DNA of 64,000 nt from positions 35,199-99,198 of the forward strand of contig JAJAPZ010000004.1 of the NCBI GenBank assembly GCA_020523905.1. Reading direction: 5' to 3'. The stretch comes from Candidatus Obscuribacterium magneticum. Lineage in GTDB: Bacteria; Elusimicrobiota; Elusimicrobia; F11. Shown here piece by piece: positions 1 to 64,000 of the stretch. The translations under genes were made by a program, and so were the position numbers. Under the pieces are notes generated by a model, which searched no databases, was not told the DNA's origin, and worked only from the letters and a program-made list of their open reading frames with translations. How positions within the stretch are numbered: the stretch's first letter is position 1; the number at the start of each line of letters is the position of its first letter.

Positions 1-1
1 C

Positions 2-895
2 GCCGCGGTCATGAAAGCTCCGAAAGGGGCCGTCTTGTCGATCGACGGCCTGACGGAGGGAACGCACTTTCGATCCTCCTGGGCGGCCCGCTTGAGGAAA
101 GATTTCGGGTTGTCTTTGGGCCGGGAGCTGGGCTGGAAACTCATGGGCTCAAGTCTTTCGGATTTGGCGGCCACGGCCGCCACCGGGGACCGTTGGGCGA
201 TGATATATTTGGGAGCTCCATCGCGGACGCGGATGGATTTTCTCATGGACTTTTTGTCGGGCGTCCGAGCGGCGGCGAAAGAATATGATTGTGCCATTGT
301 CGGGGGGGACACGGTGAAGGCGCAGACCTTGAGCCTCGTGATTGCCGTGGGGGGAAAGAACCAGGAGAGGAGAGTTCTCACCCGTTCGGGAGCCCGCCCC
401 GGCGATTTGATTTGTGTGGCCGGCCGGATCGGGGACGCGGCGGCCGGTTTGGCCATTCTCAATCAAAGGTTTAATCGGATTCCCCGACAAGCTGGGAAAT
501 ATTTCGTTGAAAAGTTTTTCCGGCCCCGCCCTCTGATTCGCGAGGGGGAGATTTTACTGGGGGAACCCGGGGTGAGGAGTCTCATGGACGTGTCGGATCC
601 TCTGGATCAGTCGCTCGAGATTCTTTGCCGCGCTTCGAGCGTGGGGGGAATGGTTGACGTGTCCCGCCTGCCGGTTTCGGAGAAATATGAAAAGTATTTC
701 GGGAAGGACACTTCCCTTCTTTCCTGCGGAGAGGATTACTCGCTTCTGTTTACGATGCAGGCAAAAGCCCAATCCCGGTTGGCGAAGCGGCTGCCGTTTG
801 CCGTGATCGGAGCCATTCATCGAAAGAGAATGGGAATCCAATATTTCGTGGAGGGCCGGCCGTGCCGGCCGGCGAGATCCTTCCGCCATTTTTAA
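2..895 (+). CDS. thiL: Thiamine-monophosphate kinase ThiL (5'-truncated by window edge; left-arm copy)
   Basis: Left-arm duplicate of the gene at 27908-28909. The frame is open from the window edge (DDAAV just before the first Met), so the first ~35 residues are missing. The DGLTEGTHF and GGDTVK motifs of the ThiL/PurM-like ATP-binding fold are present. The enzyme phosphorylates thiamine monophosphate to the diphosphate cofactor. tsaE follows 11 bp downstream. Confidence 0.93.
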   Translation, partial: AAVMKAPKGAVLSIDGLTEGTHFRSSWAARLRKDFGLSLGRELGWKLMGSSLSDLAATAATGDRWAMIYLGAPSRTRMDFLMDFLSGVRAAAKEYDCAIVGGDTVKAQTLSLVIAVGGKNQERRVLTRSGARPGDLICVAGRIGDAAAGLAILNQRFNRIPRQAGKYFVEKFFRPRPLIREGEILLGEPGVRSLMDVSDPLDQSLEILCRASSVGGMVDVSRLPVSEKYEKYFGKDTSLLSCGEDYSLLFTMQAKAQSRLAKRLPFAVIGAIHRKRMGIQYFVEGRPCRPARSFRHF

Positions 896-906
896 GGACG
901 GCGTCC

Positions 907-1416
907 ATGTCTGTTTTCAAATTTGTCTCCCACTCTGCCGCAGAAACGAAAAAATTCGGCCGGCATCTGGCCGGCGTCCTGGAACTCGGCGACATCGTGA
1001 CGTTTGTGGCGCCTTTGGGGGCGGGGAAGACAACGTTGATACAGGGTCTCGTGAAAGCCTTCGGCGTCAAAGAGTCGGCCTTGAGTCCCACGTTTATTTT
1101 GGCGCAGACATTTCAGGGTCGGATTCCCATCCATCATTTGGATTTCTACCGGCTTAAAAAAAGCGAGATTCTTTCCGCCGGCATTCCGGATTATCTGAAT
1201 GGATCGGGTGAAATCCCGCGGGGCTTGGTCCTCATCGAGTGGGCGGACCGTTGCCGGGAGATTTGGCCTTCGTCCCGACTCGAAATCACCATGAAGATGG
1301 GGCGCGCCCCGACGAAACGGTTGATTCAGGTACAGGGCCGCGGGCCACGCTTTCGTCAATGGGTGGAGAAATTAAATAAGGAGTGTTCTTATGCCTATAG
1401 CAAGAGCAATAAATAA
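907..1416 (+). CDS. tsaE: tRNA t6A biosynthesis ATPase TsaE (left-arm copy)
   Basis: Duplicate of 27387-27896. P-loop GAGKTTLIQGL, then LSPTF and HHLDFYRL motifs typical of TsaE. The ATG at 907 is preferred to an in-frame ATG 45 bp upstream because it has AAGGA about 8 bp before it and yields the usual N-terminus. It works with TsaB and TsaD in N6-threonylcarbamoyl-adenosine synthesis. Confidence 0.93.
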   Translation: MSVFKFVSHSAAETKKFGRHLAGVLELGDIVTFVAPLGAGKTTLIQGLVKAFGVKESALSPTFILAQTFQGRIPIHHLDFYRLKKSEILSAGIPDYLNGSGEIPRGLVLIEWADRCREIWPSSRLEITMKMGRAPTKRLIQVQGRGPRFRQWVEKLNKECSYAYSKSNK

Positions 1417-1558
1417 GTCGTCACACCGGCGAAAGCCGGTGTCTAGTTCTTAAACATGGTTTTAGAAGAAAGTTTACAACCTGGACCGTGTCACGGAACG
1501 GTCCCGTCGATTATTTCAATTATCGAAACGGGATTCCGGCCTTCGCCGGAATGACGAC
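1417..1558. repeat. Dispersed palindromic repeat cluster between tsaE and tsaB (left arm)
   Basis: Outer half-elements (CACCGGCGAAAGCCGGTG near 1423 and ATTCCGGCCTTCGCCGGAAT near 1533) flank an inner hairpin GGACCGT...ACGGTCC at about 1482-1503. The same outer element recurs at 13606, 35091, 49261, 53698 and 61569, and the inner one at 32485. It fills the whole tsaE-tsaB gap and reaches within a few bases of the tsaB start. Confidence 0.85.
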
Positions 1559-1571
1559 TATTATCATGACA

Positions 1572-2315
1572 ATGGGTTATTGCCTATCAATTGAAACAAG
1601 CAGTGCCTATCTGGGCCTGGCCCTTTTTTCATTTAACGTCCGGACGGGAGCCAGGCGTCTCATCAAGAGCCATTTTTCTCCGGGGTTGAGTCAGCAATCG
1701 GAGCACTTGATTCCCGTTCTCGATAAGATGCTTAAAGAGGCCCGCCTCAAGAAGGCACAACTGAGTTTGGTGTCGGTCGACATCGGACCGGGGAGTTTTA
1801 CGGGGGTGCGAGTCGGTGTGGCCACCGCGCGCGCTCTGGGGCAGGGATTAAAAGTCCCTGTCGTGGGCGTGTCGAGTTTGGAGGCGCTCGCTCGGGAAGC
1901 CGAGTTGGGGGGTCGGAAGAAAACATTGATTCTCGCCTGCATTCCCGCCCTGGCGGGTGAGCTGTATTACGCGGGCTACCGGGCGGGGCCTTCCGCAAAG
2001 ATGCTACAATCCGTCATCCCGCCGACGTGGAAGAAAGAGGACGAGTTTCGGCATCTATTGGCCGGACTGGTTTCAAGCCAACGGAAGAATCCGATTGTTG
2101 TTTTAAGCAACCGTCAGGAGGGGAACACGGTGGCGGGCCGGTGGGGAGACGTTGAGTGGCGGAATGTGCCGGCCGCCCCCCATCCGGTGAAGATTGCCGA
2201 GATTGGAATCCAAAAGTTTGCGGCCCGGCCGACGCCGAAGACCTTCTCTTATCATCGTGTGGTGCCGTTGTATCTGCAGCCGAGCTGGGCCGAGAAGGAA
2301 CGAGGGGAAAAATGA
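1572..2315 (+). CDS. tsaB: tRNA t6A biosynthesis protein TsaB (left-arm copy)
   Basis: Duplicate of 26488-27231. N-terminus MGYCLSIETSSAYLGLALF and the GPGSFTGVRVG motif mark the TsaB branch of the ASKHA family. The longer frame from 1488 only translates the preceding repeat; ATG 1572 (or 1566) gives the family N-terminus. Its stop overlaps the rimI start. Confidence 0.92.
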   Translation: MGYCLSIETSSAYLGLALFSFNVRTGARRLIKSHFSPGLSQQSEHLIPVLDKMLKEARLKKAQLSLVSVDIGPGSFTGVRVGVATARALGQGLKVPVVGVSSLEALAREAELGGRKKTLILACIPALAGELYYAGYRAGPSAKMLQSVIPPTWKKEDEFRHLLAGLVSSQRKNPIVVLSNRQEGNTVAGRWGDVEWRNVPAAPHPVKIAEIGIQKFAARPTPKTFSYHRVVPLYLQPSWAEKERGEK

Positions 2316-2755
2316 TTGTTTTAGACGAATTGAGACGCATGCGACCCGACGAGGCCGAGGTTTTCTCCGCCATGGAGAAGGGGGAGCGCCCGTATCCTTG
2401 GTCAAGGAATAATTTCCTGGAGACCCTGCATTCCGATCATGTGACCCCCTTGGTATGGGAGGGTGACAGAGGGATTTACGGCTTCGGTGTCGTTCAAATT
2501 GTCGGCGAGGAGGCGGTCCTGCTCAATTTGATGATCGTGCCAGGACACCGGCGCCAGGGCCGGGGGATGGAGCTTCTTAATAAGATGAGCCTGTGGTCAA
2601 AGTCAAACGGCGCGCGGGTCCTTTTCCTCGATGTCGATCCGGGTAACGAGCCGGCGGCCCAGCTCTACCGGAAAGTCGGTTTTGAAATCGTGGACCGCCG
2701 GCCGAGGGGATACCCCGGCGGCGAAAGTTCGTGGATCATGAAAAAAGAGTTATGA
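2312..2755 (+). CDS. rimI: RimI-type GNAT N-acetyltransferase (left-arm copy)
   Basis: Duplicate of 26048-26491. The ATG at 2312 overlaps the tsaB stop (ATGA). A GNAT acetyl-CoA site RRQGRG follows the LLNLMIVPGH strand. The tsaE-tsaB-rimI order is conserved in many bacteria. Confidence 0.9.
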   Translation: MIVLDELRRMRPDEAEVFSAMEKGERPYPWSRNNFLETLHSDHVTPLVWEGDRGIYGFGVVQIVGEEAVLLNLMIVPGHRRQGRGMELLNKMSLWSKSNGARVLFLDVDPGNEPAAQLYRKVGFEIVDRRPRGYPGGESSWIMKKEL

Positions 2756-4932
2756 GCCGGTTTCGAATGGCCTTCTTTGCGTTGGGGATCGCCTTTTTGT
2801 CGCTGTCGACCGTGACGGCGGCGACGATGAGCAGTCCTCAGGAAGCCTACCAGTTTTATCTGAAGGCCCTTCTCTATGAAAGCCAGGGGAATCTGGCGTT
2901 CGCTCAGGAAGAGTTGAACAAAGCCATTGCCCTGGCGCCCGCGAGCGACACCCTCTATAAAACGGCGGCGGAGTTGGCGTTCCGCCAGGGCCGCTCGCTT
3001 GACGCCATGGCGGCCGCCGAAAAGGCCATCGAGCTCAATCCCGGAAATTACAAGCTCTATATCCTGGCCGGCCAGATCTACTGGTCGGCCGGCGTTTCCG
3101 ACAAGGCCGAGGAGCGGTTGGGCAAGGCCGTCGAGCTGGCTCCGAATGAAGCGGAGCCCTTGATGAACCTGGCCATGGCGGTGACCCCGCGCGATCCCCG
3201 TCGGGCCATTGGTCTTTATAACGAGTACCTGGTCCGCCATCCCGGCGAGGTCGATATCCGGGAGAGGGTCGCTCAACTTCATCAGAGTTTGGGAGAGGTG
3301 GAAAAGGCGAAGGAGACCTGGGAGAAGGCGCTGGAATGGGCCCCTGATTCGCTCAAGGCCCACCTGGCCTTGGCACAGATTGCGGAGGTCCACGAAGACA
3401 CCTCAACCGCCATCCGGCATTATGAGGCTGTGTTGGCGCAGGATCCGAACAATTTGCCCATCCTCCTTCGGATCGGCGAGCTGCGTTATCGGGGCAATGA
3501 AATGACGGAGGCGTATGAGGCCTTCAGCAAGGCCCAGATGATCTCGCCGGAGAGCGCTTCCGCCAGCTTTTGGCTGGCGCTCCTTCATGAACAAAAGGGG
3601 GAGTGGGGCGAAGCCATCAAACTTTTGGAACAGGTGGCCGTCAAAGCCCCTGACACGGGCGTCCTCCTTCGGCTTTCCTATTATTATTCGCAGGCCCGGC
3701 AAAACAAAAAGTCGATCGCGATATTGAAAAAGCTGTCGGCGGAAGAACCGGAAAACGCGGACTTTTTAAATTACCTGTCCCTGTCCTATGAGGAAGACAA
3801 GCAGTTCCCCCAGGCCGAAAAGACGCTGCAGAAACTGTTGGTCCTCTTGCCGCAGGATCCCGAGGTGTATTTCCATTTGGCCACCGTTTACGACCGGATG
3901 AAGCGGCACGCCCTCGCGGAGGAGGCGCTAAAAAAAGCCATCGCCTTGAAGCCGGATTTTCCGGTCGCTCTCAATTATCTTGGTTATACGTACGCGGATC
4001 GGAACGTGAATCTGGAGGCGGCCGAGCAACTCGTCATGAACGCCATCGCCTTGGATCCGGCGAACGGCGCCTATTTGGATTCCATGGGCTGGGTGTATTA
4101 CCGGATGGGCAAGTTCCAGAAGGCGGAGGACTTTTTACAGCAAGCGATTCTCCAGGTGAAAGACCCCCTGATTTACGAGCATTTGGGGGATGTGCAGGCG
4201 GCGCGGGGAGAGGGGATCGCCGCGGTCCTCACTTGGGACGAGTCCCTCCGCCTTCAGCCCGGCCAGAAAAAAGTCCCGGCCCGGATCGATAAGGCCCTTG
4301 AGAAGCTCGACAATAAGGACAAGTTGAGCCTTTATTTAAAGCGGTCGGCCCATCAATTTTCGAAGGTCCAGTCGGTCCGGAGCCTTCTGGTCGTCAAGAT
4401 CGGCGAGAAAAAACCCTATTTTACATGCCAGGCCCAGATGAGTTATGACCAGAAGGGGCCGTTGATCGTCGAACTACCGGGACCCTTGTCGGGGCCCCTC
4501 CTGCGGCTTGAAAAGCTTTCGGGAGAACCGGCGAAGGTGGGCGCCATCCACCCCCTGCTTCAGTCGGTTGAGCCGTATGTGAAGAGGGCGGCGGAGCGGT
4601 TGGAAAGCGTTTTTTCCGCCGAGCTCTTCCGGGCCTTCCAAAAATCGGAAGGAGGGATGGAGATTCAGGAGAAGAAAGGGCTTCTTGTCGCGCGTTGGCT
4701 GGGCACGGCCCTCTCCTTCAAAAAGTCACAAGGGGCGCTTCAGGAGATCGTATGGTCGGAGGAAAAGCCCGATGCCTTGCGCTTTTCACCCTCCCGCCGG
4801 TCAAAGCCGTCACCCTGGCCGCCTGTCATGGAGTGGGTGGATCTCAATACAAATTTCCGCATCCGCCTGGAATTCGTCAGCCCCGTTTTCTCTTTTGGTT
4901 CGACGAAAAAAGATGAAAAAGGGACGCCTTAA
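2752..4932 (+). CDS. Exported tetratricopeptide-repeat protein (left-arm copy)
   Basis: Duplicate of 23871-26051. The ATG at 2752 overlaps the rimI stop. Signal peptide, then about a dozen TPR units over residues ~30-530, then a ~190-residue C-terminal domain I do not recognise. Confidence 0.9.
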   Translation: MSRFRMAFFALGIAFLSLSTVTAATMSSPQEAYQFYLKALLYESQGNLAFAQEELNKAIALAPASDTLYKTAAELAFRQGRSLDAMAAAEKAIELNPGNYKLYILAGQIYWSAGVSDKAEERLGKAVELAPNEAEPLMNLAMAVTPRDPRRAIGLYNEYLVRHPGEVDIRERVAQLHQSLGEVEKAKETWEKALEWAPDSLKAHLALAQIAEVHEDTSTAIRHYEAVLAQDPNNLPILLRIGELRYRGNEMTEAYEAFSKAQMISPESASASFWLALLHEQKGEWGEAIKLLEQVAVKAPDTGVLLRLSYYYSQARQNKKSIAILKKLSAEEPENADFLNYLSLSYEEDKQFPQAEKTLQKLLVLLPQDPEVYFHLATVYDRMKRHALAEEALKKAIALKPDFPVALNYLGYTYADRNVNLEAAEQLVMNAIALDPANGAYLDSMGWVYYRMGKFQKAEDFLQQAILQVKDPLIYEHLGDVQAARGEGIAAVLTWDESLRLQPGQKKVPARIDKALEKLDNKDKLSLYLKRSAHQFSKVQSVRSLLVVKIGEKKPYFTCQAQMSYDQKGPLIVELPGPLSGPLLRLEKLSGEPAKVGAIHPLLQSVEPYVKRAAERLESVFSAELFRAFQKSEGGMEIQEKKGLLVARWLGTALSFKKSQGALQEIVWSEEKPDALRFSPSRRSKPSPWPPVMEWVDLNTNFRIRLEFVSPVFSFGSTKKDEKGTP

Positions 4933-5770
4933 GGTCGTTTTGACCCTGCCGGCGTGCGCGAAGGTCAACCTTCATCTTCGCATCGGACGCCGGCGCGCGG
5001 ACGGCTATCACTCTCTCCAAACCCTCTTCCAGGAAATTTCCCTTCATGATGATCTCACGTTCCAGCGTCTGCCGTCCCGCCTTCGTTTGATCACCTCGGG
5101 TGGCCGCGTCCCGAAAGGGCGGAGCAATTTGATTGTTAAAGCATTGGCGTTATTGCGGAAGAAGCTCAGGCTCAAATCGGGGATGGAGGTTCGTTTGAAG
5201 AAGCGCATTCCCGTCGGCGGGGGTTTGGGGGGGGCTTCTTCTGATGCGGCGGCAGCCCTTTGGGGAGGGTGGCTTCTCTGGACCGGTCAGCGAAAACCGG
5301 TCCAACGGTATCGGAAGCAAGTCCCTCCGGTTCTCTTCGATTGCGCGCGGCGCTTGGGCGCCGATGTTCCTTTCTTCCTAAAAGGGGGAAAAGCGGAGGG
5401 GAAGGGGATCGGAGAAAACCTAAGGACTCTCCCGCGGGGCTCGAAAAAGTGGCTCATCCTGATTTACCCACGCGTTTCTGTTTCAACAGCGAAGGCTTAC
5501 CAGTGGCTTGATGAAGAACGAAAAAAGAATCGACCCCGACCCGTCATTAAAAAGGGTCCTCGGAACGATTTTGAACCCGTCGTTTTACCGCGATTCCCGG
5601 CGGTGGCGAGGGCCCGGTCGGAGTTGATCGGGTTGGGATGCCGTTCGGTGATGCTGTCGGGTTCGGGCTCGTGTGTTTTCGGGTTTGTGGGTAACCGCGC
5701 TGAGGGGAGTTGGATAGCGAAGAAGCTGGCGCCTCGTCCTTGGAATGTTTTTTTGCTCCATACACGTTAG
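4913..5770 (+). CDS. ispE: 4-diphosphocytidyl-2-C-methyl-D-erythritol kinase IspE (left-arm copy)
   Basis: Duplicate of 23033-23890. GHMP kinase with VGGGLGGASSDAAAAL at about residues 101-116. It overlaps the TPR gene by 20 bp. MEP-pathway isoprenoid precursor synthesis. Confidence 0.93.
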   Translation: MKKGRLKVVLTLPACAKVNLHLRIGRRRADGYHSLQTLFQEISLHDDLTFQRLPSRLRLITSGGRVPKGRSNLIVKALALLRKKLRLKSGMEVRLKKRIPVGGGLGGASSDAAAALWGGWLLWTGQRKPVQRYRKQVPPVLFDCARRLGADVPFFLKGGKAEGKGIGENLRTLPRGSKKWLILIYPRVSVSTAKAYQWLDEERKKNRPRPVIKKGPRNDFEPVVLPRFPAVARARSELIGLGCRSVMLSGSGSCVFGFVGNRAEGSWIAKKLAPRPWNVFLLHTR

Positions 5771-5818
5771 GCCAGAGAGCCTGCCCGTTTCTCCCATCGC
5801 CCAATTTTTATAAAGTAT

Positions 5819-5910
5819 GGGGTCAAGTCGCGACATGCGACATTCCGGCAGGAATAGATCTCGGTGAACCGCTGTTTTAGAAAAAATGTCGCATGTCGCG
5901 ACTTGACCCC
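5819..5910. repeat. Hairpin repeat, 26-bp perfect arms (left arm)
   Basis: Perfect inverted 26-bp arms, 5819-5844 and 5885-5910, around a 40-nt loop. The 24-nt arm core GGGGTCAAGTCGCGACATGC.. is the same as at the axis of the giant palindrome (14373-14430). It lies between ispE and tRNA-Gln and resembles REP/RAYT-associated hairpins. It may also act as a terminator-like structure for the ispE operon. Confidence 0.85.
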
Positions 5911-5915
5911 TTCGT

Positions 5916-5987
5916 TGGGGCGTAGCCAAGTGGTAAGGCACGGGCCTTTGGAGCCCGCATGCGATGGTTCGAATCCATCCGCCCCAG
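5916..5987 (+). tRNA. tRNA-Gln (anticodon UUG), left-arm copy
   Basis: Cloverleaf readable by eye: acceptor TGGGGCG with CGCCCCA, anticodon stem CGGGC/GCCCG with loop CTTTGGA (anticodon TTG), T-arm GGTTCGAATCC. The 3' CCA is not encoded. 72 nt. U at position 1 of the acceptor stem is typical of bacterial tRNA-Gln. Confidence 0.95.
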
Positions 5988-5992
5988 TTAGG

Positions 5993-6817
5993 CTACGTCA
6001 TTACGGCCAATTGCTTCAAAAGGCTCTTCACGATTCCGCAACAAATCGCGAGCAACCCAAAGGCGCAAACAACGGCGGCGCCGGTCGGAAAGTCCCAGGC
6101 GGCAGAGGCGTAGACGCCGGCGAGGCTCGTCGCTGCTCCCAATATCCAGCCGATGGTCAGCCTTTTCCCGAAATTTTTGGTGAAAAGAATGGCGCAAACG
6201 GCCGGAATAATAAGGAAGGAAAACACCAGAAGCACCCCGGCCAGATCGACCGAGCTGGTCACAACCACTCCGAAGGACATATAGAAAAGGAAATCCCACC
6301 AGCGGATGGAGATCCCTTTCTTTTCGGCTTCTTCGGGTTGGCAGGAAATGAGGATGAAGCGCTTTCGGAACAGAAAATGCAAAACGCCAATCCCGCTGTA
6401 GAGAAGAAACGTCCGCCAGATGTGAGGCCAGTCGACAAAAAGGATGTTCCCCACGAGCATATCCTTGATGTGCTGGGCTTCCGATGGAATGCGGTCTAAG
6501 ACAAGCACCGCCGCCGCGGCCGAGACGACGTAGACAATTCCAATGACGGCTTCCTGCGGGATATCGCTCTCTTTAAGTCGCGTGAAGGAAAAAATGGCGG
6601 CCCCAACAAAAGTGAAGCCGAGGGACATCAGATAGGCCGCCGGCGTATGAAGTGAAAAACCCCATCCGATGGCGGCGACGCTACCCAATGCGGCAATCTG
6701 AGCGAGCGCCAGATCGACAAATATGACGCCCCGTTCAATAACGTGGACGCCCAAGTAAGCGTGGATGCCCGTGAGGATCAGGCACGCCAGAAAAGGCAGT
6801 ATCATAAGATCGAGCAT
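5993..6817 (-). CDS. Zn/Mn-type ABC transporter permease, ZnuB-like (left-arm copy)
   Basis: Duplicate of 21986-22810. Very hydrophobic 274-residue ABC-3 family permease, 9 bp after the binding-protein gene. Confidence 0.9.
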   Translation of the reverse strand: MLDLMILPFLACLILTGIHAYLGVHVIERGVIFVDLALAQIAALGSVAAIGWGFSLHTPAAYLMSLGFTFVGAAIFSFTRLKESDIPQEAVIGIVYVVSAAAAVLVLDRIPSEAQHIKDMLVGNILFVDWPHIWRTFLLYSGIGVLHFLFRKRFILISCQPEEAEKKGISIRWWDFLFYMSFGVVVTSSVDLAGVLLVFSFLIIPAVCAILFTKNFGKRLTIGWILGAATSLAGVYASAAWDFPTGAAVVCAFGLLAICCGIVKSLLKQLAVMT

Positions 6818-6826
6818 AAAGTTCTC

Positions 6827-7729
6827 CTATTTATTAAATGCTGAAACGAGGTCATTGATGATCGCATCAAAGAGATCAAAATAATTTTTGACGTTCGGTT
6901 TTCCGCCGACGGAGCTCGGGACGATAAGAATGGAGGCGCCCGTTTTCTCCGCCACTTTCCGGGGGCCCTGTAAGGGAAAGAAGGTGTCCACCAGAATCAC
7001 CGCCGCCTCCTCGGCTTTCATCGTCTCGATCAGCTTCGCGAGGTGGGAGGGAGTTGGGGGGAGCCCCGGTTTTGGCTCGACGTTGCCAACAATATCCAAG
7101 CGAAACCGCTGCGAGAAGTAGATCCATGAATTATGATAGGTCACAAGCGTTTTTCCCGCGAAGGGCTCCATTTTTTTATCCCACTCGCCGATTTTTTCAC
7201 CGAGTGTTTTGATAAATGCGGCGTAATTCCGGCGAAAAACGGCCTCGTTCTCCGGCGAAACCCGGATGAACCCCTTCAGAATGGTTTCGGCCATGTTGAG
7301 GCCATTCACGGGATCGAGCCAGAAGTGAGGGTTTCCGAAAATATGGATGTCCCCCATGCTTGCGTCCACCTTCCCTTCGGGCACCTGGAGTTTCGGTATT
7401 CCGGCAGAAACATCGACATAGCCGGGGGCACCGAACACCACATTCTTATTGCGAGAGGCGGCGATGAGACTGTCCATCCACATGTCCAAATCCATGCCGA
7501 CGCGGACCATCATGTCGGCTTGTTTCACCTTGAACACCATGCTGGGTCTGGGCTCGATGAGGTGGAGATCGAAATCGCCGGCCGCCAGGCTTTCCACGAC
7601 AACTTGATCGCCTCCGATCATCTTGGCGATCGACTCCAAGTCTTGTGAGCTGGTCACCACGCGCACGGCGGCGTGGAGACCGCTTAAAGAAAACATCAAT
7701 AAAGCGCTGACGATTATTTTAGAGATCAT
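6827..7729 (-). CDS. Zn/Mn-binding periplasmic protein, ZnuA-like (left-arm copy)
   Basis: Duplicate of 21074-21976. Cluster A-I metal-binding protein with predicted ligands His56, His135, His199 and Asp248. Confidence 0.9.
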   Translation of the reverse strand: MISKIIVSALLMFSLSGLHAAVRVVTSSQDLESIAKMIGGDQVVVESLAAGDFDLHLIEPRPSMVFKVKQADMMVRVGMDLDMWMDSLIAASRNKNVVFGAPGYVDVSAGIPKLQVPEGKVDASMGDIHIFGNPHFWLDPVNGLNMAETILKGFIRVSPENEAVFRRNYAAFIKTLGEKIGEWDKKMEPFAGKTLVTYHNSWIYFSQRFRLDIVGNVEPKPGLPPTPSHLAKLIETMKAEEAAVILVDTFFPLQGPRKVAEKTGASILIVPSSVGGKPNVKNYFDLFDAIINDLVSAFNK

Positions 7730-7740
7730 GGCAGCCTCTC

Positions 7741-8907
7741 TTAATCCAACTCGTGGCTGTGAGGGCCCAAGCCGAAGACGAGCTGAGTCCAGCCTTCGTT
7801 AATGGTCTCGCCTACCCCCCGGCGCCTTTTATATTGGACGCGCAATGCTGACGTCTCTGTGAGATGGTAGCTTAAGATTCCAGAAATCGCCCGTTCAATA
7901 ATTTTAGTGGGGAAGGCGTTTTCCGCGTAATCCCAGCGTCCGCCGAAATCCACGTGTTTGTTGAGCCGGTAGCTGAGGAAGCTGTAGAAGCCGTCCCGTG
8001 TCAGGGTTCCGACCGGCCCCCTGCGCTTCAAGCGCAGCCATTCATTCTGAAATGTCCAGCGCCGATAGGCGTCCGGCCAAAGCCGGAAGGTAAGGTCCGC
8101 TCCAACGACGGTGGCAACGTCTTTGTGCTCTTCGAAGTGCGCCCCCTTGCCATGGGCGAAACTCGATCCAATCTCGATCTCTGATTTTGACAGGAGCGCA
8201 AAGGATGTCTTCGCCCGCGCCGTGTAAAACTCATCGCCAAAGGAATACTCGGTATCTTCATGCGCCTTTTCTTTTAAGACCTCCACCGTTCCGCCGCTTC
8301 CATCGGGGACTTCCACAGTTTCATACTCGGTGTGATGATGGTGGGGGTCTGCGCGCCAGGCACCGCCTTCAATTTGCAGGAAGAATGGAACGGGGAGAAG
8401 ATAGCTCAGCGTCCCGCCCTGGCCGATCAATCCATGTTCGCCGAAGAAATTGGTCAGAACAGTCGGTTGATCAATCACAGGACGAGTGTGGGTGTGGACT
8501 TTGTTGAGTTTCCCGAAGTTCACGTGAATTTTTCCCACTTCTCCAGCGACACCCGGCGCCAAATTCAGGAACCCCACCTTCGCTTCGCAAATCTCCGCCT
8601 CGACCTCGCCTTCGTGACGGTGCAGCGCGAGAAAAACGTCCGCCCGCATCTCAGGATAAATATATCCCTGAAACGCCGTCTCAATTTCATCGACGACAAA
8701 CTGATTCCGTTCGCCGTCGGATTTGTCGTCGCTCACATAACCGCTGAGCACTCCAACCACGCTGATATCGGGAAGATTGACAGGCGTTCCTCTCATCCCC
8801 TGGGGCGGAGTCGGGCCTGAAGGATTGACCGGCGCGGCGGTTTGGGCGTACAAACAGGAACCAACAATGAGCATCGTTAAAACAACCGAAAATATTCTTA
8901 AAAACAT
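7741..8907 (-). CDS. His-rich outer-membrane beta-barrel protein (left-arm copy)
   Basis: Duplicate of 19896-21062. Signal peptide, alternating beta-strand pattern and a His/Glu-rich loop beginning DPHHHHTEYE. Upstream of and co-directional with the znuA-like gene. Confidence 0.8.
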   Translation of the reverse strand: MFLRIFSVVLTMLIVGSCLYAQTAAPVNPSGPTPPQGMRGTPVNLPDISVVGVLSGYVSDDKSDGERNQFVVDEIETAFQGYIYPEMRADVFLALHRHEGEVEAEICEAKVGFLNLAPGVAGEVGKIHVNFGKLNKVHTHTRPVIDQPTVLTNFFGEHGLIGQGGTLSYLLPVPFFLQIEGGAWRADPHHHHTEYETVEVPDGSGGTVEVLKEKAHEDTEYSFGDEFYTARAKTSFALLSKSEIEIGSSFAHGKGAHFEEHKDVATVVGADLTFRLWPDAYRRWTFQNEWLRLKRRGPVGTLTRDGFYSFLSYRLNKHVDFGGRWDYAENAFPTKIIERAISGILSYHLTETSALRVQYKRRRGVGETINEGWTQLVFGLGPHSHELD

Positions 8908-9010
8908 ACAGAGCCTCCTTTGAATGCATAATCCTTTTTAGGTCGTCACGTGCCGGATCCAATCGGATCTCAAGCGCAACAGATTAATCTCTCGGTTTTA
9001 TTGTGCAGGT

Positions 9011-9274
9011 CTATGCAGGGACGGCCGGAGGGGCTCTTGGTTGGGCGGAAGGATAAGAAATATCAAAGCTGATGAGAGGAGTGGAAGGGATGAATAGTTG
9101 GCTCCAAGGGAGAAACAGCTTGACATCATCCGCTGCTTGCGGTGGAGCGGTGGATTGTCCCAGCCGGCAGATTTGGCAGTTGTCTTTTCCATAATTCTCA
9201 TGGGACAGAGAGTGCTCGATGAAGGTGGCCGTAAAAAGGGCCGCCAAAAGAACAAGAAAGAGCTTTTTCTTCAT
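9011..9274 (-). CDS. Small exported Cys/His protein (left-arm copy)
   Basis: Duplicate of 19529-19792. 87 residues: hydrophobic leader, then HSLSHENYGKDNCQIC and a Pro-rich tail ending RAPPAVPA. Confidence 0.65.
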   Translation of the reverse strand: MKKKLFLVLLAALFTATFIEHSLSHENYGKDNCQICRLGQSTAPPQAADDVKLFLPWSQLFIPSTPLISFDISYPSAQPRAPPAVPA

Positions 9275-9279
9275 TTCAT

Positions 9280-9657
9280 TCAGGGAGGTGGATGAGGCCC
9301 CTTCCGGCGGTGTTGGAATTTTTTCTCCATTTTGTCGAACTTGGCCTGTTGTTCGGGCGTCAGCTTTGTTCGGATTTCCGCCGCCGTTGCCTTCCGGATG
9401 GCTTCAAATTTGGGTCGGATGTCGGTCAGCAATTTTTCCGTCTGCTTGCGGCTCAAGGTTAGGATCGCCTTGATTTCTTCCTTTTGCTGCGGGTTCAGTC
9501 CCAGTTTGGAACTAAATCGCTTCAGAATCCGATCTTCGTGATTCCCCATCGGTATTCGTTTGAAATAATGCCAGGGTGATGCAAAGCGCCCCAGAAGGCC
9601 TCCGATCAAGAGTCCCACCAAAAGCGGTATGACCATTTGTTTAAGATTTAATTTCAT
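9280..9657 (-). CDS. Membrane-anchored Spy/CnrX-like metal-sensor protein (left-arm copy)
   Basis: Duplicate of 19146-19523. N-terminal membrane anchor and helical LTPEQQAKFDKM motif. The start overlaps the anti-sigma stop (ATGA). Confidence 0.82.
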   Translation of the reverse strand: MKLNLKQMVIPLLVGLLIGGLLGRFASPWHYFKRIPMGNHEDRILKRFSSKLGLNPQQKEEIKAILTLSRKQTEKLLTDIRPKFEAIRKATAAEIRTKLTPEQQAKFDKMEKKFQHRRKGPHPPP

Positions 9658-10121
9658 ATTTCCCCCATAACGTACCTTAGGATTTGGTCTTCACGGGCGA
9701 CATCGGCCGAGACGAGCCAATCGGAGGGTATATTTTCAGCTTTGTATTCAAAAAGGAGCGAGTCTAATGGCGCTTTCGGTTCCGGCATGGGAACCGTCAT
9801 GATAAATAAGAACCCAGCCACGGCCGCCCCAACAAAGGCCGGATAAAACCAGCGGTTCAAGGCCCGACGAAGCCCTCCTTGCTCTCGGACGTCGGCGGGT
9901 TCGAGACGTTCAATCCGAGCCATCACGCGGTGGACGAACTCTTCAGAAGAGGGAAGTTGAGGGGTCTTAAAAAACATATCCGTGGTTTTCTTCCATTCTT
10001 CTGCATTTGTCCGGCATTCGGCGCAGGCCTCCAGATGAGCGGTCACCTCGTGGCGCTCTCCGATCGACAACTCATTGTCGTCATAAGCGTCCAGCTTGTC
10101 TTTAATTTGATCGTGATCCAT
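9654..10121 (-). CDS. Zinc-finger anti-sigma factor (left-arm copy)
   Basis: Duplicate of 18682-19149. HxxxCxxC (His29, Cys33, Cys36) plus one membrane segment. The start at 10121 is chosen for its AGGAG site; the longer frame overlaps the sigma gene. Confidence 0.9.
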   Translation of the reverse strand: MDHDQIKDKLDAYDDNELSIGERHEVTAHLEACAECRTNAEEWKKTTDMFFKTPQLPSSEEFVHRVMARIERLEPADVREQGGLRRALNRWFYPAFVGAAVAGFLFIMTVPMPEPKAPLDSLLFEYKAENIPSDWLVSADVAREDQILRYVMGEI

Positions 10122-10138
10122 ACGCTTTCTCCTGTCTT

Positions 10139-10711
10139 CTATTGGACGATCTTGGACCCTAAAAAGTGTCGGGCCTTTTCCCTGAGCTCCTGCCGGGCCC
10201 GGCGCAAACGCGCTTTTACCGCGTCCAGCGTGCATCTTAAATAGGACGCCATTTCTTCATACGTGAAGCCCCCCACCTCTCGCAAAGCCAGAATCTCCTT
10301 GTAGTCCGGGCTTAGTGTGGACATAACCTCATTGATAAGGTCCTGATAATCCTGGCTGGAAGGCTTTGTCCGATTGACGTCGAGGAGTTTCTCGCCTGTA
10401 TCGTGGCGGTCTTCTACGAGGTTGTCCAGCGAGTCCGTCTTTTGGCGCTTTTTTTTGCGCAGCAGATCCATGCAATGGTTGTGCGTAATACGATAAAGCC
10501 AGGTGGGAAAGGACGACTCGCCGTGAAATCCCGCGAGTGATTCATACGCCTTGATAAATACATCTTGGGCGGCATCTTCGGCCTCAACGGGATTCGCCAG
10601 AAGGACGAGGCAAGACCTCAGGACCTGCGCTTGATACCGGCGGACCAAGGTGGCATAAGAATCCCGGTTTCCCGAGAGGACGGCCCGAACAATCTTGTCA
10701 TCATCAGTCAT
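10139..10711 (-). CDS. ECF-family RNA polymerase sigma factor (left-arm copy)
   Basis: Duplicate of 18092-18664. Region 2 motif DAAQDVFIKAYESL and a region 4 helix-turn-helix ending LRRARQELR. Confidence 0.95.
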   Translation of the reverse strand: MTDDDKIVRAVLSGNRDSYATLVRRYQAQVLRSCLVLLANPVEAEDAAQDVFIKAYESLAGFHGESSFPTWLYRITHNHCMDLLRKKKRQKTDSLDNLVEDRHDTGEKLLDVNRTKPSSQDYQDLINEVMSTLSPDYKEILALREVGGFTYEEMASYLRCTLDAVKARLRRARQELREKARHFLGSKIVQ

Positions 10712-10714
10712 TAT

Positions 10715-11098
10715 TCATTTCTTCTGGCGACCGAATTCTTGTATTTTTTCCTTCCGCTCCGCCTTCATCTCCGTGTACTTGGTTTTTTGGTCATTGTTGA
10801 GAGCGGCGGTGATTTGTTTGTCCGTGTCTTCCCGGATCGTTTTCATTTTTTCTGCGAAATCTTTCCGCAATTCATCTGTTTTTGTACGTTGGCTTTCCCA
10901 GGCGGCTTTAACCACCTTTTGTTGATCGCGCGAAAGGCGAAGTTTCTTCGTCAACATGTCGAGTCTTTTCTTGGTTCTTTCCTGCGTCTTTTCCTCAAAT
11001 TTATGCGCGCCGGGATTGCCCGGGCGTTCCGCCGTTAGGGGAACGGAAATTTGAGATGTGAGCAAGAGAAAGGTTGTTATCATAGTGATGTTTTTCAT
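10715..11098 (-). CDS. Spy/CpxP-like periplasmic protein (left-arm copy)
   Basis: Duplicate of 17705-18088. Signal peptide and charged helical body. First gene of the sigma-factor operon, 3 bp before the sigma gene. Confidence 0.8.
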   Translation of the reverse strand: MKNITMITTFLLLTSQISVPLTAERPGNPGAHKFEEKTQERTKKRLDMLTKKLRLSRDQQKVVKAAWESQRTKTDELRKDFAEKMKTIREDTDKQITAALNNDQKTKYTEMKAERKEKIQEFGRQKK

Positions 11099-11166
11099 GG
11101 GATTTAGACTCCTTTTTGAATTTCTATCGTCAATGAGATGCTACAATATCGGGTGCCTCCAACCCT

Positions 11167-11195
11167 ATAGACGCTGGAAGACCTGAAAAAGTGTC
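11167..11195 (-). promoter_or_regulatory. ECF-type promoter for the sigma-factor operon (left arm)
   Basis: On the minus strand, GACACTT (11189-11195), 16-nt spacer, GTCTAT (11167-11172). It mirrors the promoter of the divergent tolC operon. Confidence 0.65.
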
Positions 11196-11208
11196 TGAAT
11201 AATAATGC

Positions 11209-11237
11209 GACACTTTTGGGAACGAACAACCGTCTAA
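11209..11237 (+). promoter_or_regulatory. ECF-type promoter for the tolC-macA-macB operon (left arm)
   Basis: GACACTT (11209-11215), 16-nt spacer, GTCTAA (11232-11237). The -35 half forms a 9-bp inverted repeat (AAAAGTGTC/GACACTTTT, 13-nt spacer) with the -35 of the opposite promoter. Confidence 0.65.
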
Positions 11238-11247
11238 TAAGTATCTT

Positions 11248-12540
11248 ATGAAGAATAAATTGACCCATTGGATTCATCGTGTCCGCCGCTCTAGCGTTGT
11301 ATTGATATTCATGGTTCTTGTGCCTGTTGTGTGGGGGGCGGAGGAACAGAAAAGTCCTTTGACGTGGGCGGACTGCGTTCTCATCGCGTCGCAGAAAAAC
11401 CCGGATCTCCGGGCTGCTCAGAAAAATCTGGCGGCTTCAAAAGCCAGTTATTACGGCAGTTTTAACGGGTATTCCCCTCAAATCACTCTTTCCAATACGT
11501 ACAGCGATTCGGATTCACACAATCCCGATTCACGCTGGGGGGCCCAAGGGACCGCCAGCATGAATTTCTTCAATCCGACAACCAACGCCTCCATCCGGTC
11601 CGCTTCCGCTTCCTTAAGACAAGCCGAGGCCAGTGTGCGGATTGCCTCTGCCAACCTGCGGTTTTCCTTAAAACAAGCCTTTGCCGATCTCCTTTTCGCC
11701 CAGGAAAAGGTCCGGGTGGCGGAAAAGATTTTGGATCTGCGCATGGACAATTCCAAAATGGTCACTCTCAGCTACGAATCCGGCCGCGAGTCCAAAGGAA
11801 ATATGTTGAGAGCCCAGGCGGAACTCCGCCAAGCACAAGCCGATCTGGCGAGTGCGCATCGCGATATGCGTTCGTCTCAACAGGACCTCGGCCGCCAACT
11901 GGGCTTGGATGAGTTCGCCGCCGTGACCGCCACCGGAACTCTGGCCACAGCTCCCCTGCCGGAACTTCCCAACACATCCCTCCTGGTGGATCAAACCCCT
12001 CCGGTGGCCCAGCTTGAAGCAGCCCTGGAAATCGCCAGGGCCGGTTTGCAGTCGGCCCGGAGCCAGTTGTGGCCGTTCCTCTCCGGTCAATACTCGCGAA
12101 GCGTCAATGGCAAAGACGAATTTCCGAACGACACCTATCAATGGAACGCTTCCATCGGCTTGAGTTACAGGCTTTTTGGAGGCGGCATCACCTCCGTTTA
12201 TTACGCGGCCTCCGCCGCCCGCCGGAATCTGGAACAGGCGGCAGAAAACCTGCGTTCCACCCGCAACCAGGTTCGCTCGAACCTCGAATCCGGTTGGGCC
12301 CATCTGGCCGACGGGATCGATCAGGTCCAGGTCCAGAAGCAATTTCTGGAGGCGGGCCAGCAGAGGAACAAGGAGGCCCACGTTCGCTACACCAGCGGCC
12401 TTATCTCTTTTGAGGATTGGGAATTGGCCGTGACCGATTTTGTCAACTCTGAGAAAAGTGCCATTCAATCGGCGCATGATGCGCTGGTCGCCGAAGCCCA
12501 GTGGGAACAGGCTCTCGGGAAACCTTTGGAGGAGAAATGA
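11248..12540 (+). CDS. TolC-family outer-membrane efflux protein (left-arm copy)
   Basis: Duplicate of 16263-17555. Signal peptide, then two long-helix OEP repeats. Confidence 0.9.
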   Translation: MKNKLTHWIHRVRRSSVVLIFMVLVPVVWGAEEQKSPLTWADCVLIASQKNPDLRAAQKNLAASKASYYGSFNGYSPQITLSNTYSDSDSHNPDSRWGAQGTASMNFFNPTTNASIRSASASLRQAEASVRIASANLRFSLKQAFADLLFAQEKVRVAEKILDLRMDNSKMVTLSYESGRESKGNMLRAQAELRQAQADLASAHRDMRSSQQDLGRQLGLDEFAAVTATGTLATAPLPELPNTSLLVDQTPPVAQLEAALEIARAGLQSARSQLWPFLSGQYSRSVNGKDEFPNDTYQWNASIGLSYRLFGGGITSVYYAASAARRNLEQAAENLRSTRNQVRSNLESGWAHLADGIDQVQVQKQFLEAGQQRNKEAHVRYTSGLISFEDWELAVTDFVNSEKSAIQSAHDALVAEAQWEQALGKPLEEK

Positions 12541-13568
12541 AAAGAAAAAAACGGTTTGTATGGATTGTCATGGCCGCGCTGATCGCCGGCGGCTTTTCTT
12601 TTTGGATTGTTCATAAAAAAGATGTGAAAAACGAACGCGCTGAAATGCGTCGTTTGGTCGCGGCCACGGAAGGCCCCATCGAAGAGACGGTGGAAGCCAC
12701 GGGCGAGGTCTCTCCCTTGAATCGGGTCGAAATAAAACCCCCCATCCAGGGACGTATTGAAAAGCTTCTGGTTGATGAAGGAGAAAACGTGAAAGCCGGC
12801 GAAATCATGGCATGGATGAGTTCGAGCGACCGGGCGGCCATCCTGGATGCCGCCCGGGCCAAGGGATTGGACGAACTCAAACGGTGGGAAGACACGTATA
12901 AACCGACGCCGATCATCGCTCCTTTGTCCGGTGTCGTCATCCTGCGCAATGTCGTCGTGGGGCAGACGGTGGACTTGTCGATCGTTCTCTACGCGCTTTC
13001 CGATAGGCTGATCGTTGTCGCCAACGTCGACGAAGCCGACATCGGTCTCGTGCACATCGGCATGCCGGCGCGCATTACCTTGGACGCCTACCCCGGACAA
13101 AGCATCGACGGCCGCGTTTTCAATATTTTGTATGAAGGGAAAAATGTGTCCAACGTCATCACCTACGATGTGAAAATTGAGCCTGCCCGTGTACCTCCCT
13201 TTTTCCGTTCGCAGATGACAGCCGACGTGAGTTTGATTATTGAAAAGCGGGAGAATGCCGTCTTGGTGCCGAGCCTGGCCATCAGCAACAATCGATCCGG
13301 AGGAAAACGGGTCATGGTGGAGGGGCCCGACGGGAAGCCGGTTCCCCGCGACGTCACCACCGGCATCGAAAACGGCGAGACCACGGAAATTGTCTCCGGT
13401 TTGAACGCCGGCGAATCGGTTTATATTTTTTCCAAACGTTATGTGCCCCAGTCGGCCGGCGCCTCAAGCCCGCTCATCATGGGGGGGCGGCCCCGAAGCG
13501 GAAGTAACCAACAGCCAACGGGCCAAGGCTCCACCCGGCAGGGGCAGGGTGGCCAACGTCCCCAATGA
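12537..13568 (+). CDS. macA: MacA/HlyD-type periplasmic adaptor (left-arm copy)
   Basis: Duplicate of 15235-16266. The ATG overlaps the tolC stop. Membrane anchor, lipoyl-like half-motifs and an unusually short helical hairpin. Confidence 0.88.
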   Translation: MKRKKRFVWIVMAALIAGGFSFWIVHKKDVKNERAEMRRLVAATEGPIEETVEATGEVSPLNRVEIKPPIQGRIEKLLVDEGENVKAGEIMAWMSSSDRAAILDAARAKGLDELKRWEDTYKPTPIIAPLSGVVILRNVVVGQTVDLSIVLYALSDRLIVVANVDEADIGLVHIGMPARITLDAYPGQSIDGRVFNILYEGKNVSNVITYDVKIEPARVPPFFRSQMTADVSLIIEKRENAVLVPSLAISNNRSGGKRVMVEGPDGKPVPRDVTTGIENGETTEIVSGLNAGESVYIFSKRYVPQSAGASSPLIMGGRPRSGSNQQPTGQGSTRQGQGGQRPQ

Positions 13569-13605
13569 TATGTCTCCAACGAATCTTTGCCGATTTAAAG
13601 GATGC

Positions 13606-13673
13606 TCTCCCCGCGAAGGCGGGGAGCCAGGCCGTGAACACCGGACTGGATCCCCGCCTTCGCGGGGATGACG
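13606..13673. repeat. Dispersed palindromic repeat between macA and macB ATPase gene (left arm)
   Basis: CTCCCCGCGAAGGCGGGGAG facing ATCCCCGCCTTCGCGGGGAT, separated by ~30 nt. Same family as 35091, 49261, 53698 and 61569. Confidence 0.85.
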
Positions 13674-13702
13674 AATGTTGAGGCATTTCCACACATTACT
13701 TT

Positions 13703-14572
13703 ATGTCCTTGATCGAACTTAAAAACATCAACCGTTCCTATCGGGTGGGGGGAAGCGAACTCCGTGTCCTAAAGGATATAACGCTGGATATCCAGGAAGG
13801 GGAGTTTGTGGCGATCATGGGGCCTTCGGGCTCCGGCAAGTCGACGCTCATGCAAATCCTGGGCCTCTTGGACCGCCCCACCAAAGGCAGCTACCGTCTC
13901 CTCGGCCACGATGTCTCACGCTTGACGGACGATGAAGGGGCGGCCCTCCGTTCCCGGACGATCGGCTTTATCTTCCAAATGTTTAACCTCCTTCCCCGGA
14001 CAACAACGTTGGATAACGTCATCCTTCCTTTGGTGTATTCCGGCGAGTCCCACCGGAAAGAGCGCGCTCTCGAACTGTTGAAAAAAGTCGGGTTGGAGGA
14101 CCGGACGACACACCGGCCGAACGAGCTCTCGGGCGGCCAGCAGCAGCGTGTGGCCATCGCCCGGGCTTTGGTCAACCAGCCCCGCATCATCTTTGCCGAC
14201 GAACCCACGGGAAATCTGGCCTCTGAGCAATCAAAGGAAATTATGGGATACCTCGAAGAACTCCACCAAAGCGGCATTACCGTCATTATGGTTACCCACG
14301 ATCCCGATATCGCCAAGCACGCGAAGAGGATCATCCACCTCAAAGACGGTTGTGTCGTGGGGGATGAGGGAAGGGGTCAAGTCGCGACATGCGACACGCC
14401 GCGGCGTGTCGCATGTCGCGACTTGACCCCTTCCCTCATCCCCCACGACACAACCGTCTTTGAGGTGGATGATCCTCTTCGCGTGCTTGGCGATATCGGG
14501 ATCGTGGGTAACCATAATGACGGTAATGCCGCTTTGGTGGAGTTCTTCGAGGTATCCCATAATTTCCTTTGA
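13703..14572 (+). CDS. MacB/LolD-type ABC ATPase, 3' end chimeric at palindrome axis (left-arm copy)
   Basis: Residues 1 to about 223 are a normal lipoprotein/macrolide-exporter-type ATPase (Walker A GPSGSGKST, signature LSGGQQQRVAIARAL, Walker B FADEPTGNL). From about 14373 the frame runs into the hairpin repeat and past the axis at 14401.5, so the last ~57 residues are antisense of the gene's own 3' part and not a natural C-terminus. The MacB-type permease expected next is absent because the sequence folds back. See the mirror copy 14231-15100. Confidence 0.85.
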   Translation: MSLIELKNINRSYRVGGSELRVLKDITLDIQEGEFVAIMGPSGSGKSTLMQILGLLDRPTKGSYRLLGHDVSRLTDDEGAALRSRTIGFIFQMFNLLPRTTTLDNVILPLVYSGESHRKERALELLKKVGLEDRTTHRPNELSGGQQQRVAIARALVNQPRIIFADEPTGNLASEQSKEIMGYLEELHQSGITVIMVTHDPDIAKHAKRIIHLKDGCVVGDEGRGQVATCDTPRRVACRDLTPSLIPHDTTVFEVDDPLRVLGDIGIVGNHNDGNAALVEFFEVSHNFL

Positions 14573-15100
14573 TTGCTCAGAGGCCAGATTTCCCGTGGGT
14601 TCGTCGGCAAAGATGATGCGGGGCTGGTTGACCAAAGCCCGGGCGATGGCCACACGCTGCTGCTGGCCGCCCGAGAGCTCGTTCGGCCGGTGTGTCGTCC
14701 GGTCCTCCAACCCGACTTTTTTCAACAGTTCGAGAGCGCGCTCTTTCCGGTGGGACTCGCCGGAATACACCAAAGGAAGGATGACGTTATCCAACGTTGT
14801 TGTCCGGGGAAGGAGGTTAAACATTTGGAAGATAAAGCCGATCGTCCGGGAACGGAGGGCCGCCCCTTCATCGTCCGTCAAGCGTGAGACATCGTGGCCG
14901 AGGAGACGGTAGCTGCCTTTGGTGGGGCGGTCCAAGAGGCCCAGGATTTGCATGAGCGTCGACTTGCCGGAGCCCGAAGGCCCCATGATCGCCACAAACT
15001 CCCCTTCCTGGATATCCAGCGTTATATCCTTTAGGACACGGAGTTCGCTTCCCCCCACCCGATAGGAACGGTTGATGTTTTTAAGTTCGATCAAGGACAT
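14231..15100 (-). CDS. MacB/LolD-type ABC ATPase, 3' end chimeric at palindrome axis (right-arm copy)
   Basis: Cytoplasmic nucleotide-binding subunit of a MacB/LolD-type transporter. Visible in order: Walker A GPSGSGKST near residue 40, Q-loop region FIFQMFNLLP, signature LSGGQQQRVAIARAL, Walker B IIFADEPTGNL and H-loop MVTHDPD. Such ATPases end near 225-250 residues, shortly after RIIHLKDG, so only bases 15100 to about 14431 are trustworthy; the rest is hairpin and antisense. It follows the adaptor gene 134 bp downstream with a palindromic repeat between. TolC-MacA-ATPase order indicates a tripartite efflux pump whose permease gene has been lost from view at the fold-back. Confidence 0.87.
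   Translation of the reverse strand: MSLIELKNINRSYRVGGSELRVLKDITLDIQEGEFVAIMGPSGSGKSTLMQILGLLDRPTKGSYRLLGHDVSRLTDDEGAALRSRTIGFIFQMFNLLPRTTTLDNVILPLVYSGESHRKERALELLKKVGLEDRTTHRPNELSGGQQQRVAIARALVNQPRIIFADEPTGNLASEQSKEIMGYLEELHQSGITVIMVTHDPDIAKHAKRIIHLKDGCVVGDEGRGQVATCDTPRRVACRDLTPSLIPHDTTVFEVDDPLRVLGDIGIVGNHNDGNAALVEFFEVSHNFL
14373..14430. repeat. 58-bp hairpin repeat at the axis of the giant palindrome
   Basis: GGGGTCAAGTCGCGACATGC.. reads inward from both sides to a CGCCG|CGGCG centre. The first 24 bases of each arm equal the arms of the hairpin at 5819-5910, which has a real 40-nt loop, so this was probably a member of that family just after the ATPase gene. A perfectly self-complementary stretch like this is a natural place for an assembler, polymerase or read to fold back. 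Confidence 0.9.
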
Positions 15101-15129
15101 AAAGTAATGTGTGGAAATGCCTCAACATT

Positions 15130-15197
15130 CGTCATCCCCGCGAAGGCGGGGATCCAGTCCGGTGTTCACGGCCTGGCTCCCCGCCTTCGCGGGGAGA
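15130..15197. repeat. Dispersed palindromic repeat between macA and macB ATPase gene (right arm)
   Basis: Mirror of 13606-13673: GGGGATGACGAATG-side arm and CTCCCCGCCTTCGCGGGGAG-side arm of the GCGAAGGCGGGG family. Intercistronic, possibly transcribed as a hairpin within the efflux operon mRNA. Confidence 0.85.
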
Positions 15198-15234
15198 GCA
15201 TCCTTTAAATCGGCAAAGATTCGTTGGAGACATA

Positions 15235-16266
15235 TCATTGGGGACGTTGGCCACCCTGCCCCTGCCGGGTGGAGCCTTGGCCCGTTGGCTGTTGGTTACT
15301 TCCGCTTCGGGGCCGCCCCCCCATGATGAGCGGGCTTGAGGCGCCGGCCGACTGGGGCACATAACGTTTGGAAAAAATATAAACCGATTCGCCGGCGTTC
15401 AAACCGGAGACAATTTCCGTGGTCTCGCCGTTTTCGATGCCGGTGGTGACGTCGCGGGGAACCGGCTTCCCGTCGGGCCCCTCCACCATGACCCGTTTTC
15501 CTCCGGATCGATTGTTGCTGATGGCCAGGCTCGGCACCAAGACGGCATTCTCCCGCTTTTCAATAATCAAACTCACGTCGGCTGTCATCTGCGAACGGAA
15601 AAAGGGAGGTACACGGGCAGGCTCAATTTTCACATCGTAGGTGATGACGTTGGACACATTTTTCCCTTCATACAAAATATTGAAAACGCGGCCGTCGATG
15701 CTTTGTCCGGGGTAGGCGTCCAAGGTAATGCGCGCCGGCATGCCGATGTGCACGAGACCGATGTCGGCTTCGTCGACGTTGGCGACAACGATCAGCCTAT
15801 CGGAAAGCGCGTAGAGAACGATCGACAAGTCCACCGTCTGCCCCACGACGACATTGCGCAGGATGACGACACCGGACAAAGGAGCGATGATCGGCGTCGG
15901 TTTATACGTGTCTTCCCACCGTTTGAGTTCGTCCAATCCCTTGGCCCGGGCGGCATCCAGGATGGCCGCCCGGTCGCTCGAACTCATCCATGCCATGATT
16001 TCGCCGGCTTTCACGTTTTCTCCTTCATCAACCAGAAGCTTTTCAATACGTCCCTGGATGGGGGGTTTTATTTCGACCCGATTCAAGGGAGAGACCTCGC
16101 CCGTGGCTTCCACCGTCTCTTCGATGGGGCCTTCCGTGGCCGCGACCAAACGACGCATTTCAGCGCGTTCGTTTTTCACATCTTTTTTATGAACAATCCA
16201 AAAAGAAAAGCCGCCGGCGATCAGCGCGGCCATGACAATCCATACAAACCGTTTTTTTCTTTTCAT
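15235..16266 (-). CDS. macA: MacA/HlyD-type periplasmic adaptor of tripartite efflux pump
   Basis: 343-residue membrane-fusion protein linking an inner-membrane ABC pump to the TolC-type channel. One N-terminal membrane anchor (about residues 7-23), then IQGRIEKLLVDEGENVKAG, the first half of the lipoyl/barrel-sandwich domain, and the second half around IIAPLSGVVILRNVVVGQTV. Only ~35 residues separate the two halves, so the alpha-helical hairpin is very short compared with E. coli MacA. Beta-barrel and membrane-proximal domains follow, and the C-terminus is a low-complexity Gly/Gln/Arg tail. The start at 16266 overlaps the tolC stop (ATGA). The likely partner pump is MacB-like, judged from the next gene. 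The substrate is not evident; metal or envelope stress is suggested by the divergent sigma-factor operon. Confidence 0.88.
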   Translation of the reverse strand: MKRKKRFVWIVMAALIAGGFSFWIVHKKDVKNERAEMRRLVAATEGPIEETVEATGEVSPLNRVEIKPPIQGRIEKLLVDEGENVKAGEIMAWMSSSDRAAILDAARAKGLDELKRWEDTYKPTPIIAPLSGVVILRNVVVGQTVDLSIVLYALSDRLIVVANVDEADIGLVHIGMPARITLDAYPGQSIDGRVFNILYEGKNVSNVITYDVKIEPARVPPFFRSQMTADVSLIIEKRENAVLVPSLAISNNRSGGKRVMVEGPDGKPVPRDVTTGIENGETTEIVSGLNAGESVYIFSKRYVPQSAGASSPLIMGGRPRSGSNQQPTGQGSTRQGQGGQRPQ

Positions 16267-17555
16267 TTCTCCTCCAAAGGTTTCCCGAGAGCCTGTTCCC
16301 ACTGGGCTTCGGCGACCAGCGCATCATGCGCCGATTGAATGGCACTTTTCTCAGAGTTGACAAAATCGGTCACGGCCAATTCCCAATCCTCAAAAGAGAT
16401 AAGGCCGCTGGTGTAGCGAACGTGGGCCTCCTTGTTCCTCTGCTGGCCCGCCTCCAGAAATTGCTTCTGGACCTGGACCTGATCGATCCCGTCGGCCAGA
16501 TGGGCCCAACCGGATTCGAGGTTCGAGCGAACCTGGTTGCGGGTGGAACGCAGGTTTTCTGCCGCCTGTTCCAGATTCCGGCGGGCGGCGGAGGCCGCGT
16601 AATAAACGGAGGTGATGCCGCCTCCAAAAAGCCTGTAACTCAAGCCGATGGAAGCGTTCCATTGATAGGTGTCGTTCGGAAATTCGTCTTTGCCATTGAC
16701 GCTTCGCGAGTATTGACCGGAGAGGAACGGCCACAACTGGCTCCGGGCCGACTGCAAACCGGCCCTGGCGATTTCCAGGGCTGCTTCAAGCTGGGCCACC
16801 GGAGGGGTTTGATCCACCAGGAGGGATGTGTTGGGAAGTTCCGGCAGGGGAGCTGTGGCCAGAGTTCCGGTGGCGGTCACGGCGGCGAACTCATCCAAGC
16901 CCAGTTGGCGGCCGAGGTCCTGTTGAGACGAACGCATATCGCGATGCGCACTCGCCAGATCGGCTTGTGCTTGGCGGAGTTCCGCCTGGGCTCTCAACAT
17001 ATTTCCTTTGGACTCGCGGCCGGATTCGTAGCTGAGAGTGACCATTTTGGAATTGTCCATGCGCAGATCCAAAATCTTTTCCGCCACCCGGACCTTTTCC
17101 TGGGCGAAAAGGAGATCGGCAAAGGCTTGTTTTAAGGAAAACCGCAGGTTGGCAGAGGCAATCCGCACACTGGCCTCGGCTTGTCTTAAGGAAGCGGAAG
17201 CGGACCGGATGGAGGCGTTGGTTGTCGGATTGAAGAAATTCATGCTGGCGGTCCCTTGGGCCCCCCAGCGTGAATCGGGATTGTGTGAATCCGAATCGCT
17301 GTACGTATTGGAAAGAGTGATTTGAGGGGAATACCCGTTAAAACTGCCGTAATAACTGGCTTTTGAAGCCGCCAGATTTTTCTGAGCAGCCCGGAGATCC
17401 GGGTTTTTCTGCGACGCGATGAGAACGCAGTCCGCCCACGTCAAAGGACTTTTCTGTTCCTCCGCCCCCCACACAACAGGCACAAGAACCATGAATATCA
17501 ATACAACGCTAGAGCGGCGGACACGATGAATCCAATGGGTCAATTTATTCTTCAT
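16263..17555 (-). CDS. TolC-family outer-membrane efflux channel
   Basis: 430-residue outer-membrane/periplasmic channel protein (OEP family). A cleavable leader ends near VVWGAEEQ. The mature protein opens with LTWADCVLIASQKNPDLRAA, the usual start of TolC-type repeats, and has long Ala/Gln-rich amphipathic helices interrupted by beta-strand segments such as YSPQITLSNTYSDS and ASIGLSYRLFGGG. It heads the operon tolC-macA-macB ATPase and is read divergently from the ECF sigma operon. An ECF-type promoter ends 10 bp upstream of the ATG, so leader and promoter are very close. Family assignment is secure, transported substrate unknown. Confidence 0.9.
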   Translation of the reverse strand: MKNKLTHWIHRVRRSSVVLIFMVLVPVVWGAEEQKSPLTWADCVLIASQKNPDLRAAQKNLAASKASYYGSFNGYSPQITLSNTYSDSDSHNPDSRWGAQGTASMNFFNPTTNASIRSASASLRQAEASVRIASANLRFSLKQAFADLLFAQEKVRVAEKILDLRMDNSKMVTLSYESGRESKGNMLRAQAELRQAQADLASAHRDMRSSQQDLGRQLGLDEFAAVTATGTLATAPLPELPNTSLLVDQTPPVAQLEAALEIARAGLQSARSQLWPFLSGQYSRSVNGKDEFPNDTYQWNASIGLSYRLFGGGITSVYYAASAARRNLEQAAENLRSTRNQVRSNLESGWAHLADGIDQVQVQKQFLEAGQQRNKEAHVRYTSGLISFEDWELAVTDFVNSEKSAIQSAHDALVAEAQWEQALGKPLEEK

Positions 17556-17565
17556 AAGATACTTA

Positions 17566-17594
17566 TTAGACGGTTGTTCGTTCCCAAAAGTGTC
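17566..17594 (-). promoter_or_regulatory. ECF-type promoter for tolC-macA-macB operon (right arm)
   Basis: Minus strand: GACACTT (17588-17594), 16-nt spacer, GTCTAA (17566-17571). The -35 resembles GGAACTT and the -10 TCTAA of RpoE/ECF promoters. The identical layout on the other strand at 17608-17636 supports it. The -10 is very close to the tolC ATG (17555), implying a short leader. Confidence 0.65.
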
Positions 17595-17607
17595 GCATTA
17601 TTATTCA

Positions 17608-17636
17608 GACACTTTTTCAGGTCTTCCAGCGTCTAT
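17608..17636 (+). promoter_or_regulatory. ECF-type autoregulatory promoter of the sigma-factor operon (right arm)
   Basis: GACACTT (17608-17614), 16-nt spacer, GTCTAT (17631-17636), 68 bp before the first gene. Together with the divergent promoter it builds a 9-bp inverted repeat with a 13-nt centre, so one sigma factor could drive both directions. Inference from sequence pattern only. Confidence 0.65.
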
Positions 17637-17704
17637 AGGGTTGGAGGCACCCGATATTGTAGCATCTCATTGACGATAGAAATTCAAAAAGGAGTCTAAA
17701 TCCC

Positions 17705-18088
17705 ATGAAAAACATCACTATGATAACAACCTTTCTCTTGCTCACATCTCAAATTTCCGTTCCCCTAACGGCGGAACGCCCGGGCAATCCCGGCGCGCAT
17801 AAATTTGAGGAAAAGACGCAGGAAAGAACCAAGAAAAGACTCGACATGTTGACGAAGAAACTTCGCCTTTCGCGCGATCAACAAAAGGTGGTTAAAGCCG
17901 CCTGGGAAAGCCAACGTACAAAAACAGATGAATTGCGGAAAGATTTCGCAGAAAAAATGAAAACGATCCGGGAAGACACGGACAAACAAATCACCGCCGC
18001 TCTCAACAATGACCAAAAAACCAAGTACACGGAGATGAAGGCGGAGCGGAAGGAAAAAATACAAGAATTCGGTCGCCAGAAGAAATGA
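17705..18088 (+). CDS. Spy/CpxP-like periplasmic protein, first gene of ECF operon
   Basis: 127-residue protein with a signal peptide ending near PLTAERPG and a highly charged helical body (KKLRLSRDQQKVVKAAWESQ, then ITAALNNDQKTKYTEMKAERK). The second segment is an LTxxQ-like motif of the Spy/CpxP/CnrX superfamily of periplasmic chaperones and metal or stress sensors. A good ribosome site (AAAGGAG) precedes the ATG, and the sigma-factor gene starts 3 bp after the stop. By analogy with CnrX in cobalt/nickel resistance it could titrate or sense metal or misfolded protein and signal to the anti-sigma factor. No metal-ligand His/Cys set is obvious, so a chaperone role is equally possible. Confidence 0.8.
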   Translation: MKNITMITTFLLLTSQISVPLTAERPGNPGAHKFEEKTQERTKKRLDMLTKKLRLSRDQQKVVKAAWESQRTKTDELRKDFAEKMKTIREDTDKQITAALNNDQKTKYTEMKAERKEKIQEFGRQKK

Positions 18089-18091
18089 ATA

Positions 18092-18664
18092 ATGACTGAT
18101 GATGACAAGATTGTTCGGGCCGTCCTCTCGGGAAACCGGGATTCTTATGCCACCTTGGTCCGCCGGTATCAAGCGCAGGTCCTGAGGTCTTGCCTCGTCC
18201 TTCTGGCGAATCCCGTTGAGGCCGAAGATGCCGCCCAAGATGTATTTATCAAGGCGTATGAATCACTCGCGGGATTTCACGGCGAGTCGTCCTTTCCCAC
18301 CTGGCTTTATCGTATTACGCACAACCATTGCATGGATCTGCTGCGCAAAAAAAAGCGCCAAAAGACGGACTCGCTGGACAACCTCGTAGAAGACCGCCAC
18401 GATACAGGCGAGAAACTCCTCGACGTCAATCGGACAAAGCCTTCCAGCCAGGATTATCAGGACCTTATCAATGAGGTTATGTCCACACTAAGCCCGGACT
18501 ACAAGGAGATTCTGGCTTTGCGAGAGGTGGGGGGCTTCACGTATGAAGAAATGGCGTCCTATTTAAGATGCACGCTGGACGCGGTAAAAGCGCGTTTGCG
18601 CCGGGCCCGGCAGGAGCTCAGGGAAAAGGCCCGACACTTTTTAGGGTCCAAGATCGTCCAATAG
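18092..18664 (+). CDS. ECF-family RNA polymerase sigma factor
   Basis: 190-residue extracytoplasmic-function sigma-70 factor. Region 2 (residues ~20-90) includes LVRRYQAQVLRSCLVLL, the core-binding DAAQDVFIKAYESL and the -10-recognition stretch FPTWLYRITHNHCMDLLRKK. Region 4 (residues ~130-185) contains LSPDYKEILALREVGGFTYE and a helix-turn-helix with TLDAVKARLRRARQELR. The linker is acidic and Asp/Thr rich. The zinc-finger anti-sigma gene starts 17 bp downstream, the classical arrangement. Its own operon and the divergent tolC operon both carry GACACTT-N16-GTCTA promoters, the probable target sequence. The flanking Spy/CnrX-like genes suggest a periplasmic metal or envelope-stress input. Confidence 0.95.
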   Translation: MTDDDKIVRAVLSGNRDSYATLVRRYQAQVLRSCLVLLANPVEAEDAAQDVFIKAYESLAGFHGESSFPTWLYRITHNHCMDLLRKKKRQKTDSLDNLVEDRHDTGEKLLDVNRTKPSSQDYQDLINEVMSTLSPDYKEILALREVGGFTYEEMASYLRCTLDAVKARLRRARQELREKARHFLGSKIVQ

Positions 18665-18681
18665 AAGACAGGAGAAAGCGT

Positions 18682-19149
18682 ATGGATCACGATCAAATTA
18701 AAGACAAGCTGGACGCTTATGACGACAATGAGTTGTCGATCGGAGAGCGCCACGAGGTGACCGCTCATCTGGAGGCCTGCGCCGAATGCCGGACAAATGC
18801 AGAAGAATGGAAGAAAACCACGGATATGTTTTTTAAGACCCCTCAACTTCCCTCTTCTGAAGAGTTCGTCCACCGCGTGATGGCTCGGATTGAACGTCTC
18901 GAACCCGCCGACGTCCGAGAGCAAGGAGGGCTTCGTCGGGCCTTGAACCGCTGGTTTTATCCGGCCTTTGTTGGGGCGGCCGTGGCTGGGTTCTTATTTA
19001 TCATGACGGTTCCCATGCCGGAACCGAAAGCGCCATTAGACTCGCTCCTTTTTGAATACAAAGCTGAAAATATACCCTCCGATTGGCTCGTCTCGGCCGA
19101 TGTCGCCCGTGAAGACCAAATCCTAAGGTACGTTATGGGGGAAATATGA
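18682..19149 (+). CDS. Zinc-finger (ZAS-type) membrane anti-sigma factor
   Basis: 155 residues. The N-terminal cytoplasmic domain has the ZAS signature His29-x3-Cys33-x2-Cys36 (HLEACAECR), which folds against ECF sigma factors. A single membrane segment spans about residues 91-110, followed by a ~45-residue periplasmic tail. The start at 18682 has AGGAG upstream; a longer in-frame extension to 18568 would overlap the sigma gene and lacks support. The stop overlaps the ATG of the next Spy/CnrX-like gene, so the two are probably translationally coupled and may act as a sensor pair. Release of the sigma factor could be by conformational change, as in CnrYXH, or by proteolysis; the sequence does not decide. 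Confidence 0.9.
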   Translation: MDHDQIKDKLDAYDDNELSIGERHEVTAHLEACAECRTNAEEWKKTTDMFFKTPQLPSSEEFVHRVMARIERLEPADVREQGGLRRALNRWFYPAFVGAAVAGFLFIMTVPMPEPKAPLDSLLFEYKAENIPSDWLVSADVAREDQILRYVMGEI

Positions 19150-19523
19150 AATTAAATCTTAAACAAATGGTCATACCGCTTTTGGTGGGACTCTTGATCG
19201 GAGGCCTTCTGGGGCGCTTTGCATCACCCTGGCATTATTTCAAACGAATACCGATGGGGAATCACGAAGATCGGATTCTGAAGCGATTTAGTTCCAAACT
19301 GGGACTGAACCCGCAGCAAAAGGAAGAAATCAAGGCGATCCTAACCTTGAGCCGCAAGCAGACGGAAAAATTGCTGACCGACATCCGACCCAAATTTGAA
19401 GCCATCCGGAAGGCAACGGCGGCGGAAATCCGAACAAAGCTGACGCCCGAACAACAGGCCAAGTTCGACAAAATGGAGAAAAAATTCCAACACCGCCGGA
19501 AGGGGCCTCATCCACCTCCCTGA
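19146..19523 (+). CDS. Membrane-anchored Spy/CnrX-like periplasmic metal-sensor protein
   Basis: 125 residues. An uncleaved-looking N-terminal membrane segment (MVIPLLVGLLIGGLLGRF), then a periplasmic four-helix-type domain with LGLNPQQKEEIKAILTLSRK and KLTPEQQAKFDKMEKKF, the two LTxxQ-like repeats of the heavy-metal-resistance (CnrX/ZraP-related) family. The tail HRRKGPHPPP is His/Pro rich. ATGA overlap with the anti-sigma gene makes it the best candidate for the direct sensor partner of the anti-sigma factor, as CnrX is for CnrY. The metal is not deducible from sequence. It is distinct from the other Spy-like gene at 17705, which is soluble and lacks the anchor. Confidence 0.83.
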   Translation: MKLNLKQMVIPLLVGLLIGGLLGRFASPWHYFKRIPMGNHEDRILKRFSSKLGLNPQQKEEIKAILTLSRKQTEKLLTDIRPKFEAIRKATAAEIRTKLTPEQQAKFDKMEKKFQHRRKGPHPPP

Positions 19524-19528
19524 ATGAA

Positions 19529-19792
19529 ATGAAGAAAAAGCTCTTTCTTGTTCTTTTGGCGGCCCTTTTTACGGCCACCTTCATCGAGCACTCTCTGTCC
19601 CATGAGAATTATGGAAAAGACAACTGCCAAATCTGCCGGCTGGGACAATCCACCGCTCCACCGCAAGCAGCGGATGATGTCAAGCTGTTTCTCCCTTGGA
19701 GCCAACTATTCATCCCTTCCACTCCTCTCATCAGCTTTGATATTTCTTATCCTTCCGCCCAACCAAGAGCCCCTCCGGCCGTCCCTGCATAG
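19529..19792 (+). CDS. Small exported Cys/His protein of the metal locus
   Basis: 87 residues, 5 bp after the sensor gene. A hydrophobic leader (LFLVLLAALFTATF) is followed by a compact HSLSHENYGKDNCQICRLGQ segment with three possible metal ligands (two His) and a CQIC pair. The rest is Pro/Ala rich and ends RAPPAVPA. Small proteins with a leader, a His/Cys knot and an R-x-PPA tail, often grouped as DUF2946-like, accompany metal transport genes in other bacteria; that is recollection of a pattern, not a search. I cannot assign a function, but a periplasmic metal-binding or chaperone peptide fits its place between the sensor and the His-rich porin. Confidence 0.65.
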   Translation: MKKKLFLVLLAALFTATFIEHSLSHENYGKDNCQICRLGQSTAPPQAADDVKLFLPWSQLFIPSTPLISFDISYPSAQPRAPPAVPA

Positions 19793-19895
19793 ACCTGCAC
19801 AATAAAACCGAGAGATTAATCTGTTGCGCTTGAGATCCGATTGGATCCGGCACGTGACGACCTAAAAAGGATTATGCATTCAAAGGAGGCTCTGT

Positions 19896-21062
19896 ATGTT
19901 TTTAAGAATATTTTCGGTTGTTTTAACGATGCTCATTGTTGGTTCCTGTTTGTACGCCCAAACCGCCGCGCCGGTCAATCCTTCAGGCCCGACTCCGCCC
20001 CAGGGGATGAGAGGAACGCCTGTCAATCTTCCCGATATCAGCGTGGTTGGAGTGCTCAGCGGTTATGTGAGCGACGACAAATCCGACGGCGAACGGAATC
20101 AGTTTGTCGTCGATGAAATTGAGACGGCGTTTCAGGGATATATTTATCCTGAGATGCGGGCGGACGTTTTTCTCGCGCTGCACCGTCACGAAGGCGAGGT
20201 CGAGGCGGAGATTTGCGAAGCGAAGGTGGGGTTCCTGAATTTGGCGCCGGGTGTCGCTGGAGAAGTGGGAAAAATTCACGTGAACTTCGGGAAACTCAAC
20301 AAAGTCCACACCCACACTCGTCCTGTGATTGATCAACCGACTGTTCTGACCAATTTCTTCGGCGAACATGGATTGATCGGCCAGGGCGGGACGCTGAGCT
20401 ATCTTCTCCCCGTTCCATTCTTCCTGCAAATTGAAGGCGGTGCCTGGCGCGCAGACCCCCACCATCATCACACCGAGTATGAAACTGTGGAAGTCCCCGA
20501 TGGAAGCGGCGGAACGGTGGAGGTCTTAAAAGAAAAGGCGCATGAAGATACCGAGTATTCCTTTGGCGATGAGTTTTACACGGCGCGGGCGAAGACATCC
20601 TTTGCGCTCCTGTCAAAATCAGAGATCGAGATTGGATCGAGTTTCGCCCATGGCAAGGGGGCGCACTTCGAAGAGCACAAAGACGTTGCCACCGTCGTTG
20701 GAGCGGACCTTACCTTCCGGCTTTGGCCGGACGCCTATCGGCGCTGGACATTTCAGAATGAATGGCTGCGCTTGAAGCGCAGGGGGCCGGTCGGAACCCT
20801 GACACGGGACGGCTTCTACAGCTTCCTCAGCTACCGGCTCAACAAACACGTGGATTTCGGCGGACGCTGGGATTACGCGGAAAACGCCTTCCCCACTAAA
20901 ATTATTGAACGGGCGATTTCTGGAATCTTAAGCTACCATCTCACAGAGACGTCAGCATTGCGCGTCCAATATAAAAGGCGCCGGGGGGTAGGCGAGACCA
21001 TTAACGAAGGCTGGACTCAGCTCGTCTTCGGCTTGGGCCCTCACAGCCACGAGTTGGATTAA
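19896..21062 (+). CDS. His-rich outer-membrane beta-barrel protein, probable metal-uptake porin
   Basis: 388 residues with a signal peptide (leader ends near LYAQTAAP). A Pro-rich linker precedes a predicted beta barrel with many short alternating strands (ADVFLALHRHEG, TSFALLSKSEIEIGS, YSFLSYRLNKHVDFGGRW). A central extracellular-type loop at about residues 185-225 is rich in ligands (DPHHHHTEYE, then KEKAHEDTEY), and other His residues are scattered (HTHTRP, HGKGAHFEEHKD). It ends with a typical barrel strand. A strong ribosome site (AAAGGAGG) precedes the ATG, and it lies 11 bp before the znuA-like gene. I infer outer-membrane passage or capture of zinc or a similar metal. No TonB box is visible, so an energised receptor is unlikely. 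Confidence 0.8.
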   Translation: MFLRIFSVVLTMLIVGSCLYAQTAAPVNPSGPTPPQGMRGTPVNLPDISVVGVLSGYVSDDKSDGERNQFVVDEIETAFQGYIYPEMRADVFLALHRHEGEVEAEICEAKVGFLNLAPGVAGEVGKIHVNFGKLNKVHTHTRPVIDQPTVLTNFFGEHGLIGQGGTLSYLLPVPFFLQIEGGAWRADPHHHHTEYETVEVPDGSGGTVEVLKEKAHEDTEYSFGDEFYTARAKTSFALLSKSEIEIGSSFAHGKGAHFEEHKDVATVVGADLTFRLWPDAYRRWTFQNEWLRLKRRGPVGTLTRDGFYSFLSYRLNKHVDFGGRWDYAENAFPTKIIERAISGILSYHLTETSALRVQYKRRRGVGETINEGWTQLVFGLGPHSHELD

Positions 21063-21073
21063 GAGAGGCTGCC

Positions 21074-21976
21074 ATGATCTCTAAAATAATCGTCAGCGCT
21101 TTATTGATGTTTTCTTTAAGCGGTCTCCACGCCGCCGTGCGCGTGGTGACCAGCTCACAAGACTTGGAGTCGATCGCCAAGATGATCGGAGGCGATCAAG
21201 TTGTCGTGGAAAGCCTGGCGGCCGGCGATTTCGATCTCCACCTCATCGAGCCCAGACCCAGCATGGTGTTCAAGGTGAAACAAGCCGACATGATGGTCCG
21301 CGTCGGCATGGATTTGGACATGTGGATGGACAGTCTCATCGCCGCCTCTCGCAATAAGAATGTGGTGTTCGGTGCCCCCGGCTATGTCGATGTTTCTGCC
21401 GGAATACCGAAACTCCAGGTGCCCGAAGGGAAGGTGGACGCAAGCATGGGGGACATCCATATTTTCGGAAACCCTCACTTCTGGCTCGATCCCGTGAATG
21501 GCCTCAACATGGCCGAAACCATTCTGAAGGGGTTCATCCGGGTTTCGCCGGAGAACGAGGCCGTTTTTCGCCGGAATTACGCCGCATTTATCAAAACACT
21601 CGGTGAAAAAATCGGCGAGTGGGATAAAAAAATGGAGCCCTTCGCGGGAAAAACGCTTGTGACCTATCATAATTCATGGATCTACTTCTCGCAGCGGTTT
21701 CGCTTGGATATTGTTGGCAACGTCGAGCCAAAACCGGGGCTCCCCCCAACTCCCTCCCACCTCGCGAAGCTGATCGAGACGATGAAAGCCGAGGAGGCGG
21801 CGGTGATTCTGGTGGACACCTTCTTTCCCTTACAGGGCCCCCGGAAAGTGGCGGAGAAAACGGGCGCCTCCATTCTTATCGTCCCGAGCTCCGTCGGCGG
21901 AAAACCGAACGTCAAAAATTATTTTGATCTCTTTGATGCGATCATCAATGACCTCGTTTCAGCATTTAATAAATAG
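21074..21976 (+). CDS. Zn/Mn-type ABC transporter periplasmic binding protein, ZnuA-like
   Basis: 300-residue cluster A-I (TroA/ZnuA) substrate-binding protein with a signal peptide (about residues 1-20). Predicted ligands by motif: His56 in FDLHLIEPRPS, His135 in NPHFWLDP, His199 in TYHNSWIYF and Asp248 in LVDTFF. The long backbone helix around residues 145-185 and the KPGLPPTPSHLAKLI start of the second lobe are typical. It lacks the His-rich flexible loop of enteric ZnuA, a role the upstream barrel protein may take over. The permease follows after 9 bp. Zinc is the best guess; Mn, Fe or Co/Ni relatives exist in the same family. Confidence 0.9.
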   Translation: MISKIIVSALLMFSLSGLHAAVRVVTSSQDLESIAKMIGGDQVVVESLAAGDFDLHLIEPRPSMVFKVKQADMMVRVGMDLDMWMDSLIAASRNKNVVFGAPGYVDVSAGIPKLQVPEGKVDASMGDIHIFGNPHFWLDPVNGLNMAETILKGFIRVSPENEAVFRRNYAAFIKTLGEKIGEWDKKMEPFAGKTLVTYHNSWIYFSQRFRLDIVGNVEPKPGLPPTPSHLAKLIETMKAEEAAVILVDTFFPLQGPRKVAEKTGASILIVPSSVGGKPNVKNYFDLFDAIINDLVSAFNK

Positions 21977-21985
21977 GAGAACTTT

Positions 21986-22810
21986 ATGCTCGATCTTATG
22001 ATACTGCCTTTTCTGGCGTGCCTGATCCTCACGGGCATCCACGCTTACTTGGGCGTCCACGTTATTGAACGGGGCGTCATATTTGTCGATCTGGCGCTCG
22101 CTCAGATTGCCGCATTGGGTAGCGTCGCCGCCATCGGATGGGGTTTTTCACTTCATACGCCGGCGGCCTATCTGATGTCCCTCGGCTTCACTTTTGTTGG
22201 GGCCGCCATTTTTTCCTTCACGCGACTTAAAGAGAGCGATATCCCGCAGGAAGCCGTCATTGGAATTGTCTACGTCGTCTCGGCCGCGGCGGCGGTGCTT
22301 GTCTTAGACCGCATTCCATCGGAAGCCCAGCACATCAAGGATATGCTCGTGGGGAACATCCTTTTTGTCGACTGGCCTCACATCTGGCGGACGTTTCTTC
22401 TCTACAGCGGGATTGGCGTTTTGCATTTTCTGTTCCGAAAGCGCTTCATCCTCATTTCCTGCCAACCCGAAGAAGCCGAAAAGAAAGGGATCTCCATCCG
22501 CTGGTGGGATTTCCTTTTCTATATGTCCTTCGGAGTGGTTGTGACCAGCTCGGTCGATCTGGCCGGGGTGCTTCTGGTGTTTTCCTTCCTTATTATTCCG
22601 GCCGTTTGCGCCATTCTTTTCACCAAAAATTTCGGGAAAAGGCTGACCATCGGCTGGATATTGGGAGCAGCGACGAGCCTCGCCGGCGTCTACGCCTCTG
22701 CCGCCTGGGACTTTCCGACCGGCGCCGCCGTTGTTTGCGCCTTTGGGTTGCTCGCGATTTGTTGCGGAATCGTGAAGAGCCTTTTGAAGCAATTGGCCGT
22801 AATGACGTAG
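21986..22810 (+). CDS. Zn/Mn-type ABC transporter permease, ZnuB-like
   Basis: 274 residues, about eight membrane helices, ABC-3 family. Characteristic segments are HAYLGVHVIERGVIFVDLALAQ near the N-terminus and DLAGVLLVFSFLIIPA near residue 195. It partners the ZnuA-like protein encoded just upstream. No ATPase gene follows: the next element is tRNA-Gln on the opposite strand. The pair must therefore borrow an ATPase encoded elsewhere. The seven preceding genes on this strand may form one operon with it under the ECF promoter. Confidence 0.9.
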   Translation: MLDLMILPFLACLILTGIHAYLGVHVIERGVIFVDLALAQIAALGSVAAIGWGFSLHTPAAYLMSLGFTFVGAAIFSFTRLKESDIPQEAVIGIVYVVSAAAAVLVLDRIPSEAQHIKDMLVGNILFVDWPHIWRTFLLYSGIGVLHFLFRKRFILISCQPEEAEKKGISIRWWDFLFYMSFGVVVTSSVDLAGVLLVFSFLIIPAVCAILFTKNFGKRLTIGWILGAATSLAGVYASAAWDFPTGAAVVCAFGLLAICCGIVKSLLKQLAVMT

Positions 22811-22815
22811 CCTAA

Positions 22816-22887
22816 CTGGGGCGGATGGATTCGAACCATCGCATGCGGGCTCCAAAGGCCCGTGCCTTACCACTTGGCTACGCCCCA
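22816..22887 (-). tRNA. tRNA-Gln (anticodon UUG), right-arm copy
   Basis: Same 72-nt gene as 5916-5987, in native context downstream of ispE. Acceptor TGGGGCG/CGCCCCA, anticodon loop CTTTGGA, no encoded CCA. Its 3' end lies 5 bp from the end of the convergent permease gene. Confidence 0.95.
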
Positions 22888-22892
22888 ACGAA

Positions 22893-22984
22893 GGGGTCAA
22901 GTCGCGACATGCGACATTTTTTCTAAAACAGCGGTTCACCGAGATCTATTCCTGCCGGAATGTCGCATGTCGCGACTTGACCCC
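22893..22984. repeat. Hairpin repeat, 26-bp perfect arms (right arm)
   Basis: Mirror of 5819-5910, between ispE and tRNA-Gln. A 40-nt loop separates the arms. Sequence style resembles REP elements linked to Y1 (RAYT) transposases; no transposase gene is in this window. Confidence 0.85.
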
Positions 22985-23032
22985 ATACTTTATAAAAATT
23001 GGGCGATGGGAGAAACGGGCAGGCTCTCTGGC

Positions 23033-23890
23033 CTAACGTGTATGGAGCAAAAAAACATTCCAAGGACGAGGCGCCAGCTTCTTCGCTATCCAACTCCCCT
23101 CAGCGCGGTTACCCACAAACCCGAAAACACACGAGCCCGAACCCGACAGCATCACCGAACGGCATCCCAACCCGATCAACTCCGACCGGGCCCTCGCCAC
23201 CGCCGGGAATCGCGGTAAAACGACGGGTTCAAAATCGTTCCGAGGACCCTTTTTAATGACGGGTCGGGGTCGATTCTTTTTTCGTTCTTCATCAAGCCAC
23301 TGGTAAGCCTTCGCTGTTGAAACAGAAACGCGTGGGTAAATCAGGATGAGCCACTTTTTCGAGCCCCGCGGGAGAGTCCTTAGGTTTTCTCCGATCCCCT
23401 TCCCCTCCGCTTTTCCCCCTTTTAGGAAGAAAGGAACATCGGCGCCCAAGCGCCGCGCGCAATCGAAGAGAACCGGAGGGACTTGCTTCCGATACCGTTG
23501 GACCGGTTTTCGCTGACCGGTCCAGAGAAGCCACCCTCCCCAAAGGGCTGCCGCCGCATCAGAAGAAGCCCCCCCCAAACCCCCGCCGACGGGAATGCGC
23601 TTCTTCAAACGAACCTCCATCCCCGATTTGAGCCTGAGCTTCTTCCGCAATAACGCCAATGCTTTAACAATCAAATTGCTCCGCCCTTTCGGGACGCGGC
23701 CACCCGAGGTGATCAAACGAAGGCGGGACGGCAGACGCTGGAACGTGAGATCATCATGAAGGGAAATTTCCTGGAAGAGGGTTTGGAGAGAGTGATAGCC
23801 GTCCGCGCGCCGGCGTCCGATGCGAAGATGAAGGTTGACCTTCGCGCACGCCGGCAGGGTCAAAACGACCTTAAGGCGTCCCTTTTTCAT
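23033..23890 (-). CDS. ispE: 4-diphosphocytidyl-2-C-methyl-D-erythritol kinase IspE
   Basis: 285-residue GHMP-family kinase that phosphorylates CDP-ME in the MEP (non-mevalonate) isoprenoid pathway. AKVNLHLRIG at residues 16-25 holds the conserved Lys/Asn, and VGGGLGGASSDAAAAL (about 101-116) is the ATP-binding glycine loop. LGADVPFFLKGG and the C-terminal MLSGSGSCVFGF are also typical. The start at 23890 lies inside the 3' end of the TPR gene (20-bp overlap); the longer frame to 24118 is only overlap with that gene. Last gene of the gatB-to-ispE operon. Confidence 0.93.
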   Translation of the reverse strand: MKKGRLKVVLTLPACAKVNLHLRIGRRRADGYHSLQTLFQEISLHDDLTFQRLPSRLRLITSGGRVPKGRSNLIVKALALLRKKLRLKSGMEVRLKKRIPVGGGLGGASSDAAAALWGGWLLWTGQRKPVQRYRKQVPPVLFDCARRLGADVPFFLKGGKAEGKGIGENLRTLPRGSKKWLILIYPRVSVSTAKAYQWLDEERKKNRPRPVIKKGPRNDFEPVVLPRFPAVARARSELIGLGCRSVMLSGSGSCVFGFVGNRAEGSWIAKKLAPRPWNVFLLHTR

Positions 23891-26051
23891 CTTTTTTCGT
23901 CGAACCAAAAGAGAAAACGGGGCTGACGAATTCCAGGCGGATGCGGAAATTTGTATTGAGATCCACCCACTCCATGACAGGCGGCCAGGGTGACGGCTTT
24001 GACCGGCGGGAGGGTGAAAAGCGCAAGGCATCGGGCTTTTCCTCCGACCATACGATCTCCTGAAGCGCCCCTTGTGACTTTTTGAAGGAGAGGGCCGTGC
24101 CCAGCCAACGCGCGACAAGAAGCCCTTTCTTCTCCTGAATCTCCATCCCTCCTTCCGATTTTTGGAAGGCCCGGAAGAGCTCGGCGGAAAAAACGCTTTC
24201 CAACCGCTCCGCCGCCCTCTTCACATACGGCTCAACCGACTGAAGCAGGGGGTGGATGGCGCCCACCTTCGCCGGTTCTCCCGAAAGCTTTTCAAGCCGC
24301 AGGAGGGGCCCCGACAAGGGTCCCGGTAGTTCGACGATCAACGGCCCCTTCTGGTCATAACTCATCTGGGCCTGGCATGTAAAATAGGGTTTTTTCTCGC
24401 CGATCTTGACGACCAGAAGGCTCCGGACCGACTGGACCTTCGAAAATTGATGGGCCGACCGCTTTAAATAAAGGCTCAACTTGTCCTTATTGTCGAGCTT
24501 CTCAAGGGCCTTATCGATCCGGGCCGGGACTTTTTTCTGGCCGGGCTGAAGGCGGAGGGACTCGTCCCAAGTGAGGACCGCGGCGATCCCCTCTCCCCGC
24601 GCCGCCTGCACATCCCCCAAATGCTCGTAAATCAGGGGGTCTTTCACCTGGAGAATCGCTTGCTGTAAAAAGTCCTCCGCCTTCTGGAACTTGCCCATCC
24701 GGTAATACACCCAGCCCATGGAATCCAAATAGGCGCCGTTCGCCGGATCCAAGGCGATGGCGTTCATGACGAGTTGCTCGGCCGCCTCCAGATTCACGTT
24801 CCGATCCGCGTACGTATAACCAAGATAATTGAGAGCGACCGGAAAATCCGGCTTCAAGGCGATGGCTTTTTTTAGCGCCTCCTCCGCGAGGGCGTGCCGC
24901 TTCATCCGGTCGTAAACGGTGGCCAAATGGAAATACACCTCGGGATCCTGCGGCAAGAGGACCAACAGTTTCTGCAGCGTCTTTTCGGCCTGGGGGAACT
25001 GCTTGTCTTCCTCATAGGACAGGGACAGGTAATTTAAAAAGTCCGCGTTTTCCGGTTCTTCCGCCGACAGCTTTTTCAATATCGCGATCGACTTTTTGTT
25101 TTGCCGGGCCTGCGAATAATAATAGGAAAGCCGAAGGAGGACGCCCGTGTCAGGGGCTTTGACGGCCACCTGTTCCAAAAGTTTGATGGCTTCGCCCCAC
25201 TCCCCCTTTTGTTCATGAAGGAGCGCCAGCCAAAAGCTGGCGGAAGCGCTCTCCGGCGAGATCATCTGGGCCTTGCTGAAGGCCTCATACGCCTCCGTCA
25301 TTTCATTGCCCCGATAACGCAGCTCGCCGATCCGAAGGAGGATGGGCAAATTGTTCGGATCCTGCGCCAACACAGCCTCATAATGCCGGATGGCGGTTGA
25401 GGTGTCTTCGTGGACCTCCGCAATCTGTGCCAAGGCCAGGTGGGCCTTGAGCGAATCAGGGGCCCATTCCAGCGCCTTCTCCCAGGTCTCCTTCGCCTTT
25501 TCCACCTCTCCCAAACTCTGATGAAGTTGAGCGACCCTCTCCCGGATATCGACCTCGCCGGGATGGCGGACCAGGTACTCGTTATAAAGACCAATGGCCC
25601 GACGGGGATCGCGCGGGGTCACCGCCATGGCCAGGTTCATCAAGGGCTCCGCTTCATTCGGAGCCAGCTCGACGGCCTTGCCCAACCGCTCCTCGGCCTT
25701 GTCGGAAACGCCGGCCGACCAGTAGATCTGGCCGGCCAGGATATAGAGCTTGTAATTTCCGGGATTGAGCTCGATGGCCTTTTCGGCGGCCGCCATGGCG
25801 TCAAGCGAGCGGCCCTGGCGGAACGCCAACTCCGCCGCCGTTTTATAGAGGGTGTCGCTCGCGGGCGCCAGGGCAATGGCTTTGTTCAACTCTTCCTGAG
25901 CGAACGCCAGATTCCCCTGGCTTTCATAGAGAAGGGCCTTCAGATAAAACTGGTAGGCTTCCTGAGGACTGCTCATCGTCGCCGCCGTCACGGTCGACAG
26001 CGACAAAAAGGCGATCCCCAACGCAAAGAAGGCCATTCGAAACCGGCTCAT
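23871..26051 (-). CDS. Exported tetratricopeptide-repeat protein
   Basis: 726 residues. A signal peptide (about residues 1-24, MAFFALGIAFLSLSTVTA) directs it to the periplasm or outer membrane. Residues ~30-530 are roughly a dozen 34-residue TPR units (for example AEKAIELNPGNYKLYILAGQ and ALKKAIALKPDFPVALNYLG) that normally form a protein-binding superhelix. The last ~190 residues are mixed alpha/beta (MEIQEKKGLLVARWLGTAL) and end in beta-like strands; I do not recognise the fold, though position and pattern recall outer-membrane lipoprotein-handling TPR proteins. The ATG at 26051 overlaps the rimI stop, and the 3' end overlaps ispE. Confidence 0.9.
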   Translation of the reverse strand: MSRFRMAFFALGIAFLSLSTVTAATMSSPQEAYQFYLKALLYESQGNLAFAQEELNKAIALAPASDTLYKTAAELAFRQGRSLDAMAAAEKAIELNPGNYKLYILAGQIYWSAGVSDKAEERLGKAVELAPNEAEPLMNLAMAVTPRDPRRAIGLYNEYLVRHPGEVDIRERVAQLHQSLGEVEKAKETWEKALEWAPDSLKAHLALAQIAEVHEDTSTAIRHYEAVLAQDPNNLPILLRIGELRYRGNEMTEAYEAFSKAQMISPESASASFWLALLHEQKGEWGEAIKLLEQVAVKAPDTGVLLRLSYYYSQARQNKKSIAILKKLSAEEPENADFLNYLSLSYEEDKQFPQAEKTLQKLLVLLPQDPEVYFHLATVYDRMKRHALAEEALKKAIALKPDFPVALNYLGYTYADRNVNLEAAEQLVMNAIALDPANGAYLDSMGWVYYRMGKFQKAEDFLQQAILQVKDPLIYEHLGDVQAARGEGIAAVLTWDESLRLQPGQKKVPARIDKALEKLDNKDKLSLYLKRSAHQFSKVQSVRSLLVVKIGEKKPYFTCQAQMSYDQKGPLIVELPGPLSGPLLRLEKLSGEPAKVGAIHPLLQSVEPYVKRAAERLESVFSAELFRAFQKSEGGMEIQEKKGLLVARWLGTALSFKKSQGALQEIVWSEEKPDALRFSPSRRSKPSPWPPVMEWVDLNTNFRIRLEFVSPVFSFGSTKKDEKGTP

Positions 26052-26491
26052 AACTCTTTTTTCATGATCCACGAACTTTCGCCGCCGGGGTATCCCCTCG
26101 GCCGGCGGTCCACGATTTCAAAACCGACTTTCCGGTAGAGCTGGGCCGCCGGCTCGTTACCCGGATCGACATCGAGGAAAAGGACCCGCGCGCCGTTTGA
26201 CTTTGACCACAGGCTCATCTTATTAAGAAGCTCCATCCCCCGGCCCTGGCGCCGGTGTCCTGGCACGATCATCAAATTGAGCAGGACCGCCTCCTCGCCG
26301 ACAATTTGAACGACACCGAAGCCGTAAATCCCTCTGTCACCCTCCCATACCAAGGGGGTCACATGATCGGAATGCAGGGTCTCCAGGAAATTATTCCTTG
26401 ACCAAGGATACGGGCGCTCCCCCTTCTCCATGGCGGAGAAAACCTCGGCCTCGTCGGGTCGCATGCGTCTCAATTCGTCTAAAACAATCAT
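26048..26491 (-). CDS. rimI: RimI-type GNAT N-acetyltransferase
   Basis: 147 residues. GNAT fold with beta-strand VLLNLMIVPGHRRQGRG (acetyl-CoA pyrophosphate loop R/Q-x-x-G-x-G/A) and a FLDVDPGNEPAAQLYRKVGF stretch characteristic of RimI, where Asn-x-x-A-x-x-L-Y supports catalysis. RimI acetylates the N-terminal Ala of ribosomal protein S18. In many bacteria it is clustered with tsaB/tsaE, as here, and a role near t6A synthesis has been proposed. The start at 26491 overlaps the tsaB stop (ATGA), indicating translational coupling; the longer frame upstream is overlap only. Confidence 0.9.
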   Translation of the reverse strand: MIVLDELRRMRPDEAEVFSAMEKGERPYPWSRNNFLETLHSDHVTPLVWEGDRGIYGFGVVQIVGEEAVLLNLMIVPGHRRQGRGMELLNKMSLWSKSNGARVLFLDVDPGNEPAAQLYRKVGFEIVDRRPRGYPGGESSWIMKKEL

Positions 26492-27231
26492 TTTTCCCCT
26501 CGTTCCTTCTCGGCCCAGCTCGGCTGCAGATACAACGGCACCACACGATGATAAGAGAAGGTCTTCGGCGTCGGCCGGGCCGCAAACTTTTGGATTCCAA
26601 TCTCGGCAATCTTCACCGGATGGGGGGCGGCCGGCACATTCCGCCACTCAACGTCTCCCCACCGGCCCGCCACCGTGTTCCCCTCCTGACGGTTGCTTAA
26701 AACAACAATCGGATTCTTCCGTTGGCTTGAAACCAGTCCGGCCAATAGATGCCGAAACTCGTCCTCTTTCTTCCACGTCGGCGGGATGACGGATTGTAGC
26801 ATCTTTGCGGAAGGCCCCGCCCGGTAGCCCGCGTAATACAGCTCACCCGCCAGGGCGGGAATGCAGGCGAGAATCAATGTTTTCTTCCGACCCCCCAACT
26901 CGGCTTCCCGAGCGAGCGCCTCCAAACTCGACACGCCCACGACAGGGACTTTTAATCCCTGCCCCAGAGCGCGCGCGGTGGCCACACCGACTCGCACCCC
27001 CGTAAAACTCCCCGGTCCGATGTCGACCGACACCAAACTCAGTTGTGCCTTCTTGAGGCGGGCCTCTTTAAGCATCTTATCGAGAACGGGAATCAAGTGC
27101 TCCGATTGCTGACTCAACCCCGGAGAAAAATGGCTCTTGATGAGACGCCTGGCTCCCGTCCGGACGTTAAATGAAAAAAGGGCCAGGCCCAGATAGGCAC
27201 TGCTTGTTTCAATTGATAGGCAATAACCCAT
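26488..27231 (-). CDS. tsaB: tRNA threonylcarbamoyladenosine biosynthesis protein TsaB
   Basis: About 247 residues. ASKHA-fold non-catalytic partner of TsaD; with TsaE it completes t6A37 of ANN-decoding tRNAs. Recognised by MGYCLSIETSSAYLGLALF at the N-terminus and VDIGPGSFTGVRVGVATAR at about residues 70-90. Frames extending to 27315 translate the palindromic repeat (giving the telltale GIPAFAGMT), so I start at 27231; 27237 is a second possible ATG. No clear Shine-Dalgarno site precedes either, perhaps because repeat insertion replaced the native leader. Confidence 0.92.
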   Translation of the reverse strand: MGYCLSIETSSAYLGLALFSFNVRTGARRLIKSHFSPGLSQQSEHLIPVLDKMLKEARLKKAQLSLVSVDIGPGSFTGVRVGVATARALGQGLKVPVVGVSSLEALAREAELGGRKKTLILACIPALAGELYYAGYRAGPSAKMLQSVIPPTWKKEDEFRHLLAGLVSSQRKNPIVVLSNRQEGNTVAGRWGDVEWRNVPAAPHPVKIAEIGIQKFAARPTPKTFSYHRVVPLYLQPSWAEKERGEK

Positions 27232-27244
27232 TGTCATGATAATA

Positions 27245-27386
27245 GTCGTCATTCCGGCGAAGGCCGGAATCCCGTTTCGATAATTGAAATAATCGACGGG
27301 ACCGTTCCGTGACACGGTCCAGGTTGTAAACTTTCTTCTAAAACCATGTTTAAGAACTAGACACCGGCTTTCGCCGGTGTGACGAC
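27245..27386. repeat. Dispersed palindromic repeat cluster between tsaB and tsaE (right arm)
   Basis: Mirror of 1417-1558. It combines two families: GGCGAAGGCCGG/GGCTTTCGCCGG outer arms and the inner CGACGGGACCGTTCC..ACGGTCC hairpin, which also occurs alone near 32485. Intergenic inside the operon. Confidence 0.85.
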
Positions 27387-27896
27387 TTATTTATTGCTCT
27401 TGCTATAGGCATAAGAACACTCCTTATTTAATTTCTCCACCCATTGACGAAAGCGTGGCCCGCGGCCCTGTACCTGAATCAACCGTTTCGTCGGGGCGCG
27501 CCCCATCTTCATGGTGATTTCGAGTCGGGACGAAGGCCAAATCTCCCGGCAACGGTCCGCCCACTCGATGAGGACCAAGCCCCGCGGGATTTCACCCGAT
27601 CCATTCAGATAATCCGGAATGCCGGCGGAAAGAATCTCGCTTTTTTTAAGCCGGTAGAAATCCAAATGATGGATGGGAATCCGACCCTGAAATGTCTGCG
27701 CCAAAATAAACGTGGGACTCAAGGCCGACTCTTTGACGCCGAAGGCTTTCACGAGACCCTGTATCAACGTTGTCTTCCCCGCCCCCAAAGGCGCCACAAA
27801 CGTCACGATGTCGCCGAGTTCCAGGACGCCGGCCAGATGCCGGCCGAATTTTTTCGTTTCTGCGGCAGAGTGGGAGACAAATTTGAAAACAGACAT
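27387..27896 (-). CDS. tsaE: tRNA threonylcarbamoyladenosine biosynthesis ATPase TsaE
   Basis: 169 residues. Walker A GAGKTTLIQGL near residue 39, switch-like LSPTFILAQTF and HHLDFYRLKKSEI, and the WADRC region identify TsaE, which regulates the TsaBD complex by ATP binding. Start 27896 is chosen over 27941 because of AAGGA spacing and the typical MSVFKFVSHSAAETKKFG opening (ATPases of this family begin with a Thr/Ser-rich strand). The C-terminal ECSYAYSKSNK tail is unusual and ends directly at the palindromic repeat. Confidence 0.93.
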   Translation of the reverse strand: MSVFKFVSHSAAETKKFGRHLAGVLELGDIVTFVAPLGAGKTTLIQGLVKAFGVKESALSPTFILAQTFQGRIPIHHLDFYRLKKSEILSAGIPDYLNGSGEIPRGLVLIEWADRCREIWPSSRLEITMKMGRAPTKRLIQVQGRGPRFRQWVEKLNKECSYAYSKSNK

Positions 27897-27907
27897 GGAC
27901 GCCGTCC

Positions 27908-28909
27908 TTAAAAATGGCGGAAGGATCTCGCCGGCCGGCACGGCCGGCCCTCCACGAAATATTGGATTCCCATTCTCTTTCGATGAATGGCTCCGATCAC
28001 GGCAAACGGCAGCCGCTTCGCCAACCGGGATTGGGCTTTTGCCTGCATCGTAAACAGAAGCGAGTAATCCTCTCCGCAGGAAAGAAGGGAAGTGTCCTTC
28101 CCGAAATACTTTTCATATTTCTCCGAAACCGGCAGGCGGGACACGTCAACCATTCCCCCCACGCTCGAAGCGCGGCAAAGAATCTCGAGCGACTGATCCA
28201 GAGGATCCGACACGTCCATGAGACTCCTCACCCCGGGTTCCCCCAGTAAAATCTCCCCCTCGCGAATCAGAGGGCGGGGCCGGAAAAACTTTTCAACGAA
28301 ATATTTCCCAGCTTGTCGGGGAATCCGATTAAACCTTTGATTGAGAATGGCCAAACCGGCCGCCGCGTCCCCGATCCGGCCGGCCACACAAATCAAATCG
28401 CCGGGGCGGGCTCCCGAACGGGTGAGAACTCTCCTCTCCTGGTTCTTTCCCCCCACGGCAATCACGAGGCTCAAGGTCTGCGCCTTCACCGTGTCCCCCC
28501 CGACAATGGCACAATCATATTCTTTCGCCGCCGCTCGGACGCCCGACAAAAAGTCCATGAGAAAATCCATCCGCGTCCGCGATGGAGCTCCCAAATATAT
28601 CATCGCCCAACGGTCCCCGGTGGCGGCCGTGGCCGCCAAATCCGAAAGACTTGAGCCCATGAGTTTCCAGCCCAGCTCCCGGCCCAAAGACAACCCGAAA
28701 TCTTTCCTCAAGCGGGCCGCCCAGGAGGATCGAAAGTGCGTTCCCTCCGTCAGGCCGTCGATCGACAAGACGGCCCCTTTCGGAGCTTTCATGACCGCGG
28801 CGTCATCGCCCGGAGCGACAAGGAAGCGTCTTGGGTGAGACCGGGAAAGGGCGGGCAATATTTTCTGAAGGAATCCCCACTCCCCCAGATGGTGCAAGGT
28901 CGCGATCAA
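27908..28909 (-). CDS. thiL: Thiamine-monophosphate kinase ThiL
   Basis: 333 residues, full length (family ~310-340). Converts thiamine phosphate to thiamine diphosphate with ATP. Motifs: PGDDAAV (residues 33-39), DGLTEGTHF (51-59), SSLSDLAA (87-94, Mg-binding loop) and VGGDTVK near 130. The frame opens with TTG at 28909, 6 bp after the stop of the small membrane protein. No good ribosome site is visible, so translation may be coupled, and the next TTG 12 bp in cannot be excluded. The giant palindrome boundary (28802) falls inside this gene, about 35 codons in. Confidence 0.94.
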   Translation of the reverse strand: MIATLHHLGEWGFLQKILPALSRSHPRRFLVAPGDDAAVMKAPKGAVLSIDGLTEGTHFRSSWAARLRKDFGLSLGRELGWKLMGSSLSDLAATAATGDRWAMIYLGAPSRTRMDFLMDFLSGVRAAAKEYDCAIVGGDTVKAQTLSLVIAVGGKNQERRVLTRSGARPGDLICVAGRIGDAAAGLAILNQRFNRIPRQAGKYFVEKFFRPRPLIREGEILLGEPGVRSLMDVSDPLDQSLEILCRASSVGGMVDVSRLPVSEKYEKYFGKDTSLLSCGEDYSLLFTMQAKAQSRLAKRLPFAVIGAIHRKRMGIQYFVEGRPCRPARSFRHF

Positions 28910-28915
28910 AAAAGT

Positions 28916-29104
28916 CTACTTTTTTGGTTCGCCGCCGCGGCCCTGCTGGAGGGTGCTTAAACCGACGATCACGGCAACGAGGCCGCTTATAAAAAAGATA
29001 AACGGTCCCAACCCCTTCATCACCAGAATAAAATCCGGCAACCAATGGAACAATCCCCAAAAACCAATCACCATAAAAATAAAACCAATAACGATCGCCG
29101 TCAT
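28916..29104 (-). CDS. Small two-helix membrane protein
   Basis: 62 residues. Two hydrophobic helices (about 3-24 and 31-50) joined by a short loop, with a charged C-terminus RGGEPKK. A strong Shine-Dalgarno sequence (AAAGGAGG) sits 5-6 bp before the ATG, which makes this short frame credible. It lies between nnrD (17 bp upstream) and thiL (6 bp downstream) in the gatB-ispE operon. I recognise no family; small integral membrane proteins of this kind are often of unknown function. Confidence 0.75.
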   Translation of the reverse strand: MTAIVIGFIFMVIGFWGLFHWLPDFILVMKGLGPFIFFISGLVAVIVGLSTLQQGRGGEPKK

Positions 29105-29121
29105 GATTCCTCCTTTTGAAC

Positions 29122-30054
29122 CTATGTTGTCATTGCGAGCTTGCCCGCCGCGGCGGGCAAGCTCGCAATGACACCCATCGCTTTCGGGAGGAAGGCGGCC
29201 ACCTCCGACGCAATGAGGCGAGACTGTTTTAATTTTTTCAAAGCCAAATCACCCGCCCGGCCGTGAAGATAAGCGCCCAGGGCCGCCGCGGCCAGCGCCT
29301 GGCGAGGACTCCCCAAATTCATCTGCCCCCACAAGCCGGCGATGAGGCCGGTCAACACGTCTCCCATACCGCCCGACGCCATCGCGGGATTTCCCGTCGC
29401 GTTTTTCCAATGGGTTCGGCCATCCGAAATGATCGTCCCCGCCCCTTTCAGCAAACAGACGCACCGAAACCGAAGGGCCGCCCGGCGCGCCCAAAGGGCC
29501 CGGTTGGATTGAATCGCCTTTGGAGAAACGCCCAGGAGGCGCCCCAACTCCCCCGGATGCGGGGTGATGATCAATGGAGCCCGGTGCCGCCGCAACGCCT
29601 CCGGCTCCTCTTGAAACGCATTCAAACCGTCCGCATCCAAAACAATGGACACCGTTTCCTCTTTCACCATACGATGGATTATCTTTTTTACCTCCGGACT
29701 CTGACCCAGCCCGGGCCCCAATGCGAGGATATCGGGCCGAAATTGTCGGAGGGCCTTTTTGATGGCGGGAAGGGCCCTCGGTGACAGATGCCCCCCCTTC
29801 GCTTCCGGCAAAGCTTCCGTCATGACCTCTAAAGGCGCTCTCCGGGCCGCCACGCCTTGCTGGCTTTTTACCGTGCCAAACCGGATGAGCCCGGCTCCGG
29901 CACGAACAGCTCCCATCGAACACAAGATACCGGCGCCGATCATCCCACAGGATCCGGCCAGAATATAGACGCGGCCAACATCGCCTTTGCTCACATCACC
30001 CGGCCGGCGCGGCAACCACGAGCGGGCCTGAGCGGCGGAAATCCGCCGAATCAA
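29122..30054 (-). CDS. nnrD: ADP/ATP-dependent NAD(P)H-hydrate dehydratase NnrD (YjeF C-terminal domain)
   Basis: 310 residues. Repairs the damaged cofactor NAD(P)HX. Ribokinase-like fold with VYILAGSCGMIGAG near the N-terminus, ALGPGLGQSPE, LDADGLNAF, ITPHPGELGRLLG, LLKGAGTIISDG and the nucleotide/catalytic GNPAMASGGMGDVLTGLIAGL. A TTG start at 30054 overlaps the acpS stop (TTGA) and has AAGGGGA upstream; longer frames overlap acpS. The epimerase half (NnrE) often fused to it is absent. The last ~16 residues are encoded by a 46-bp palindromic repeat. Confidence 0.92.
   Translation of the reverse strand: MIRRISAAQARSWLPRRPGDVSKGDVGRVYILAGSCGMIGAGILCSMGAVRAGAGLIRFGTVKSQQGVAARRAPLEVMTEALPEAKGGHLSPRALPAIKKALRQFRPDILALGPGLGQSPEVKKIIHRMVKEETVSIVLDADGLNAFQEEPEALRRHRAPLIITPHPGELGRLLGVSPKAIQSNRALWARRAALRFRCVCLLKGAGTIISDGRTHWKNATGNPAMASGGMGDVLTGLIAGLWGQMNLGSPRQALAAAALGAYLHGRAGDLALKKLKQSRLIASEVAAFLPKAMGVIASLPAAAGKLAMTT
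29128..29173. repeat. 46-bp perfect palindrome forming the 3' end of nnrD
   Basis: TGTCATTGCGAGCTTGCCCG.. is perfectly self-complementary about 29150/29151 with a GCCG|CGGC centre. It lies in the coding end of nnrD (stop at 29122-29124). It differs in sequence from the other repeat families but shows that perfect loopless palindromes occur here naturally, relevant to the axis of the giant palindrome. Confidence 0.9.
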
Positions 30055-30428
30055 AGGGTCCCCTTGTAGACGGCCACCGCCACAGCGGTGGATTTTGAGT
30101 GCGACAAGGAGATGGAAATCTTCGGGCTTAATGGAGCCAAAGACCGGGGCAAGGTGACCCGCGGTTTTCCGTTGGCGAGGTTCCTGATCCCGATGTCCCG
30201 GTGGCTCACCTCTTTTTTCCGGCGGCCGAGGACATCGCTCAGGGCTTTCCACACGGCTTCTTTGGCGGAGAACCGGACGGCGAAATGCTGGGCGGGGTCA
30301 GCTTTGGAGCGGCAATAGGCAATTTCTTCCTCCGTAAAAACACGGTGAAGAAACCGCGGATTGCGGATCAACTTTTTAAACCGGTCGACTTCCTCGATGT
30401 CGATGCCGAGACTTATTTTTTCTTTCAT
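30051..30428 (-). CDS. acpS: Holo-[acyl-carrier-protein] synthase AcpS
   Basis: 125 residues, normal length for AcpS. Transfers 4'-phosphopantetheine from CoA to acyl carrier protein. LGIDIEEVDRFKK (residues ~7-19) carries the Mg-binding Asp, FAVRFSAKEAVWKAL (about 49-63) the second acidic ligand and catalytic region, and ISLSHSKSTAVAVAV the C-terminal trimer strand. The start overlaps the gatB stop (ATGA at 30425-30428) and the stop overlaps the nnrD TTG. Confidence 0.95.
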   Translation of the reverse strand: MKEKISLGIDIEEVDRFKKLIRNPRFLHRVFTEEEIAYCRSKADPAQHFAVRFSAKEAVWKALSDVLGRRKKEVSHRDIGIRNLANGKPRVTLPRSLAPLSPKISISLSHSKSTAVAVAVYKGTL

Positions 30429-31909
30429 TGGCCGAGGATTCTTTTGCGAAGCAAGTCATTCGCCATCTGGGGATTGGCACGCCCTTGGGTCTTTTTCATA
30501 AGGGCCCCCACAAGGGAGCCAATGGCGCGGTCTTTGCCGCCTTTGACATCCTGGACAATCTTCGGATTTTCCTGAAGAACCTCATCGATGAATTTCAACA
30601 GCTCCGATTCGTTCGAGACCTGAGAAAGCCCCTTGCGCTTCACCACAGCCTGAGGCGATTCGCCCGACGCATAAATCTCCGCAAAAACATCCTTCCCCAT
30701 TTTCCCGGAGAGCGTCCCCGATTGAATGAGCTCCACCAGCTCCGCCAAGGACGCGGCCGCCACCGGCGACTCCGCGACCGACTTATTTTGTTCGTTGAGC
30801 CGCCCCAAAAGCTCCGTAATCACCCAATTGGCGAGGGGCTTGGCCATCGTTTTTCTCTTAGCCATCGGCCACGATTGAAGGCCGGCTTCAAAGTACTCCA
30901 CCAATTCGCGCTGGCCGACCAAAACGCCGGCGTCGTAGTCGTTGAGACCAAAGTCTCTCATCAGGCGCTCCTTGCGGGCGCCCGGCAATTCGGGCAGGCT
31001 CGACCGAATCTCTTCCAGCCACGCCGCCGACAAGTCGAGCGGCACCAGATCCGGCTCCGGGAAATAGCGGTAGTCGTGGGCCTCCTCCTTCGAGCGCATG
31101 GAGGCGGTGGTGCCTTGAGCCTCGTTCCACAGGCGCGTTTCCTGAACGAGGCGGCCGCCGGATTCGACCGCTTCTTCTTGCCGTTTGATTTCGTAGGTCA
31201 GGGCGTCTTTGACGGCCCGGAAGCTGTTCATGTTTTTAATCTCGACCTTGGTCCCGAGCTTCGTCTCCCCTTTGGGTCGAATCGAAACATTCGCATCGCA
31301 GCGCAGCGACCCTTTTTCCATGTCGCAATCCGAAACACCGACAAATTGGACGATGGCCTTTAAGGTCGTCAGATACGCGTGGGCTTCCTCGACCGAGGAG
31401 AGGTCGGGATGAGAGACGATCTCAATGAGGGGAATCCCGGAGCGGTTCAAATCCACGAGGGAATAGGGCAACTCGGTCGAGCCGATGGCGTGGAGGAGCT
31501 TCCCCGCGTCCTCCTCCATATGGAGGCGCTGAACGCGGACGGTTTTCCGGCCACCTTCGGTATCGATGTCAATTTTCCCGTCCACGCAGAGGGGTTTGTC
31601 GGACTGGGAGATCTGGTAGGCCTTCGGCAGATCCGGATAAAAATATTGTTTGCGCGCGAAGAAGCATTTTTTATTGACCGTACACCCGATGGCCAGGCCC
31701 ACCTTGATGGCCCCTTCCAGGGCTTTTTTATTCAGCACGGGGAGGACCCCCGGCTGACCCGTGCAGACCGGGCACACCTGGGAATTGGGCGGCGACCCGA
31801 ACGCCGTGGGGCAGGAGCAAAAGAGCTTGGAGTCCGTCTTGACTTGAACGTGGACCTCCAGGCCGATCACGGCCTCATACGTCGTCTTTGTCGAACCCGC
31901 TTCTGCCAT
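30425..31909 (-). CDS. gatB: Aspartyl/glutamyl-tRNA(Asn/Gln) amidotransferase subunit B
   Basis: 494 residues. Kinase/transfer subunit of GatCAB, which amidates misacylated Glu-tRNA(Gln) or Asp-tRNA(Asn). Signature YEAVIGLEVHVQVKTDSKLF at the N-terminus, a zinc knuckle in CSCPTAFGSPPNSQVCPVCTG, the KQYFYPDLPKAYQISQ stretch, and the C-terminal YqeY-like tail with GKDVFAEIYASG. gatA and gatC are not in this window. It heads the long operon; the 55-bp gap to the antitoxin gene shows no obvious promoter or ribosome site. Confidence 0.97.
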   Translation of the reverse strand: MAEAGSTKTTYEAVIGLEVHVQVKTDSKLFCSCPTAFGSPPNSQVCPVCTGQPGVLPVLNKKALEGAIKVGLAIGCTVNKKCFFARKQYFYPDLPKAYQISQSDKPLCVDGKIDIDTEGGRKTVRVQRLHMEEDAGKLLHAIGSTELPYSLVDLNRSGIPLIEIVSHPDLSSVEEAHAYLTTLKAIVQFVGVSDCDMEKGSLRCDANVSIRPKGETKLGTKVEIKNMNSFRAVKDALTYEIKRQEEAVESGGRLVQETRLWNEAQGTTASMRSKEEAHDYRYFPEPDLVPLDLSAAWLEEIRSSLPELPGARKERLMRDFGLNDYDAGVLVGQRELVEYFEAGLQSWPMAKRKTMAKPLANWVITELLGRLNEQNKSVAESPVAAASLAELVELIQSGTLSGKMGKDVFAEIYASGESPQAVVKRKGLSQVSNESELLKFIDEVLQENPKIVQDVKGGKDRAIGSLVGALMKKTQGRANPQMANDLLRKRILGQ

Positions 31910-31964
31910 AGGGGCTGATTATAGGAAGATGGGACAGGGCTTAACAGGCGGAATTACAGATGGC

Positions 31965-32276
31965 TTAGGCGGCCTTATCAAGGGGCTCGTCTTTTAAAAG
32001 GGTTAACCGAAAACCCATGGCATTCAAAATATTAAAAATGTTGCGCATCCCTGGATTTCCACGCGTAGAAAGCATTCGATAGAGATTTTCTCGATTCAAA
32101 TTCACTTCACGAGCCAGCTTCGACATGCCTCCATGAACTTCGGCGACATTTCTTAAAGCGAGCAAAAAAGCGTCCCATTCCCCTTCTTCAAGAGCGGTAT
32201 TTAGATAGCCTACCGCCATCCGAGGGTCTTTAAGAACCTTTTCAAGTGTTTTTTTATAAGGCTGCCAACGTCTCAC
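31965..32276 (-). CDS. HigA/HI1420-type addiction-module antitoxin
   Basis: About 103 residues from GTG 32276. Matches the putative addiction-module antidote family: an AVGYLNTALEEGEWDAFLLAL helix pair, then a helix-turn-helix GGMSKLAREVNLNRENLYRMLS followed by GNPGMRNIFNILNAMGFRL. GTG is preferred because GGAGGG lies 7 bp upstream and the GTGA overlaps the toxin stop; an ATG 27 bp further upstream exists. The cognate toxin frame upstream looks decayed, leaving an orphan antitoxin. Confidence 0.85.
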   Translation of the reverse strand: MRRWQPYKKTLEKVLKDPRMAVGYLNTALEEGEWDAFLLALRNVAEVHGGMSKLAREVNLNRENLYRMLSTRGNPGMRNIFNILNAMGFRLTLLKDEPLDKAA

Positions 32277-32464
32277 GTATGGTCCCTCCAATAATCGGCC
32301 CAATAATCTCTCGCCTTCCCAATATCCCTTCCCTGCGTACTTTTATCACCACCACATAGGAGGACTATAATAGTGCCACCAGGGGGAATTACCGTTTGGC
32401 CGACGATAGACTCGAATCTCCTTCGCGTTGGCCATGGATTGACGAATTGTAGCTTAAAAGTCAC
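32273..32464 (-). pseudogene. Degraded HigB/Gp49-like (HI1419-type) toxin
   Basis: The last ~35 residues, GGTIIVLLCGGDKSTQGRDI and following, match the C-terminal strand and helix of phage Gp49-like/RelE-type toxins (usual length ~95-105). The preceding codons in this frame (NPWPTRRRFES) do not fit the family, while another frame reads NAKEIRVYRRPNG, reminiscent of the ELRIxYGPGYR strand, so a frameshift plus N-terminal loss is likely. Overlaps the antitoxin start by GTGA, the normal toxin-antitoxin order. Confidence 0.65.
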
Positions 32465-32481
32465 ATCTTTATCAATTAAAA

Positions 32482-32515
32482 TTATCGACGGGACCGTTCC
32501 ATAACACGGTCAAGG
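32482..32515. repeat. Solo copy of the GGGACCGTT..ACGGTC hairpin repeat
   Basis: ATCGACGGGACCGTTCC then ACACGGTCAAGGT matches the inner element of 27287-27325 (and its left-arm mirror) with a few changes. It sits 5' of the decayed toxin, 150 bp before the DUF4349 gene. Confidence 0.7.
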
Positions 32516-32670
32516 TACCAAATTTGACTCCACCACCACCTACCCCCCAAAATTACCTTGGAAAGACCGCATGATTTTTTTGGGAACATTTTGGGGAAAC
32601 TGGGTGTCGAATTCACTAAGATTCAGAAAAGCTGCAACTTAAAAACGTCTCGGACAAAAGGAGAAATGAT

Positions 32671-33678
32671 ATGTGGAAAGAACTGAAAGACTTGGCTGCT
32701 AAATTAAAAGCGGCTTCTTTGAAGGTCAAAATCGGGGTGGGAGTGGCGGTATGCCTGGCCCTCGTCGTTGGCCTGATGCTCGCAACCCCCCTCCTCCAAA
32801 AATCGAAGGGGGTTTTTAATTACAAAGAAGACTTTAGGCATAATACGCTCGACGAATTGCAAATGGCCTCTCCCGTGACGATGGCTAAGAAGGTCGCAAT
32901 GGAAAAAAGTTTCGCGGCACGAGGCAGTGCGGCCGAATCCTTCTCTCCCGACGTTCAAACCACCTGGAACACGTCTGAATATGAAGAGCGGAAAGTCATC
33001 CGCCAAGCTTGGATGAATATTGAAATTAAGAACTGTGAAGAATCCCTGAAAAAGGCCTTTGATTTGGCCCGATCATTAAAGGCTGAAGTCTTCACGCTCG
33101 ACACGCAGAATCCCGAGAAGGGAGAAGCGTGGGCCAACGTCACATTTTTGGTGGACCCCGCCCGATTAGATGAATTGATGGATGCCATGAGCACCCTCGG
33201 TGCCGTTAAATCCCGCCACACCCAGGCGAGAGACGTCACAGAACAATATGTGGATCTCAAAGGCCAATTGACGAATTCCGAACATGTGCGCGAACGCCTC
33301 ATTTCTCTTTTGAACTCGAGAACCGGCCAACTCAAGGATGTATTGGAAGTGGAGCGGGAACTGGCGCGGATTGGAGGGACCATCGAATCCTTGAAGGGAA
33401 AAATCCGCTATCTTGAGGCTCAAACGGATCAATCGCGTCTGGAAGTTCGGCTCTATGAAAAATCGTCCGGAAAACCCTCCGCTCAACATCCCCTTCTTCG
33501 CCAACTCATGAACACCCTCAACCGCTTCGGGGAGGTCTTCCTTGAAACGACCACGGGAATCTTCGTGCTTTTGGGTTTTGTGCTTGGGCTCGCCGTTTAT
33601 GCAGTTTTGATTTTATGGATTATCCTATTATTTAAGCGTTTTCTGCCTAAAGCGACGCAAAAAAACTCGGCAAACTAA
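32671..33678 (+). CDS. DUF4349-family membrane protein
   Basis: 335 residues. N-terminal signal/anchor helix (about 19-42, VGVAVCLALVVGLMLATPLL), a periplasmic alpha/beta domain with RKVIRQAWMNIEIKNCEESL and VDPARLDELMDAMSTLGAV, a coiled-coil of about 70 residues (DVTEQYVDLKGQLTNSEHVR and onward) and a C-terminal membrane helix (TTGIFVLLGFVLGLAVYAVL) with a basic cytoplasmic end. This two-anchor, coiled-coil layout is that of DUF4349 proteins; function unknown, often lipoproteins or stress-related. Good ribosome site AAAGGAG. A bidirectional terminator follows. Confidence 0.85.
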   Translation: MWKELKDLAAKLKAASLKVKIGVGVAVCLALVVGLMLATPLLQKSKGVFNYKEDFRHNTLDELQMASPVTMAKKVAMEKSFAARGSAAESFSPDVQTTWNTSEYEERKVIRQAWMNIEIKNCEESLKKAFDLARSLKAEVFTLDTQNPEKGEAWANVTFLVDPARLDELMDAMSTLGAVKSRHTQARDVTEQYVDLKGQLTNSEHVRERLISLLNSRTGQLKDVLEVERELARIGGTIESLKGKIRYLEAQTDQSRLEVRLYEKSSGKPSAQHPLLRQLMNTLNRFGEVFLETTTGIFVLLGFVLGLAVYAVLILWIILLFKRFLPKATQKNSAN

Positions 33679-33695
33679 CTCGGGGTTTCCCCAGA

Positions 33696-33729
33696 AAAAG
33701 GGTCACCCGCGGGGGCGGGTGACCCTTTT
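33696..33729. terminator. Bidirectional intrinsic terminator
   Basis: 15-bp perfect stem (AAAAGGGTCACCCGC / GCGGGTGACCCTTTT) with a GGGG loop, A-rich on one side and T-rich on the other, between the converging DUF4349 and Nudix genes. The stem encodes the last residues and stop codon of the Nudix gene (RVTRPRG). Confidence 0.85.
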
Positions 33730-34179
33730 AAGCTCAAGGAGAAGATCTTTGTCGGTTTTGTAGGTGACGCTCAATCGGGCTTCTTCCAAGGGGCACCATT
33801 TGATCTCGAGGATCTCTTTTTTATCGAAATCCCCCACTTTCTTCAACGGCTTCATCAAAAACCAGCGGACGATTTTGCTGATGCGGACTTTATCCCGCAC
33901 ATACATATAGTGAACATCCATGAGGGGCTTGATCAGTTTACAGGCCCATCCCGTTTCCTCCCGGACCTCCCGCAAAGCCGCTTCCCGGGTGGATTCCCCT
34001 TTATCCGGGTGACCCTTCGGGAACGTCCAGACAATTTTCTTGGCCAGGTTCTCGACACGGATCATGAGAACTTCTTTTTTGTCTTCATCCCACACGACGC
34101 CGCCGCAGGAGAAGTCTCTTCGGGTGAGGGTGGTTTTCTTCACGGAGGGAATCGTAACACAGCCTGCGATGGGGGTCAA
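33703..34179 (-). CDS. Nudix hydrolase
   Basis: Up to 158 residues. The Nudix box GHPDKGESTREAALREVREETGW (GX5EX7REUXEEXGU) lies at about residues 55-77, after the strand IVWTFPKG. The MutT/Ap4A-hydrolase-like shape (FSCGGVVW opening; a DVHYMYV..VRWFLMKP mid-segment) is compatible with a dinucleoside polyphosphate or NTP-cleaning enzyme, but the substrate cannot be read. The ATG at 34179 and an in-frame GTG at 34143 are both possible; neither has a clear ribosome site. It ends inside the shared terminator. Confidence 0.92.
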   Translation of the reverse strand: MTPIAGCVTIPSVKKTTLTRRDFSCGGVVWDEDKKEVLMIRVENLAKKIVWTFPKGHPDKGESTREAALREVREETGWACKLIKPLMDVHYMYVRDKVRISKIVRWFLMKPLKKVGDFDKKEILEIKWCPLEEARLSVTYKTDKDLLLELKRVTRPRG

Positions 34180-34181
34180 GA

Positions 34182-34201
34182 AAATGCGGAATCACGCATT
34201 T
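34182..34201. promoter_or_regulatory. Small inverted repeat upstream of the folP-like gene
   Basis: AAATGCG / CGCATTT, 7-bp arms with a 6-nt loop, in the divergent gap between the Nudix and folP-like genes, 18 bp before the latter's ATG. It could be an operator or a leader hairpin; no further support. Confidence 0.3.
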
Positions 34202-34219
34202 ATTCAGTAATATCGTTTC

Positions 34220-35080
34220 ATGAAAAGACGGTTCCTTCTTGCCGGTGTACCGGTGGGCGACGGTCACCCTGTTCGCCTGATGGGCGTCATCAACGTGAGC
34301 CCCGAATCCTTCTACAAAGGATCCGTGTTTACGGAAGAGAGACAAATCGCCCAGACGGCGGAAAAAATGACCCGCGCGAGGGCGGATTTCATCGATGTGG
34401 GGGCCATGTCCACGGCCCCCTATCTGAAAACACGGATTTCGGAAGAAGAGGAGAGAAAACGCCTCACCGGCGCGATCCGCCTCATCCGGAAAATCTCCTC
34501 CGTGCCGATATCGGTCGATACCTCGCGTTACGGGCCGGCCGCGGCCGCTCTCGAAGCGGGGGCGTCCATTTTGAACGATGTGACGGGCCTCGCTCTGGAT
34601 CCTCAACTGAAAAAACTGGCCCCCCATGTGAAGGGACTAATTCTGATGGCCAATTCTCTTTACTGGGATCCAAGCAAGCTCACCAAACCTGTCCGCGATA
34701 CGAAAAAAATATTCGCCGCCCGCGTGAAAACGGCTCTCTCTTTCGGATTCCGCCGCCACCACATTGTCCTGGATCCCGGGATCGGCTTCTTTCGAAAAGC
34801 GAAGCTGCCGTGGTGGAAGCGGGACTTGGAAATTTTGAGGCGCCTTCCGGACCTAAAGAAGCTGGGATTTCCCCTCCTCATCGGTCTTTCCCGGAAATCT
34901 TTTATCGGTGAGATCTTAGGGGACCGCCCGGCAGAAGAGAGGCTCGCCGGGTCTCTCGCAGCCACAGCCCTGGCCGTGGCCAACGGGGCCGCGATCATCC
35001 GCACACACGACGTTATCGAAACGAAGGATGTCATCCGCGTTGCGGAAGCAATAACGAATTCAAAAGAAAAAATCTTGTAA
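34220..35080 (+). CDS. Dihydropteroate synthase-like protein (divergent FolP)
   Basis: 286 residues. Pterin-binding TIM barrel. Recognisable DHPS elements: MGVINVSPESFY (residues 21-32, usual NxTPDSFSDGG), SVDTSRY (98-104), NDVTGL (119-124), LDPGIGFF (184-191), GLSRKSFIGE (222-231) and RTHDV (261-265). Loop 2 differs: VGAMSTAPYLK (60-70) replaces GGESTRPGA, and the MHMQG segment reads LMANSLYWD. Such variants recall archaeal and candidate-phylum DHPS-like enzymes, so sulfonamide-type pABA condensation is not certain; another pterin-dependent reaction is possible. Divergent from the Nudix gene. Confidence 0.82.
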   Translation: MKRRFLLAGVPVGDGHPVRLMGVINVSPESFYKGSVFTEERQIAQTAEKMTRARADFIDVGAMSTAPYLKTRISEEEERKRLTGAIRLIRKISSVPISVDTSRYGPAAAALEAGASILNDVTGLALDPQLKKLAPHVKGLILMANSLYWDPSKLTKPVRDTKKIFAARVKTALSFGFRRHHIVLDPGIGFFRKAKLPWWKRDLEILRRLPDLKKLGFPLLIGLSRKSFIGEILGDRPAEERLAGSLAATALAVANGAAIIRTHDVIETKDVIRVAEAITNSKEKIL

Positions 35081-35090
35081 CTATGGCACC

Positions 35091-35159
35091 GTCCTCCCTG
35101 CGAGAGCGGGAATCAGGGACGTGAACACCGTCCTGGATTCCCGCTCTCGCAGGGAGGAC
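35091..35159. repeat. Dispersed palindromic repeat, 24-bp perfect arms
   Basis: GTCCTCCCTGCGAGAGCGGG.. (35091-35114) and its complement (35136-35159) around a 21-nt spacer containing GTGAACACCGTCCTG. A sequence variant of the GCGAAAGCGGG family, right after the folP-like stop. Confidence 0.88.
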
Positions 35160-35209
35160 AAGCAAATGTTATGAGGTTTACTAGCTTGTATTAACGGGGA
35201 GTGGGCAAG

Positions 35210-35617
35210 CTAACGAGGGCGTTGCCGGCGGTCTTTCTTTGGAGTGGGGCTCTTAAATTTTTTCCACGACTCAGGGCCTTGGACGATGCCATGCCAGGCA
35301 TTGACCTCGACACCCACCTCGATTTCGCCGGCGTTGGACCGGCGTTTTATCCAAATCACCCGCCCGAAACACCGGACGTGATCGGGCGTGTTGGGGAAGG
35401 CCATTTCAATATCCGTGCCGATCGCCAGGGAGCTTTTGATCAAAAGCCGTAAACCTTTCTGGCCCACCTCCAATACAACGCCGGGAAACATTTCCTCCGT
35501 GCCGGAGCACCGGACCACCGCGTTTTGGAAGGCGTCGAACCGATCCTCCCCCCGCCGGTCCGACCGGGGATTGATGACGTAAAACCGTGTCAGCTTTCTG
35601 GCCTGTGCATAATTCAT
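35210..35617 (-). CDS. PilZ-domain-like protein
   Basis: 135 residues. RRGEDRF (about residues 21-27) resembles the R-x-x-x-R c-di-GMP-binding start of PilZ domains, and a beta-rich core with VVLEVGQKGLRLLIKSSLAIG and GRVIWIKRRS follows, equivalent to D/N-x-S-x-x-G then the V-x-x exchange strand; the canonical D/N-S pair is replaced by E-V-G-Q, so binding is doubtful. Basic C-terminal tail (KKFKSPTPKKDRRQRPR). Monocistronic. Assigned by pattern; moderate confidence. Confidence 0.65.
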   Translation of the reverse strand: MNYAQARKLTRFYVINPRSDRRGEDRFDAFQNAVVRCSGTEEMFPGVVLEVGQKGLRLLIKSSLAIGTDIEMAFPNTPDHVRCFGRVIWIKRRSNAGEIEVGVEVNAWHGIVQGPESWKKFKSPTPKKDRRQRPR

Positions 35618-35782
35618 AATCTAAGGATGCCCCCCATCAACCCACAAAGTCAAGTGAATTATGCATGACAAGACGTTGCAAATAACTGGAAATCAGCCTA
35701 TTTTATGCGTCGGAGGGGCGGCAACTTAAATCGGATAACCAGGGGGTAAGGGCCTTCTTTTGTTCCAAACGTGGGCCGCCCT
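35618..35782. other. Non-coding gap upstream of the PilZ-like gene
   Basis: No frame, RNA or strong hairpin recognised. It probably contains the promoter of the leftward PilZ-like gene and the transcription end of the nucleotidyltransferase pair. Confidence 0.4.
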
Positions 35783-35974
35783 TCACGATTTCTCTTTTTT
35801 TGTTCGGGTGTGAGATAAATCCATTCCGGCTTTCCTCACGGCCGATTGGCTCCAACGTCCAATCGAATCACGTATTTGCTCAGCCAGACGGATTTTTTCC
35901 GGCCATGACAAGGCGCGACGACTCTGTTGCCAGCGTGCTTGCTTTTCAATCCATTTTTCGAGATCACTATTCAT
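35783..35974 (-). CDS. Small basic protein paired with nucleotidyltransferase-like gene
   Basis: 63 residues, highly charged and helical: KWIEKQARWQQSRRALSWPE, then RLAEQIRDSIGRWSQSAVRK. The start at 35974 overlaps the stop of the nucleotidyltransferase-like gene (ATGAATA... within its last codons), a toxin-antitoxin-like two-gene layout. I know no family for it; it could be a partner or inhibitor. Confidence 0.6.
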   Translation of the reverse strand: MNSDLEKWIEKQARWQQSRRALSWPEKIRLAEQIRDSIGRWSQSAVRKAGMDLSHTRTKKEKS

Positions 35975-36476
35975 TGAAGAATCTTTTTCCAAACCGTTTC
36001 CAGGCTTCAGACAAACCGAACCGCCCGGCGAGTTTCCCAATATCTTCTCGCTTGATACTGCCCGATTCGAGCAACGCAAGTATTCGAGTAAAATCTTTGG
36101 GCCTGCCCACGCTCAACGCGATGAGCGCAAGATAATCTGCACGAACGACACGAAGCGGGACCCCTTCAAAGTCAGCCACCTCCGCTTGCTCCATCGCCTC
36201 CCGCGTCAATGGGCTGAACGCCGGCATGAACTGCACCGGCCAAGCGCCCACCTTGATCGCTTCTCCTTCCGTCTGATAGCCCTTCTTGGAACAAAATTCA
36301 TAAACACCGCTTAGGATATCGAGCCCCTTTTGTGATGGAACCGCTATCAACAGATCGGCATCGATCGTAGCGATCGGTTCGGTATAGCGCATCTGAGCCA
36401 CAGCTCCAAAAAGAGCGTAATTTTCAATGACACCGGCGGCCAACATCTCATTAAGTAACTGTGCGAGTTCCTTCAT
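35967..36476 (-). CDS. Nucleotidyltransferase-fold protein (AbiEii/MNT-like)
   Basis: 169 residues. NYALFGAVAQMRYTEPIATI followed by DADLLIAVP matches the G-[GS]-x(n)-D-x-D pattern of nucleotidyltransferases (GAVA in place of GGxA; TIDADLL supplies the acidic pair). A helical C-terminus with DYLALIALSVGRPKDFTRI follows, typical of AbiEii-like or DUF6036-like proteins found in toxin-antitoxin or phage-defence pairs. The start at 36476 avoids overlap with the tRNA. It sits immediately beside tRNA-Tyr, outside the integrated element. Confidence 0.72.
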   Translation of the reverse strand: MKELAQLLNEMLAAGVIENYALFGAVAQMRYTEPIATIDADLLIAVPSQKGLDILSGVYEFCSKKGYQTEGEAIKVGAWPVQFMPAFSPLTREAMEQAEVADFEGVPLRVVRADYLALIALSVGRPKDFTRILALLESGSIKREDIGKLAGRFGLSEAWKRFGKRFFNE

Positions 36477-37692
36477 ATTTTTTCTTGCATACATGGGCCG
36501 GGAAGGATTCGAACCTTCGTAGGGCATAGCCCGCCAGATTTACAGTCTGGTGCATTTGACCGCTCTGCCACCGACCCGATTGTGATTCTTCGCTTTGAGA
36601 TTCAATGATTTCTGTGGAATCAGACTCATTGAATTTTGAAGCTGGGAAATTCGATTGTGCTAAATTTGTGCTAATTTCCGGCACCTTTACGATCTTCTCA
36701 CCCAGTGCATCCACCGCCTTTTTAAGCTCATCAGGACGGACATGGGCATACCTCATGGTCATCTTGATGGATTTATGGCCCAAAAGCTCTTTGATGACGG
36801 CTATATCACGCCCTAAGAAGCGTTGCTGGGTGGCGAAGGTGTGCCTGAGGTCGTGAAAACGAAAGTCCTGGATGCCAGCCTTCTTCACGGCTTTTACAAA
36901 ATCTGTGCGGACCCATCCATATTTTAAGAGCCGCTCACCGTTAATGTGGAAAACATAGGGGCTGTCCGGATGACGCTGAATAGTCTGCAAAACGTGAAAA
37001 AGCGCCTCACTGATATTGACCATCAAAGGGTTGTTGGTTTTGCCTTGATGAATCCATATCTTCCTATTCTCGAAGTCAATTTGATCCCATCGGAGATTGA
37101 AAATATCCCCCTTCCTTAATCCAGTGAGGAGGGCGGTTAGCACAATGGGTTTAAGCCGTGGAGTTGACTCATCCAACAAGGCTTGAATCTGTCCGAGCTC
37201 CAAGTACCTGATTCGCATGGGCTCCTGATAAAACTTCACGCCCCTTACGGGGTTCCCCTTCGCCTTTCCCCATTCGACACAGCGGTTGAAAAAGCATTTG
37301 ATCACGGCCAGATAACGGTTGACTCTTGCCTTCGACAACCCCCTGGCCAAGAGAGAGGTTTGAAAATCCTCTATTTTTAGCTTGTCGATATCTTGAAGGA
37401 AAAATCCCATGCCTAAGAATTCGGAAAATTTGCGGAGCATTCTCTCGTCGTCGGCCCAGGAAGATTTCCTTTCCTTAATGATTCCGATATATTGGTCAAT
37501 CGCCTGATTAATTGGAGTGCGGACGTCCTTAATTTTTCCAAACCACTTCCCGGAGTGGATTTCCAACTCTCGTTTTTTCAAGACAAGTTGAGCGGTTTTC
37601 AAATCGGACGTTTCCGCGCTCTCCCGGACTTGTCGGCCTCCAACGGAGTAGCGAATCCAATATATTTTCTTTCTGAGGAAAACGCCTTTCAT
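36451..37692 (-). CDS. Tyrosine recombinase/phage-type integrase
   Basis: Up to 413 residues. N-terminal Arm/SAM-like domain (IDQYIGIIKERKSSWADDER), then the catalytic domain: Arg in TALLTGLRKGDIFNLRW, H-x-x-R in RFHDLRHTFATQQ, His in LLGHKSIKMTMRYAHV with the nucleophile Tyr in MRY. The core ends near residue 340; a Ser/Asn/Glu-rich tail then runs without a stop straight through the adjacent tRNA-Tyr gene (tail WQSGQMHQTVNLAGYALRRF is antisense-free read-through of the tRNA on the same strand). The start overlaps the XRE gene (ATGA). It drives integration into tRNA-Tyr. Confidence 0.93.
   Translation of the reverse strand: MKGVFLRKKIYWIRYSVGGRQVRESAETSDLKTAQLVLKKRELEIHSGKWFGKIKDVRTPINQAIDQYIGIIKERKSSWADDERMLRKFSEFLGMGFFLQDIDKLKIEDFQTSLLARGLSKARVNRYLAVIKCFFNRCVEWGKAKGNPVRGVKFYQEPMRIRYLELGQIQALLDESTPRLKPIVLTALLTGLRKGDIFNLRWDQIDFENRKIWIHQGKTNNPLMVNISEALFHVLQTIQRHPDSPYVFHINGERLLKYGWVRTDFVKAVKKAGIQDFRFHDLRHTFATQQRFLGRDIAVIKELLGHKSIKMTMRYAHVRPDELKKAVDALGEKIVKVPEISTNLAQSNFPASKFNESDSTEIIESQSEESQSGRWQSGQMHQTVNLAGYALRRFESFPAHVCKKKYEGTRTVT
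36494..36577 (-). tRNA. tRNA-Tyr (anticodon GUA), integration target
   Basis: 84-nt class II tRNA: acceptor GGGTCGG/CCGGCCC with discriminator A, anticodon arm CCAGACTGTAAATCTGG (loop CTGTAAA), long variable arm GCGGGCTATGCCC, T-arm GAAGGTTCGAATCCTTC. No CCA encoded. Its 5' half (from the anticodon loop) is the duplicated att core of the neighbouring element. Confidence 0.96.
36539..36577. other. att site (left), within tRNA-Tyr
   Basis: 39-bp core starting TTTACAGTCTGGTGCATTTG.. identical to 43749-43787. It runs from the anticodon loop to the 5' end of the tRNA; the base before it differs between copies, which fixes the border. Confidence 0.92.
36656..36677. repeat. Candidate integrase arm-type site (left), tandem GTGCTAA
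   Basis: TGTGCTAAATTTGTGCTAA plus ATTT-type end: an 11-bp unit repeated twice, identical 22-bp copy at 43635-43656 near the other att site. The left copy lies within the integrase 3' coding tail. Confidence 0.7.
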
Positions 37693-37883
37693 TTTTGCCT
37701 AACCTCAAGACCTAAACTCTCCAATGCCTTCAATGCCAGCTGGGAAGGCTCGGCCTCCCCTTCACACCAGCGCCAAAGTGTCATACGAGATACCCCGATT
37801 TTCTCCGCCAATTCCTCAAGGGTCATGTTTTTCTTCTCGATATATTCACGGATACATTTTCCCAACTTCGTCATGTAACGCAT
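37689..37883 (-). CDS. XRE-family helix-turn-helix regulator
   Basis: 64 residues. Complete minimal HTH: MTLEELAEKIGVSRMTLWRW, then EGEAEPSQLALKALESLGL. Its ATG-coupled position directly upstream of the integrase (4-bp overlap) implies control of integrase expression or of the lysogeny-like state of the element. Confidence 0.88.
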   Translation of the reverse strand: MRYMTKLGKCIREYIEKKNMTLEELAEKIGVSRMTLWRWCEGEAEPSQLALKALESLGLEVRQK

Positions 37884-37901
37884 GTTACATAAGCCCTTTA
37901 A

Positions 37902-38183
37902 TCATGTCAACGGTTTTATTATCTGCTTTTGCATCCATTGATCCAAAGCCTTCACATCAAACCGCAAGATGGGCCGCCTTACCTTCTGACGGGTTGGGTC
38001 CGAAGGACTCAGGGGGATGAAAGGTATTTGACGTTGGCCAACTAAGCGGTACAAACTCCAAACTGAAAGACTGAGATATTGAGCCGTTCTTTTGATGTCA
38101 AGAAACCTGGGTGTGATTTCAGCCTGATCAGACACGATACACCACCGGCATAGCCGGGCATTGAGAAGGTTCTCCAACACCAA
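37902..38183 (-). CDS. Excisionase-like helix-turn-helix protein
   Basis: Up to 93 residues. FLDIKRTAQYLSLSVWSLYRL followed by GQRQIPFIPLSP and RFDVKALDQWMQKQ is the MerR/AlpA-type winged helix of excisionases and element regulators (residues ~28-90). A GTG at 38135 is an alternative start giving a 77-residue protein; no clear ribosome site decides. 18 bp upstream of the XRE gene. Confidence 0.82.
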   Translation of the reverse strand: MVLENLLNARLCRWCIVSDQAEITPRFLDIKRTAQYLSLSVWSLYRLVGQRQIPFIPLSPSDPTRQKVRRPILRFDVKALDQWMQKQIIKPLT

Positions 38184-38438
38184 AAAAGCTCTTATCCACG
38201 GTTAAATTCAGATGTCCCATAAGAGTAAACCCACAAATTTTCTTTGTTATAAATTGGCTTTTTTATTTTTGACTAAAAAGCTCGTTTTGTATGGGGTAGA
38301 TCCCAAATTTCCTTGTGAATAATGCATTGAATTCATCGCTGATTATCTCGGTGAATTTTCCATTTTAACTACGGCATAGCCTTAAGTTTCCTTTACAATT
38401 TTCTTCGCTTTTCATTGGGTTCATCTTTTATTTCTCCT
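38184..38438. other. AT-rich non-coding stretch in the element
   Basis: 255 bp, poly-T and poly-A tracts, no convincing frame. Likely promoter region for the xis-XRE-int operon and termination zone of the preceding genes. Confidence 0.4.
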
Positions 38439-38798
38439 TCACCTAAACCCTCTTTTGAAAGCTTCCTTCACCTGGCGAAATTGAATCCGAAAAAGCTTAT
38501 TGCTCATTATTTCGGCCTGGCTATATTCTCCGTGTTTCCAGCGCGCTCTTTGTGCCCGTTTTAGACCCTCAGGAGTCCTCGGCCCAGTGCTTGCGCCCCC
38601 ATGCATTCGGCAACGCCCATTCTTCATAGCAGGGGCTAAACAGGGTTTCCCCCGTCTTTCTCCCCTTGTTTTTGCTCCACATCTTTTTGCCTTCGTAAAA
38701 TCCCCGGGAGGATTCCCGTACTTCAACCATCCAAAATTTCGTTGTGCATGAGGTTCATTCGATATATTCACTGCATTAACCTTAACTTTCCTTAACAT
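38439..38798 (-). CDS. HGGxSTG-domain protein
   Basis: 119 residues. Basic protein with CGAKTRGERRGKPCLAPAMK, then CRMHGGASTGPRTPEGLKR: four Cys/His of a small zinc-binding motif followed by the HGG-x-STG signature of a family found in phages and integrated elements (function unknown, sometimes near small terminases). The C-terminus (RIQFRQVKEAFKRGFR) is helical and basic. Confidence 0.75.
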   Translation of the reverse strand: MLRKVKVNAVNISNEPHAQRNFGWLKYGNPPGDFTKAKRCGAKTRGERRGKPCLAPAMKNGRCRMHGGASTGPRTPEGLKRAQRARWKHGEYSQAEIMSNKLFRIQFRQVKEAFKRGFR

Positions 38799-38933
38799 TT
38801 CCCTTCAATTCCAACCTTTTTCATTTTTCACCATTAAATGTAAATTTTGTCGGTTTTATTCAAGGGTTAAACCTGAGCAAATCAAACCATGCCTAGTCTT
38901 CCCCCAAGCCCGTTTTTCTGGCGTATAAAACGC

Positions 38934-39152
38934 TTATTTTGGTGCGAGTGGGGTTTTTATCCCCTTGGCCACCTGATTCCCTTCTGTAACCAAGAAACAA
39001 CGATTTTCGGGTTTTTTCATCGTTTTTCTGCCTTTATTTCTACAACCAAAAGAGCAATACCTCCCAAAACCTCTTTTAATGTCCGACAAACGAGCGGGAA
39101 AATTATTCCCGCAAAATTCACATTCTTTTGATTCGACTTTGTTTCGATACAT
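38934..39152 (-). CDS. Small zinc-ribbon protein
   Basis: 72 residues. CEFCGNNFPARLSDIKRGFG then YCSFGCRNKG: CxxC...CxxxC treble-clef/zinc ribbon seen in phage HNH-related and element-encoded peptides. The remaining tail (TMKKPENRCFLVTEGNQ) has no known motif. No HNH residues, so not an endonuclease. Confidence 0.65.
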   Translation of the reverse strand: MYRNKVESKECEFCGNNFPARLSDIKRGFGRYCSFGCRNKGRKTMKKPENRCFLVTEGNQVAKGIKTPLAPK

Positions 39153-39210
39153 TGAATTACGCCTCCGGGTAATACTTACTTCACTATACTTGTATAAGAA
39201 TTATTAAGGG

Positions 39211-39310
39211 GTCTTCGGCTTAACCACAAACCTGGTCTTCGGCCCTTCCAACGAGTATGGTCTTTGACTAAACCATATAGCCACAGTCTTCGGTTCAACC
39301 GTAAACCCTT
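39211..39310. repeat. Four iteron-like ~25-bp direct repeats
   Basis: Units begin at 39211, 39235, 39260 and 39286 (spacing 24, 25, 26). Each starts GTCTTCGG or GTCTTTGA, three continue with a (t)TxAACC stretch, and the units end in AAACC-like or related bases. Non-multiples of three rule out a protein repeat as the cause. Directly 3' of the winged-helix gene, suggesting a replication or regulatory binding array. Confidence 0.7.
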
Positions 39311-39791
39311 AAAATGGACACTCCTTCATTTTGGGGCCATTCTTTGAAAATGCCCCGGGGTTTCTTCTTCTCTCCGGCGCATTCCTTCGATATCTGTAAT
39401 ATCGCTCCGGGTCCCAACACAAAACGTATTGAATACGGCCATGTTTTTTTGCTTGTTCATTTGAACGTCTTTCCCAATTTCCACTCCACGATTCGATTTC
39501 AATATACCCTTTGCCTTCAAGCCGACGAATAACAGCAGGGATATTACTGTTCGGCACTCCAGAGCATTCCGACAATGTAATTTGCGTCGCATTGCAAATA
39601 TGGGACCCCGTATTAGCTAACCCTTGAATTGCGATTAATAACCGACATTCATTGCGGTACTGGGGAACCGCCCGTTCTCTTGTAATCCAAGGCGCTTGCT
39701 GAGCAAACTTTTTATCTTTGGGGGAATTAGAAACTTCTATTTTCCCGGCTAATTCCATTTCCATTGCTCCATCTATTTTCATCACGCCCAT
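39309..39791 (-). CDS. Winged-helix DNA-binding protein of the element
   Basis: Up to 160 residues. Residues ~48-105 form a plausible winged helix: ECRLLIAIQGLANTGSH, LSECSGVPNSNIPAVIRRLE, GKGYIEIESWSGNWERR. A basic C-terminus (YYRYRRNAPERRRNPG) follows. Could be a replication initiator or regulator binding the adjacent iteron-like array; no catalytic motif is present. Overlaps the next upstream gene's 3' end by 65 bp, so an internal Met (residue 4, 10 or 12) may be the true start. Confidence 0.65.
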   Translation of the reverse strand: MGVMKIDGAMEMELAGKIEVSNSPKDKKFAQQAPWITRERAVPQYRNECRLLIAIQGLANTGSHICNATQITLSECSGVPNSNIPAVIRRLEGKGYIEIESWSGNWERRSNEQAKKHGRIQYVLCWDPERYYRYRRNAPERRRNPGAFSKNGPKMKECPF

Positions 39792-40026
39792 CAGATCTTT
39801 CTGCCCGAATAATTAAATCCTTCGCGAGTCTTCGAAAGTTAATGAAATCCCGTAGGATCATTTTTAAATCACCCCTCCAAAACGCTTCCGTTAGTTCAAT
39901 CGCCTTTTCTTTTGGTTCAAATGAAAAAAAGACGGCCCCATGTCGCCTGACGGAAACAAAGTGGAGTTTGTTAGCCAGAAGTAGCGAGATTTCGTTATAG
40001 TCTTTTGTGGTATAAGAACCTGACAT
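39727..40026 (-). CDS. DUF5659-like small protein
   Basis: 99 residues. YTTKDYNEISLLLANKLHFV, VFFSFEPKEKAIELTEAF and DFINFRRLAKDLI follow the pattern of DUF5659 proteins found in integrated elements (function unknown). Preceded by AAAGGAG at about 10 bp. First gene of the small-protein group going leftward. Confidence 0.65.
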   Translation of the reverse strand: MSGSYTTKDYNEISLLLANKLHFVSVRRHGAVFFSFEPKEKAIELTEAFWRGDLKMILRDFINFRRLAKDLIIRAERSDGRDENRWSNGNGISRENRSF

Positions 40027-40194
40027 GCCATCTCCTTTGAGGAATAAAAATTAAATTCCAGGAGAAGTTTAGGACATGTTTGAAGGGATGAAAATTTACT
40101 GAAAAATAGAAATTTAATTCACATTTCAGTATCTACTAAATCACATCAAGCTAACTTCAAATTCAGTAGGGATAGAACAGATTGGAGTGTGAAT

Positions 40195-41193
40195 TTAAGC
40201 GGTTTTCTTAAGCGTTCTAAGGTAGGTCCTTCGATTTCTCATACTCTTACCACAAGATTTGCCATCAATTTGAGAACAGAATTTCTTCCCTTTTTTAAAA
40301 ATAAAAACATCTCCACAATATCCGCACTCGGTCAATATTTTTGCCTTTTCAAGGTAATAAACATGGGTGTTCAGAACTTTTCCGAAATAACCCTCAAATG
40401 AATTTTTATACCATTGAGAATAGCTATGTGCCTGCTCTCTGTATTCTCTGCGGGTACCGAATATATCCTTTCTCTTTATTTGAAACTCATTCTTGAACCC
40501 ATTTATCATTTTAACCAGCGTTTTCTTTTCACCATCGTTTAATTTTTTAATTTTGAATGACCCTTTAGGGTAAAAGTGACCATCGTAATACTCAATTAAA
40601 TCTTCTGTTTTTCCGGTCGATAATGATTGAACTTTAACTCGGGAATTTACCCTTTCTTGATATAGACCAATAAAATCATAAGAGGAACTTTGTATCTCAT
40701 GCAATTGGTTCCATATCTGATGAAATCTTATTAGGTGGGTCGTATTTCCATAGGAAATGGCATTAAAGAAATTTAAAGCTTTTACAAATGACTCTGGTGA
40801 TCTATTAAGATTCAATAAGTCACCAAATTCCGAATCCAAACATTTCTCAAGACGTGCCGTCAAACTAAATTCAGTTACGAATCCAAATTTCTCGCCTTGG
40901 TAATAATTTTGAACTTCCATTTTTAAGTCATCAACAGAATCATAGTCACCGTCATACTCAATATCAATAAATTCAAAACCGTTACCATAAAAATGTTCAT
41001 TTATTAAACTCCCGTTCTCCGATTTTATAGCCTTTGCAATTATTTTGTATTCCTTCCCCATACTTTTATAACCAGGCGAAAGAAAAAAGGTGAAGTTGAA
41101 AATTAGGCTCTCATCGGTTTCCCCAACGTGTTTTTCTATACATCGTAAAAAATAGGAGTTCCAATTCTTAAAAGAAGGCGCGGATTTCATCAT
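40195..41193 (-). CDS. Unknown 332-residue protein with C-terminal zinc ribbon
   Basis: Strongly AT-rich gene. Residues 1-280 are mixed alpha/beta with no known motif. The C-terminus has CGYCGDVFIFKKGKKFCSQI then SCGKSMRNRRTYLRTLKK, close to the CGNR-type zinc finger (CxxCG, CS..CG.. R-x-R-x-x-Y). This suggests nucleic-acid binding. Unrelated to housekeeping neighbours; probable accessory (defence or regulatory) cargo. Confidence 0.75.
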   Translation of the reverse strand: MMKSAPSFKNWNSYFLRCIEKHVGETDESLIFNFTFFLSPGYKSMGKEYKIIAKAIKSENGSLINEHFYGNGFEFIDIEYDGDYDSVDDLKMEVQNYYQGEKFGFVTEFSLTARLEKCLDSEFGDLLNLNRSPESFVKALNFFNAISYGNTTHLIRFHQIWNQLHEIQSSSYDFIGLYQERVNSRVKVQSLSTGKTEDLIEYYDGHFYPKGSFKIKKLNDGEKKTLVKMINGFKNEFQIKRKDIFGTRREYREQAHSYSQWYKNSFEGYFGKVLNTHVYYLEKAKILTECGYCGDVFIFKKGKKFCSQIDGKSCGKSMRNRRTYLRTLKKTA

Positions 41194-41353
41194 TCTTCAT
41201 CTCCATCTCAATCCCTGTAAATTACGCGGTTATTAAATTACCCACCCTGCCTCGCCTTGGCATTCAAAAAAGTAAGCTCCCCCTCCGGTTTTTCGCTGGT
41301 TGACTTTAAATTCGAGGAGGTTAAAACAACGAGGACGCCAGCTATAATCTGAA

Positions 41354-41914
41354 TCACCCCATCATCCACGACTCGAATTTCTGGGTATTCGAAAAGATCA
41401 ATTCTTTGTCCGGTTCTGAAAATAGCCTTGAATCCGAGCTCGATTTATCTCTTTGAATTTTCTTTTCCAGTTTCTCGAGCCAGTCAGAGTATTGTGAACG
41501 AAGTGCGCTTATGTTCTCTGCTTCTCCTGGCAATGTATATCTAGGATGGAGCACGAGTTGGCAGACCTCGATGGCTTGCCGGATATACCCCTGCCTCTCC
41601 AAATTCATAGCCAATCTTCCTGGAGCCCATGTTGTATTGTGGCCACATTTCATCGCCTCAATACAATGGATATTAGATTTCCAGAGGCCATCTGGGTCGT
41701 TCTTACGAATCTTGAAGTAAGCCAACGCAAGATTTATATGGACAAAAGCTAGGTCCTTTGTGCTCATTATGTGAGCACTTTTTAACATATCTTCCAAGGT
41801 GGAAATTGCGTCTTGATACTCACCTCGATAGATTTTATTTGAGCACTCTATGATTTTATCAATCAGTAAATAGGGCACTTGTAATAGTTGCCGTTTTTTG
41901 ATCCGGTAGAACAC
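41354..41914 (-). CDS. TPR-like helical protein
   Basis: 186 residues. Helical pairs such as NKIYRGEYQDAISTLEDML and LAFVHINLALAYFKIRKND then AMNLERQGYIRQAIEVCQLV look like degenerate TPRs. No signal peptide. Accessory cargo of unknown role. Confidence 0.65.
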   Translation of the reverse strand: MFYRIKKRQLLQVPYLLIDKIIECSNKIYRGEYQDAISTLEDMLKSAHIMSTKDLAFVHINLALAYFKIRKNDPDGLWKSNIHCIEAMKCGHNTTWAPGRLAMNLERQGYIRQAIEVCQLVLHPRYTLPGEAENISALRSQYSDWLEKLEKKIQRDKSSSDSRLFSEPDKELIFSNTQKFESWMMG

Positions 41915-42054
41915 GCATCCAGCTCAACCCCGCAAATGGCCCCGTGATGTCTACTAATTTCATCGCTAATTTTCCCTTGTTCCCCAGTTTTTATGTTGGA
42001 TTAAGATTTTAAGTGGACTGGAAAAGATTTCTAAATACTCTCTAATTTGAACAT

Positions 42055-42420
42055 TTATTTTCTAGTCAGTTCGACGTTCACTGATTCTGGGTTCAATTCC
42101 CAAGCTGAATCGGTCGCAAAATCCACTATGAAGCCAGGCCAAAAAAGCAGGTTCCACCATATACGAGATAACATTCGCCTCCGAAGTATGACGTCGGTCG
42201 ATTCATAGCCTTCTTTTTGAATGGATATGATTTCTTCTCGTGGCCCCTTGAATTGAATAAAGCAAGGTGTTTTTTTCTTTGTTATTCCGTCATCAGCAAG
42301 TACGAGTGCTTCACTTGGAGTTGATTCGATTTTTACTCTGTCTTTCATTGGGCCTCGGGTGATTGTTGCACACCCCGACATTAACACGAAGAATATAGTT
42401 GCCATTATAATTATCTTCAT
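42055..42420 (-). CDS. Lipoprotein with PEGA-like domain
   Basis: 121 residues. Lipobox LMSGC (Cys17). Then RVKIESTPSEALVLADDG and EIISIQKEGYESTDVILRRR resemble a PEGA-type beta domain. A hydrophobic stretch WWNLLFWPGFIVDFATDSAW is shared by small integral lipoproteins of this kind. 3 bp after the neighbouring lipoprotein gene. Confidence 0.8.
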   Translation of the reverse strand: MKIIIMATIFFVLMSGCATITRGPMKDRVKIESTPSEALVLADDGITKKKTPCFIQFKGPREEIISIQKEGYESTDVILRRRMLSRIWWNLLFWPGFIVDFATDSAWELNPESVNVELTRK

Positions 42421-42423
42421 TTT

Positions 42424-42825
42424 TTACCTTTTGCGATTATTGACGTTCACATTGGTAATAGGAACAACTTGTCCAACGGATTTCGGTCCACCTAGATATT
42501 GCCATCCAATAGCGATAAGTTTCCCATCCTTGAAAACATAGGGTGTGAACTCATCGTCAGTAGTTAGGCCATCCGATTGAAAACCAGACCTGGCGTAGTG
42601 AATTTTTACCAGTGATTTGTCTTGTAAATAGGTTTCTGGTTGTTTCTTCAAACGTAAAGGTAAACCGCTTTCCGTTGGAAGCAATACGGATAAAACCTTA
42701 TCTTCCGAATCCCCAAGTTGAATCTGATCGCGCACCGCTTCGTATTTTCTCATTGAGTTACCTACAAGAATACTGGCACACCCCCACAACAGAAACAACG
42801 CCATCAAGACTGTTAATATCTTCAT
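42424..42825 (-). CDS. Lipoprotein, SmpA/BamE-like
   Basis: 133 residues. Lipobox LLWGC (Cys16). YEAVRDQIQLGDSEDKVLSV at the start resembles the I..G.s..eV opening of SmpA/OmlA domains, and DEFTPYVFKDGKLIAIGW is the closing strand. Envelope protein of unknown role. Ribosome site visible (GGGG AAATAA region is weak). Confidence 0.78.
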   Translation of the reverse strand: MKILTVLMALFLLWGCASILVGNSMRKYEAVRDQIQLGDSEDKVLSVLLPTESGLPLRLKKQPETYLQDKSLVKIHYARSGFQSDGLTTDDEFTPYVFKDGKLIAIGWQYLGGPKSVGQVVPITNVNVNNRKR

Positions 42826-42865
42826 TTATTTCCCCCATCGGAGAGTTTTTTAAGAAAAGTTAATC

Positions 42866-43480
42866 CTAGAAATACTTTAATTCTTTCATCCGTTGAGGAA
42901 TAATTCCTTTTCTTATCATATCATTCAAAGCCTTTGACGAAATGGAATTTACAATCGTATTATAACTTGCATGATTTTTACCAACTGTTGAAAAAGAACC
43001 AACCCAAACCTTATTAAGTGATTTTATTTCTATAAGTTGTAAATCACCTTCTGTAATTGAAATCACGGAATGACCGCTAACATTCTGCGATGTGGAAGAG
43101 AAACGACCGGATTTGTCGATATGGCCAGAAGTTGTCGTAGTCATGGGGTAAAAAATATCCTTAGTTTCTTCCTTATTTTTGCTGAATGTAAGAATTGAAT
43201 CGAATCCCTTATTTTCAATTTCAGATTTAATCTCTTTTTCACTGTAATTTCTGGTAGGTAAAAATATGTTTACTGACTTCTGAGATTCAACTCCACATTC
43301 CAATAATTTTCCTGCAAAACTGTCTTCAGTTATTGTTTTATATAAAAGATTTCGTTCAAGTGAGAAAACTAAAATTTTTCTTGGTTTGAACTGTGAATAA
43401 GAAGGATCTTGGATTCCCAAAAAAGATGTCGTTGCACAACCTGTACTTAATAATAATGTCAGGATAATTAACTTTTTCAT
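42866..43480 (-). CDS. Lipoprotein of unknown function
   Basis: 204 residues, Lys/Ser rich. Lipobox LLSTGC (Cys15). Beta/alpha alternation RKILVFSLERNLLYKTITED, DSILTFSKNKEETKD and QLIEIKSLNKVWVGSF recalls periplasmic domains that bind protein or peptidoglycan partners. First gene of the lipoprotein trio, which is read as one operon. Confidence 0.78.
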   Translation of the reverse strand: MKKLIILTLLLSTGCATTSFLGIQDPSYSQFKPRKILVFSLERNLLYKTITEDSFAGKLLECGVESQKSVNIFLPTRNYSEKEIKSEIENKGFDSILTFSKNKEETKDIFYPMTTTTSGHIDKSGRFSSTSQNVSGHSVISITEGDLQLIEIKSLNKVWVGSFSTVGKNHASYNTIVNSISSKALNDMIRKGIIPQRMKELKYF

Positions 43481-43634
43481 GGCTCCCTCCTACCCCTGAA
43501 TCAGTGGTTTTCCCTTCTCACGCTTTTTAACCACCGGAAAATTTACCCCTTTGAGGTGAGGATGGCAACGAAATCGCGGATTTAAAGTCAGGTGTCCAGA
43601 AAGAAAGGGAGCGGGGGCCGGTAGAGAGGAGTAG

Positions 43635-43656
43635 TGTGCTAAATTTGTGCTAATTT
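43635..43656. repeat. Candidate integrase arm-type site (right), tandem GTGCTAA
   Basis: Identical 22 bp to 36656-36677, 92 bp from the right att core. Both lie in the same orientation at the element ends, as expected of arm sites bound by the integrase N-terminal domain. Confidence 0.7.
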
Positions 43657-43748
43657 TCTGCCAAACCTGCCAACTTGGGCCAACAGGGTACAACTCATGC
43701 TCGACGGCAAATCACTGACCGGGATTTTCTATAGGAGGGTCTTTGGGT

Positions 43749-43787
43749 TTTACAGTCTGGTGCATTTGACCGCTCTGCCACCGACCC
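43749..43787. other. att site (right), partial tRNA-Tyr copy
   Basis: 39-bp duplicate of the tRNA 5' half. It cannot form a tRNA because the 3' half is absent. Confidence 0.92.
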
Positions 43788-44037
43788 AACTTCGCTCGCC
43801 AAGGCGAGCTACGTTGGGCAAGCCCCTGACGCCGCGTAAGCGGAGGACCTGCCCACCGTAGCCAGTTTTATCGGCGAAGGTGGGTTCTGCCACCGACCCA
43901 AATTCGATGTCAATTTCAAAGGACAGCTTGTAATAAAAAAATCTAGCAAATTTTGGAACGAGGAGGGGCCTTCTGACCCCTTTTCGAACATTCTCTATTT
44001 GTTAAAATGAAAAAATATAGAGGAGGAACATTTTCCC
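43788..44037. other. Gap between att right and gpmA with tRNA remnants and palindromic DNA
   Basis: Contains GCTCGCCAAGGCGAGC (palindrome) and a 15-bp TCTGCCACCGACCCA at 43886-43900 that repeats the tRNA-Tyr 5' end (also at 43774-43788). Ends with AGGAGGA 10 bp before gpmA. No gene seen. Confidence 0.6.
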
Positions 44038-44784
44038 ATGAAACGATTGGTTTTACTGCGCCACGGTGAAAGCCTGTGGAATAAGGAGAACCGCTTTACG
44101 GGCTGGACGGATGTCCGCTTAAGCGAAAAAGGGAGAGAGGAGGCGAAGGAAGCCGGGCGGGTTCTCAAGAAAGAAGGCTATGTCTTTGACATCGCTTTCA
44201 CGTCCGTCCTCACGCGGGCGGTCCAAACGCTGTGGCTGGCGTTGGACGAATTGGATCAGATGTGGATTCCCATCATCAACCACTGGCGGCTCAACGAGCG
44301 GCATTACGGGGCGCTCCAGGGCCTCAACAAAGCGGAAATGGTCGAAAAACACGGGATGGAACAGGTCCATATCTGGCGACGGAGCTACGATGTGCCGCCG
44401 CCCGCCCTCACCCCCGACGATCCCCGCCACCCCGGGAAAGATCCCCGCTACGCAGATTTAAAACCGGAGGAACTTCCCCTCACGGAATCCCTTAAAGACA
44501 CCGTGGCCCGCTTTGTGCCGTATTGGAAAAACACCATTGCTCCCGTCGTCCGAGGCGAAAAACGGGTGCTGATCGCCGCTCACGGCAACAGCCTCCGCGC
44601 TCTCGTCAAACACCTGGACAACGTCTCCGATGCCGACATCGTCGAACTGAACATTCCGACGGGGATCCCCCTCGTTTACGAACTCAACGACAATCTCACC
44701 CCGATCAAGCATTATTACTTGGGAGATCCGGAAGCGATCAAAAAAGCGACGCAGTCCGTCGCCAACCAGCTCAAAAAGAAGTGA
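44038..44784 (+). CDS. gpmA: 2,3-bisphosphoglycerate-dependent phosphoglycerate mutase GpmA
   Basis: 248 residues, normal length. Interconverts 3- and 2-phosphoglycerate. [20 protein letters not shown] (phospho-His9) and catalytic His in [30 protein letters not shown] is the substrate loop. Strong ribosome site AGGAGGA. Convergent with the following gene, overlapping it by 14 bp. Confidence 0.97.
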
Positions 44785-45235
44785 AGAGATTCGATAAAAA
44801 GGTTTTAGAAGCGCTGTAAATACCGGGCTGTAGACTCTCGCGCGGACCGGCCACATTCAGGGTCTCTATTCCATTCTCTTTTATCCAACCCCGAACCGAC
44901 TCCAGGGACGGACTTTCATCGACGTTTAAAACAAGCACAGGTTTGCGCCAATGGACCGCCAAGCGATGGGTGAGGGCGGTTCCCCCTTTGAGATCTCCGC
45001 GTTTAAGGATCAAGGTGCCATCCGAATCCCGCACGTTCCATTCGGTCCGCTCCTCATAATCCTCGGAAGGCGTTTCCACAAGAGGATAACGCGCCTCGAT
45101 CGGCCCGTCCTCGGCCAGGCGTCCTTTGGGGCAAAAGCCGCCACAAGGAAATCCCAGATCCAAGGCGGCATCGAGCGCGGCCCGATCCACACCGGTTTGT
45201 CCTCCGGACACAATTTTCTTCAACACGTGACCCAC
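44771..45235 (-). CDS. Putative molybdenum-cofactor carrier/YpsA-like protein
   Basis: 154 residues, Rossmann-like. [37 protein letters not shown] and [20 protein letters not shown] are typical of the MoCo-carrier-like (SLOG/YpsA) family, which in algae binds molybdenum cofactor; the bacterial role is not established. The C-terminal tail after [15 protein letters not shown] overlaps gpmA's 3' end. Confidence 0.88.
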
Positions 45236-45289
45236 CCCGCTTTATCGATCCTCATTTTGGGAAAATTTTGGCTGCTAAAAAACTAAAAT

Positions 45290-46909
45290 GTGACGATGTC
45301 AAAACTTCGTCATCTCTGGTGGCTGGGCCTCTTCCCTTTGTTGCTCACCTTTTTCATCTACCCCTTAAGAACGGATGGCCCCATCAACCCCCATGATGAG
45401 GGTATCTGGCTCTCCTTAGCCCAAGGCTTACTGGAAGGGAAAAAAATATACAAAGATATTTGGCTTCAATTCGGCCCCCTCCTGACGGCCCCCCTCCAAG
45501 CTCTGTGCGCCTTCGATAAGCCGACCGTGGCCAGCGTGCGCGCTACGGTATGGCTTCACAATCTCATCGGTCTTCTTTGCATTTACGCCTGCCTCCTCCG
45601 GTTCCTACGTCACCCGATCATCCGTCACACGAGCGCGGTCTTCCTGTGGCTGGTTCCCTTGGCCGCCTTCAGCCTCGCCATCCCTTACTCGGCACGCTAC
45701 GGAGGGGGCTTTTTGTCTCTTTTCTTCTGGCCTCAACCCAGGGATTCGAAATTCCAAAAAACATTTTACCCTCTGCTAGCCGGGCTGGCTTCCGGCGTGT
45801 CCCTGCTCACGTCCCAGGAGGTAGGCGCAGCTTCCCTGATATCGGGAATTGTCATCTTTTCCGTGCAAAGAGCCGACAGGAGAGACCTTTTGAAATTTTT
45901 CGGGGGTTTCCTCTCTGTTTTTATTCCCTCCCTGTTGGTCATCACCACGCAATACGGCCTAACCAACTACTGGCGCTGCACATATATTGAAACAGCCGGT
46001 CTATTGGCTTCCCTGAGCTTGAAAATCCCTTTTTTCAATTTCAATTATTGGAAAGAAGCTTCTATCGGAAAAATCCTATGGCTCATTCCGTTTCAAAATC
46101 TGGCTGACGTTCTTGCCATTTATCTTCCTCTGGCGACTTATGTTTTGATCCTATCCACCTCTCTCATCCCTCGGTTCCGCATGAAAGCGCCCCTCGTCTT
46201 GGGTTTGGCTCTCTACGGGATTTTGTGTTCTGTCTCCGCCTGGGGACGGTCGGATCGTTGGCACTTTTTTTTCGCCCTCTCTCCGGCCATCTTTATCTGG
46301 TCATACCTGACGGATCAGTCATTGACTCGGCATAAACACAAGGCTCATCTGGCGATGCTGGCCTTCCTTGTCACGGGAGGTCTGGTCACCATCCCTGCTC
46401 ACCTGGCGCGTCACATAAAAAACCGCTTCGAAAGGATGATTCAAAGGCCATTAAACATCGAAAGGGCGGGCGGCATCCGTGTTCCTTTTTTTCAAGCCAA
46501 TGGCTATGAATTTTTGGTGGACTGGATCGAAAAGGCGACAAAACCAGGAGAGCCGATCCTTTTTCTCCCTTACGATGGGGCCATTTATTTTTTGGCCAAT
46601 CGCCCCTTTCCCGGGCGCTATCCCACTGTCACCGAAGCGGCACAATCCTATCAACAGGATGAAATTATCGGCGATCTTGAAAAAGCACCCCTCACCTGGA
46701 TCATCTGGGACCATGAAAACTCCCACTTTGACGGGATACCGACGGAGAAATATCTTCAACGGATCCATCAATATGTCCAGACGGCGTTTGAGCCGGCCGG
46801 ACAAACGGGCCCCTTTCTTTTTTTAAAAAGGCGCCGCCAAAATCCGCCGATGGTCTGGACGCCAAAAGAGGGGCCTAAAAAAGGGCCTTCACAAGACCGA
46901 GCGTCATGA
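45290..46909 (+). CDS. Polytopic membrane protein, GT-C glycosyltransferase-like
   Basis: 539 residues with about ten membrane helices. An Asp-Glu pair (PHDEGIW, residues 34-40) in the first extracytoplasmic loop matches the catalytic acid position of GT-C (GT39/PMT-like) lipid-linked sugar transferases, and WLQFGPLLTAPLQAL follows the loop. The C-terminal soluble part (about residues 410-510) has GEPILFLPYDGAIYFLANRP. Target lipid or glycan unknown. ATG 45296 is an alternative start. Confidence 0.75.
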   Translation: MTMSKLRHLWWLGLFPLLLTFFIYPLRTDGPINPHDEGIWLSLAQGLLEGKKIYKDIWLQFGPLLTAPLQALCAFDKPTVASVRATVWLHNLIGLLCIYACLLRFLRHPIIRHTSAVFLWLVPLAAFSLAIPYSARYGGGFLSLFFWPQPRDSKFQKTFYPLLAGLASGVSLLTSQEVGAASLISGIVIFSVQRADRRDLLKFFGGFLSVFIPSLLVITTQYGLTNYWRCTYIETAGLLASLSLKIPFFNFNYWKEASIGKILWLIPFQNLADVLAIYLPLATYVLILSTSLIPRFRMKAPLVLGLALYGILCSVSAWGRSDRWHFFFALSPAIFIWSYLTDQSLTRHKHKAHLAMLAFLVTGGLVTIPAHLARHIKNRFERMIQRPLNIERAGGIRVPFFQANGYEFLVDWIEKATKPGEPILFLPYDGAIYFLANRPFPGRYPTVTEAAQSYQQDEIIGDLEKAPLTWIIWDHENSHFDGIPTEKYLQRIHQYVQTAFEPAGQTGPFLFLKRRRQNPPMVWTPKEGPKKGPSQDRAS

Positions 46910-47501
46910 ACCAGAGACCCGCCAAAACACACGTGAGTTGCCCGATTCGCTGCACGCGCGGCTGACGAAGGAAGGGAACGGCGGTCAACAAAGGAAACAG
47001 ATAGAGGCTGGTCCCCGCATAAAACGCGCTGAAATACCCGAGACCCCCCCAGGGCGATCCCAACTCAAGGACCCGGAAAACGCCGGCGACAAAGGGCGGG
47101 CAAATATTTAAACCCACCAGAAATCCCAGAAGGAAAGGCATTCGATCCAAGGTCTTCTTCCAACCCGGCTTCAAGAGAAATCGGCAAAGAGGGAAGCCAA
47201 ACACCGCGTGTGCCAAGGCATAGAGGATCAAAAATAAGCCCGACAGAAACAGAGCCAGAGACAAAACGAAGGAAGGAATCTGCCCGGCGAAACGATGACC
47301 GAGAGCGCCGATCCCCCAACCGAAAAGGACATAGGCGGCAAGACGTCCCCCCATAAATTCCATGAGAAGAACAACATTTTTCTTAAATCCCGCCCGGCTC
47401 TCAGCCAAAAGGAAGGGAACCAACAAAGGAGCGCAAGAAACAAGACAGGTGGTGCCGGTGGCAAGCCCGAGGGTGAACCCCTCAACCAAAATCCCGATCA
47501 T
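46875..47501 (-). CDS. DsbD/CcdA-like membrane protein (sulfite-exporter/cytochrome-biogenesis type)
   Basis: 208 residues with six helices. TTCLVSCAPLLVPFLLAE and GLNICPPFVAGV give the Cys pair and Pro motif of DsbD-type two-fold transporters of reducing power (TauE/DsbD_2). The start at 47501 overlaps the end of the iron-sulfur membrane protein gene (ATGA), suggesting a redox pair. The 3' end overlaps the converging glycosyltransferase-like gene. Confidence 0.82.
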   Translation of the reverse strand: MIGILVEGFTLGLATGTTCLVSCAPLLVPFLLAESRAGFKKNVVLLMEFMGGRLAAYVLFGWGIGALGHRFAGQIPSFVLSLALFLSGLFLILYALAHAVFGFPLCRFLLKPGWKKTLDRMPFLLGFLVGLNICPPFVAGVFRVLELGSPWGGLGYFSAFYAGTSLYLFPLLTAVPFLRQPRVQRIGQLTCVLAGLWFMTLGLVKALF

Positions 47502-48646
47502 TTGAGAAAAATGGAAAAGAGGCGGGCGAGAAAAGCCGGAACAAACAACCCTCCCACCACCCCTCCGACCAGAAGGCAAGCGAACGTGTAGAGAACTTTC
47601 ACGTCGAATATTTCACGGAAAAAGACGGGGCCCTTTACATCGGGTCTCGCGCGACCCAAAAACGTGTAATCGATGGCCCCTTCCGGACACACGTCCACGC
47701 ACTCCCCGCAGCGATTGCAATAGCTGCTCACAATGTGAGTTTTAACCGTCTCAGCGTTAAGGACGAAGGTCGGACACACATCGATGCAACGCCGACAATT
47801 TGTGCAGAGCTCCTCTGAAATGGTGACCCTGACGGGATGAATTCTTCCGAAAAAAGCCTGCCAGGCGCCGAAAGGGCAGAGGAGCCCGCAAAACACGCGC
47901 TTTTTCAAAAGAAGGGGAAACACAATAAGCGCCAGGACACCGACAGCGATAAAAATAATCATTTGGATCAAACGTTCCGGATTCGAACCGTCCAGGAAAG
48001 CCGTCGTGATTTTCAAGGGACACACCCATAAACAAAAAATGGGAAGCATCGTCCCCAGGGAAATCAACATCATGAAGATCAAAAGGGCCGCCGGCAAATC
48101 GCGGATTTTCCCCAGCCACCGGGGCGTTTTTAATAGAGGCCTCTTAATTATTCGGCTAAACCCCTCATCCAGCCCGCCATAGAAACACCCCCACGAACAA
48201 AACCCCTGGCCGATGGCCAAGGTGACGAGGACCCACAAAAACCCAAGGGAAAGCGGACCCCACATACGCCAGTGTCCGCTCTGGAGGGCCAGATATTGTT
48301 GGTAGGCATAATTGAGGACTGATGAAACGATGGCGATGTGGCAATAGGGAACCTCTTGAATATCCGGTGTTTTAAAGAAGCTCCCCCGCAATCCCAATAG
48401 GATCGCTTTAAACTGAAACACAAAACCCCAGGCCATCACAATAAAAAAGAGCGCCCGCCAGCGGGACACCCGTCCCGTCCGCATGATGAGAAACCCGATC
48501 GCGGCGACAAACAAAATCCACAGGCCTTGCGCCAAAATGTCAGCGGGCGTTTTATGGGTCCCATAGAGAATGGCCAGAGGAACCAGGGAGGTGATCAACT
48601 GGAAGGAGAAAAAGAGGCTCGCCATGAGGGACTTTTGTTTCGTCAT
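47498..48646 (-). CDS. NapH/CcoG-like 4Fe-4S membrane protein
   Basis: 382 residues with five to seven helices. FCSWGCFYGG and FCGLLCPFGAW are the conserved membrane Cys motifs of NapH/NosR-type quinol-linked proteins. Two cytoplasmic 4Fe-4S clusters, CTNCRRCIDVCP and CNRCGECVDVCP, near residues 290-340. Likely electron transfer from quinol to the DsbD-like partner or to a periplasmic oxidoreductase; the exact acceptor is not encoded here. Confidence 0.85.
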   Translation of the reverse strand: MTKQKSLMASLFFSFQLITSLVPLAILYGTHKTPADILAQGLWILFVAAIGFLIMRTGRVSRWRALFFIVMAWGFVFQFKAILLGLRGSFFKTPDIQEVPYCHIAIVSSVLNYAYQQYLALQSGHWRMWGPLSLGFLWVLVTLAIGQGFCSWGCFYGGLDEGFSRIIKRPLLKTPRWLGKIRDLPAALLIFMMLISLGTMLPIFCLWVCPLKITTAFLDGSNPERLIQMIIFIAVGVLALIVFPLLLKKRVFCGLLCPFGAWQAFFGRIHPVRVTISEELCTNCRRCIDVCPTFVLNAETVKTHIVSSYCNRCGECVDVCPEGAIDYTFLGRARPDVKGPVFFREIFDVKVLYTFACLLVGGVVGGLFVPAFLARLFSIFLK

Positions 48647-48718
48647 ATCTACTTAATTTCCTACTTTACCATTGGTGACAAAAACAAGGGAAGCTCAAAT
48701 TTTCGGTAGAATCCTCCC

Positions 48719-50959
48719 ATGTACTTTCTTTTCTTCGCCCTCGGCTTCTACGCGACCGTTTCCCAAGTCATCCTCTTTCGCGAACTGGCGGCCGTCTTTC
48801 TCGGCCACGAGATGGCTTTCGGGGTGAGCCTCGCGGCCTGGCTTCTCTGGGGAGGATGGGGCAGCCGAAGCCACCGAAGGACGGACAACCCTCAGCGCAC
48901 ATTTCTCATCACACTTTCCCTCATCGGTATCGTCGTCCCTTTAACGGCCTTGCTTATACGCGTCTCGAAACTCTTCACGCCCGCCGGACACATCCCCGGC
49001 CTCATCCCCTCTCTCTTTTTCCCTTTCCTTCTCATGGCCCTTCCCTGCTGGTTGTTGGGGGCGTCCTTTGCCTTGGGCACAAAGGTCCCCAACAAAAGCG
49101 CCGGTCTCATCTACGCCTTCGAGAGTGCGGGGGCTTTTGCCGGCGGCCTTGCGGTGACGTCCCTATTTCTCGGGCGTTTCCCCGCATTTTTCATCCTCAC
49201 CGCCGGCGGAGCGGCCCTCGTTCTTGCCGTCACGCTTTTTTCTTTTTCCCGCCTTTTCGTCGTCATCCCCGCGAAAGCGGGGATCCAGGCCTTAAACTCT
49301 CTGTCGAAAAGAAAGTTTACGGACTGGATTCCCGCTTTCGCGGGAATGACGGCGCTGGACACTTCACCTAAAACGTTGGTATTAATAATGATGTCGATGA
49401 GCGTTGCGCTCACGATATTCACCCATCGGATCGACGCTCTTGCGCGACGGCTCCAATATAAAGATTACGAGGTCCTCTCACACGTCGAAACCCGCTACGA
49501 GAACAGCACCCTCGTCCAACTGGACAAATTAAACATCCTTTTTCAAAATGGCGTCCTCGCCACCCAGTTCCCGGATCCGGCCGCCGAAGAGGAAATGGTC
49601 CACTGGCCGCTTCTGGCGCACCCCCAACCCCAACGTGTCCTCGCCCTCGGACTCGGCGCTCTCCCCGCTGTCAAAGAAATCTTCAAGCACCCCGTCGGAC
49701 AGCTTGAGGTCGTCGATCCGGACGAACTCGCATTCACTTGGTTAAGCCCTTTTATCAGACCGTTCCAAAAAAGGGCCCTCGACGATGCGCGTTTTAACTA
49801 CAGGCCTGCGGACGGCCGCGCCTGGATCAAGCAACACGCTCAAACCTATGACATCATTCTCCAAACGCTGGGCGATCCCGTGAACGCGCAACGGAACCGT
49901 TTCTTCACAAAGGAATTTTTCACCGCAGCGAAGGAGGCCTTGAAACCGGGCGGCCTTCTCGCTTTCTCCATCAGCTCTTCGGAAAACTATCTTCCGCCGG
50001 AGGTGGCCCTCGCCAACGCCAGTCTTTTCAAAACCGTCGCCGCCGTCTTCCCGCGGGTGGAAATTCTTCACGGATCCAGGATGATCCTTCTGGCGAGTGA
50101 GACCCCCATCTCCCTTGATCCGGCGCTATTGATTGGCCGCTATGAAAAAAGGCATCTCAAGAACAAAATTCTCGTCCCCGAACTTTTACCTTATTCTCTT
50201 CTGCCGGAACGCCGCTCGGCCGCCAAAAAAAGAATCGAAGAATTCCCCCGCGCCCCCGTGAACAGCGATCTCTCTCCGATCTCCCATGTCCTGGTGTGGC
50301 GCGTGTGGTTGGCGAAATTTATCGCGCCGATTTATTTTCTCGGCCCCCTCATCATTGTCTTCATTTTGGCCTGGATGACCTCCCGCGTGTGGCGCATTCG
50401 CCGGGATTGGGCTCGGCACAAGAGCGAACTTCTCCTCTTTTCAATGGGCTTCTCCGGCATGATCCTGGAGGTCGCCATCCTTCTTCTGTTCCAAGCCCTC
50501 TCCGGCGCCCTTTACTGGCAGATGGGGCTTCTGTTCTCGTCCTTCATGCTCGGCCTCGCTGGGGGGAGCGGCCTTTCGGCCAAAGTGACCTGGAATAAAC
50601 CGTCCCTTCTTCTCAACGGATTGACCTTGAGCCTTGGCGCCTATTCATTCGCCGGGTGGTTTCTCATTCAGAAGACTTCCTTCCTGCCGGAGAGCGCTTT
50701 GGGCTTCTGTATGGGCCTTTTTATTCCTGGGGTAATGATCGGGGCGGCTTATCCGATCGCTGCCCAGATCGAAGCCGGCCGGGCGGCTCAATTATACGCG
50801 GCGGATTTATGGGGATCGGCGCTGGGGGCTTTCCTGGCGGGGTCCTGCTTGATTCCTCTGTTGGGTCAACCGACGACTTTTCTTGTCAGCGGGTTGGCCC
50901 TCGTGGGTTCGGTGTTTATCGCCGGGGGGATGTCGGCTCTTCGAAAACGTCCGTCGTAA
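48719..50959 (+). CDS. Membrane spermidine-synthase-like protein (in-frame repeat insertion)
   Basis: 746 residues: ~6 helices, a spermidine-synthase-like Rossmann domain (RVLALGLGALPAVKEIF, VVDPDEL), then ~6 helices. The catalytic pair DSTDP of aminopropyltransferases reads QTLGDP here, so the first acid is missing and polyamine synthesis is doubtful. Residues ~181-211 (VVIPAKAGIQ...WIPAFAGMT) come from a 91-bp palindromic repeat inserted without breaking the frame between helices and the domain. Family known as fused-MFS spermidine synthase-like, role unestablished. Confidence 0.85.
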   Translation: MYFLFFALGFYATVSQVILFRELAAVFLGHEMAFGVSLAAWLLWGGWGSRSHRRTDNPQRTFLITLSLIGIVVPLTALLIRVSKLFTPAGHIPGLIPSLFFPFLLMALPCWLLGASFALGTKVPNKSAGLIYAFESAGAFAGGLAVTSLFLGRFPAFFILTAGGAALVLAVTLFSFSRLFVVIPAKAGIQALNSLSKRKFTDWIPAFAGMTALDTSPKTLVLIMMSMSVALTIFTHRIDALARRLQYKDYEVLSHVETRYENSTLVQLDKLNILFQNGVLATQFPDPAAEEEMVHWPLLAHPQPQRVLALGLGALPAVKEIFKHPVGQLEVVDPDELAFTWLSPFIRPFQKRALDDARFNYRPADGRAWIKQHAQTYDIILQTLGDPVNAQRNRFFTKEFFTAAKEALKPGGLLAFSISSSENYLPPEVALANASLFKTVAAVFPRVEILHGSRMILLASETPISLDPALLIGRYEKRHLKNKILVPELLPYSLLPERRSAAKKRIEEFPRAPVNSDLSPISHVLVWRVWLAKFIAPIYFLGPLIIVFILAWMTSRVWRIRRDWARHKSELLLFSMGFSGMILEVAILLLFQALSGALYWQMGLLFSSFMLGLAGGSGLSAKVTWNKPSLLLNGLTLSLGAYSFAGWFLIQKTSFLPESALGFCMGLFIPGVMIGAAYPIAAQIEAGRAAQLYAADLWGSALGAFLAGSCLIPLLGQPTTFLVSGLALVGSVFIAGGMSALRKRPS
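49261..49351. repeat. Dispersed palindromic repeat inside a coding sequence
   Basis: CGTCATCCCCGCGAAAGCGG.. arm (49261-49286) facing GGATTCCCGCTTTCGCGGGA.. (49326-49351). Translation gives VIPAKAGIQ and WIPAFAGMT, the hallmark peptides of this repeat. Confidence 0.92.
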
Positions 50960-52430
50960 AGACGCTTAAAGTGACATCGGACCCTTTCCAGCAATCGGGG
51001 GGAAGCCCGGCTTTCTGCGAGCAAAGTTCCGACATGAATTCCTCCTTAACGGGGATTTGTTCCCACACCTGAGGAAGGAAAAGGCCCGAGTGAAACCCTT
51101 GCCGCACAACGACGCCGTGTTTGCCGGGGACGATCTCCGTGTGATTTTTAATGCGTTCGGGGGGCGAGAGGATCGAAATTTCGATATGGACAGCCTCCAA
51201 TTCCTTCTTCTCCAGCGGCCGGAAGCGCGGATCCCGGAAGGCGGCCTCCCGGGCGAACGCCCGAACGGCTTCCAAAAGAGCGCTCCGCGGTTCCGTCGTC
51301 CCGATGCAGCCACGCAGGCGTTTATTTAGGGTTAGCGTCACAAAAACCGCCGCGGGAAGGTTCAACGCCGGCGTATTGGATAAGGCCATCGGCTGATAAT
51401 CCTTCCCGTCCAATCCTTCTTTGATCGACTGACGGGCCTGGGTCAGTAAATACTTCTTGTTTTCATCCTTCAGCGGAAACCCTTTTGGAACGCGAGAGGG
51501 GCCTTTCACCAAAGCCACCGCCGCATAGCCGACGGCACGGCTGGTGTCTCCCACTTCCGGGACCTCTCCGGAATTGGTGGTGTGGAGCTCGACCGCCCGA
51601 TTGGCTCCCAATTCGAGGGCCGCATACAGCCCTGTCAAAAGCGCCGCATCGCCGCACAAGGTGCACGCCAGCGCCTTCTCGCCCCGGGCCATGAGGGTCT
51701 GGGACGTCATCAGGAAAAACTCAGGGTCCATCCGCTCCAGAGAACAGATCGTCGTTTGATCGACCCGGCGGGCCAGATCGGACGAGGGATAATGAGAGAG
51801 GTCCGAGGAAATGACCAGAGCGACCTTCCGGCCGCGTATGGCGCCCGCAATGGCCTCCCCGACCTCCCGGCAGACTTTCAAATCGTCGTTGTTCATGAGG
51901 ATCGGGACGATTTTAAAATCCGCCAAAACTTTCTGGAGGAAGGGCAGCTGAACTTCGAGGGAGTGCTCCGGCTCGTGGGGCCGCGTGGAATCCTCAATCA
52001 GCTTTGACTGGGCAAGGATCTTTGCCGCCAGCTCTTCATCGATCGGGATTTTTCCCAGCGGGGTGGCAAAGCTGCCCTTGGCCCACACGGCCGCTCCCTT
52101 GATCGGGACCTGATGGGAAGGCCCCAACAGAACAACGGTTTTAACGTCTTTCCCGAGTCTTTTATAGCTGTAGGCGGCGGTCGGTCCGGAATAAACATAA
52201 CCGGCATGGGGAACAAGGAGGGCGACGAGATCCCCCTGAAGGGGCGGCGGATTCGCCTGGGCCAAATATTGGTCCACCATCTGGTTGATGGTGTTGGCAT
52301 CGCCGGGATAGAAGGAGCCCGCCACCACCGGCGGTCGGTCAACGCCATCAGAAGAAGTCGGGAAGCCCAGCCATGCCATGAGGAAAACCCCCAGCCCGTA
52401 TTTTATCCCATTCCTAAGACGATAGCACAT
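50916..52430 (-). CDS. AmmeMemoRadiSam system proteins B and A fused (MEMO1 + AMMECR1)
   Basis: 504 residues. Residues ~30-320: MEMO domain (LVPHAGYVYSGPTAAYSY, GPSHQVP, SSDLSHYP, CTLCGDAALLTG), with His/Cys positions matching the metal site of human MEMO1. Residues ~330-500: AMMECR1 domain (LRGCIGTTEPRSALLEAV, FRDPRFRPLEKKELEAVH). N-terminal hydrophobic segment suggests export or anchoring. Immediately upstream of the radical SAM partner in transcription order: 9 bp after it. The three families co-occur widely; I know no established biochemical reaction. Confidence 0.94.
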   Translation of the reverse strand: MCYRLRNGIKYGLGVFLMAWLGFPTSSDGVDRPPVVAGSFYPGDANTINQMVDQYLAQANPPPLQGDLVALLVPHAGYVYSGPTAAYSYKRLGKDVKTVVLLGPSHQVPIKGAAVWAKGSFATPLGKIPIDEELAAKILAQSKLIEDSTRPHEPEHSLEVQLPFLQKVLADFKIVPILMNNDDLKVCREVGEAIAGAIRGRKVALVISSDLSHYPSSDLARRVDQTTICSLERMDPEFFLMTSQTLMARGEKALACTLCGDAALLTGLYAALELGANRAVELHTTNSGEVPEVGDTSRAVGYAAVALVKGPSRVPKGFPLKDENKKYLLTQARQSIKEGLDGKDYQPMALSNTPALNLPAAVFVTLTLNKRLRGCIGTTEPRSALLEAVRAFAREAAFRDPRFRPLEKKELEAVHIEISILSPPERIKNHTEIVPGKHGVVVRQGFHSGLFLPQVWEQIPVKEEFMSELCSQKAGLPPDCWKGSDVTLSVFTTDVFEEPTSPRR

Positions 52431-52439
52431 TGGTATGTT

Positions 52440-53675
52440 TCACTCCCATACGCCTGGAATTTTCGTCCCGTCATACGGGCACCGGCCTTCCGGAAGCAGC
52501 CGGTTTTCCAAAACCGCATAACCGTATCGACGCACAAGAATCTGCCGGCACGCGGGGCAATAGGTGGACTCCGCCGGATGCCCCGGGACATTCCCCACGT
52601 AAACATAATGGAGCCCTTCTTTCAGCGCGATCTCACGGGCCCGCTCCAGCGTTTCGACGGGCGTGGAGGGCAGATTCTGCATCCGGTACTGCGGTGAAAA
52701 GCGGGAGAAAAAGAGCGGGGTGTCCGTTCCCAGATTCTCCCGCACCCACACGGCCAGCTTTTTGAAATCCCCCTCCTTATCATTCAGCGTCGGGACAACC
52801 AAATTCACGATTTCCGTGAGGACGCCATGCTCCTTCAATTCCTTCAGCGTCCGCAGAACATATTTTAATTCTCCTCCCACCGTGTTCCGGTAGAACCTTT
52901 CATCGAAACCTTTGAGGTCGATCTTGATGACGTCAAAATAGGGCGCCAATTCGGCCAAGGGTCGGGGCTCAATATAACCCGCCGAAACCATCACGTTTTT
53001 AAGGCCCTTGGCTTTGGCCAGCCGGGCGGTTTCCAGCATATATTCAAAAAAGACAACGGGTTCGGAATAGGTGTAGGCAATGGACCGGCAGCGGGTCGCC
53101 AGGGCGGCGTCCACCACCTCCTGGGGTGTAAGGGTTGAAACGTCGTCTTGCCGAAGCCGGGCGGTGGCCTGGCCGCCCTCAACGCCCACGATTTCCAACC
53201 CCCGGGGCACAAGCGTTTTACCCGGCGCTTGCTCCGGATACGACTGGGAAATCTCCCAATTCTGGCAGAAGGCGCATTTCAAGTTGCAGCCCATCGTCGC
53301 CAGTGAGTAAATCCACGATCCGGGAAGAAGGTGAAAAACCGGTTTCTTCTCAATGGGATCGATGTGGACGGAAACCGGGTGACCATAAACCAGCGTGACC
53401 ATTCGCCCGCCATGATTCATCCGCACCCGGCAGCGCCCGCGCGCCCCTTCGGGCAAAAAGCACTCAAACGGACAAAGGTGGCACTGGACCCCCGCACACA
53501 CGGTGTGCCAATAGCGCGCCTCCTTCACCGATGGGTTGGAGACGGAAAGAAGCGACGAAAAGGTCGCCGGTGGAGGGGTGCGGGAGATCAACCATGCCGC
53601 GGCAAAAGCCGCCCCTTCCACAGCGACGGCCGTGGAGATAAAAAAAACTATCTGTAACCATCGAAGCTTAACCAT
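52440..53675 (-). CDS. amrS: AmmeMemoRadiSam system radical SAM enzyme
   Basis: 411 residues. N-terminal membrane helix (about residues 7-30), CHLCPFECFLPEGARGRCRV (four Cys), radical-SAM motif CNLKCAFCQNWEIS near residue 130, then a C-terminal CPAC...CPYDG zinc/iron knot. Homologous to pyruvate-formate-lyase-activating-like proteins. An exported or membrane-anchored form matches its MEMO/AMMECR1 partner. Confidence 0.94.
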   Translation of the reverse strand: MVKLRWLQIVFFISTAVAVEGAAFAAAWLISRTPPPATFSSLLSVSNPSVKEARYWHTVCAGVQCHLCPFECFLPEGARGRCRVRMNHGGRMVTLVYGHPVSVHIDPIEKKPVFHLLPGSWIYSLATMGCNLKCAFCQNWEISQSYPEQAPGKTLVPRGLEIVGVEGGQATARLRQDDVSTLTPQEVVDAALATRCRSIAYTYSEPVVFFEYMLETARLAKAKGLKNVMVSAGYIEPRPLAELAPYFDVIKIDLKGFDERFYRNTVGGELKYVLRTLKELKEHGVLTEIVNLVVPTLNDKEGDFKKLAVWVRENLGTDTPLFFSRFSPQYRMQNLPSTPVETLERAREIALKEGLHYVYVGNVPGHPAESTYCPACRQILVRRYGYAVLENRLLPEGRCPYDGTKIPGVWE

Positions 53676-53697
53676 AATAAATGATAACGATTGGCAC

Positions 53698-53787
53698 CGT
53701 CATTCCGGCGAAAGCCGGAATCTAGGTTGTAAACATGCATTTAAAGACGGTGTTACGACCTGGATTCCGGCTTTCGCCGGAATGACG
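53698..53787. repeat. Dispersed palindromic repeat, 25-bp perfect arms
   Basis: CGTCATTCCGGCGAAAGCCG.. (53698-53722) and its complement (53763-53787) with 40-nt spacer. Lies between amrS and the polymer-forming gene. Confidence 0.92.
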
Positions 53788-53801
53788 GCATAGCTTTGCT
53801 T

Positions 53802-54656
53802 CTACGCTCCCGTTCCGAAACGGGTGAGGATCACCGCGCCGAGACCGACGAATATCACACAGAATTTAATCACGATCCCAAGAAGGGGAATAAAGCCGAC
53901 CAGCATCAGAAGCACGAGGCCCAACAATCCCGTCCAGAGGGGTCTAAGTGGCTTCTTGAGGCGGTTCGTCACAAAAAAACCCAGCAAATGCCCCGTCCCC
54001 ACAACACCCAAAATCATTGCGGCCATGGCGATGGCCGCTCCAAGGAAAGCCAGGGGTATCCCGATGATCGTGATGGCCATGGCGATCAAAATGGGGACCA
54101 GCAAACAAAATCCCAGCACGCCGATAATAAAGGAAGCCCATGGGTGTTCATGAATCCGCCTGGAAACCGCCAGCACCGGAGGTTCAAAAAGCGCCAAAAC
54201 CAAAATGACAAGAGCGACAAATCCGAGACTCCCCAAGATGGCGCCTATGCCGATAACCAGGGCGCCCATGCCCGCGGCCAGAGGCGCTGCCACCAGGAGA
54301 AAATTCCCCATCTGCTTGAAAGGAAGGCTGACCGTCACCTCCTTCCCGCCGATTTTTGCCCCACCGGTTTTTATAATCGCTCCCCCGACGGAAACGACGT
54401 CCCCTTTCACCACCGCCTTGGGGCCGAGCGTCACATTCCCCATGACGCTGACCACGGAATCCTGAACGTTGCCTTCCACCTGGACCGAACTCAAAATCCC
54501 CACGGCCCGCTCAACGGTCTCCCCCTCTTTGACGAGGACGTTCTCCCTGATTTTAATAACCTCCTTGGTCCCCGCGACCCCAAAGGAAGCGATCATCCAA
54601 AATGAGAAGAAACCCGCAATAAACACGATTGACTTTTGAATCCGGCGGTTCACCAT
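53802..54656 (-). CDS. Polymer-forming (bactofilin-like) membrane protein
   Basis: 284 residues. Signal/anchor, then beta-helix-like repeats VEGNVQDSVVSVMGNVTLGP and KGDVVSVGGAIIKTGGAKIG of bactofilin-type domains, followed by four to five membrane helices. Ends right before the palindromic repeat. Possible surface scaffold; function not known. Confidence 0.8.
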   Translation of the reverse strand: MVNRRIQKSIVFIAGFFSFWMIASFGVAGTKEVIKIRENVLVKEGETVERAVGILSSVQVEGNVQDSVVSVMGNVTLGPKAVVKGDVVSVGGAIIKTGGAKIGGKEVTVSLPFKQMGNFLLVAAPLAAGMGALVIGIGAILGSLGFVALVILVLALFEPPVLAVSRRIHEHPWASFIIGVLGFCLLVPILIAMAITIIGIPLAFLGAAIAMAAMILGVVGTGHLLGFFVTNRLKKPLRPLWTGLLGLVLLMLVGFIPLLGIVIKFCVIFVGLGAVILTRFGTGA

Positions 54657-54756
54657 ATTTCCTCCAACCCCTCAAGTGTGTGCGACGAGATTTAGAGATT
54701 ACCAAATCTTCACTGGGGCGCAGCACCGCTGCGTCCGGAAGTGTCGGCAGGCGAAC

Positions 54757-57700
54757 TTATGCGTTGATTAAGATTTTCCGGGCGCGTTCGATGCGGTCCG
54801 ACCAATCGATGGATTGGATGACGACCGCCTGATTGAGGAGGGTGAAGAGAATCAAGATCAACTTTCGATGGAGAATGGAGTCGGCCGAAAGCCCCGTTGT
54901 GTCGGGTCGCAAATGAGGAGGCAGGAAAAGTTGATAAGAATCGAAAACGTTAAACGGCTCATGGCCGACGATCAACTCCTCGAGGTTCCCCAACGAAAAG
55001 GAATGATCCTGTGAATCCACCAATTGATTGTACACGGCCGGCCCCCACACAAAATGGTCCCGCCCCACCCGGCGCTGGACACGTTCTTTTAAATCCTCTG
55101 AACCCATGATAAATAACCCGGCTCCTCCGGCTTCCTTAAGGCCGGCGGCGATTTCAGAGGCGACGTCCTCCAACTTCTTTTCCGAAGCTCCTGGCTGTCG
55201 CAACAAACCCGCATCCAAAACGGTGATGGCCAGAGGTTTTGTCCCAAGTGCCGCATCCTGTGGCCGGCCATTTTGAAGCGCAGCCAAGGCTTCCTCCAAC
55301 TTGATGACGTCAATGGGGGCGTTCTCGGGGCCGGTGAAATCCGGCCGATCAACACTTTCCAAACCTCTGACCGGCGACCCCAGAACGCGGTCAAGCCCCC
55401 GAGCCACCCGAGAGGGATTCCCCCCTCTAAGACCTGATTGCGTTGTCACAAGAGCTTGGGCCAGTTTCCTTTCCGGGGAACCTGGAGGATTCTGTTTTGA
55501 TGGCATGCGAGGAGGCCTTCGTAACAAAGAAGGGGGGAAATACTTCAACAGCCCGAACATCCCCAGAATCACCGCCACACCGCCGCAGACGGGAAAACCC
55601 GTATTCGTGAGGACGACTCCGACCAAAACGGTCGGAATCGACAGATCCGAATACAACTGAACCGATCCGCTCGACCCCCCGGATGGTTCTTTCAAAACCA
55701 ACCTGAGCTCGCCTTGCACCTCGATGACTTCGAGTTCCGCCCGCCTCTTTACGGCATCGGCCTCTGTTACCAGCGTTAATGTATCTGACGTGAGGGATTC
55801 AAAAATCCGGATATGACCTCCATATTCTCTCGCTTCAGCGCGAATTTGAGCAAGAATGGGGTCCTCTGGCGCTGTGGGAGGGCGATAATTGATTTTAACT
55901 CCATCTGACCCGACGTCCAGAGACAGCCGCTTCTCCGAGACGGCTCTGAGCGCTTCGGTCAAATCCACTGTGATGGGCTGATTGGACAAGACGAGAACCA
56001 CCGGCACCCGCCCGCTATTTTCTCTGGCCAACGCATCCAGAAATTCCACCGGCACGAACTTTTGGAGCACGAGAATTGGTCCTCCCTTCATCATCAGAGG
56101 ACGTAAAACACCTAAATCGACGAGCCCGGATACTTCAGCGCCGCGGATCGAGCCAAAAAGCACTCGCTCGTGGATGTCAAGGGAGGGAACCTGTTTATAA
56201 ACTGTACCTTCTCCTTTATTGGTGACTTCTCCAATAAAGCTCCATTGCTCGGCCGATGTCATTTCTCTGACATGGTCGGGCAACGCACCTTCACTCTCTG
56301 GCCCCGGCATCTCTTCGCGGGCCAAAGCAGCGCGGAAAAGTGGGGGCTCTTTCGGCACCAGCCATATCGCCGGTTTTTCATCCCCCGTCTCCACGAGAAC
56401 AGCTTTCAAATAATCCCGAAATTTCTGCAGTTGAAGAGGACTCAGTTCCCTCTTGAGTTCGTCCCGACCGGCAAAAAGCCTGTGAGGAAGGTCGACCGTC
56501 ATCTCCCGCTTCCCTTCCAATAGGGCCTGTTTAATGACGTCATTTCGCACGCGATCCCCCAAATCCACCACCTTCCAAACAGGATACCCCTGCCTTTTTT
56601 CCATGAGCTGACGCCCCACTTCCGGATCGTTATTCATTTCAGAGTAATCTCTGGCATCATAACGCTCCCACAAGAGCCGATCGGGATTAAAAATGAGCAC
56701 GAACTTCTTTTCAATGCCTCCTTCGCCGTTGGGCATCACATCAGAGCCCGGTTTTGGAGAAGGAATACGCAAATCCGCGGGCCACGCCAGCCCAACGTCC
56801 GCCACCTTATCAACCACGACCACAGGGGATCCTTTATCGGCAGAAATCTCATAATTTAGACACCCTAACGCCATATCTTTACTCACCGAAACTCTGATCT
56901 TTTGATCAGAGGCTTCCTCTTTTTTTCCGACGGCGGTTTTGGGTATTTCCAACACCTGACCGATCTTCTTTGACCACTGGTTCACCACGTTCACTTGAGC
57001 TCGCTTTCCGGCCCTCTGGACAGCGAACTCCCGGATAAAAAATCTGCCTTCAACATAACTGACGGTGAGCTGATAAAGATGCCCCCCGTCCTCAATCCAA
57101 ACCTCGCCCGTCAACCTTTCATTAAGAACCTCCCTCATCGGTCCCAACACTTCAATAGACTCATCCTTCCTGAGCTTCCGCGGAACAAGTTTCTGAATAA
57201 AGGTTCCATTGAGAGAACTCTTATCCACGACCTCCAGCCGCGCAGGGAGGCCCGCCGCCGCCTCCGGCGGCAACACTTTCAACGTCATATGGGAACTGGA
57301 AAGCAGGGGGTCAGTCCACTCCTGCCGATAACTCATCTGTCCGGGACTTGCCTCCACGCGGCCGATAAACACTTCTTGACCTACAGGAAATCGCTGAGGA
57401 GCCTCCACCGGTTCCAGATCGCTTGAGCGAAATCGCTGGATGAAAAACTGACCCCCACCACTCGGACCGAGGGCCACGCGGTACCGACAACTTCCAGCCG
57501 CAATCCACCGCACCTCCTCCAGCGATTCAACGGCTCTAAAGCCCGTCGGGCGGGCGTCCTTGAGATTGTGATTTCCAACCTCATACTCCTCATACCGATA
57601 CGTACGCTGATGATTAAAGAGATTCCCTGAAAGGCTGCTTTCCTCTGAAGGCAACCGGTTTCTCATGATCACGCGTCGGAAAAAAGAATCCGTCCGCTGC

Positions 57701-60700
57701 GGTTTGTCTTCGACTTTTGATCCAACCATCGTTCCCGATCCAAAAAAAGCGGGATCGTCGTACATCTCCAGGGGATTGATGCCGTATAAATCCAAAGCCT
57801 CCTCGATGGGAACCTGGGGTCTTAAAGATCGACTCATGAATCGCTGGGATGGATCCAGACGCTTAAGTTGGATCTTGATTTGTCCTTGCCGGGTCCGGAC
57901 CGCCCGAAAAGAAAAAAGTGGCTGTCTATTCATAGACACCACGCGCTCGTCTTGAGGCGGGGTCGGAGCGGAATGACCCCATCCAAACCATCCTCTTCCC
58001 TTCGGCGGCTCGATTCGATAATCAACATCGCCGGGCCCTTCGACGGTGATGTCCGGCGTCCCTCCTTCCTCTCTTTCCCTCACCTTCAAAACAAAACGAA
58101 CATTCGCTTCATCCGGACCGATCTGGACATAAACTTGATCGGCAACGAGATCGTCGGTTTCCTCCCCACCAGCAAGCTCGCGTTTCTCAAAAAGCCGCAC
58201 CAGGGAGGCGGGCATAAACCACGGAAGGGCAACGAATATCGCGGTGGCCCAGATCCACCCGATCCCGTGGTGGGCTCCCAACGACGGAAACAGAAGCGTC
58301 CCCACATAAGGGACCACGACAACAGCCAACGCTACAATCAAAACCTTCTTAAGAAATGCGTTCATTCCCGGCAAAAACACCCCACCTCCCCCCTGATTGG
58401 TAGGAGGTGTTTTCTGAATACGGCCTTGAGGTCCATCATCGGGTGCGACGTCTTTTGTCAGCCTTAAAAATTCTTCGATGGGGATGATTCCTCTAGTCGG
58501 AAATTTGACGCCGAATTTCTCAAAGAGGGGCTTGGGGTCGGGAACGCCTCCAACCAATATTTTTTTCTTTTGGTTAACGCCATGCCTTTGTGCCAAGAAC
58601 CGAACGACCTTGACGTATTGCTCCACCAGGACTCGGTCCAAGTCATCGGGGTTTACAACGCCAAACTGCTTGGCGAAGGCGGGCGTCAGAGGGGCCTTCG
58701 ACAGAGCCAAATGGAGGACTCCTGATTCTTCGGTGGCAGCGCCTTCCAACAACGCCCCAACAAACATCGGCTGATGGGGGGTGAATTCCAATAAATCAGC
58801 CATTTCCGCGGATTGCGTTTCTGTCAAACCGGCACGAGTGACAGGCCCGCTCTCGTGGTGGTGAACATACGTGCCCCATTTATTCCCCTCCAACCTATCC
58901 ACTTGATGCGGATGAGAATAAAATTGGAATCGGCCGCTCGGCTCTAACTGCGCATTAAAAATAACACAACGACCGAGGCCGGTGGCCAGCCGCGCGTCCA
59001 TATTGAGCTCAATCATGACTTGCTCGATCCCGACGCCGCCCAATAACTTTTTTAACCGGGACAAGACGGCCTTGGCCAGTGTGAGCTGGACGGTGCGATC
59101 CCTGTTCGCCGGATCGATTCCCTCATCGTCAAAGAAATAGGGATAACTCTTCTTTTCGTGCACGACATTGTGTTTTTTGACGTCCTTACCGCGCGGTCCC
59201 ATGGCGATGGCTCTCCACGCCATCCACGCCAAGGGGGAGGTCGGCGCCATCCTCCAAACTTTCATGAATGTCCTCGTCCACCGGAGGACCTGAGAAGAGA
59301 AAGCCTCTTCGCTGATGGGGGCGAATCCAGTTTGAGTATTGAATTCCACTGGAACGCTGTCGGATATCAATAGTCGGGTATCCTCCATCTGACCAAACTG
59401 TTTTGGCACGATGGCTCGACGCGCTTGCTGTTGGACCCACCATTGAACATAAGGAATATCCCACCGGCCCCACAAAAAGGCGCGGTTAATCTGGCCGGCC
59501 GGATCTTTGGTGTCATCGGCCGGTTCGGTGATCTGGGAATATAGAACGTCATGAATAGTAACGGGTGTCTGCAGGGCCGCCATTAATTTGGCCTCCAACG
59601 GGAACCGGTGAACAGCCGATAGAGCTCTTTGATAGGGGCGATCCGAGACACCCCACAAGCGAGCGAGAGGGCCCAAAGTCTGGGATATATCAATAAGGCT
59701 CGGCCTCCCCTCTGACGTTGGAGGCGCCATGGTCTCGGCCAGAGTGTCCAATAATTCATAAAGCGCCGGTTCTCGCTTCTTGGAAACGTGAAAGAATCCC
59801 TTCCGGCTTTTAAATTCATCCACGGGTGAAACCGACCACAATTGAAGCATTCGGCACTCCTCGCCCTTACCATTTTCAAAAAAAGTGTTTTTAAGGATGC
59901 CTGGCCCGCCGTGGAAATCACCCCGGTAGGCCTCCGTGGTCATCGTTAAAGACACCGGATGGCTGTTAAATTGGGACAACGGAGGAGCGGGATCAAGATA
60001 ATAACCTTCGCCGACGACCGATCGCGCCAGCCAGGTGCTCAATCGACGCAATCCTTTTTTAAATACGGCCTTCTGTTTTAATGAGGGTTTAATTTTCCCC
60101 TTCAAAAAGTCATACATCTGCCGATCGCGTTCCTGCAATTGGATCGCTTTAAACGAGGCCTCCAGTTCATCCGCTTCCGCCACCAGAATAACATCCGCTT
60201 CGTCTGCGCCCAACACGTCAGCGAACTGAGGGGTCAGCTTCGGATCCGGATGGTAATGAGTCATTGTTTCGACGACGGGTTGCTGAACGGTAATAAATAA
60301 TCCGCGGTCACGCATCTTTTGAACCATGTCTCGATGGGCGATATACAAAGGACCCGAAAGTTGAATGGCATCCAACCGGCTCATAAGCGCGTCGCCGGAC
60401 GTAACCGCTTTCAAAAGGTTTTCTTCTGAAATGGATATACCGATCCACTTGAGTCCGCCGACGCCCTCCGCTTTGAGATTCGACAATTCCTCCAAGATCT
60501 TATCGCCCCGGACGACCCGAAGAGATGGATTTTCCAAATACAATACATCGACTCTCCCCAAAAGGCCCGCACTTCTCTGGAGTGAACGCCGCAGATCGCC
60601 CGGCGAAAAATCCACATTCACCATCCTATTCTGGTTCTCCCCGCATTTCGTCGCCACAATCGCAGAGGACAAAACCTGAGGATGGGCGCGCAGAAAATCG

Positions 60701-62949
60701 CCCAACATTTTCTCTCCCCCCGCATGGGACGGTGACGTATCCACCATGAACAACCCCTTTGGATCCACGAAGGGTTCCATCATGGTGTCCACAAAGTTCT
60801 TTATATCGACACCGTGAGGTCTGTATTTTCGATAGTCGTCAAATTTGGCGGTTGAAACGCCTATCCGATTCAATCCCTTTGCCCACTCCACAAGCCGCGG
60901 AGGTTGGATTCCCTCATTCGCCCCTTTTGCCTCGGCTCGCCGGGGACGGGAAAAAAATTGAAAATTCGCCATCGCTCCTCTTGGACTTGTCGTTTGACTC
61001 CTCGAGTTAAGCGAAAGGATTGGCACGGCAGAGAGGTGCCATCCAAAGACGGAAAAGAAGATATCGCGAATCTGAATGATCTTTTCATGAACCCGGTGAA
61101 TAAGGTTGCCCCAACTCTCCAGCCACCAGCGCAGGGCGGATCTTTGGTCCGACCGACGGCTTCCCGCGACGCCAGAAAATCCGCGGACCCGGGCAATGAC
61201 GTTATCAATGGCGCCCATCAAGGCGACGCGAAGGCGCGGCTCGGTGAGATGGGTATGGGTCGGGCTTAAAAACAATTCCTCACCGACGAAGAGTTTCTCC
61301 AACGGCGTTTTCTCCCGGGAAAAGACGGATAGATAGGCGGAGCCGGAGGTGCTGTCCACCCTGGTGATCTTGGGGGCCACGATGAGATAGCCGATGTCCT
61401 TTTCCCGCAAGCGCTGGGCGATCTCCGGCGTGTGGAAGCCGCCGGTGACGAGAATGCGACATAATTGCAGATTGCAAATTACAGATTGCAAATTGAATAT
61501 GGAGCTCAACATTAACTGACTGCGGAGGTCGGCCTCTTCGTAGAATGATTCAAAAGAAGCCAATCGATCGTCTTTCCGGCGAAAGCCGGAATCCAAGTTC
61601 AATTGACGGCCTGGATCCCGGCTTGCGCCGGGATGACGGACATTCTTGTATTCCGCCCATTCCTCCGGCGTCAGCTCGAACTTTATCAGCTTCCCGACCA
61701 GATGGAGATAGGTCGACGCTTCGGTGAGCCGCTTTTCCTTGGGCGTTTTGGCCAACTCGTCCAAAATCCCTTTTTCCCACCGAGCGACATCGTTCAAGAG
61801 GGTGTCGGATTTGATCCCATCCGACAAAAGGACGTAGCGGATGTATTCATCAAACTGGGGCGCCTGCCGCAGCGAGACCCCCTTTCTCTGGCACAAATCC
61901 TTAAATGCCCGATAAAAATCGGTATAGGGGATCTTCCCCAACCGATAGCTGAGGCTTCGGGTTAACAACTCATTAAACTCCGCCGGGGAGAGGACTCTCG
62001 CCAATCTCTCGATCACCCGGCGGCGCTCCCTCTCCACTTGGGCGAAGTCCAGCCGGGACTCCATATCGAAGGCTTCCAAAAACTGATCGATCATCAAGCT
62101 GGCCGGTTCTTGAAAGGCAACCAGCCTCTTAAGATAGGCTCCCAATCCCATCTCGCCTTTCCGATAAGCGTCCTGAAGGGCATCAAACTCCTTAAGAGAG
62201 GCATTAAAGAATCTTTCTTTATCGGCCTTCAATCTCCGGCCGGCCTCAGCCCACTGACGCTTAACACGAGGGAGCCGGGCCTCGGAATCGCGATAGGCTT
62301 TTACGTTGGCGGCATGATGTTCCCGGCTATCCACGCCGACAAAAAGGGGCGGCGCCTGGGGCGAATTGATCCCGACGAAGGACGGCGCGGAGAGGAGATT
62401 TTTTTGAAGGAACAAATCGGTGACATCCCGCACAATTTGCTTCTCTTGATAAGAGCGGAAGGGAGCGAAGTCGAACGCCTCAAAAGCCCCTTCCACGCCC
62501 ACCACACCCACCTGTTTCGTCTCCAACAAGTTCTGAAGCACCGCCGCGATGTTCCCCTGCGCTTCGGGATTTAAGTGCACGTCTTGAATCAACACGACGG
62601 CCGGGCCGTTTCCTCTTTTCGACTCGACCACCTCTTTAACAGAGGCGTTTTGGAAAGGAACCGCCGCCACCAGGGTTTGAAGGGATCCTTTCTTCAAGGG
62701 CCTGGCGTGAGGCGAAACATCTCGCGAAACGGATGGCCATTGTCCGAGGAGGGCTTGTGTTGGCGGGATATGGGATGGAGATATCGCGGTGGGGAGGGCC
62801 GCCAGCATCGGACGGCCCGTTTCGGGGGCGCCTCTTTTTTGCTGTCGCTCCTTCCAAACAGTCGACTCGGCGATGGATCCGAGCGCCACCTGGGTGCACA
62901 AAAGGAACGATAAGGCCAGCGACAAACTTTTGTTAAGAACAGAGATCAT
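54757..62949 (-). CDS. Giant exported multidomain protein (ChaN/TraB-like, degenerate aldo-keto reductase, FHA)
   Basis: 2730 residues from ATG 62949 (GTG 63003 is an upstream alternative; neither has a good ribosome site, but ATG gives the signal peptide LSLALSFLLCTQVALGS). Domains as I read them: ~115-540 ChaN/TraB-like fold (VLIQDVHLNPEAQGNI, VGVEGAFEAFD, ILVTGGFHTPEI) interrupted by two repeat insertions; ~690-945 aldo-keto reductase-like barrel (DTSPSHAGGE at 737-746, VATKCG with Lys768, YLENPSLR at 804-811); ~950-1500 unknown; TM at ~1535-1580; ~1855-1920 FHA domain (GQEVFIGR, SSHMTL, DKSSLNGTFI); another TM pair near 2435-2470; ~2520-2730 unknown C-terminal domain. Catalytic Tyr and His of the AKR site are His742 and Glu806, so it is probably inactive. 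Very large proteins of this kind are known from Omnitrophota; role unknown. Confidence 0.9.
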   Translation of the reverse strand: MISVLNKSLSLALSFLLCTQVALGSIAESTVWKERQQKRGAPETGRPMLAALPTAISPSHIPPTQALLGQWPSVSRDVSPHARPLKKGSLQTLVAAVPFQNASVKEVVESKRGNGPAVVLIQDVHLNPEAQGNIAAVLQNLLETKQVGVVGVEGAFEAFDFAPFRSYQEKQIVRDVTDLFLQKNLLSAPSFVGINSPQAPPLFVGVDSREHHAANVKAYRDSEARLPRVKRQWAEAGRRLKADKERFFNASLKEFDALQDAYRKGEMGLGAYLKRLVAFQEPASLMIDQFLEAFDMESRLDFAQVERERRRVIERLARVLSPAEFNELLTRSLSYRLGKIPYTDFYRAFKDLCQRKGVSLRQAPQFDEYIRYVLLSDGIKSDTLLNDVARWEKGILDELAKTPKEKRLTEASTYLHLVGKLIKFELTPEEWAEYKNVRHPGASRDPGRQLNLDSGFRRKDDRLASFESFYEEADLRSQLMLSSIFNLQSVICNLQLCRILVTGGFHTPEIAQRLREKDIGYLIVAPKITRVDSTSGSAYLSVFSREKTPLEKLFVGEELFLSPTHTHLTEPRLRVALMGAIDNVIARVRGFSGVAGSRRSDQRSALRWWLESWGNLIHRVHEKIIQIRDIFFSVFGWHLSAVPILSLNSRSQTTSPRGAMANFQFFSRPRRAEAKGANEGIQPPRLVEWAKGLNRIGVSTAKFDDYRKYRPHGVDIKNFVDTMMEPFVDPKGLFMVDTSPSHAGGEKMLGDFLRAHPQVLSSAIVATKCGENQNRMVNVDFSPGDLRRSLQRSAGLLGRVDVLYLENPSLRVVRGDKILEELSNLKAEGVGGLKWIGISISEENLLKAVTSGDALMSRLDAIQLSGPLYIAHRDMVQKMRDRGLFITVQQPVVETMTHYHPDPKLTPQFADVLGADEADVILVAEADELEASFKAIQLQERDRQMYDFLKGKIKPSLKQKAVFKKGLRRLSTWLARSVVGEGYYLDPAPPLSQFNSHPVSLTMTTEAYRGDFHGGPGILKNTFFENGKGEECRMLQLWSVSPVDEFKSRKGFFHVSKKREPALYELLDTLAETMAPPTSEGRPSLIDISQTLGPLARLWGVSDRPYQRALSAVHRFPLEAKLMAALQTPVTIHDVLYSQITEPADDTKDPAGQINRAFLWGRWDIPYVQWWVQQQARRAIVPKQFGQMEDTRLLISDSVPVEFNTQTGFAPISEEAFSSQVLRWTRTFMKVWRMAPTSPLAWMAWRAIAMGPRGKDVKKHNVVHEKKSYPYFFDDEGIDPANRDRTVQLTLAKAVLSRLKKLLGGVGIEQVMIELNMDARLATGLGRCVIFNAQLEPSGRFQFYSHPHQVDRLEGNKWGTYVHHHESGPVTRAGLTETQSAEMADLLEFTPHQPMFVGALLEGAATEESGVLHLALSKAPLTPAFAKQFGVVNPDDLDRVLVEQYVKVVRFLAQRHGVNQKKKILVGGVPDPKPLFEKFGVKFPTRGIIPIEEFLRLTKDVAPDDGPQGRIQKTPPTNQGGGGVFLPGMNAFLKKVLIVALAVVVVPYVGTLLFPSLGAHHGIGWIWATAIFVALPWFMPASLVRLFEKRELAGGEETDDLVADQVYVQIGPDEANVRFVLKVREREEGGTPDITVEGPGDVDYRIEPPKGRGWFGWGHSAPTPPQDERVVSMNRQPLFSFRAVRTRQGQIKIQLKRLDPSQRFMSRSLRPQVPIEEALDLYGINPLEMYDDPAFFGSGTMVGSKVEDKPQRTDSFFRRVIMRNRLPSEESSLSGNLFNHQRTYRYEEYEVGNHNLKDARPTGFRAVESLEEVRWIAAGSCRYRVALGPSGGGQFFIQRFRSSDLEPVEAPQRFPVGQEVFIGRVEASPGQMSYRQEWTDPLLSSSHMTLKVLPPEAAAGLPARLEVVDKSSLNGTFIQKLVPRKLRKDESIEVLGPMREVLNERLTGEVWIEDGGHLYQLTVSYVEGRFFIREFAVQRAGKRAQVNVVNQWSKKIGQVLEIPKTAVGKKEEASDQKIRVSVSKDMALGCLNYEISADKGSPVVVVDKVADVGLAWPADLRIPSPKPGSDVMPNGEGGIEKKFVLIFNPDRLLWERYDARDYSEMNNDPEVGRQLMEKRQGYPVWKVVDLGDRVRNDVIKQALLEGKREMTVDLPHRLFAGRDELKRELSPLQLQKFRDYLKAVLVETGDEKPAIWLVPKEPPLFRAALAREEMPGPESEGALPDHVREMTSAEQWSFIGEVTNKGEGTVYKQVPSLDIHERVLFGSIRGAEVSGLVDLGVLRPLMMKGGPILVLQKFVPVEFLDALARENSGRVPVVLVLSNQPITVDLTEALRAVSEKRLSLDVGSDGVKINYRPPTAPEDPILAQIRAEAREYGGHIRIFESLTSDTLTLVTEADAVKRRAELEVIEVQGELRLVLKEPSGGSSGSVQLYSDLSIPTVLVGVVLTNTGFPVCGGVAVILGMFGLLKYFPPSLLRRPPRMPSKQNPPGSPERKLAQALVTTQSGLRGGNPSRVARGLDRVLGSPVRGLESVDRPDFTGPENAPIDVIKLEEALAALQNGRPQDAALGTKPLAITVLDAGLLRQPGASEKKLEDVASEIAAGLKEAGGAGLFIMGSEDLKERVQRRVGRDHFVWGPAVYNQLVDSQDHSFSLGNLEELIVGHEPFNVFDSYQLFLPPHLRPDTTGLSADSILHRKLILILFTLLNQAVVIQSIDWSDRIERARKILINA
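61464..61497. repeat. Tandem CAGATTGCAAATT repeat inside the giant gene
   Basis: 13-bp unit at 61468-61480 and 61482-61494. Translates as FNLQSVICNLQL, interrupting the ChaN-like domain shortly before ILVTGGFHT. Confidence 0.85.
61569..61638. repeat. Dispersed palindromic repeat inside the giant gene
   Basis: CCGGCGAAAGCCGGAATCC facing GGATCCCGGCTTGCGCCGGG, 70 bp. Translates as VRHPGASRDPGRQL...LDSGFRRKDDR, in frame. Confidence 0.9.
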
Positions 62950-63114
62950 AATTTTAATGTAAATAACAGAGGTTTCGATCAGGTTAGGGAGGTAGAAACC
63001 CACTGAAAACCAGATGCCATCAGTTTAATACGGTGGGATTAAGGTTTCATTAACAGATGGTAAACAAGTTGTAAAAAGACGGCGGAATAACGCATTAAAT
63101 TGAGTTTTTGGGGG

Positions 63115-63999
63115 CTATAAGCCTCTGAGTTCGAACCAGATTTCAACCCGCCGGTTGCGGGCCATCACCTCCGGAGAATCCCCCTCTTCCAACGGGCGCG
63201 TCGAGCCCATCCCCTTGGTGACAAAGAGGGTCCGCGGAAGCGCCGTTTTCGTGCGCAAATACTGGGCCACCGCGTCCGCGCGCTGCTTTGAAAGGCGCGT
63301 GTTCGCCCAATTTGACCCGCTTTGGTCGGAATGCCCTTCGACAACGATGCGGAAAGGTTTCATTTCTTTGGCCGCCTCCGCAATCGAATCGAGCGTCGGA
63401 TAGGCCGACTCCGGCACCATGGCCCGGCCTTTCTCAAAAGGAATCGTGGATTCCTGCGCGGTGATATTGAGCATATGAACGATCGGCAGGGCCGCCATAA
63501 ATTCCATGTTCTTCCGAACGTCCATCATAAGAGACGCCAACTCCTTGCTGAGACTTTTCATGGAATACGTCGCATTGGCGAGGGCGGCCCGGACTTGCTT
63601 CAACTCCGCTCTCAGCTCCTGGCGCTTGTCGCCGGCCGACGCGCGGAGGGATTCCCTCAAGCTTTCCTTCATCTCTTTAAAGTTTCCGACGTCCCTCTTT
63701 AAATCCGCCAGCTGGGGACCCAACTCCTTTTCTCTTCCCTTTAAATCAAATACGAGAAGTTTCAATTGCTCTCTCAACTTTGACTCCCGAACATATTCGG
63801 AGATGACAATCCCCGGCACGCCGTCGAGCCGCCGGACGTCTTCTTTGAACTTCTGGGCGTACTTGGGATCCCACCGGCCGGGAATCTTCACGTTGGTCGC
63901 GGGCATGATTGAGATCGGTGGAAGGAGCGCCCCTTCCGTCGCCGTCATCAGGGTCCCCTCGGCGGTCGGCGGCTTACGGGAATAAATCTGATTCTCGCC
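63115..63999 (-). CDS. OmpA/MotB-type peptidoglycan-binding protein (5' end beyond window)
   Basis: The frame is open to the window edge (upstream residues GENQIYSRKPPTAEGTL), so the N-terminus is missing and ATG 63948 need not be the start. Residues after this Met: a ~110-residue coiled coil (LKGREKELGPQLADLKRD and onward) and an OmpA-like domain (PFRIVVEGHSDQSGSNWANT, RLSKQRADAVAQYL, NRRVEIWFE) that binds peptidoglycan; the Asp of GHSD and Arg of LSKQRA are the ligand residues. 166 bp separate it from the giant gene. Confidence 0.9.
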   Translation of the reverse strand, partial: GENQIYSRKPPTAEGTLMTATEGALLPPISIMPATNVKIPGRWDPKYAQKFKEDVRRLDGVPGIVISEYVRESKLREQLKLLVFDLKGREKELGPQLADLKRDVGNFKEMKESLRESLRASAGDKRQELRAELKQVRAALANATYSMKSLSKELASLMMDVRKNMEFMAALPIVHMLNITAQESTIPFEKGRAMVPESAYPTLDSIAEAAKEMKPFRIVVEGHSDQSGSNWANTRLSKQRADAVAQYLRTKTALPRTLFVTKGMGSTRPLEEGDSPEVMARNRRVEIWFELRGL

Positions 64000-64000
64000 C

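Follow-up and report, generated by a model that had tools for sequence, protein, structure and literature searches.

Organization of the locus

The window, by which we mean the whole 64,000-nt stretch of DNA that was analysed (positions 1-64000 of contig C82, minus strand), carries a regulatory operon and an export operon that point away from each other. The first gene of the sigma operon, which lies on the minus strand, encodes a Spy/LTXXQ-like small exported protein (P0004, 10715-11098) that has no significant Spy/LTXXQ Pfam match and whose likeness emerges only when the regulon members are aligned. It is followed by the gene for a 190-aa ECF sigma factor (10139-10711, minus; Sigma70_r2, 2.5e-19; Sigma70_r4_2, 1.3e-13), a small protein with regions 2 and 4 only, as in group 4 of the sigma70 family. 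The adjoining gene encodes a membrane-anchored zf-HC2 anti-sigma (9654-10121, minus; zf-HC2, 3.3e-09), in which the H-x3-C-x2-C signature of the ZAS type and a hydrophobic segment can be read from the sequence; its likely start is the ATG at 10121, and the longest ORF begins at 10235. Next comes P0003 (9280-9657, minus), a membrane-anchored periplasmic protein of the Metal_resist/LTXXQ type (Metal_resist, 7.5e-08). The Metal_resist match places P0003 with CnrX/Spy-like domains, with a putative role as a sensor, and no match was found among the sequences of solved structures. Downstream of this gene, after a 370-nt gap, the minus strand at 5993-8907 contains ZnuA-/ZnuB-like metal ABC importer genes and a gene for an exported protein of 388 aa that has His-rich stretches and gave no Pfam match.

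On the plus strand, the export operon consists of a complete gene for a TolC-family outer membrane efflux protein (11248-12540), a complete gene for a MacA/RND-type periplasmic adaptor (12501-13568) and a MacB-type ABC ATPase gene (13703-14401) that is cut at residue 233. This cut coincides with the centre of a palindrome (14401|14402). When the window is joined with the remainder of its contig, the 99,198 b of C82 equal their own reverse complement with zero mismatches (2 x 49,599). Positions 1-14401 and 14402-28802 thus represent a single sequence, and all genes within 1-28802 appear twice. The duplicate (14402-28802) also contains promoter copies at 17567-17594, 17608-17635 and 18633-18661. 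If the palindrome, or a hairpin end, existed in the genome itself, the second promoter pair would be real; in favour of this, the 28.8-kb inverted repeat is 100% complementary and lacks a spacer. However, the match runs from end to end of the contig without a mismatch, and the centre interrupts a MacB/ABC gene that continues at the matching place in relatives, where longer ABC genes are found (554 aa in the sister genome G002). We regard a real palindrome as extremely improbable; the contig palindrome is almost certainly an assembly artefact. The second promoter pair that the first-pass annotation had reported at 17566-17636 thus exists in the letters but is not independent evidence, and there is effectively one divergent pair.

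A divergent pair of putative ECF promoters

Between the two operons, a search of the window found GACACTT-N16-GTCTA in exact form and back-to-back, at 11168-11195 (minus) and 11209-11236 (plus). The full minus-strand site (11167-11195; GACACTT at 11195-11189, N16, GTCTAT at 11172-11167) faces the Spy-like/sigma/anti-sigma/Metal_resist operon, and the full plus-strand site (11209-11237; GACACTT at 11209-11215, N16, GTCTAA at 11232-11237) faces the genes for TolC, the adaptor and MacB. Both have the features of ECF promoters, that is, a -35 element with an AC/AAC core, a spacer of 15-17 nt and a -10 element with GTC. The window holds four matches to the motif against about 0.01 expected, and four or more were obtained in 0 of 100 shuffles. 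The two -35 elements are part of an inverted repeat with arms of 9 bp (AAAAGTGTC / GACACTTTT), between which lie 13 nt (11196-11208). The two sites on opposite strands are exactly as the first-pass annotation had described them; the inverted repeat with its 13-nt centre is where it was said to be, and the gene on one side does encode an ECF sigma factor. The proposal that the sites are ECF promoters for the sigma operon and the efflux operon is supported by the sequence and by the gene context, and it is very probable that the two of them do control the expression of a stress-response regulator and an export pump.

The annotation had also predicted a coupled output. One site does point toward the sigma operon and the other toward TolC-MacA-MacB, but with the two -35 elements only 13 nt apart, two holoenzymes would probably hinder each other, and the usual footprints of polymerases make it more likely that they compete than that they fire together. 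The TolC ATG lies only 10 nt past the plus-strand -10 element (11232-11248), with no clear ribosome-binding site, and a transcript from this promoter would be nearly leaderless; short leaders are seen at other motif sites as well.

A conserved site at the 3' end of the sigma gene

A third putative ECF promoter (10142-10170, minus), absent from the first-pass annotation, lies across the 3' end of the sigma gene, where GACACTT-N16-GTCCAA is directly followed by the sigma stop codon TAG. The -10 element of this terminal site differs by a T-to-C change from that of G002, which reads GTC|TAA; this change also makes the sigma factor of the window one residue longer, and the terminal -10 is, judged by these letters, weakened.

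Sigma homologues were sought in the class, about 80 loci were fetched, and the ends of the sigma genes were lined up and counted in 79 loci, some of which may hold more distant ECFs. In most of them, CGACACTT-N16-GTCTAA is found at the 3' end of the sigma gene, directly upstream of the anti-sigma gene, with a -10 element that usually consists of the last codon GTC and the stop codon TAA. The terminal motif is exact in 43/79 loci and has at most one mismatch in 64/79, while the ends of 612 other ORFs, used as a control, gave 2 exact and 3 near matches. A predicted anti-sigma promoter inside the sigma gene, of the PrshA/rseA P3 type, is accordingly present by sequence in 64 of the 79 loci. The consensus is absent in the other 15, about seven of which carry a GTAAC-type variant (read by eye).

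Upstream of the sigma gene, the motif was found in 19/79 loci (a hand count of the output), mostly within ~110 nt and otherwise at ~480-710 nt. The window belongs to the latter group, with the motif at -484 ahead of the intervening Spy-like gene, an arrangement that reads as an autoregulated operon. Positive autoregulation is therefore possible in the window and in some relatives, which agrees in part with the self-activating regulon predicted earlier, but it is a minority trait and not the conserved core, since the best-conserved site feeds the anti-sigma gene. The scarcity of upstream sites suggests a conserved circuit in which the sigma factor would drive its own inhibitor plus the pump. 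The genes for sigma, anti-sigma, Metal_resist, TolC, adaptor and MacB follow each other colinearly in most genomes (an order that naive ORF calling blurs in high-GC genomes), so that one terminal promoter could feed inhibitor and pump together. In the window and in G002 the pump is divergent from the sigma operon, and the divergent pair of the window is best read as a derived rearrangement.

Distribution of the motif across the class

The strict motif with a spacer of N15-17 was surveyed in 235 Elusimicrobiota genomes. About 98 sites were listed in 58 genomes, compared with about six for the reversed pattern. The motif occurs in 53/74 genomes with the sigma factor and in 5/161 genomes without it (Fisher p = 2e-29, a value that ignores kinship and is overstated because the genomes are related). 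Away from the sigma loci there are 38 sites, at 30 of which an ORF of 80 aa or more begins no farther than 110 nt away. In raw counts, without a formal genomic background, these 30 ORFs include eight OEP/TolC proteins and two periplasmic adaptors. LTXXQ/Metal_resist proteins account for seven more by Pfam (for some, the score is close to or under the curated cut-off) and a further two by resemblance, and single CsgG, TPR, TRL and autotransporter-repeat proteins are also present. The genome-wide search that had been proposed as a check on the first reading was thus positive in related genomes, where efflux and periplasmic stress genes stand before the sites.

In the organism's own genome, copies of the motif outside the locus were found only on contig C64, which carries a second sigma/anti-sigma/Metal_resist locus (L009) with three motif copies. 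The GC content of C64 is 40.8%, compared with ~53-56% for most of the larger contigs, and the contamination of the bin is 13%. The low GC content suggests that C64 is a bin contaminant, and we doubt that its sigma locus represents a second one in this organism. In G002, two sites with similar spacers, TGATCGATGTGGAATC and TTATTGATGTTGAACC, precede a TolC gene and a Spy-like gene (L121 on C14 and L123 on C53), possibly reflecting a recent promoter duplication in that genome.

Specificity variants and occurrence in other phyla

Where the -35 element is GACACTT, the recognition helix of the sigma factor reads D[SA]VK[AG]R (D in 67/68, A or G in 65/68). In family f4, a GTAAC-type -35 element occupies the terminal place (L103, L104, L107, L113, L115, L116 and L082), and the helix reads K[VI]RLF, with K[VI]R in 6/7. 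Clostridia with GGAACTT have GTVKSR (G and S in 20/20). These observations fit a sigma factor and a promoter that change together, and they are supportive rather than proof, as the covariation follows phylogeny.

The terminal motif is also carried by FCPU426, Omnitrophota and one Melainabacteria-labelled genome. In Clostridia, GGAACTT-N15-17-GTCTAA lies at the sigma end in 20/30 homologues within one mismatch (12 exact; shuffles gave a mean of 0.05). Terminal GACACTT was found in 0/30 of the Clostridia, whereas the Elusimicrobia have 43 exact GACACTT and 0 exact GGAACTT. GTC|TAA is also used by seven of the Clostridia terminal sites. At the Clostridia loci L235-L264, L177-L183, L192-L194 and L209-L213, GGAACTT...GTCTAA lies at or across the sigma stop, upstream of a zf-HC2-type anti-sigma gene. 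Neither consensus was found at the sigma ends of the loci from Paenibacillus, Desulfosporosinus, most Deltaproteobacteria, Aminicenantes, Ignavibacteria and Verrucomicrobia, and the layout is therefore not universal.

Alternative explanations of the sites

The terminal motif could simply be the trace of a conserved C-terminal peptide of the sigma factor (RHF...V*), as an RH[FLIV] tail is common to 58/79 loci. However, shuffling the synonymous codons of the sigma gene destroys the motif, leaving on average 3.3 (at most 8) exact matches and 22 (at most 31) within one mismatch. Codon choice in the motif is also narrow: Arg is encoded by the rare CGA in 53/58 cases (background ~7%), His by CAC in 58/58 and the terminal Val by GTC in 43/43, and the stop is fixed as TAA (43/43). 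Other lineages place the same DNA motif in another frame, across or after the stop codon (L051, L054, L089, L111), and it occurs far from sigma genes as well. On a sigma protein tree built without the C-terminal tail, the position of the -10 element relative to the stop shifts about 14 times while the motif persists. The codon shuffles and these register changes indicate that the selected object is the DNA and not the peptide, and we rejected peptide conservation as an explanation to which we give hardly any credence.

Only marginally more credible is that AAAAGTGTC-N13-GACACTTTT forms an operator for a dimeric regulator instead of two promoters. Palindromes like this one, of 9 bp and located between divergent genes, are typical of operators, yet most copies of the motif are single and directional, with GTCTAA 15-17 nt downstream, and the presence of the motif tracks the ECF sigma factor. 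The gap between mirrored -35 elements is 13 nt in the window, 11 nt in G002, 22 nt on C64 and 100 nt on contig C46 of G002; the 13-nt centre is no conserved operator geometry, and this variation led us to reject an operator. The sites might also be ECF promoters that mainly serve another ECF sigma factor of the same genome, as many class members have several ECF genes (a first look gave from 1 to ~20 candidates per genome). Such cross-talk is less far-fetched than an operator but still unlikely, because the motif is rare in genomes that lack this sigma group, lies inside the gene of the sigma factor itself and has a -35 element that varies with the recognition helix of this sigma factor.

Proposed circuit and its implications

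Promoters of the adjacent ECF sigma factor are thus our preferred reading of the pair, as part of a class-wide circuit with the terminal promoter before the anti-sigma gene at its core, and on the sequences compared we hold this to be highly probable. Based on the observed motifs, their positions, their conservation and their gene context, we infer the use of these promoters by the sigma factor, the signal and the dynamics. The sigma factor would be freed when the membrane anti-sigma and the Metal_resist protein in the periplasm sense a signal that comes from the envelope or from a metal. The holoenzyme would then fire the terminal promoter, leading to more anti-sigma, more Metal_resist protein and, where the genes are colinear, more pump. 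Spy-like and efflux genes elsewhere in the genome would be activated as well, and so would the upstream promoter in genomes that have one. The freed sigma factor would in this way raise its own inhibitor and the pump, not necessarily itself, as in a homeostatic pulse circuit. In the family of the window, the pump genes would have been relocated to the divergent side, where a separate copy of the promoter would serve them, and the upstream copy would add self-activation: the minus-strand promoter would serve the Spy-like, sigma, anti-sigma and Metal_resist genes, and the plus-strand promoter the TolC-MacAB pump.

Earlier mining for ECF target motifs assumed that sigma genes are autoregulated from upstream and took the sequences ahead of them as its material (PMC3817407); a search limited to such sequences would miss a terminal site. 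We see an even chance that the terminal site reflects a widespread rule of design, which arose or was retained in several phyla with differing -35 elements: the sigma factor's own target promoter occupies the final codons and the stop of its gene and feeds the anti-sigma gene. If so, the final 30-60 nt of many uncharacterized ECF sigma genes could reveal the target promoters of their products. An inhibitor-first promoter would also change the expected dynamics, from a self-amplifying switch to a self-limiting pulse. In addition, an uncultured phylum would gain a decoded envelope or metal stress regulon, as predicted from sequence.

Comparison with known systems

In CnrYXH of Cupriavidus metallidurans, an ECF sigma factor, a membrane anti-sigma and a periplasmic protein of the Metal_resist family control efflux genes. 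The Elusimicrobiota system differs from it in gene order and in the type of anti-sigma; its output is MacAB-TolC together with Spy-like proteins, and metal sensing is putative here. The sigmaE promoters of E. coli have the consensus GGAACTT-N15/16-GTCTAA, near-identical to the Elusimicrobiota sites in -10 element and spacing, whereas the -35 element here is GACACTT; the Clostridia copies keep GGAACTT.

A close likeness is to SigH/RshA of Corynebacterium glutamicum, where a SigH-dependent promoter within sigH, PrshA, transcribes rshA alone, with starts mapped 62-66 nt before rshA (PMC3489674). Unlike the sites described here, PrshA belongs to another ECF group, has a GGAAT/GTT-type motif and lies farther upstream of the anti-sigma start; it is a single-species report that concerns the anti-sigma only and no pump, while the Elusimicrobiota site would also feed the pump where the genes are colinear. 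A passage of PMC8595263 that cites Rhodius 2006 describes rseA P3 of E. coli, a SigmaE-dependent promoter in the rpoE coding region that drives rseABC in negative feedback; it lies ~230 nt upstream of rseA, and not at the stop codon as in Elusimicrobiota. With these two precedents, the principle of an anti-sigma promoter inside a sigma gene is already known. Among the open-licence papers searched, no report was found of such promoters overlapping a stop codon or in Elusimicrobiota. What appears to be new in comparison with these systems is that the site is conserved across a class, overlaps the stop codon and is coupled to MacAB-TolC and Spy-like genes, and that Clostridia show a parallel.

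Follow-up and report, generated by a model that had tools for sequence, protein, structure and literature searches.

The window, that is, the whole 64,000-nucleotide stretch of DNA analysed here, carries an ECF sigma factor operon that is directly followed by genes for a ZnuA-type binding protein and a ZnuB-type permease, with no ATPase gene beside them. We think it fairly probable that two old modules have become neighbours at this site, namely an envelope-stress ECF circuit (module A) and a metal cassette whose ZnuB would work independently of ATP (module B). ATP hydrolysis is a defining feature of ABC importers, and the surprising part is the ATPase-less ZnuB clade, possibly an ATP-independent metal permease. 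The gene order from a Spy-like gene to ZnuB proposed in an initial annotation is real as judged by the open reading frames and by Pfam, in which the Spy-like gene, a small Cys/His peptide and an outer membrane barrel match no family above the cut-off.

The source contig (C82, 99,198 bp) is palindromic over its whole length with 0 mismatches, and window positions 1-28802 form an exact palindrome (p pairs with 28803-p; 1-14401 mirrors 14402-28802) whose centre falls within a dispersed hairpin repeat. This is an assembly fold-back, as a result of which the operon and its divergent pump each appear twice (mirror copy of the operon at 5993-11098); the non-mirrored, true sequence is 14402-64000. It is very unlikely that the adjacency of the modules or the lack of an ATPase is an artefact of this fold-back. 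A second contig of the genome, C100, has a faulty end too, but the sensor-Cys/His and ZnuA-ZnuB junctions are internal to an arm, with thousands of bases separating them from the centre, and other genomes show the ATPase-less arrangement as well.

A ZnuA-ZnuB cassette without an ATPase

Module B, on the + strand, comprises a small secreted Cys/His peptide with C..C and, near its end, RAPP (19529-19792), a porin-like outer membrane barrel (19896-21062), a ZnuA-type periplasmic binding protein (21074-21976; PF01297, 6.4e-52) and a ZnuB-type permease (21986-22810; PF00950, 2.1e-34). The barrel had been called His-rich, and conserved His residues are present; its predicted structure (pLDDT 80.3, 18 strands) is porin-like, with general porins among its matches (OprP 2o4v, E 2.8e-10). 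The best NCBIfam matches, all below cut-off, are AztC for ZnuA and anchored-repeat and AztB permeases for ZnuB, and the ZnuB fold of one relative (L083, from Ginsengibacter hankyongi, a cultured member of the ATPase-less clade) is that of PsaC (Z 29.1). The cassette is alike in its ZnuA and ZnuB families to the ZnuABC, AztABC and PsaBC importers (cluster A-I), from which it differs in lacking a cassette ATPase, in the replacement of the docking Asp, and in a new His25/Asp35 pair.

The absence of an adjacent ATPase is confirmed by the open reading frames and recurs in relatives. ATPase-less ZnuA-ZnuB pairs were found in 18 of 39 fetched loci from the same class, 17 of the 18 with the porin, and in 22 named loci outside it, the named loci having been picked for their similarity to the window's ZnuA, a choice that biases them toward the ATPase-less clade. 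Locus L076 was judged to be the same contig as L094 and was left out of the counts, and L113 was moved to the ATPase-linked group, since ZnuB and the ATPase match share an open frame there. Across 42 ATPase-less loci neither an ATPase nor any other candidate for a hidden energiser is a conserved neighbour, the next cluster of neighbours being present in 6/42 and in mixed orientation. In a search of the open-access literature, we recognised no published account of ZnuAB without ZnuC.

In a tree of the permeases (L115 and L087 (truncated) were left out), 41 ATPase-less rows fall on one side of a single branch (100/94) and 21 ATPase-linked rows on the other, and the same split is recovered (100/96) once 30 canonical permeases are added. 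The ATPase-less side spans Elusimicrobia, Bacteroidota and others. As far as these sequences indicate, ATPase-less ZnuAB forms a clade across several phyla rather than a peculiarity of this operon, and its ZnuB branch appears old and widespread. It is extremely improbable that these genes are what is left of a ZnuABC system in decay: the ATPase is indeed missing, but the open frames and residues are retained in 41/41 readable rows across phyla, and the rows form one clade instead of scattered losses.

The Asp that couples permease to ATPase is present in 21/22 ATPase-linked and 30/30 canonical permeases, as compared to 7/20 ATPase-less rows of the class and 0/20 Bacteroidota/Ignavibacteriota rows. 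Of the docking motif D...A...G, the window's ZnuB has lost the D and, like the class rows generally, retains the Ala and Gly; the motif is lost in the Bacteroidota-type rows, and a model of one of these has only three helical residues at the docking stretch, where its confidence is low. Conversely, His25 and Asp35 (window numbering; His30 and Asp40 in L083) occur together in 41/42 ATPase-less rows (the remaining row is truncated) and in none of the 22 ATPase-linked or 30 canonical rows. The transmembrane metal ligands of PsaC are Asp46 and His50 (PMC11779740); canonical rows carry this Asp in 28/30 and this His in 30/30 cases, whereas the window's ZnuB has Leu36 and Gln40 at these positions. 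Loss of these ligands was considered as a mark of the ATPase-less clade and dropped, since all 22 porin-linked, ATPase-carrying permeases share it, and the absence in the window is therefore not decisive.

Where an ATPase might come from

The initial annotation had asked for a genome-wide search for ZnuC. None is present in the window's cassette, but the genome does hold one, on contig C100, in a second cassette of the order Cys/His-porin-ZnuA-ZnuC-ZnuB. Such porin-ZnuA-ZnuC-ZnuB cassettes of the class likewise have a C..C peptide, the porin and ZnuA before the permease; unlike the window, they include ZnuC, generally keep the docking Asp, and are without the His25/Asp35 pair. It is accordingly conceivable that, in this genome, a ZnuB which retains the docking Ala and Gly is served in trans by the C100 ZnuC.

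Extended to the whole clade, this becomes the alternative that ZnuB is an ordinary ABC permease borrowing its ATPase in trans, from C100 here and from FecCD/BtuD-type or other systems in relatives, which we regard as possible although rather unlikely. Six of 20 class carriers have as their best ATPase a well-scoring one that adjoins a FecCD permease, as confirmed by Pfam. However, only 2/20 have ZnuC beside an ABC-3 permease, the remaining 18 yielding none in a genome search, and 12/20 show background ATPase matches only (best 5.1e-35 to 1.6e-41). Most of the genomes are MAGs, with completeness values given only for the class. Outside the class, 17 of the 18 carriers searched gave no ZnuC match at 1e-40, and the match in the 18th (L068) is FecCD-linked. 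The FecCD-linked ATPase of one genome (G017) scores 3.7e-59, better than three ZnuC controls (2.0e-49 to 6.3e-52); as such, scores do not separate ZnuC from FecCD ATPases, and the ZnuC call rests on the neighbouring gene. Borrowing in trans is further at odds with the loss of the docking motif in the Bacteroidota-type rows and with the want of a conserved ATPase neighbour.

To the reading that a branch of metal ABC importers, represented by bins or isolates from four phyla, has lost its ATPase permanently and turned into a metal permease that is fed by a binding protein and works independently of ATP, we give about as much belief as doubt. It is drawn from the decay of the docking motif (full in the Bacteroidota-type rows and partial in the class), the new His25/Asp35 pair, and the lack of ZnuC in most carriers. 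By this reading the porin would admit a divalent metal, by homology zinc, across the outer membrane, ZnuA would bind it, and ZnuB would carry it over the inner membrane with no dedicated ATPase. The ZnuB clade appears to have abandoned ABC-type coupling and is probably an ATP-independent permease or channel, in which the invariant His25/Asp35 pair may form part of the metal path; these two are named here as candidate residues. Solitary BioY offers a possible precedent of an ABC-related component working alone, although BioY is the S component of an ECF transporter and ZnuB a type II metal permease. If true, a natural and widespread ATPase-less ABC-3 clade would show how an ABC machine can become a secondary or passive transporter, and the annotation of such genes as zinc ABC transporter would be questionable.

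The sigma factor module and its predicted promoter

Module A combines an ECF sigma factor, a zf-HC2 anti-sigma factor and CnrX/Spy-like proteins with a divergent TolC-MFP-MacB pump. On the + strand lie a Spy/CnrX-like periplasmic protein (17705-18088), matched weakly (1.8e-8) by a sensor profile that was built from two sequences, the sigma factor (18092-18664) with both its sigma2 and sigma4 domains (Sigma70_r2 2.5e-19, r4_2 1.3e-13), the zinc-finger anti-sigma factor (18682-19149; Pfam 2.2e-9), whose hydrophobic stretch is readable from sequence alone, and the CnrX-like sensor (19146-19523; Metal_resist, Pfam 7.5e-8). The sigma/anti-sigma/CnrX-fold architecture initially described is hence borne out by Pfam domains, as are divergent OEP and membrane fusion genes of an efflux pump. 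The - strand encodes a TolC-type outer membrane efflux protein (OEP; 16263-17555, PF02321 9.6e-49), an HlyD/CusB-like membrane fusion protein (15235-16266, Pfam) and a MacB/LolD-like ABC ATPase (14402-15100). The last is cut at the palindrome centre, its frame continuing artificially to 14231, and the permease part of the pump is lost at the contig fold.

Between these two sets of genes stands a divergent pair of predicted sigma promoters, both GACACTT-N15-CGTCTA, one for the pump (17567-17594, -) and one for the Spy-sigma operon (17608-17635, +). The general form, GACACTT-N14-17-YGTCTA, matches seven times in the 2.89 Mb genome, always at its two sigma loci (because of the palindrome, two sites count twice and make up four of the seven), with 0 control matches, and 65 times in 98 genomes of the class as compared to 3 control matches; 33 of the 65 lie on the same strand upstream of a sensor or Spy-like match. 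In relatives the predicted promoters stand before LTXXQ (Spy-like), efflux/TolC and anti-sigma genes. The motif also occurs within the last codons of the relatives' sigma gene, with a one-mismatch copy at the same place here (18633-18660, +); 15/16 intragenic copies are in the same reading frame, and conservation of the protein therefore accounts for part of this site. Looser scans are less discriminating: at up to 3 mismatches the window gives 12 matches with 8.68 expected, which is no excess over chance, and with one mismatch the genome gives 9 with 3 in the control, a count high enough that a single match on contig C126 was set aside.

From the motif distribution in relatives, module A is predicted to be a regulon of the envelope-stress type. 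Its sigma factor would be kept inactive by the sensor together with the zf-HC2 anti-sigma factor; once released, it would fire the divergent pair and raise both the Spy-sigma-anti-sigma-sensor operon and the pump, and the further predicted promoter in the last sigma codons, a weaker match to the motif here, may supply anti-sigma factor and sensor. Spy-like chaperones and TolC-type efflux are also the targets of BaeSR/Cpx-type envelope-stress regulons, which are run by a two-component system and not by an ECF sigma factor. At Corynebacterium glutamicum sigH-rshA, too, the anti-sigma gene is driven from a sigma-dependent promoter within the sigma gene (PMC3489674); that promoter differs in sequence and was measured, while ours is predicted. 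For a poorly studied group, module A offers a readable predicted promoter and a predicted regulon.

The 'metal-sensing' role of the sensor family is unproven. Sensor relatives occur in 49/98 genomes of the class, yet among 22 aligned sensors (CnrX stood outside the alignment) no His, Cys or Met column reaches 60% except the start Met, and a search for a solved homologue gave none at E 0.1. CnrYXH of Cupriavidus metallidurans has its own gene order and an RND pump. Common to both systems are an ECF sigma factor, an anti-sigma factor and a Metal_resist-fold sensor in one operon (by spacing here); the differences are the zf-HC2 anti-sigma factor, the gene order, the sensor residues and a MacB-type ABC pump here. 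CnrY is placed in a separate anti-sigma class (PMC8103513).

The junction of the two modules

The initial annotation took the locus as a single metal-sensing operon, in which metal would free the sigma factor via the CnrX-like sensor and so switch on both efflux through the divergent pump and uptake through ZnuAB. In keeping with it, the sensor matches PF13801, the promoter pair is divergent, and the modules lie 5 bp apart on a common strand, sensor to Cys/His gene, and from 18966 to 21540 the + strand has no terminator-like site. The tight spacing and lack of such a site make read-through from module A plausible; module B may be transcribed from module A's promoter, in this genome only. We nonetheless judge a single metal-sensing operon improbable. 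The sensor has no conserved His, Cys or Met column, the motif scans place no promoter ahead of the porin gene, and neither the genome's paralogous sigma/anti-sigma/sensor locus on contig C64 nor any of 20 fetched sigma loci of relatives adjoins ZnuAB, 14 of these 20 having the sigma gene together with OEP-MFP-MacB instead.

On the cassette side, the initial annotation had suggested looking for the same gene order in related genomes: among the loci examined, direct sigma-ZnuAB adjacency is confined to this genome. The idea that sigma and ZnuAB are linked in relatives too was rejected, as none of the 42 ATPase-less loci has an adjoining sigma gene. Sigma matches do lie in the flanks of four (L072, L077, L102 and L118): in G089 (L102) the match is about 3 kb from ZnuB with no sensor match beside it, and in G081 (L118/L245) sigma factor and sensor together lie about 7 kb from ZnuB.

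A ZnuAB cassette with and without its ATPase

The initial annotation had proposed one CnrYXH-like metal-sensing operon extended by a porin and by ZnuAB lacking an ATPase. Its gene list is correct, as judged by open reading frames and Pfam matches, and the distribution of the genes argues that they are two separate units, a sigma factor circuit and a cassette of a Cys/His peptide, a porin, ZnuA and ZnuB (19529-22810, + strand). We examined 64 loci, 24 of them named loci retrieved by a search with the ZnuA of the window and 40 of them stretches selected from PF00950 matches. The cassette comes in two kinds: in one a ZnuC gene stands between those for ZnuA and ZnuB, in the other it is missing. 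Within the 39 stretches from relatives of the class Elusimicrobia, 18 have ZnuA-ZnuB without an ATPase (a porin being seen in 17 of these), 20 carry the ATPase, and one (L115) has only a ZnuB of the ATPase-less kind, at a contig end. One ATPase-carrying stretch, L113 (genome G091, 7117-9318, - strand), has its ZnuC match and ZnuB in a single open frame, possibly a ZnuC-ZnuB fusion. Among 53 testable loci of both kinds, 32 have, ahead of the porin, a small reading frame that begins with a hydrophobic stretch and contains C..C; 31 of these frames also carry R[AGS]PP towards their end. The Cys/His gene is therefore part of the ZnuAB cassette. The barrel has a general porin fold, based on structure comparison of a predicted model. 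In searches of open-access papers we recognised no description of ZnuAB without ZnuC.

ZnuB without ZnuC

In a tree of 62 ZnuB rows (two short rows and one duplicate being left out), a single branch (100/94) separates the 41 ATPase-less rows from all the others, and it persists when 30 canonical ABC-3 permeases are added (92 rows, 100/96). The clade has members in the class, in Bacteroidota and Ignavibacteriota, in one Pseudomonadales bin and in one further bin; L086, L068 and L063 sit on long branches, and their placement is less certain. Of 42 ATPase-less rows, 41 have both His25 and Asp35 (window ZnuB numbering) and the last is cut; the two residues are found in none of the 22 porin-linked ATPase-carrying rows or the 30 canonical ones. 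The coupling Asp is present in 21/22 ATPase-linked and 30/30 canonical rows; among ATPase-less rows it is found in 7/20 from the class and 0/20 from Bacteroidota and Ignavibacteriota. The Ala and Gly of the docking motif are retained in the class rows, the window's included. A model of the Ginsengibacter ZnuB (pLDDT 80) superimposes on PsaC over 263 residues (Z 29.1, rmsd 3.4); in the docking stretch, a part modelled with low confidence, no more than three residues are helical. In PsaC, manganese is coordinated by Asp46 and His50 (PMC11779740), which align with Leu36 and Gln40 in the window's ZnuB; given that these ligands are missing in 22/22 porin-linked ATPase-carrying rows also, this change arose earlier and does not indicate that an ATPase was lost.

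The initial annotation had suggested searching the genome for a ZnuC ATPase, and one was found, beside an ABC-3 permease. We applied a ZnuC profile to 20 class carriers, namely the window genome, the genomes of the 18 ATPase-less stretches and that of L115 (G014). At 1e-45, 13 had no match, five had a match, and two (the window genome and G016) had ZnuC adjoining an ABC-3 permease. A rerun at 1e-33, which scored nearly every candidate, gave 2.0e-49 to 6.3e-52 for three control genomes; the best ATPases of the 18 carriers without ZnuC gave 5.1e-35 to 1.6e-41 in 12 and 6.7e-45 to 3.7e-59 in six. Each of those six adjoins a FecCD permease (4.1e-72 to 1.6e-90) and is thus assigned to a vitamin/siderophore-type system; since some outscore the controls with ZnuC, it is the neighbouring gene that decides the assignment. 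Completeness is at least 90% in 10 of these 18 genomes. Of the 22 carrier genomes from outside the class, 18 (completeness unstated) were screened with a threshold of 1e-40, and 17 of them, including cultured Ginsengibacter hankyongi, had no ZnuC match; the L068 genome has one ATPase match (2.9e-45), which is FecCD-linked.

These sequence data lead us to prefer the reading that substrate would pass through the ATPase-less ZnuB independently of ATP, because no ZnuC was found in most carriers and part of the clade has lost the docking motif. The main rival, that ZnuB borrows an ATPase in trans, is at odds with both observations, although for the window's own ZnuB the two readings are indistinguishable.

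The sigma factor circuit

In the window, genes for a Spy-like protein, an ECF sigma factor, a zf-HC2 anti-sigma factor and a CnrX-like sensor diverge from OEP, MFP and MacB-like ATPase genes, and GACACTT-N15-CGTCTA lies on both strands of the 149-bp gap (17567-17594, -; 17608-17635, +). With up to three mismatches the motif is no commoner than chance in the window (12 versus 8.68 in shuffles), so it is informative only where it matches exactly. GACACTT-N14-17-YGTCTA has seven matches genome-wide (control 0): two on each arm of the window's palindromic contig C82, and three at a paralogous locus on contig C64, where genes for an MFP, an OEP and a small Spy-like protein diverge from sigma, anti-sigma and sensor genes and nothing of the ZnuAB cassette was found. 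The third C64 copy lies within the last codons of the sigma gene; the window has a corresponding site with one mismatch (18633-18660).

The sensor matches PF13801. Metal sensing of the CnrX type, as initially annotated, may still apply but is not supported for this family by the alignment, in which 22 sensor rows (without CnrX) have no His, Cys or Met column at 60% or more apart from the start Met. In the window genome the circuit and the cassette lie 5 bp apart on the same strand, with no terminator-like site between them, so that transcription from the predicted promoter of the Spy-like gene may run on into the cassette in this genome. No sigma motif lies before the porin.

A profile built from both sensors has members in 49 of 98 genomes. 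All 20 loci fetched around its matches have sigma and sensor matches, 19 an anti-sigma match, and 14 OEP-MFP-MacB beside the sigma genes (13 on the same strand, one divergent, in family member G002). When C64 and the window (counted only with CGTCCA allowed) are included, 16 of 22 loci carry the motif at the sigma 3' end and four carry a looser form of it; in two it was not found. As 15 of these 16 copies share one reading frame, protein conservation could explain part of this; against it stand L251, where the frame differs, L235, where the sigma gene ends inside the motif, and the occurrence of the motif before other genes. In Corynebacterium, a sigma-driven promoter located inside a sigma gene has been measured and provides a precedent (PMC3489674).

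The form ending in YGTCTAA, which leaves out the window's Spy-side site, has 65 sites in 38 of the 98 genomes, versus three for the reversed control. Counting Spy-like matches, 37 of the sites have a sensor-profile match no more than 2.5 kb away, and 33 have one downstream on their own strand. Motif and sensor co-occur in 32 genomes, with motif only in six, sensor only in 17 and neither in 43 (Fisher p 9e-8, kinship ignored). For the remaining 28 sites, 20 regions holding 21 sites were fetched; 19 of the regions have a downstream reading frame, there being none for L261 or the minus-strand site of L254. With L259 left out for its doubtful frames, 18 downstream proteins were scanned: six are LTXXQ/Spy-like (L255, L265, L267, L268, L269, L270; four over the cut-off), three OEP (L256, L263, L266), two anti-sigma (L260, L262), one HlyD-type (L273) and one sigma (L258), the other five being CsgG-like (L257), TPR (L254), TRL-like (L272) or without a family (L264, L271). 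From these neighbours the predicted regulon looks like one of the envelope-stress type. L254 (G002, contig C46) holds a further divergent motif pair in that family member (136-163 and 264-291), with the TPR protein behind one side.

Contig structure and other features of the window

Positions 1-28802 of the window are an exact palindrome without a spacer. The contig, C82, is 99,198 bp long, twice 49,599, and its part lying beyond the window (64001-99198) exactly mirrors the rest, so the whole is perfectly palindromic, its genes are present twice, and whatever is found in the first 28.8 kb of the window comes as a mirrored pair; the non-redundant sequence is 14402-64000. We interpret the palindrome as a fold-back of the assembly, and such doubling may have inflated the contamination figure of the source bin (2.89 Mb, 137 contigs, 71% complete, 13% contaminated). 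The centre of the palindrome (14373-14430) sits in a hairpin repeat, GGGGTCAAGTCGCGACATGCGACA, also found at 22891-22983 and dispersed throughout the genome (55 matches to a 24-mer at up to two mismatches, control 0), for the most part as head-to-head pairs with variable loops; we take these repeats to resemble REP/BIME elements. At the end of contig C100 (locus L087), the last 55 bases duplicate an inner stretch of the ZnuC gene, an assembly fault that cuts ZnuB. Positions 38001-44000 have a G+C of 0.37-0.42, versus mostly 0.5-0.58 around them, and two of the six reading frames scanned there have a weak Pfam match; this is possibly an acquired island. A frame of 2748 aa (54757-63003, - strand) has weak Pfam matches only, the best being aldo/keto-reductase-like (3.2e-7).

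What the first reader, a model, noticed from the sequence alone, without database searches (positions are those of the whole stretch)
54757..62949. 2730-residue exported protein with a dead aldo-keto reductase domain and an FHA domain
Catalytic Tyr to His742 and His to Glu806 with Asp737 and Lys768 kept argue for a binding and not an enzymatic role. FHA (phosphothreonine reader) plus two membrane regions and a ChaN/TraB-like N-terminus in one exported chain is an unusual combination that I have not seen described.
Basis: partly seen in the sequence, partly recalled or inferred. Interest (0 to 1): 0.8.

Follow-up and report, generated by a model that had tools for sequence, protein, structure and literature searches.

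The report
Giant proteins sharing head and tail
The 2,730-residue protein is one of about twenty giant exported proteins in this bacterium that share the same enzyme-like head and a short tail ending in alanine but have unrelated bodies, a family that can take up 8-15% of a genome and gives a first common handle on giant genes whose function is unknown.

Summary
The ORF is real (54757-63003, minus strand; 2,730 aa from the ATG at 62949). The aldo-keto reductase (AKR) domain and its lost Tyr and His are confirmed. The FHA domain is plausible but sub-threshold. The combination is not the main point. Residues ~19-590 are a signal peptide plus a divergent TIKI/ChaN-superfamily hydrolase domain. 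About 19 further genes in the same genome begin with this module, each followed by a different body. The profile finds it in 60 of 295 sampled genomes of the phylum, across two classes; one genome has 28 copies (7.8% of its DNA), another 21 (15%). Only about a dozen residues are conserved across classes; they include the TIKI catalytic set (D141-x-H143, E171, R494, H524; 59 of 59 sequences), so the head looks catalytically intact. Intact members also share a ~60-residue C-terminal tail ending in alanine (29 of 33; P about 1e-27). Bodies are mosaics: AKR is shared with a protein of another family in which all four catalytic residues remain, FHA with one paralogue. The FHA has no detectable Ser/Thr kinase partner. 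A same-family genome is labelled Elusimicrobia, not Omnitrophota. Most likely this is a Sec-exported constant-head, variable-body surface giant; the head's substrate and the tail's role are inferred.

The parts
54757..63003 (-). Whole gene (GTG at 63003, or ATG at 62949 with a typical signal peptide)
62875..62949 (-). Sec-type signal peptide, MISVLNKSLSLALSFLLCTQVALGS; relatives show AxA-type cleavage sites (e.g. FAEA/N, FVEA/S)
   Evidence: sequence
62839..62856 (-). Conserved start of the mature chain, W-x-[ED]-R
   Evidence: W and R invariant in the 22 sequences of A1
61324..62661 (-). TIKI/ChaN-superfamily hydrolase-like domain with a helical insert (residues ~115-560)
62575..62586 (-). 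Catalytic motif 1, QDVH (D141, H143)
   Evidence: D and H invariant in 59/59
62488..62493 (-). Catalytic motif 2, E171-G172
   Evidence: 59/59
61522..61524 (-). Conserved Arg R494
   Evidence: 59/59
61432..61443 (-). Catalytic motif 3, GGFH (H524)
   Evidence: 59/59
61264..61341 (-). End motif of the head, YLSVFSREKTPLEKLFVGEELFL
   Evidence: conserved in A1
61558..61650 (-). Loop of the head carrying an in-frame dispersed palindromic repeat; the same loop carries repeats in several paralogues
54940..61206 (-). Variable body; no detectable counterpart in related genomes apart from the AKR, and within the genome only the FHA-like part of one paralogue
60124..60873 (-). Aldo-keto reductase domain with D755 and K786 kept, Tyr to H760, His to E824
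58198..58344 (-). Membrane hairpin 1 (residues 1554-1602)
   Evidence: hydropathy
57184..57507 (-). FHA-like domain (IGR ... SSSHMTL ... SLNGT), shared with paralogue L039
   Evidence: sub-threshold
55564..55686 (-). Membrane region 2 (residues ~2440-2480)
54760..54939 (-). Family C-terminal tail (last 60 residues, ending ...KILINA)
   Evidence: leave-one-out score 23.3, best decoy 6.2; genome hit E 6e-20 with a profile whose training set includes this tail

Best explanation
This is one member of a large gene family of Sec-exported giant proteins with a constant head and a constant tail around a body that differs in every member. SHOWN: signal peptide; a conserved ~570-residue head whose invariant residues include the TIKI catalytic set; unrelated, mosaic, often multi-pass membrane bodies; a shared C-terminal tail ending in Ala; about 20-28 copies per genome in the genomes counted one by one. 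INFERRED: the head is an active TIKI-type hydrolase (protease or esterase) in the periplasm or at the cell surface, acting in maturation or anchoring of these proteins; the tail is a sorting or processing signal read at the C-terminus; and the bodies, assembled by shuffling captured enzyme and binding domains, are displayed to meet variable partners (host, prey or competitors). In the window protein the captured AKR has lost its catalytic residues and would act as a binding or structural domain.
For: About 20 loci in the same genome match the head at up to 48% identity and nothing else in the chain. The A2 profile matches 60 of 295 phylum genomes, nearly all at the 5' end of long ORFs, in two classes. 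28 genes (93,776 codons, 7.8% of 3.6 Mb) in G001 and 21 (124,991 codons, 15% of 2.5 Mb) in G015. D141, H143, E171, R494 and H524 are identical in 59/59 sequences of both classes and match the 2His/2Glu plus Arg set of a crystallised TIKI endopeptidase (E3900, H3902, E3930, R4001, H4030; PMC6254334), with the same first spacing (30) and 30 against 29 for the second. PF04187 matches 13/22 members. Profile-profile score against 30 true ChaN proteins 31, against 13.5-17.8 for shuffled or reversed controls. AF2 pLDDT 81, pTM 0.77, with EreC, BcR135, ChaN and HopBA1 among weak Foldseek matches. Tail: 29/33 end in Ala, and in the second class 14/18 end in Ala with motifs such as AVRSILAAA. Body mosaicism: AKR shared with L118, FHA with L039.
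Against: The Foldseek matches are individually not significant (E > 0.4), and the Pfam matches examined singly are below the curated cut-off, so the TIKI assignment rests on several weak lines plus the residue pattern. The first acidic residue is Asp here and Glu in the compared enzyme. No substrate or partner is known. Some bodies contain domains usually found in the cytosol (phosphofructokinase, glycogen phosphorylase, AAA, AKR), which sits oddly with export. Tails of L055 and L056 do not fit (they may be frame-shifted), L039 and L076 do not end in Ala, and several other tails do not outrank all decoys.
Confidence: 0.68

Rival explanations
1. One reading: a single exported scaffold protein whose dead AKR and FHA domains bind ligands and phosphothreonine proteins in a signalling role.
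For: AKR catalytic residues really are lost; an FHA-like motif with R, S-x-x-H and NGT is present and shared with one paralogue.
Against: The domain combination is unique to this chain and not conserved; no PF00069 kinase in the genome; the head keeps its catalytic residues in 59/59; FHA is sub-threshold and its model failed.
Confidence: 0.1
2. A polymorphic-toxin-like system: the constant head is a trafficking or processing module and the variable bodies are effectors delivered to other cells.
For: Constant N-terminus with variable remainder, tandem same-strand arrays, a body with an apparently complete subtilase triad, and a TIKI fold that in other systems acts as a protease.
Against: About half of the body pieces scanned had no Pfam match at E <= 0.01; known toxin domains were not found, and immunity genes were not sought systematically; the variable part is not the C-terminus, because a constant tail follows; bodies run to more than 13,000 residues with many membrane segments.
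Confidence: 0.15
3. The head is a ChaN-like haem-binding domain, not an enzyme, and the family is a haem-scavenging surface apparatus.
For: The nearest Pfam family is ChaN; standalone ChaN proteins occur in families f8, f13 and f14 of the class, where no head-bearing gene was detected.
Against: The invariant set includes the Arg and both His/acid pairs of the catalytically active branch; haem would not explain unrelated giant bodies.
Confidence: 0.1
4. Selfish or decaying giant ORFs: domain graveyards kept open by chance or by an unknown bias, with no exported function.
For: Bodies carry few recognisable domains, some degenerate, and dispersed repeats are inserted in frame.
Against: Open frames of up to 13,472 codons without stops, head catalytic residues invariant, and conserved tails after thousands of variable residues show strong purifying selection.
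Confidence: 0.04

Closest known systems
TIKI superfamily (Tiki, TraB/PrgY, ChaN, erythromycin esterases, RRSP)
   Same: Predicted core, DxH / E / R / H constellation with matching spacing, sub-threshold ChaN matches, profile score above controls
   Different: Asp replaces the first Glu; a long helical insert separates the halves; fused to giant variable bodies and a conserved tail
Giant ORFs of Omnitrophota and Elusimicrobiota (PMC10066038, PMC11573180, PMC12057145)
   Same: Length, multiple membrane helices, few annotated domains, enrichment in Elusimicrobiota
   Different: The passages of these papers read here report no common N-terminal enzyme or C-terminal tail; here the giant genes with this head form one family by their ends
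Polymorphic toxin systems (PMC3482391)
   Same: Constant N-terminal trafficking part, highly variable remainder, multigene arrays
   Different: Constant C-terminal tail too; no recognised toxin or immunity module; much larger bodies
Aldo-keto reductases (PF00248; PDB 4exa, L-galactose dehydrogenases)
   Same: About 160 residues of the barrel, Asp and Lys kept
   Different: Catalytic Tyr and His replaced; embedded in an exported giant protein

Membership tests
TIKI superfamily | Catalytic pair of [DE]-x-H on strand 1 and E on strand 2 | tested here: met
   D141-x-H143 and E171 in 59/59, spacing 30; Asp instead of Glu at the first position
TIKI superfamily | C-terminal catalytic His preceded by a conserved basic residue | tested here: met
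   H524 and R494 in 59/59, spacing 30; 29 in the compared enzyme (PMC6254334)
TIKI superfamily | Common parallel beta-sheet core by structure comparison | tested here: inconclusive
   AF2 pLDDT 81; Foldseek lists EreC, BcR135, ChaN and HopBA1 but with E > 0.4
TIKI superfamily | Hydrolase activity | not testable with these tools
   needs biochemistry
ChaN (PF04187) | Score above the Pfam gathering cut-off | tested here: not met
   23.3 bits or less against 27.7 in the members scored singly; no match for the window protein
AKR | Pfam match above cut-off | tested here: met
   30.2 bits against 24
AKR | Catalytic tetrad Asp, Tyr, Lys, His | tested here: not met
   Tyr to His760, His to Glu824; full tetrad in L118
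FHA | Pfam match above cut-off | tested here: not met
   17.1 against 20.7 bits in the genome search, 15.6 as an isolated fragment
FHA | GR, SxxH and NG phosphothreonine-site residues | tested here: met
   IGR, SSSH and NGT in the window; in L039 SxxH and NGT only
FHA | FHA beta-sandwich fold | tested here: inconclusive
   pLDDT 49
Polymorphic toxin system | C-terminal toxin domain with adjacent immunity gene | not tested
   no toxin domain in Pfam scans of own-genome bodies; immunity genes were not sought

The most novel reading that the evidence does not exclude
A phylum-wide display system in which a constant, catalytically active TIKI hydrolase head and a C-terminal Ala tail bracket an exchangeable giant body, so that one export and processing route serves dozens of unrelated surface giants per cell and occupies up to about 15% of the genome; comparable in logic to polymorphic toxins but with both ends constant.
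Probability: 0.4. Interest if true: 0.88.

Novelty: new variant of a known kind. Interest (0 to 1): 0.74.

Why it matters
Giant genes of Elusimicrobiota, Omnitrophota and relatives are among the least understood in bacteria; published surveys report few domains, poor conservation and no assigned function (PMC10066038, PMC11573180). A constant catalytic head and a constant tail turn dozens of apparently unrelated giants per genome into one definable family. They can be found by profile search, their export can be followed with one antibody or tag, and their function can be approached through one small enzyme domain instead of thousands of residues. If the head processes or anchors the giants, its inhibition would affect a class of proteins that takes up to about 15% of a genome.

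Tried and rejected
Pfam and NCBIfam on the full chain found only the AKR and a chance helical match, PAH_ZNF598. phmmer and hmmsearch of the head against PDB sequences gave only chance matches. Foldseek against viral structures: nothing significant, one TraB-like protein at rank 35. hhalign of single-sequence bodies was uninformative. A Smith-Waterman match of the AKR part with L044 (score 69) looked like chance on inspection. AF2 and Foldseek of the FHA segment failed. The idea that all captured enzymes are dead was rejected: the L044 subtilase and L053 phosphofructokinase keep their key residues by motif inspection. Phage or plasmid origin of the head: no match in either collection. No paper found links ChaN/TIKI to these giants; the bioRxiv survey of giant genes and PMC7785019 are not held, so earlier description cannot be excluded.

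Full report
THE OBSERVATION. The AKR domain is real (PF00248 E 3e-7; PDB 4exa E 3e-6), and so are the substitutions Tyr to His760 and His to Glu824 with Asp755 and Lys786 kept. Two membrane regions exist. The FHA domain is likely but not proven: PF00498 reaches 17.1 bits against a cut-off of 20.7, yet this is the best site in the whole genome, and the second best lies inside a paralogue, L039. The two segments align with a score of 62 where 1,000 shuffles reach at most 58. A two-sequence AlphaFold2 model failed (pLDDT 49).

WHAT IT REALLY IS. Searching the genome with the whole protein gave about 20 further places, nearly all matching only residues ~20-590, each at the start of another very long ORF (1,000-12,118 residues). 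The bodies behind these heads show no similarity to the window's body by BLAST, and hardly any to each other. In related genomes the body finds nothing except the AKR part in one protein.

DISTRIBUTION. A profile of 40 heads (A2) matches 60 of 295 genomes sampled across the phylum at E <= 1e-10, in two classes, nearly always at the 5' end of a long ORF. Two genomes counted exhaustively carry 28 genes (G001, complete, 3.6 Mb: 93,776 codons, 7.8% of the genome) and 21 genes (G015, 2.5 Mb: 124,991 codons, 15%). In G015 eight of them lie on the same strand in one region of contig C16; in the window's genome L045 and L051 are adjacent with about 115 bases between. One relative found in named genomes is 'Elusimicrobia bacterium fen_1177'. 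Its genome gives exactly the same hit coordinates and scores as G002, which is in the window's family, so the host is more likely an elusimicrobial lineage than Omnitrophota.

THE HEAD. Aligning 40 heads of one class with 19 of the other leaves few columns conserved in both: D141, H143, E171, G172, R494, G521, G522, H524 and P544 in all 59, and Q140, Q149, N151 and G223 in nearly all. Thirteen of 22 members match PF04187, 'Tiki superfamily, ChaN' (best E 1.4e-5). The members examined singly are below the curated cut-off and the window protein itself does not match, so it is not a ChaN proper. A crystallised TIKI endopeptidase uses E3900, H3902, E3930 and H4030 with a conserved basic residue R4001 (PMC6254334). 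The head has D-x-H, E, R and H in that order with spacings 30 and 30, against 30 and 29. A profile comparison with 30 genuine ChaN proteins of the same phylum scores 31, against 13.5-17.8 for shuffled or reversed controls, and superposes the last His. The AlphaFold2 model is confident (pLDDT 81, pTM 0.77), and among weak Foldseek matches are EreC, BcR135, ChaN and HopBA1, all TIKI-fold structures (E > 0.4, so supportive only). I conclude that the head is a divergent TIKI-superfamily domain with an intact active site. Its substrate is unknown.

THE TAIL. In 33 class-1 members whose stop codon was read, 29 end in alanine, preceded in most by Gln, Ser or Asn (binomial P about 1e-27 against the 8.2% Ala of these proteins). 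The last 60 residues align as '...GLP.dS.LR...hhLLd.Lh.a.P......d.......A..A'. In a leave-one-out test 20 or so of the 33 tails, the window's among them (23.3 against a best decoy of 6.2), outrank all 521 internal 60-mers. In the other class the tails read AVRSILAAA, GIRAILAAA and the like (14 of 18 end in Ala). A tail profile run over four genomes gave strong hits only at the ends of ORFs that carry the head, including one not used for training (G006:C42).

THE BODIES. Pfam finds a subtilase, phosphofructokinase, HEAT repeats, WD40 propellers, AAA and VWA domains, part of a glycogen phosphorylase and a CAAX protease-like segment in sister proteins, mostly each in a different one. Some keep catalytic residues (L044, L053), others do not (window AKR). 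The AKR of the window aligns with that of L118, a head-bearing protein from another bacterial family, directly behind the head and with the full tetrad D, Y, K, H. The FHA is shared with L039, at another distance from the head. Bodies are therefore mosaics. Membrane hairpins recur; the 12,118-residue member has 39 hydrophobic segments.

HOW IT MAY WORK. Shown: export signal, catalytic residues under strict conservation, variable bodies, constant tail. Inferred: Sec export; an active hydrolase head that matures or anchors the giants or acts beside them; a tail read as a C-terminal sorting or processing signal; bodies displayed for variable contacts. A phosphothreonine-reading role is weakened by the absence of any PF00069 kinase in the (71% complete) genome. 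The rivals (signalling scaffold, polymorphic toxin, haem uptake, domain graveyard) are listed with their tests.

WHAT IS KNOWN. Giant ORFs are described for Omnitrophota (PMC10066038), and Elusimicrobiota are among the bacteria richest in huge proteins, with no assigned functions (PMC11573180; also PMC12057145). I found no mention of a shared TIKI head or tail in the passages read or in the searches made. The bioRxiv survey of giant genes could not be read. I therefore rate it a new variant of a known kind (giant surface proteins), with a real chance of being more.

LIMITS. The assembly is 71% complete and 13% contaminated and holds an inverted identical copy of the gene. The occurrence of the head outside this phylum was not tested beyond phage and plasmid collections (none). 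No selection analysis within bodies was possible for lack of close orthologues.

Noticed in passing
window 61558-61650; also L041, L042, L045, L047, L051, L053: A dispersed palindromic DNA repeat (CGTCATCCCGGCGCAAGCCGGGATCCAG ... GGATTCCGGCTTTCGCCGGAA) is inserted in frame in one loop of the head; several paralogues carry related repeats in the same loop.
   Followed up: partly
window 49111-49422, inside the ORF 48719-50959: A similar palindromic repeat (translated IPAKAGIQ...WIPAFAGMT) lies in frame inside a membrane methyltransferase-like (spermidine synthase-type) gene.
   Followed up: no
G000 contig C82 998-9241 and 89958-98201; contig C49 80193-82004 and 102795-104606: Identical inverted copies of giant genes on one contig, most simply fold-back assembly artefacts that may contribute to the 13% contamination estimate.
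   Followed up: no
G015 contig C16, about 113-383 kb: Eight head-bearing giant genes on the same strand in one region, with ORFs up to 13,472 codons.
   Followed up: partly
window 50916-52430 and 52440-53675 (minus): Adjacent genes resembling the MEMO / AMMECR1 / radical SAM 'AmmeMemoRadiSam' set, here with an N-terminal hydrophobic segment on the radical SAM protein.
   Followed up: no
G000:C72 446-586: A 195-codon ORF upstream of paralogue L041 ends in a tail-like match (E 0.02), possibly the 3' remnant of another family member.
   Followed up: no
families f8, f13, f14 of the class (L119-L148): Standalone ChaN proteins of about 300 residues occur where no head-bearing gene was detected.
   Followed up: partly
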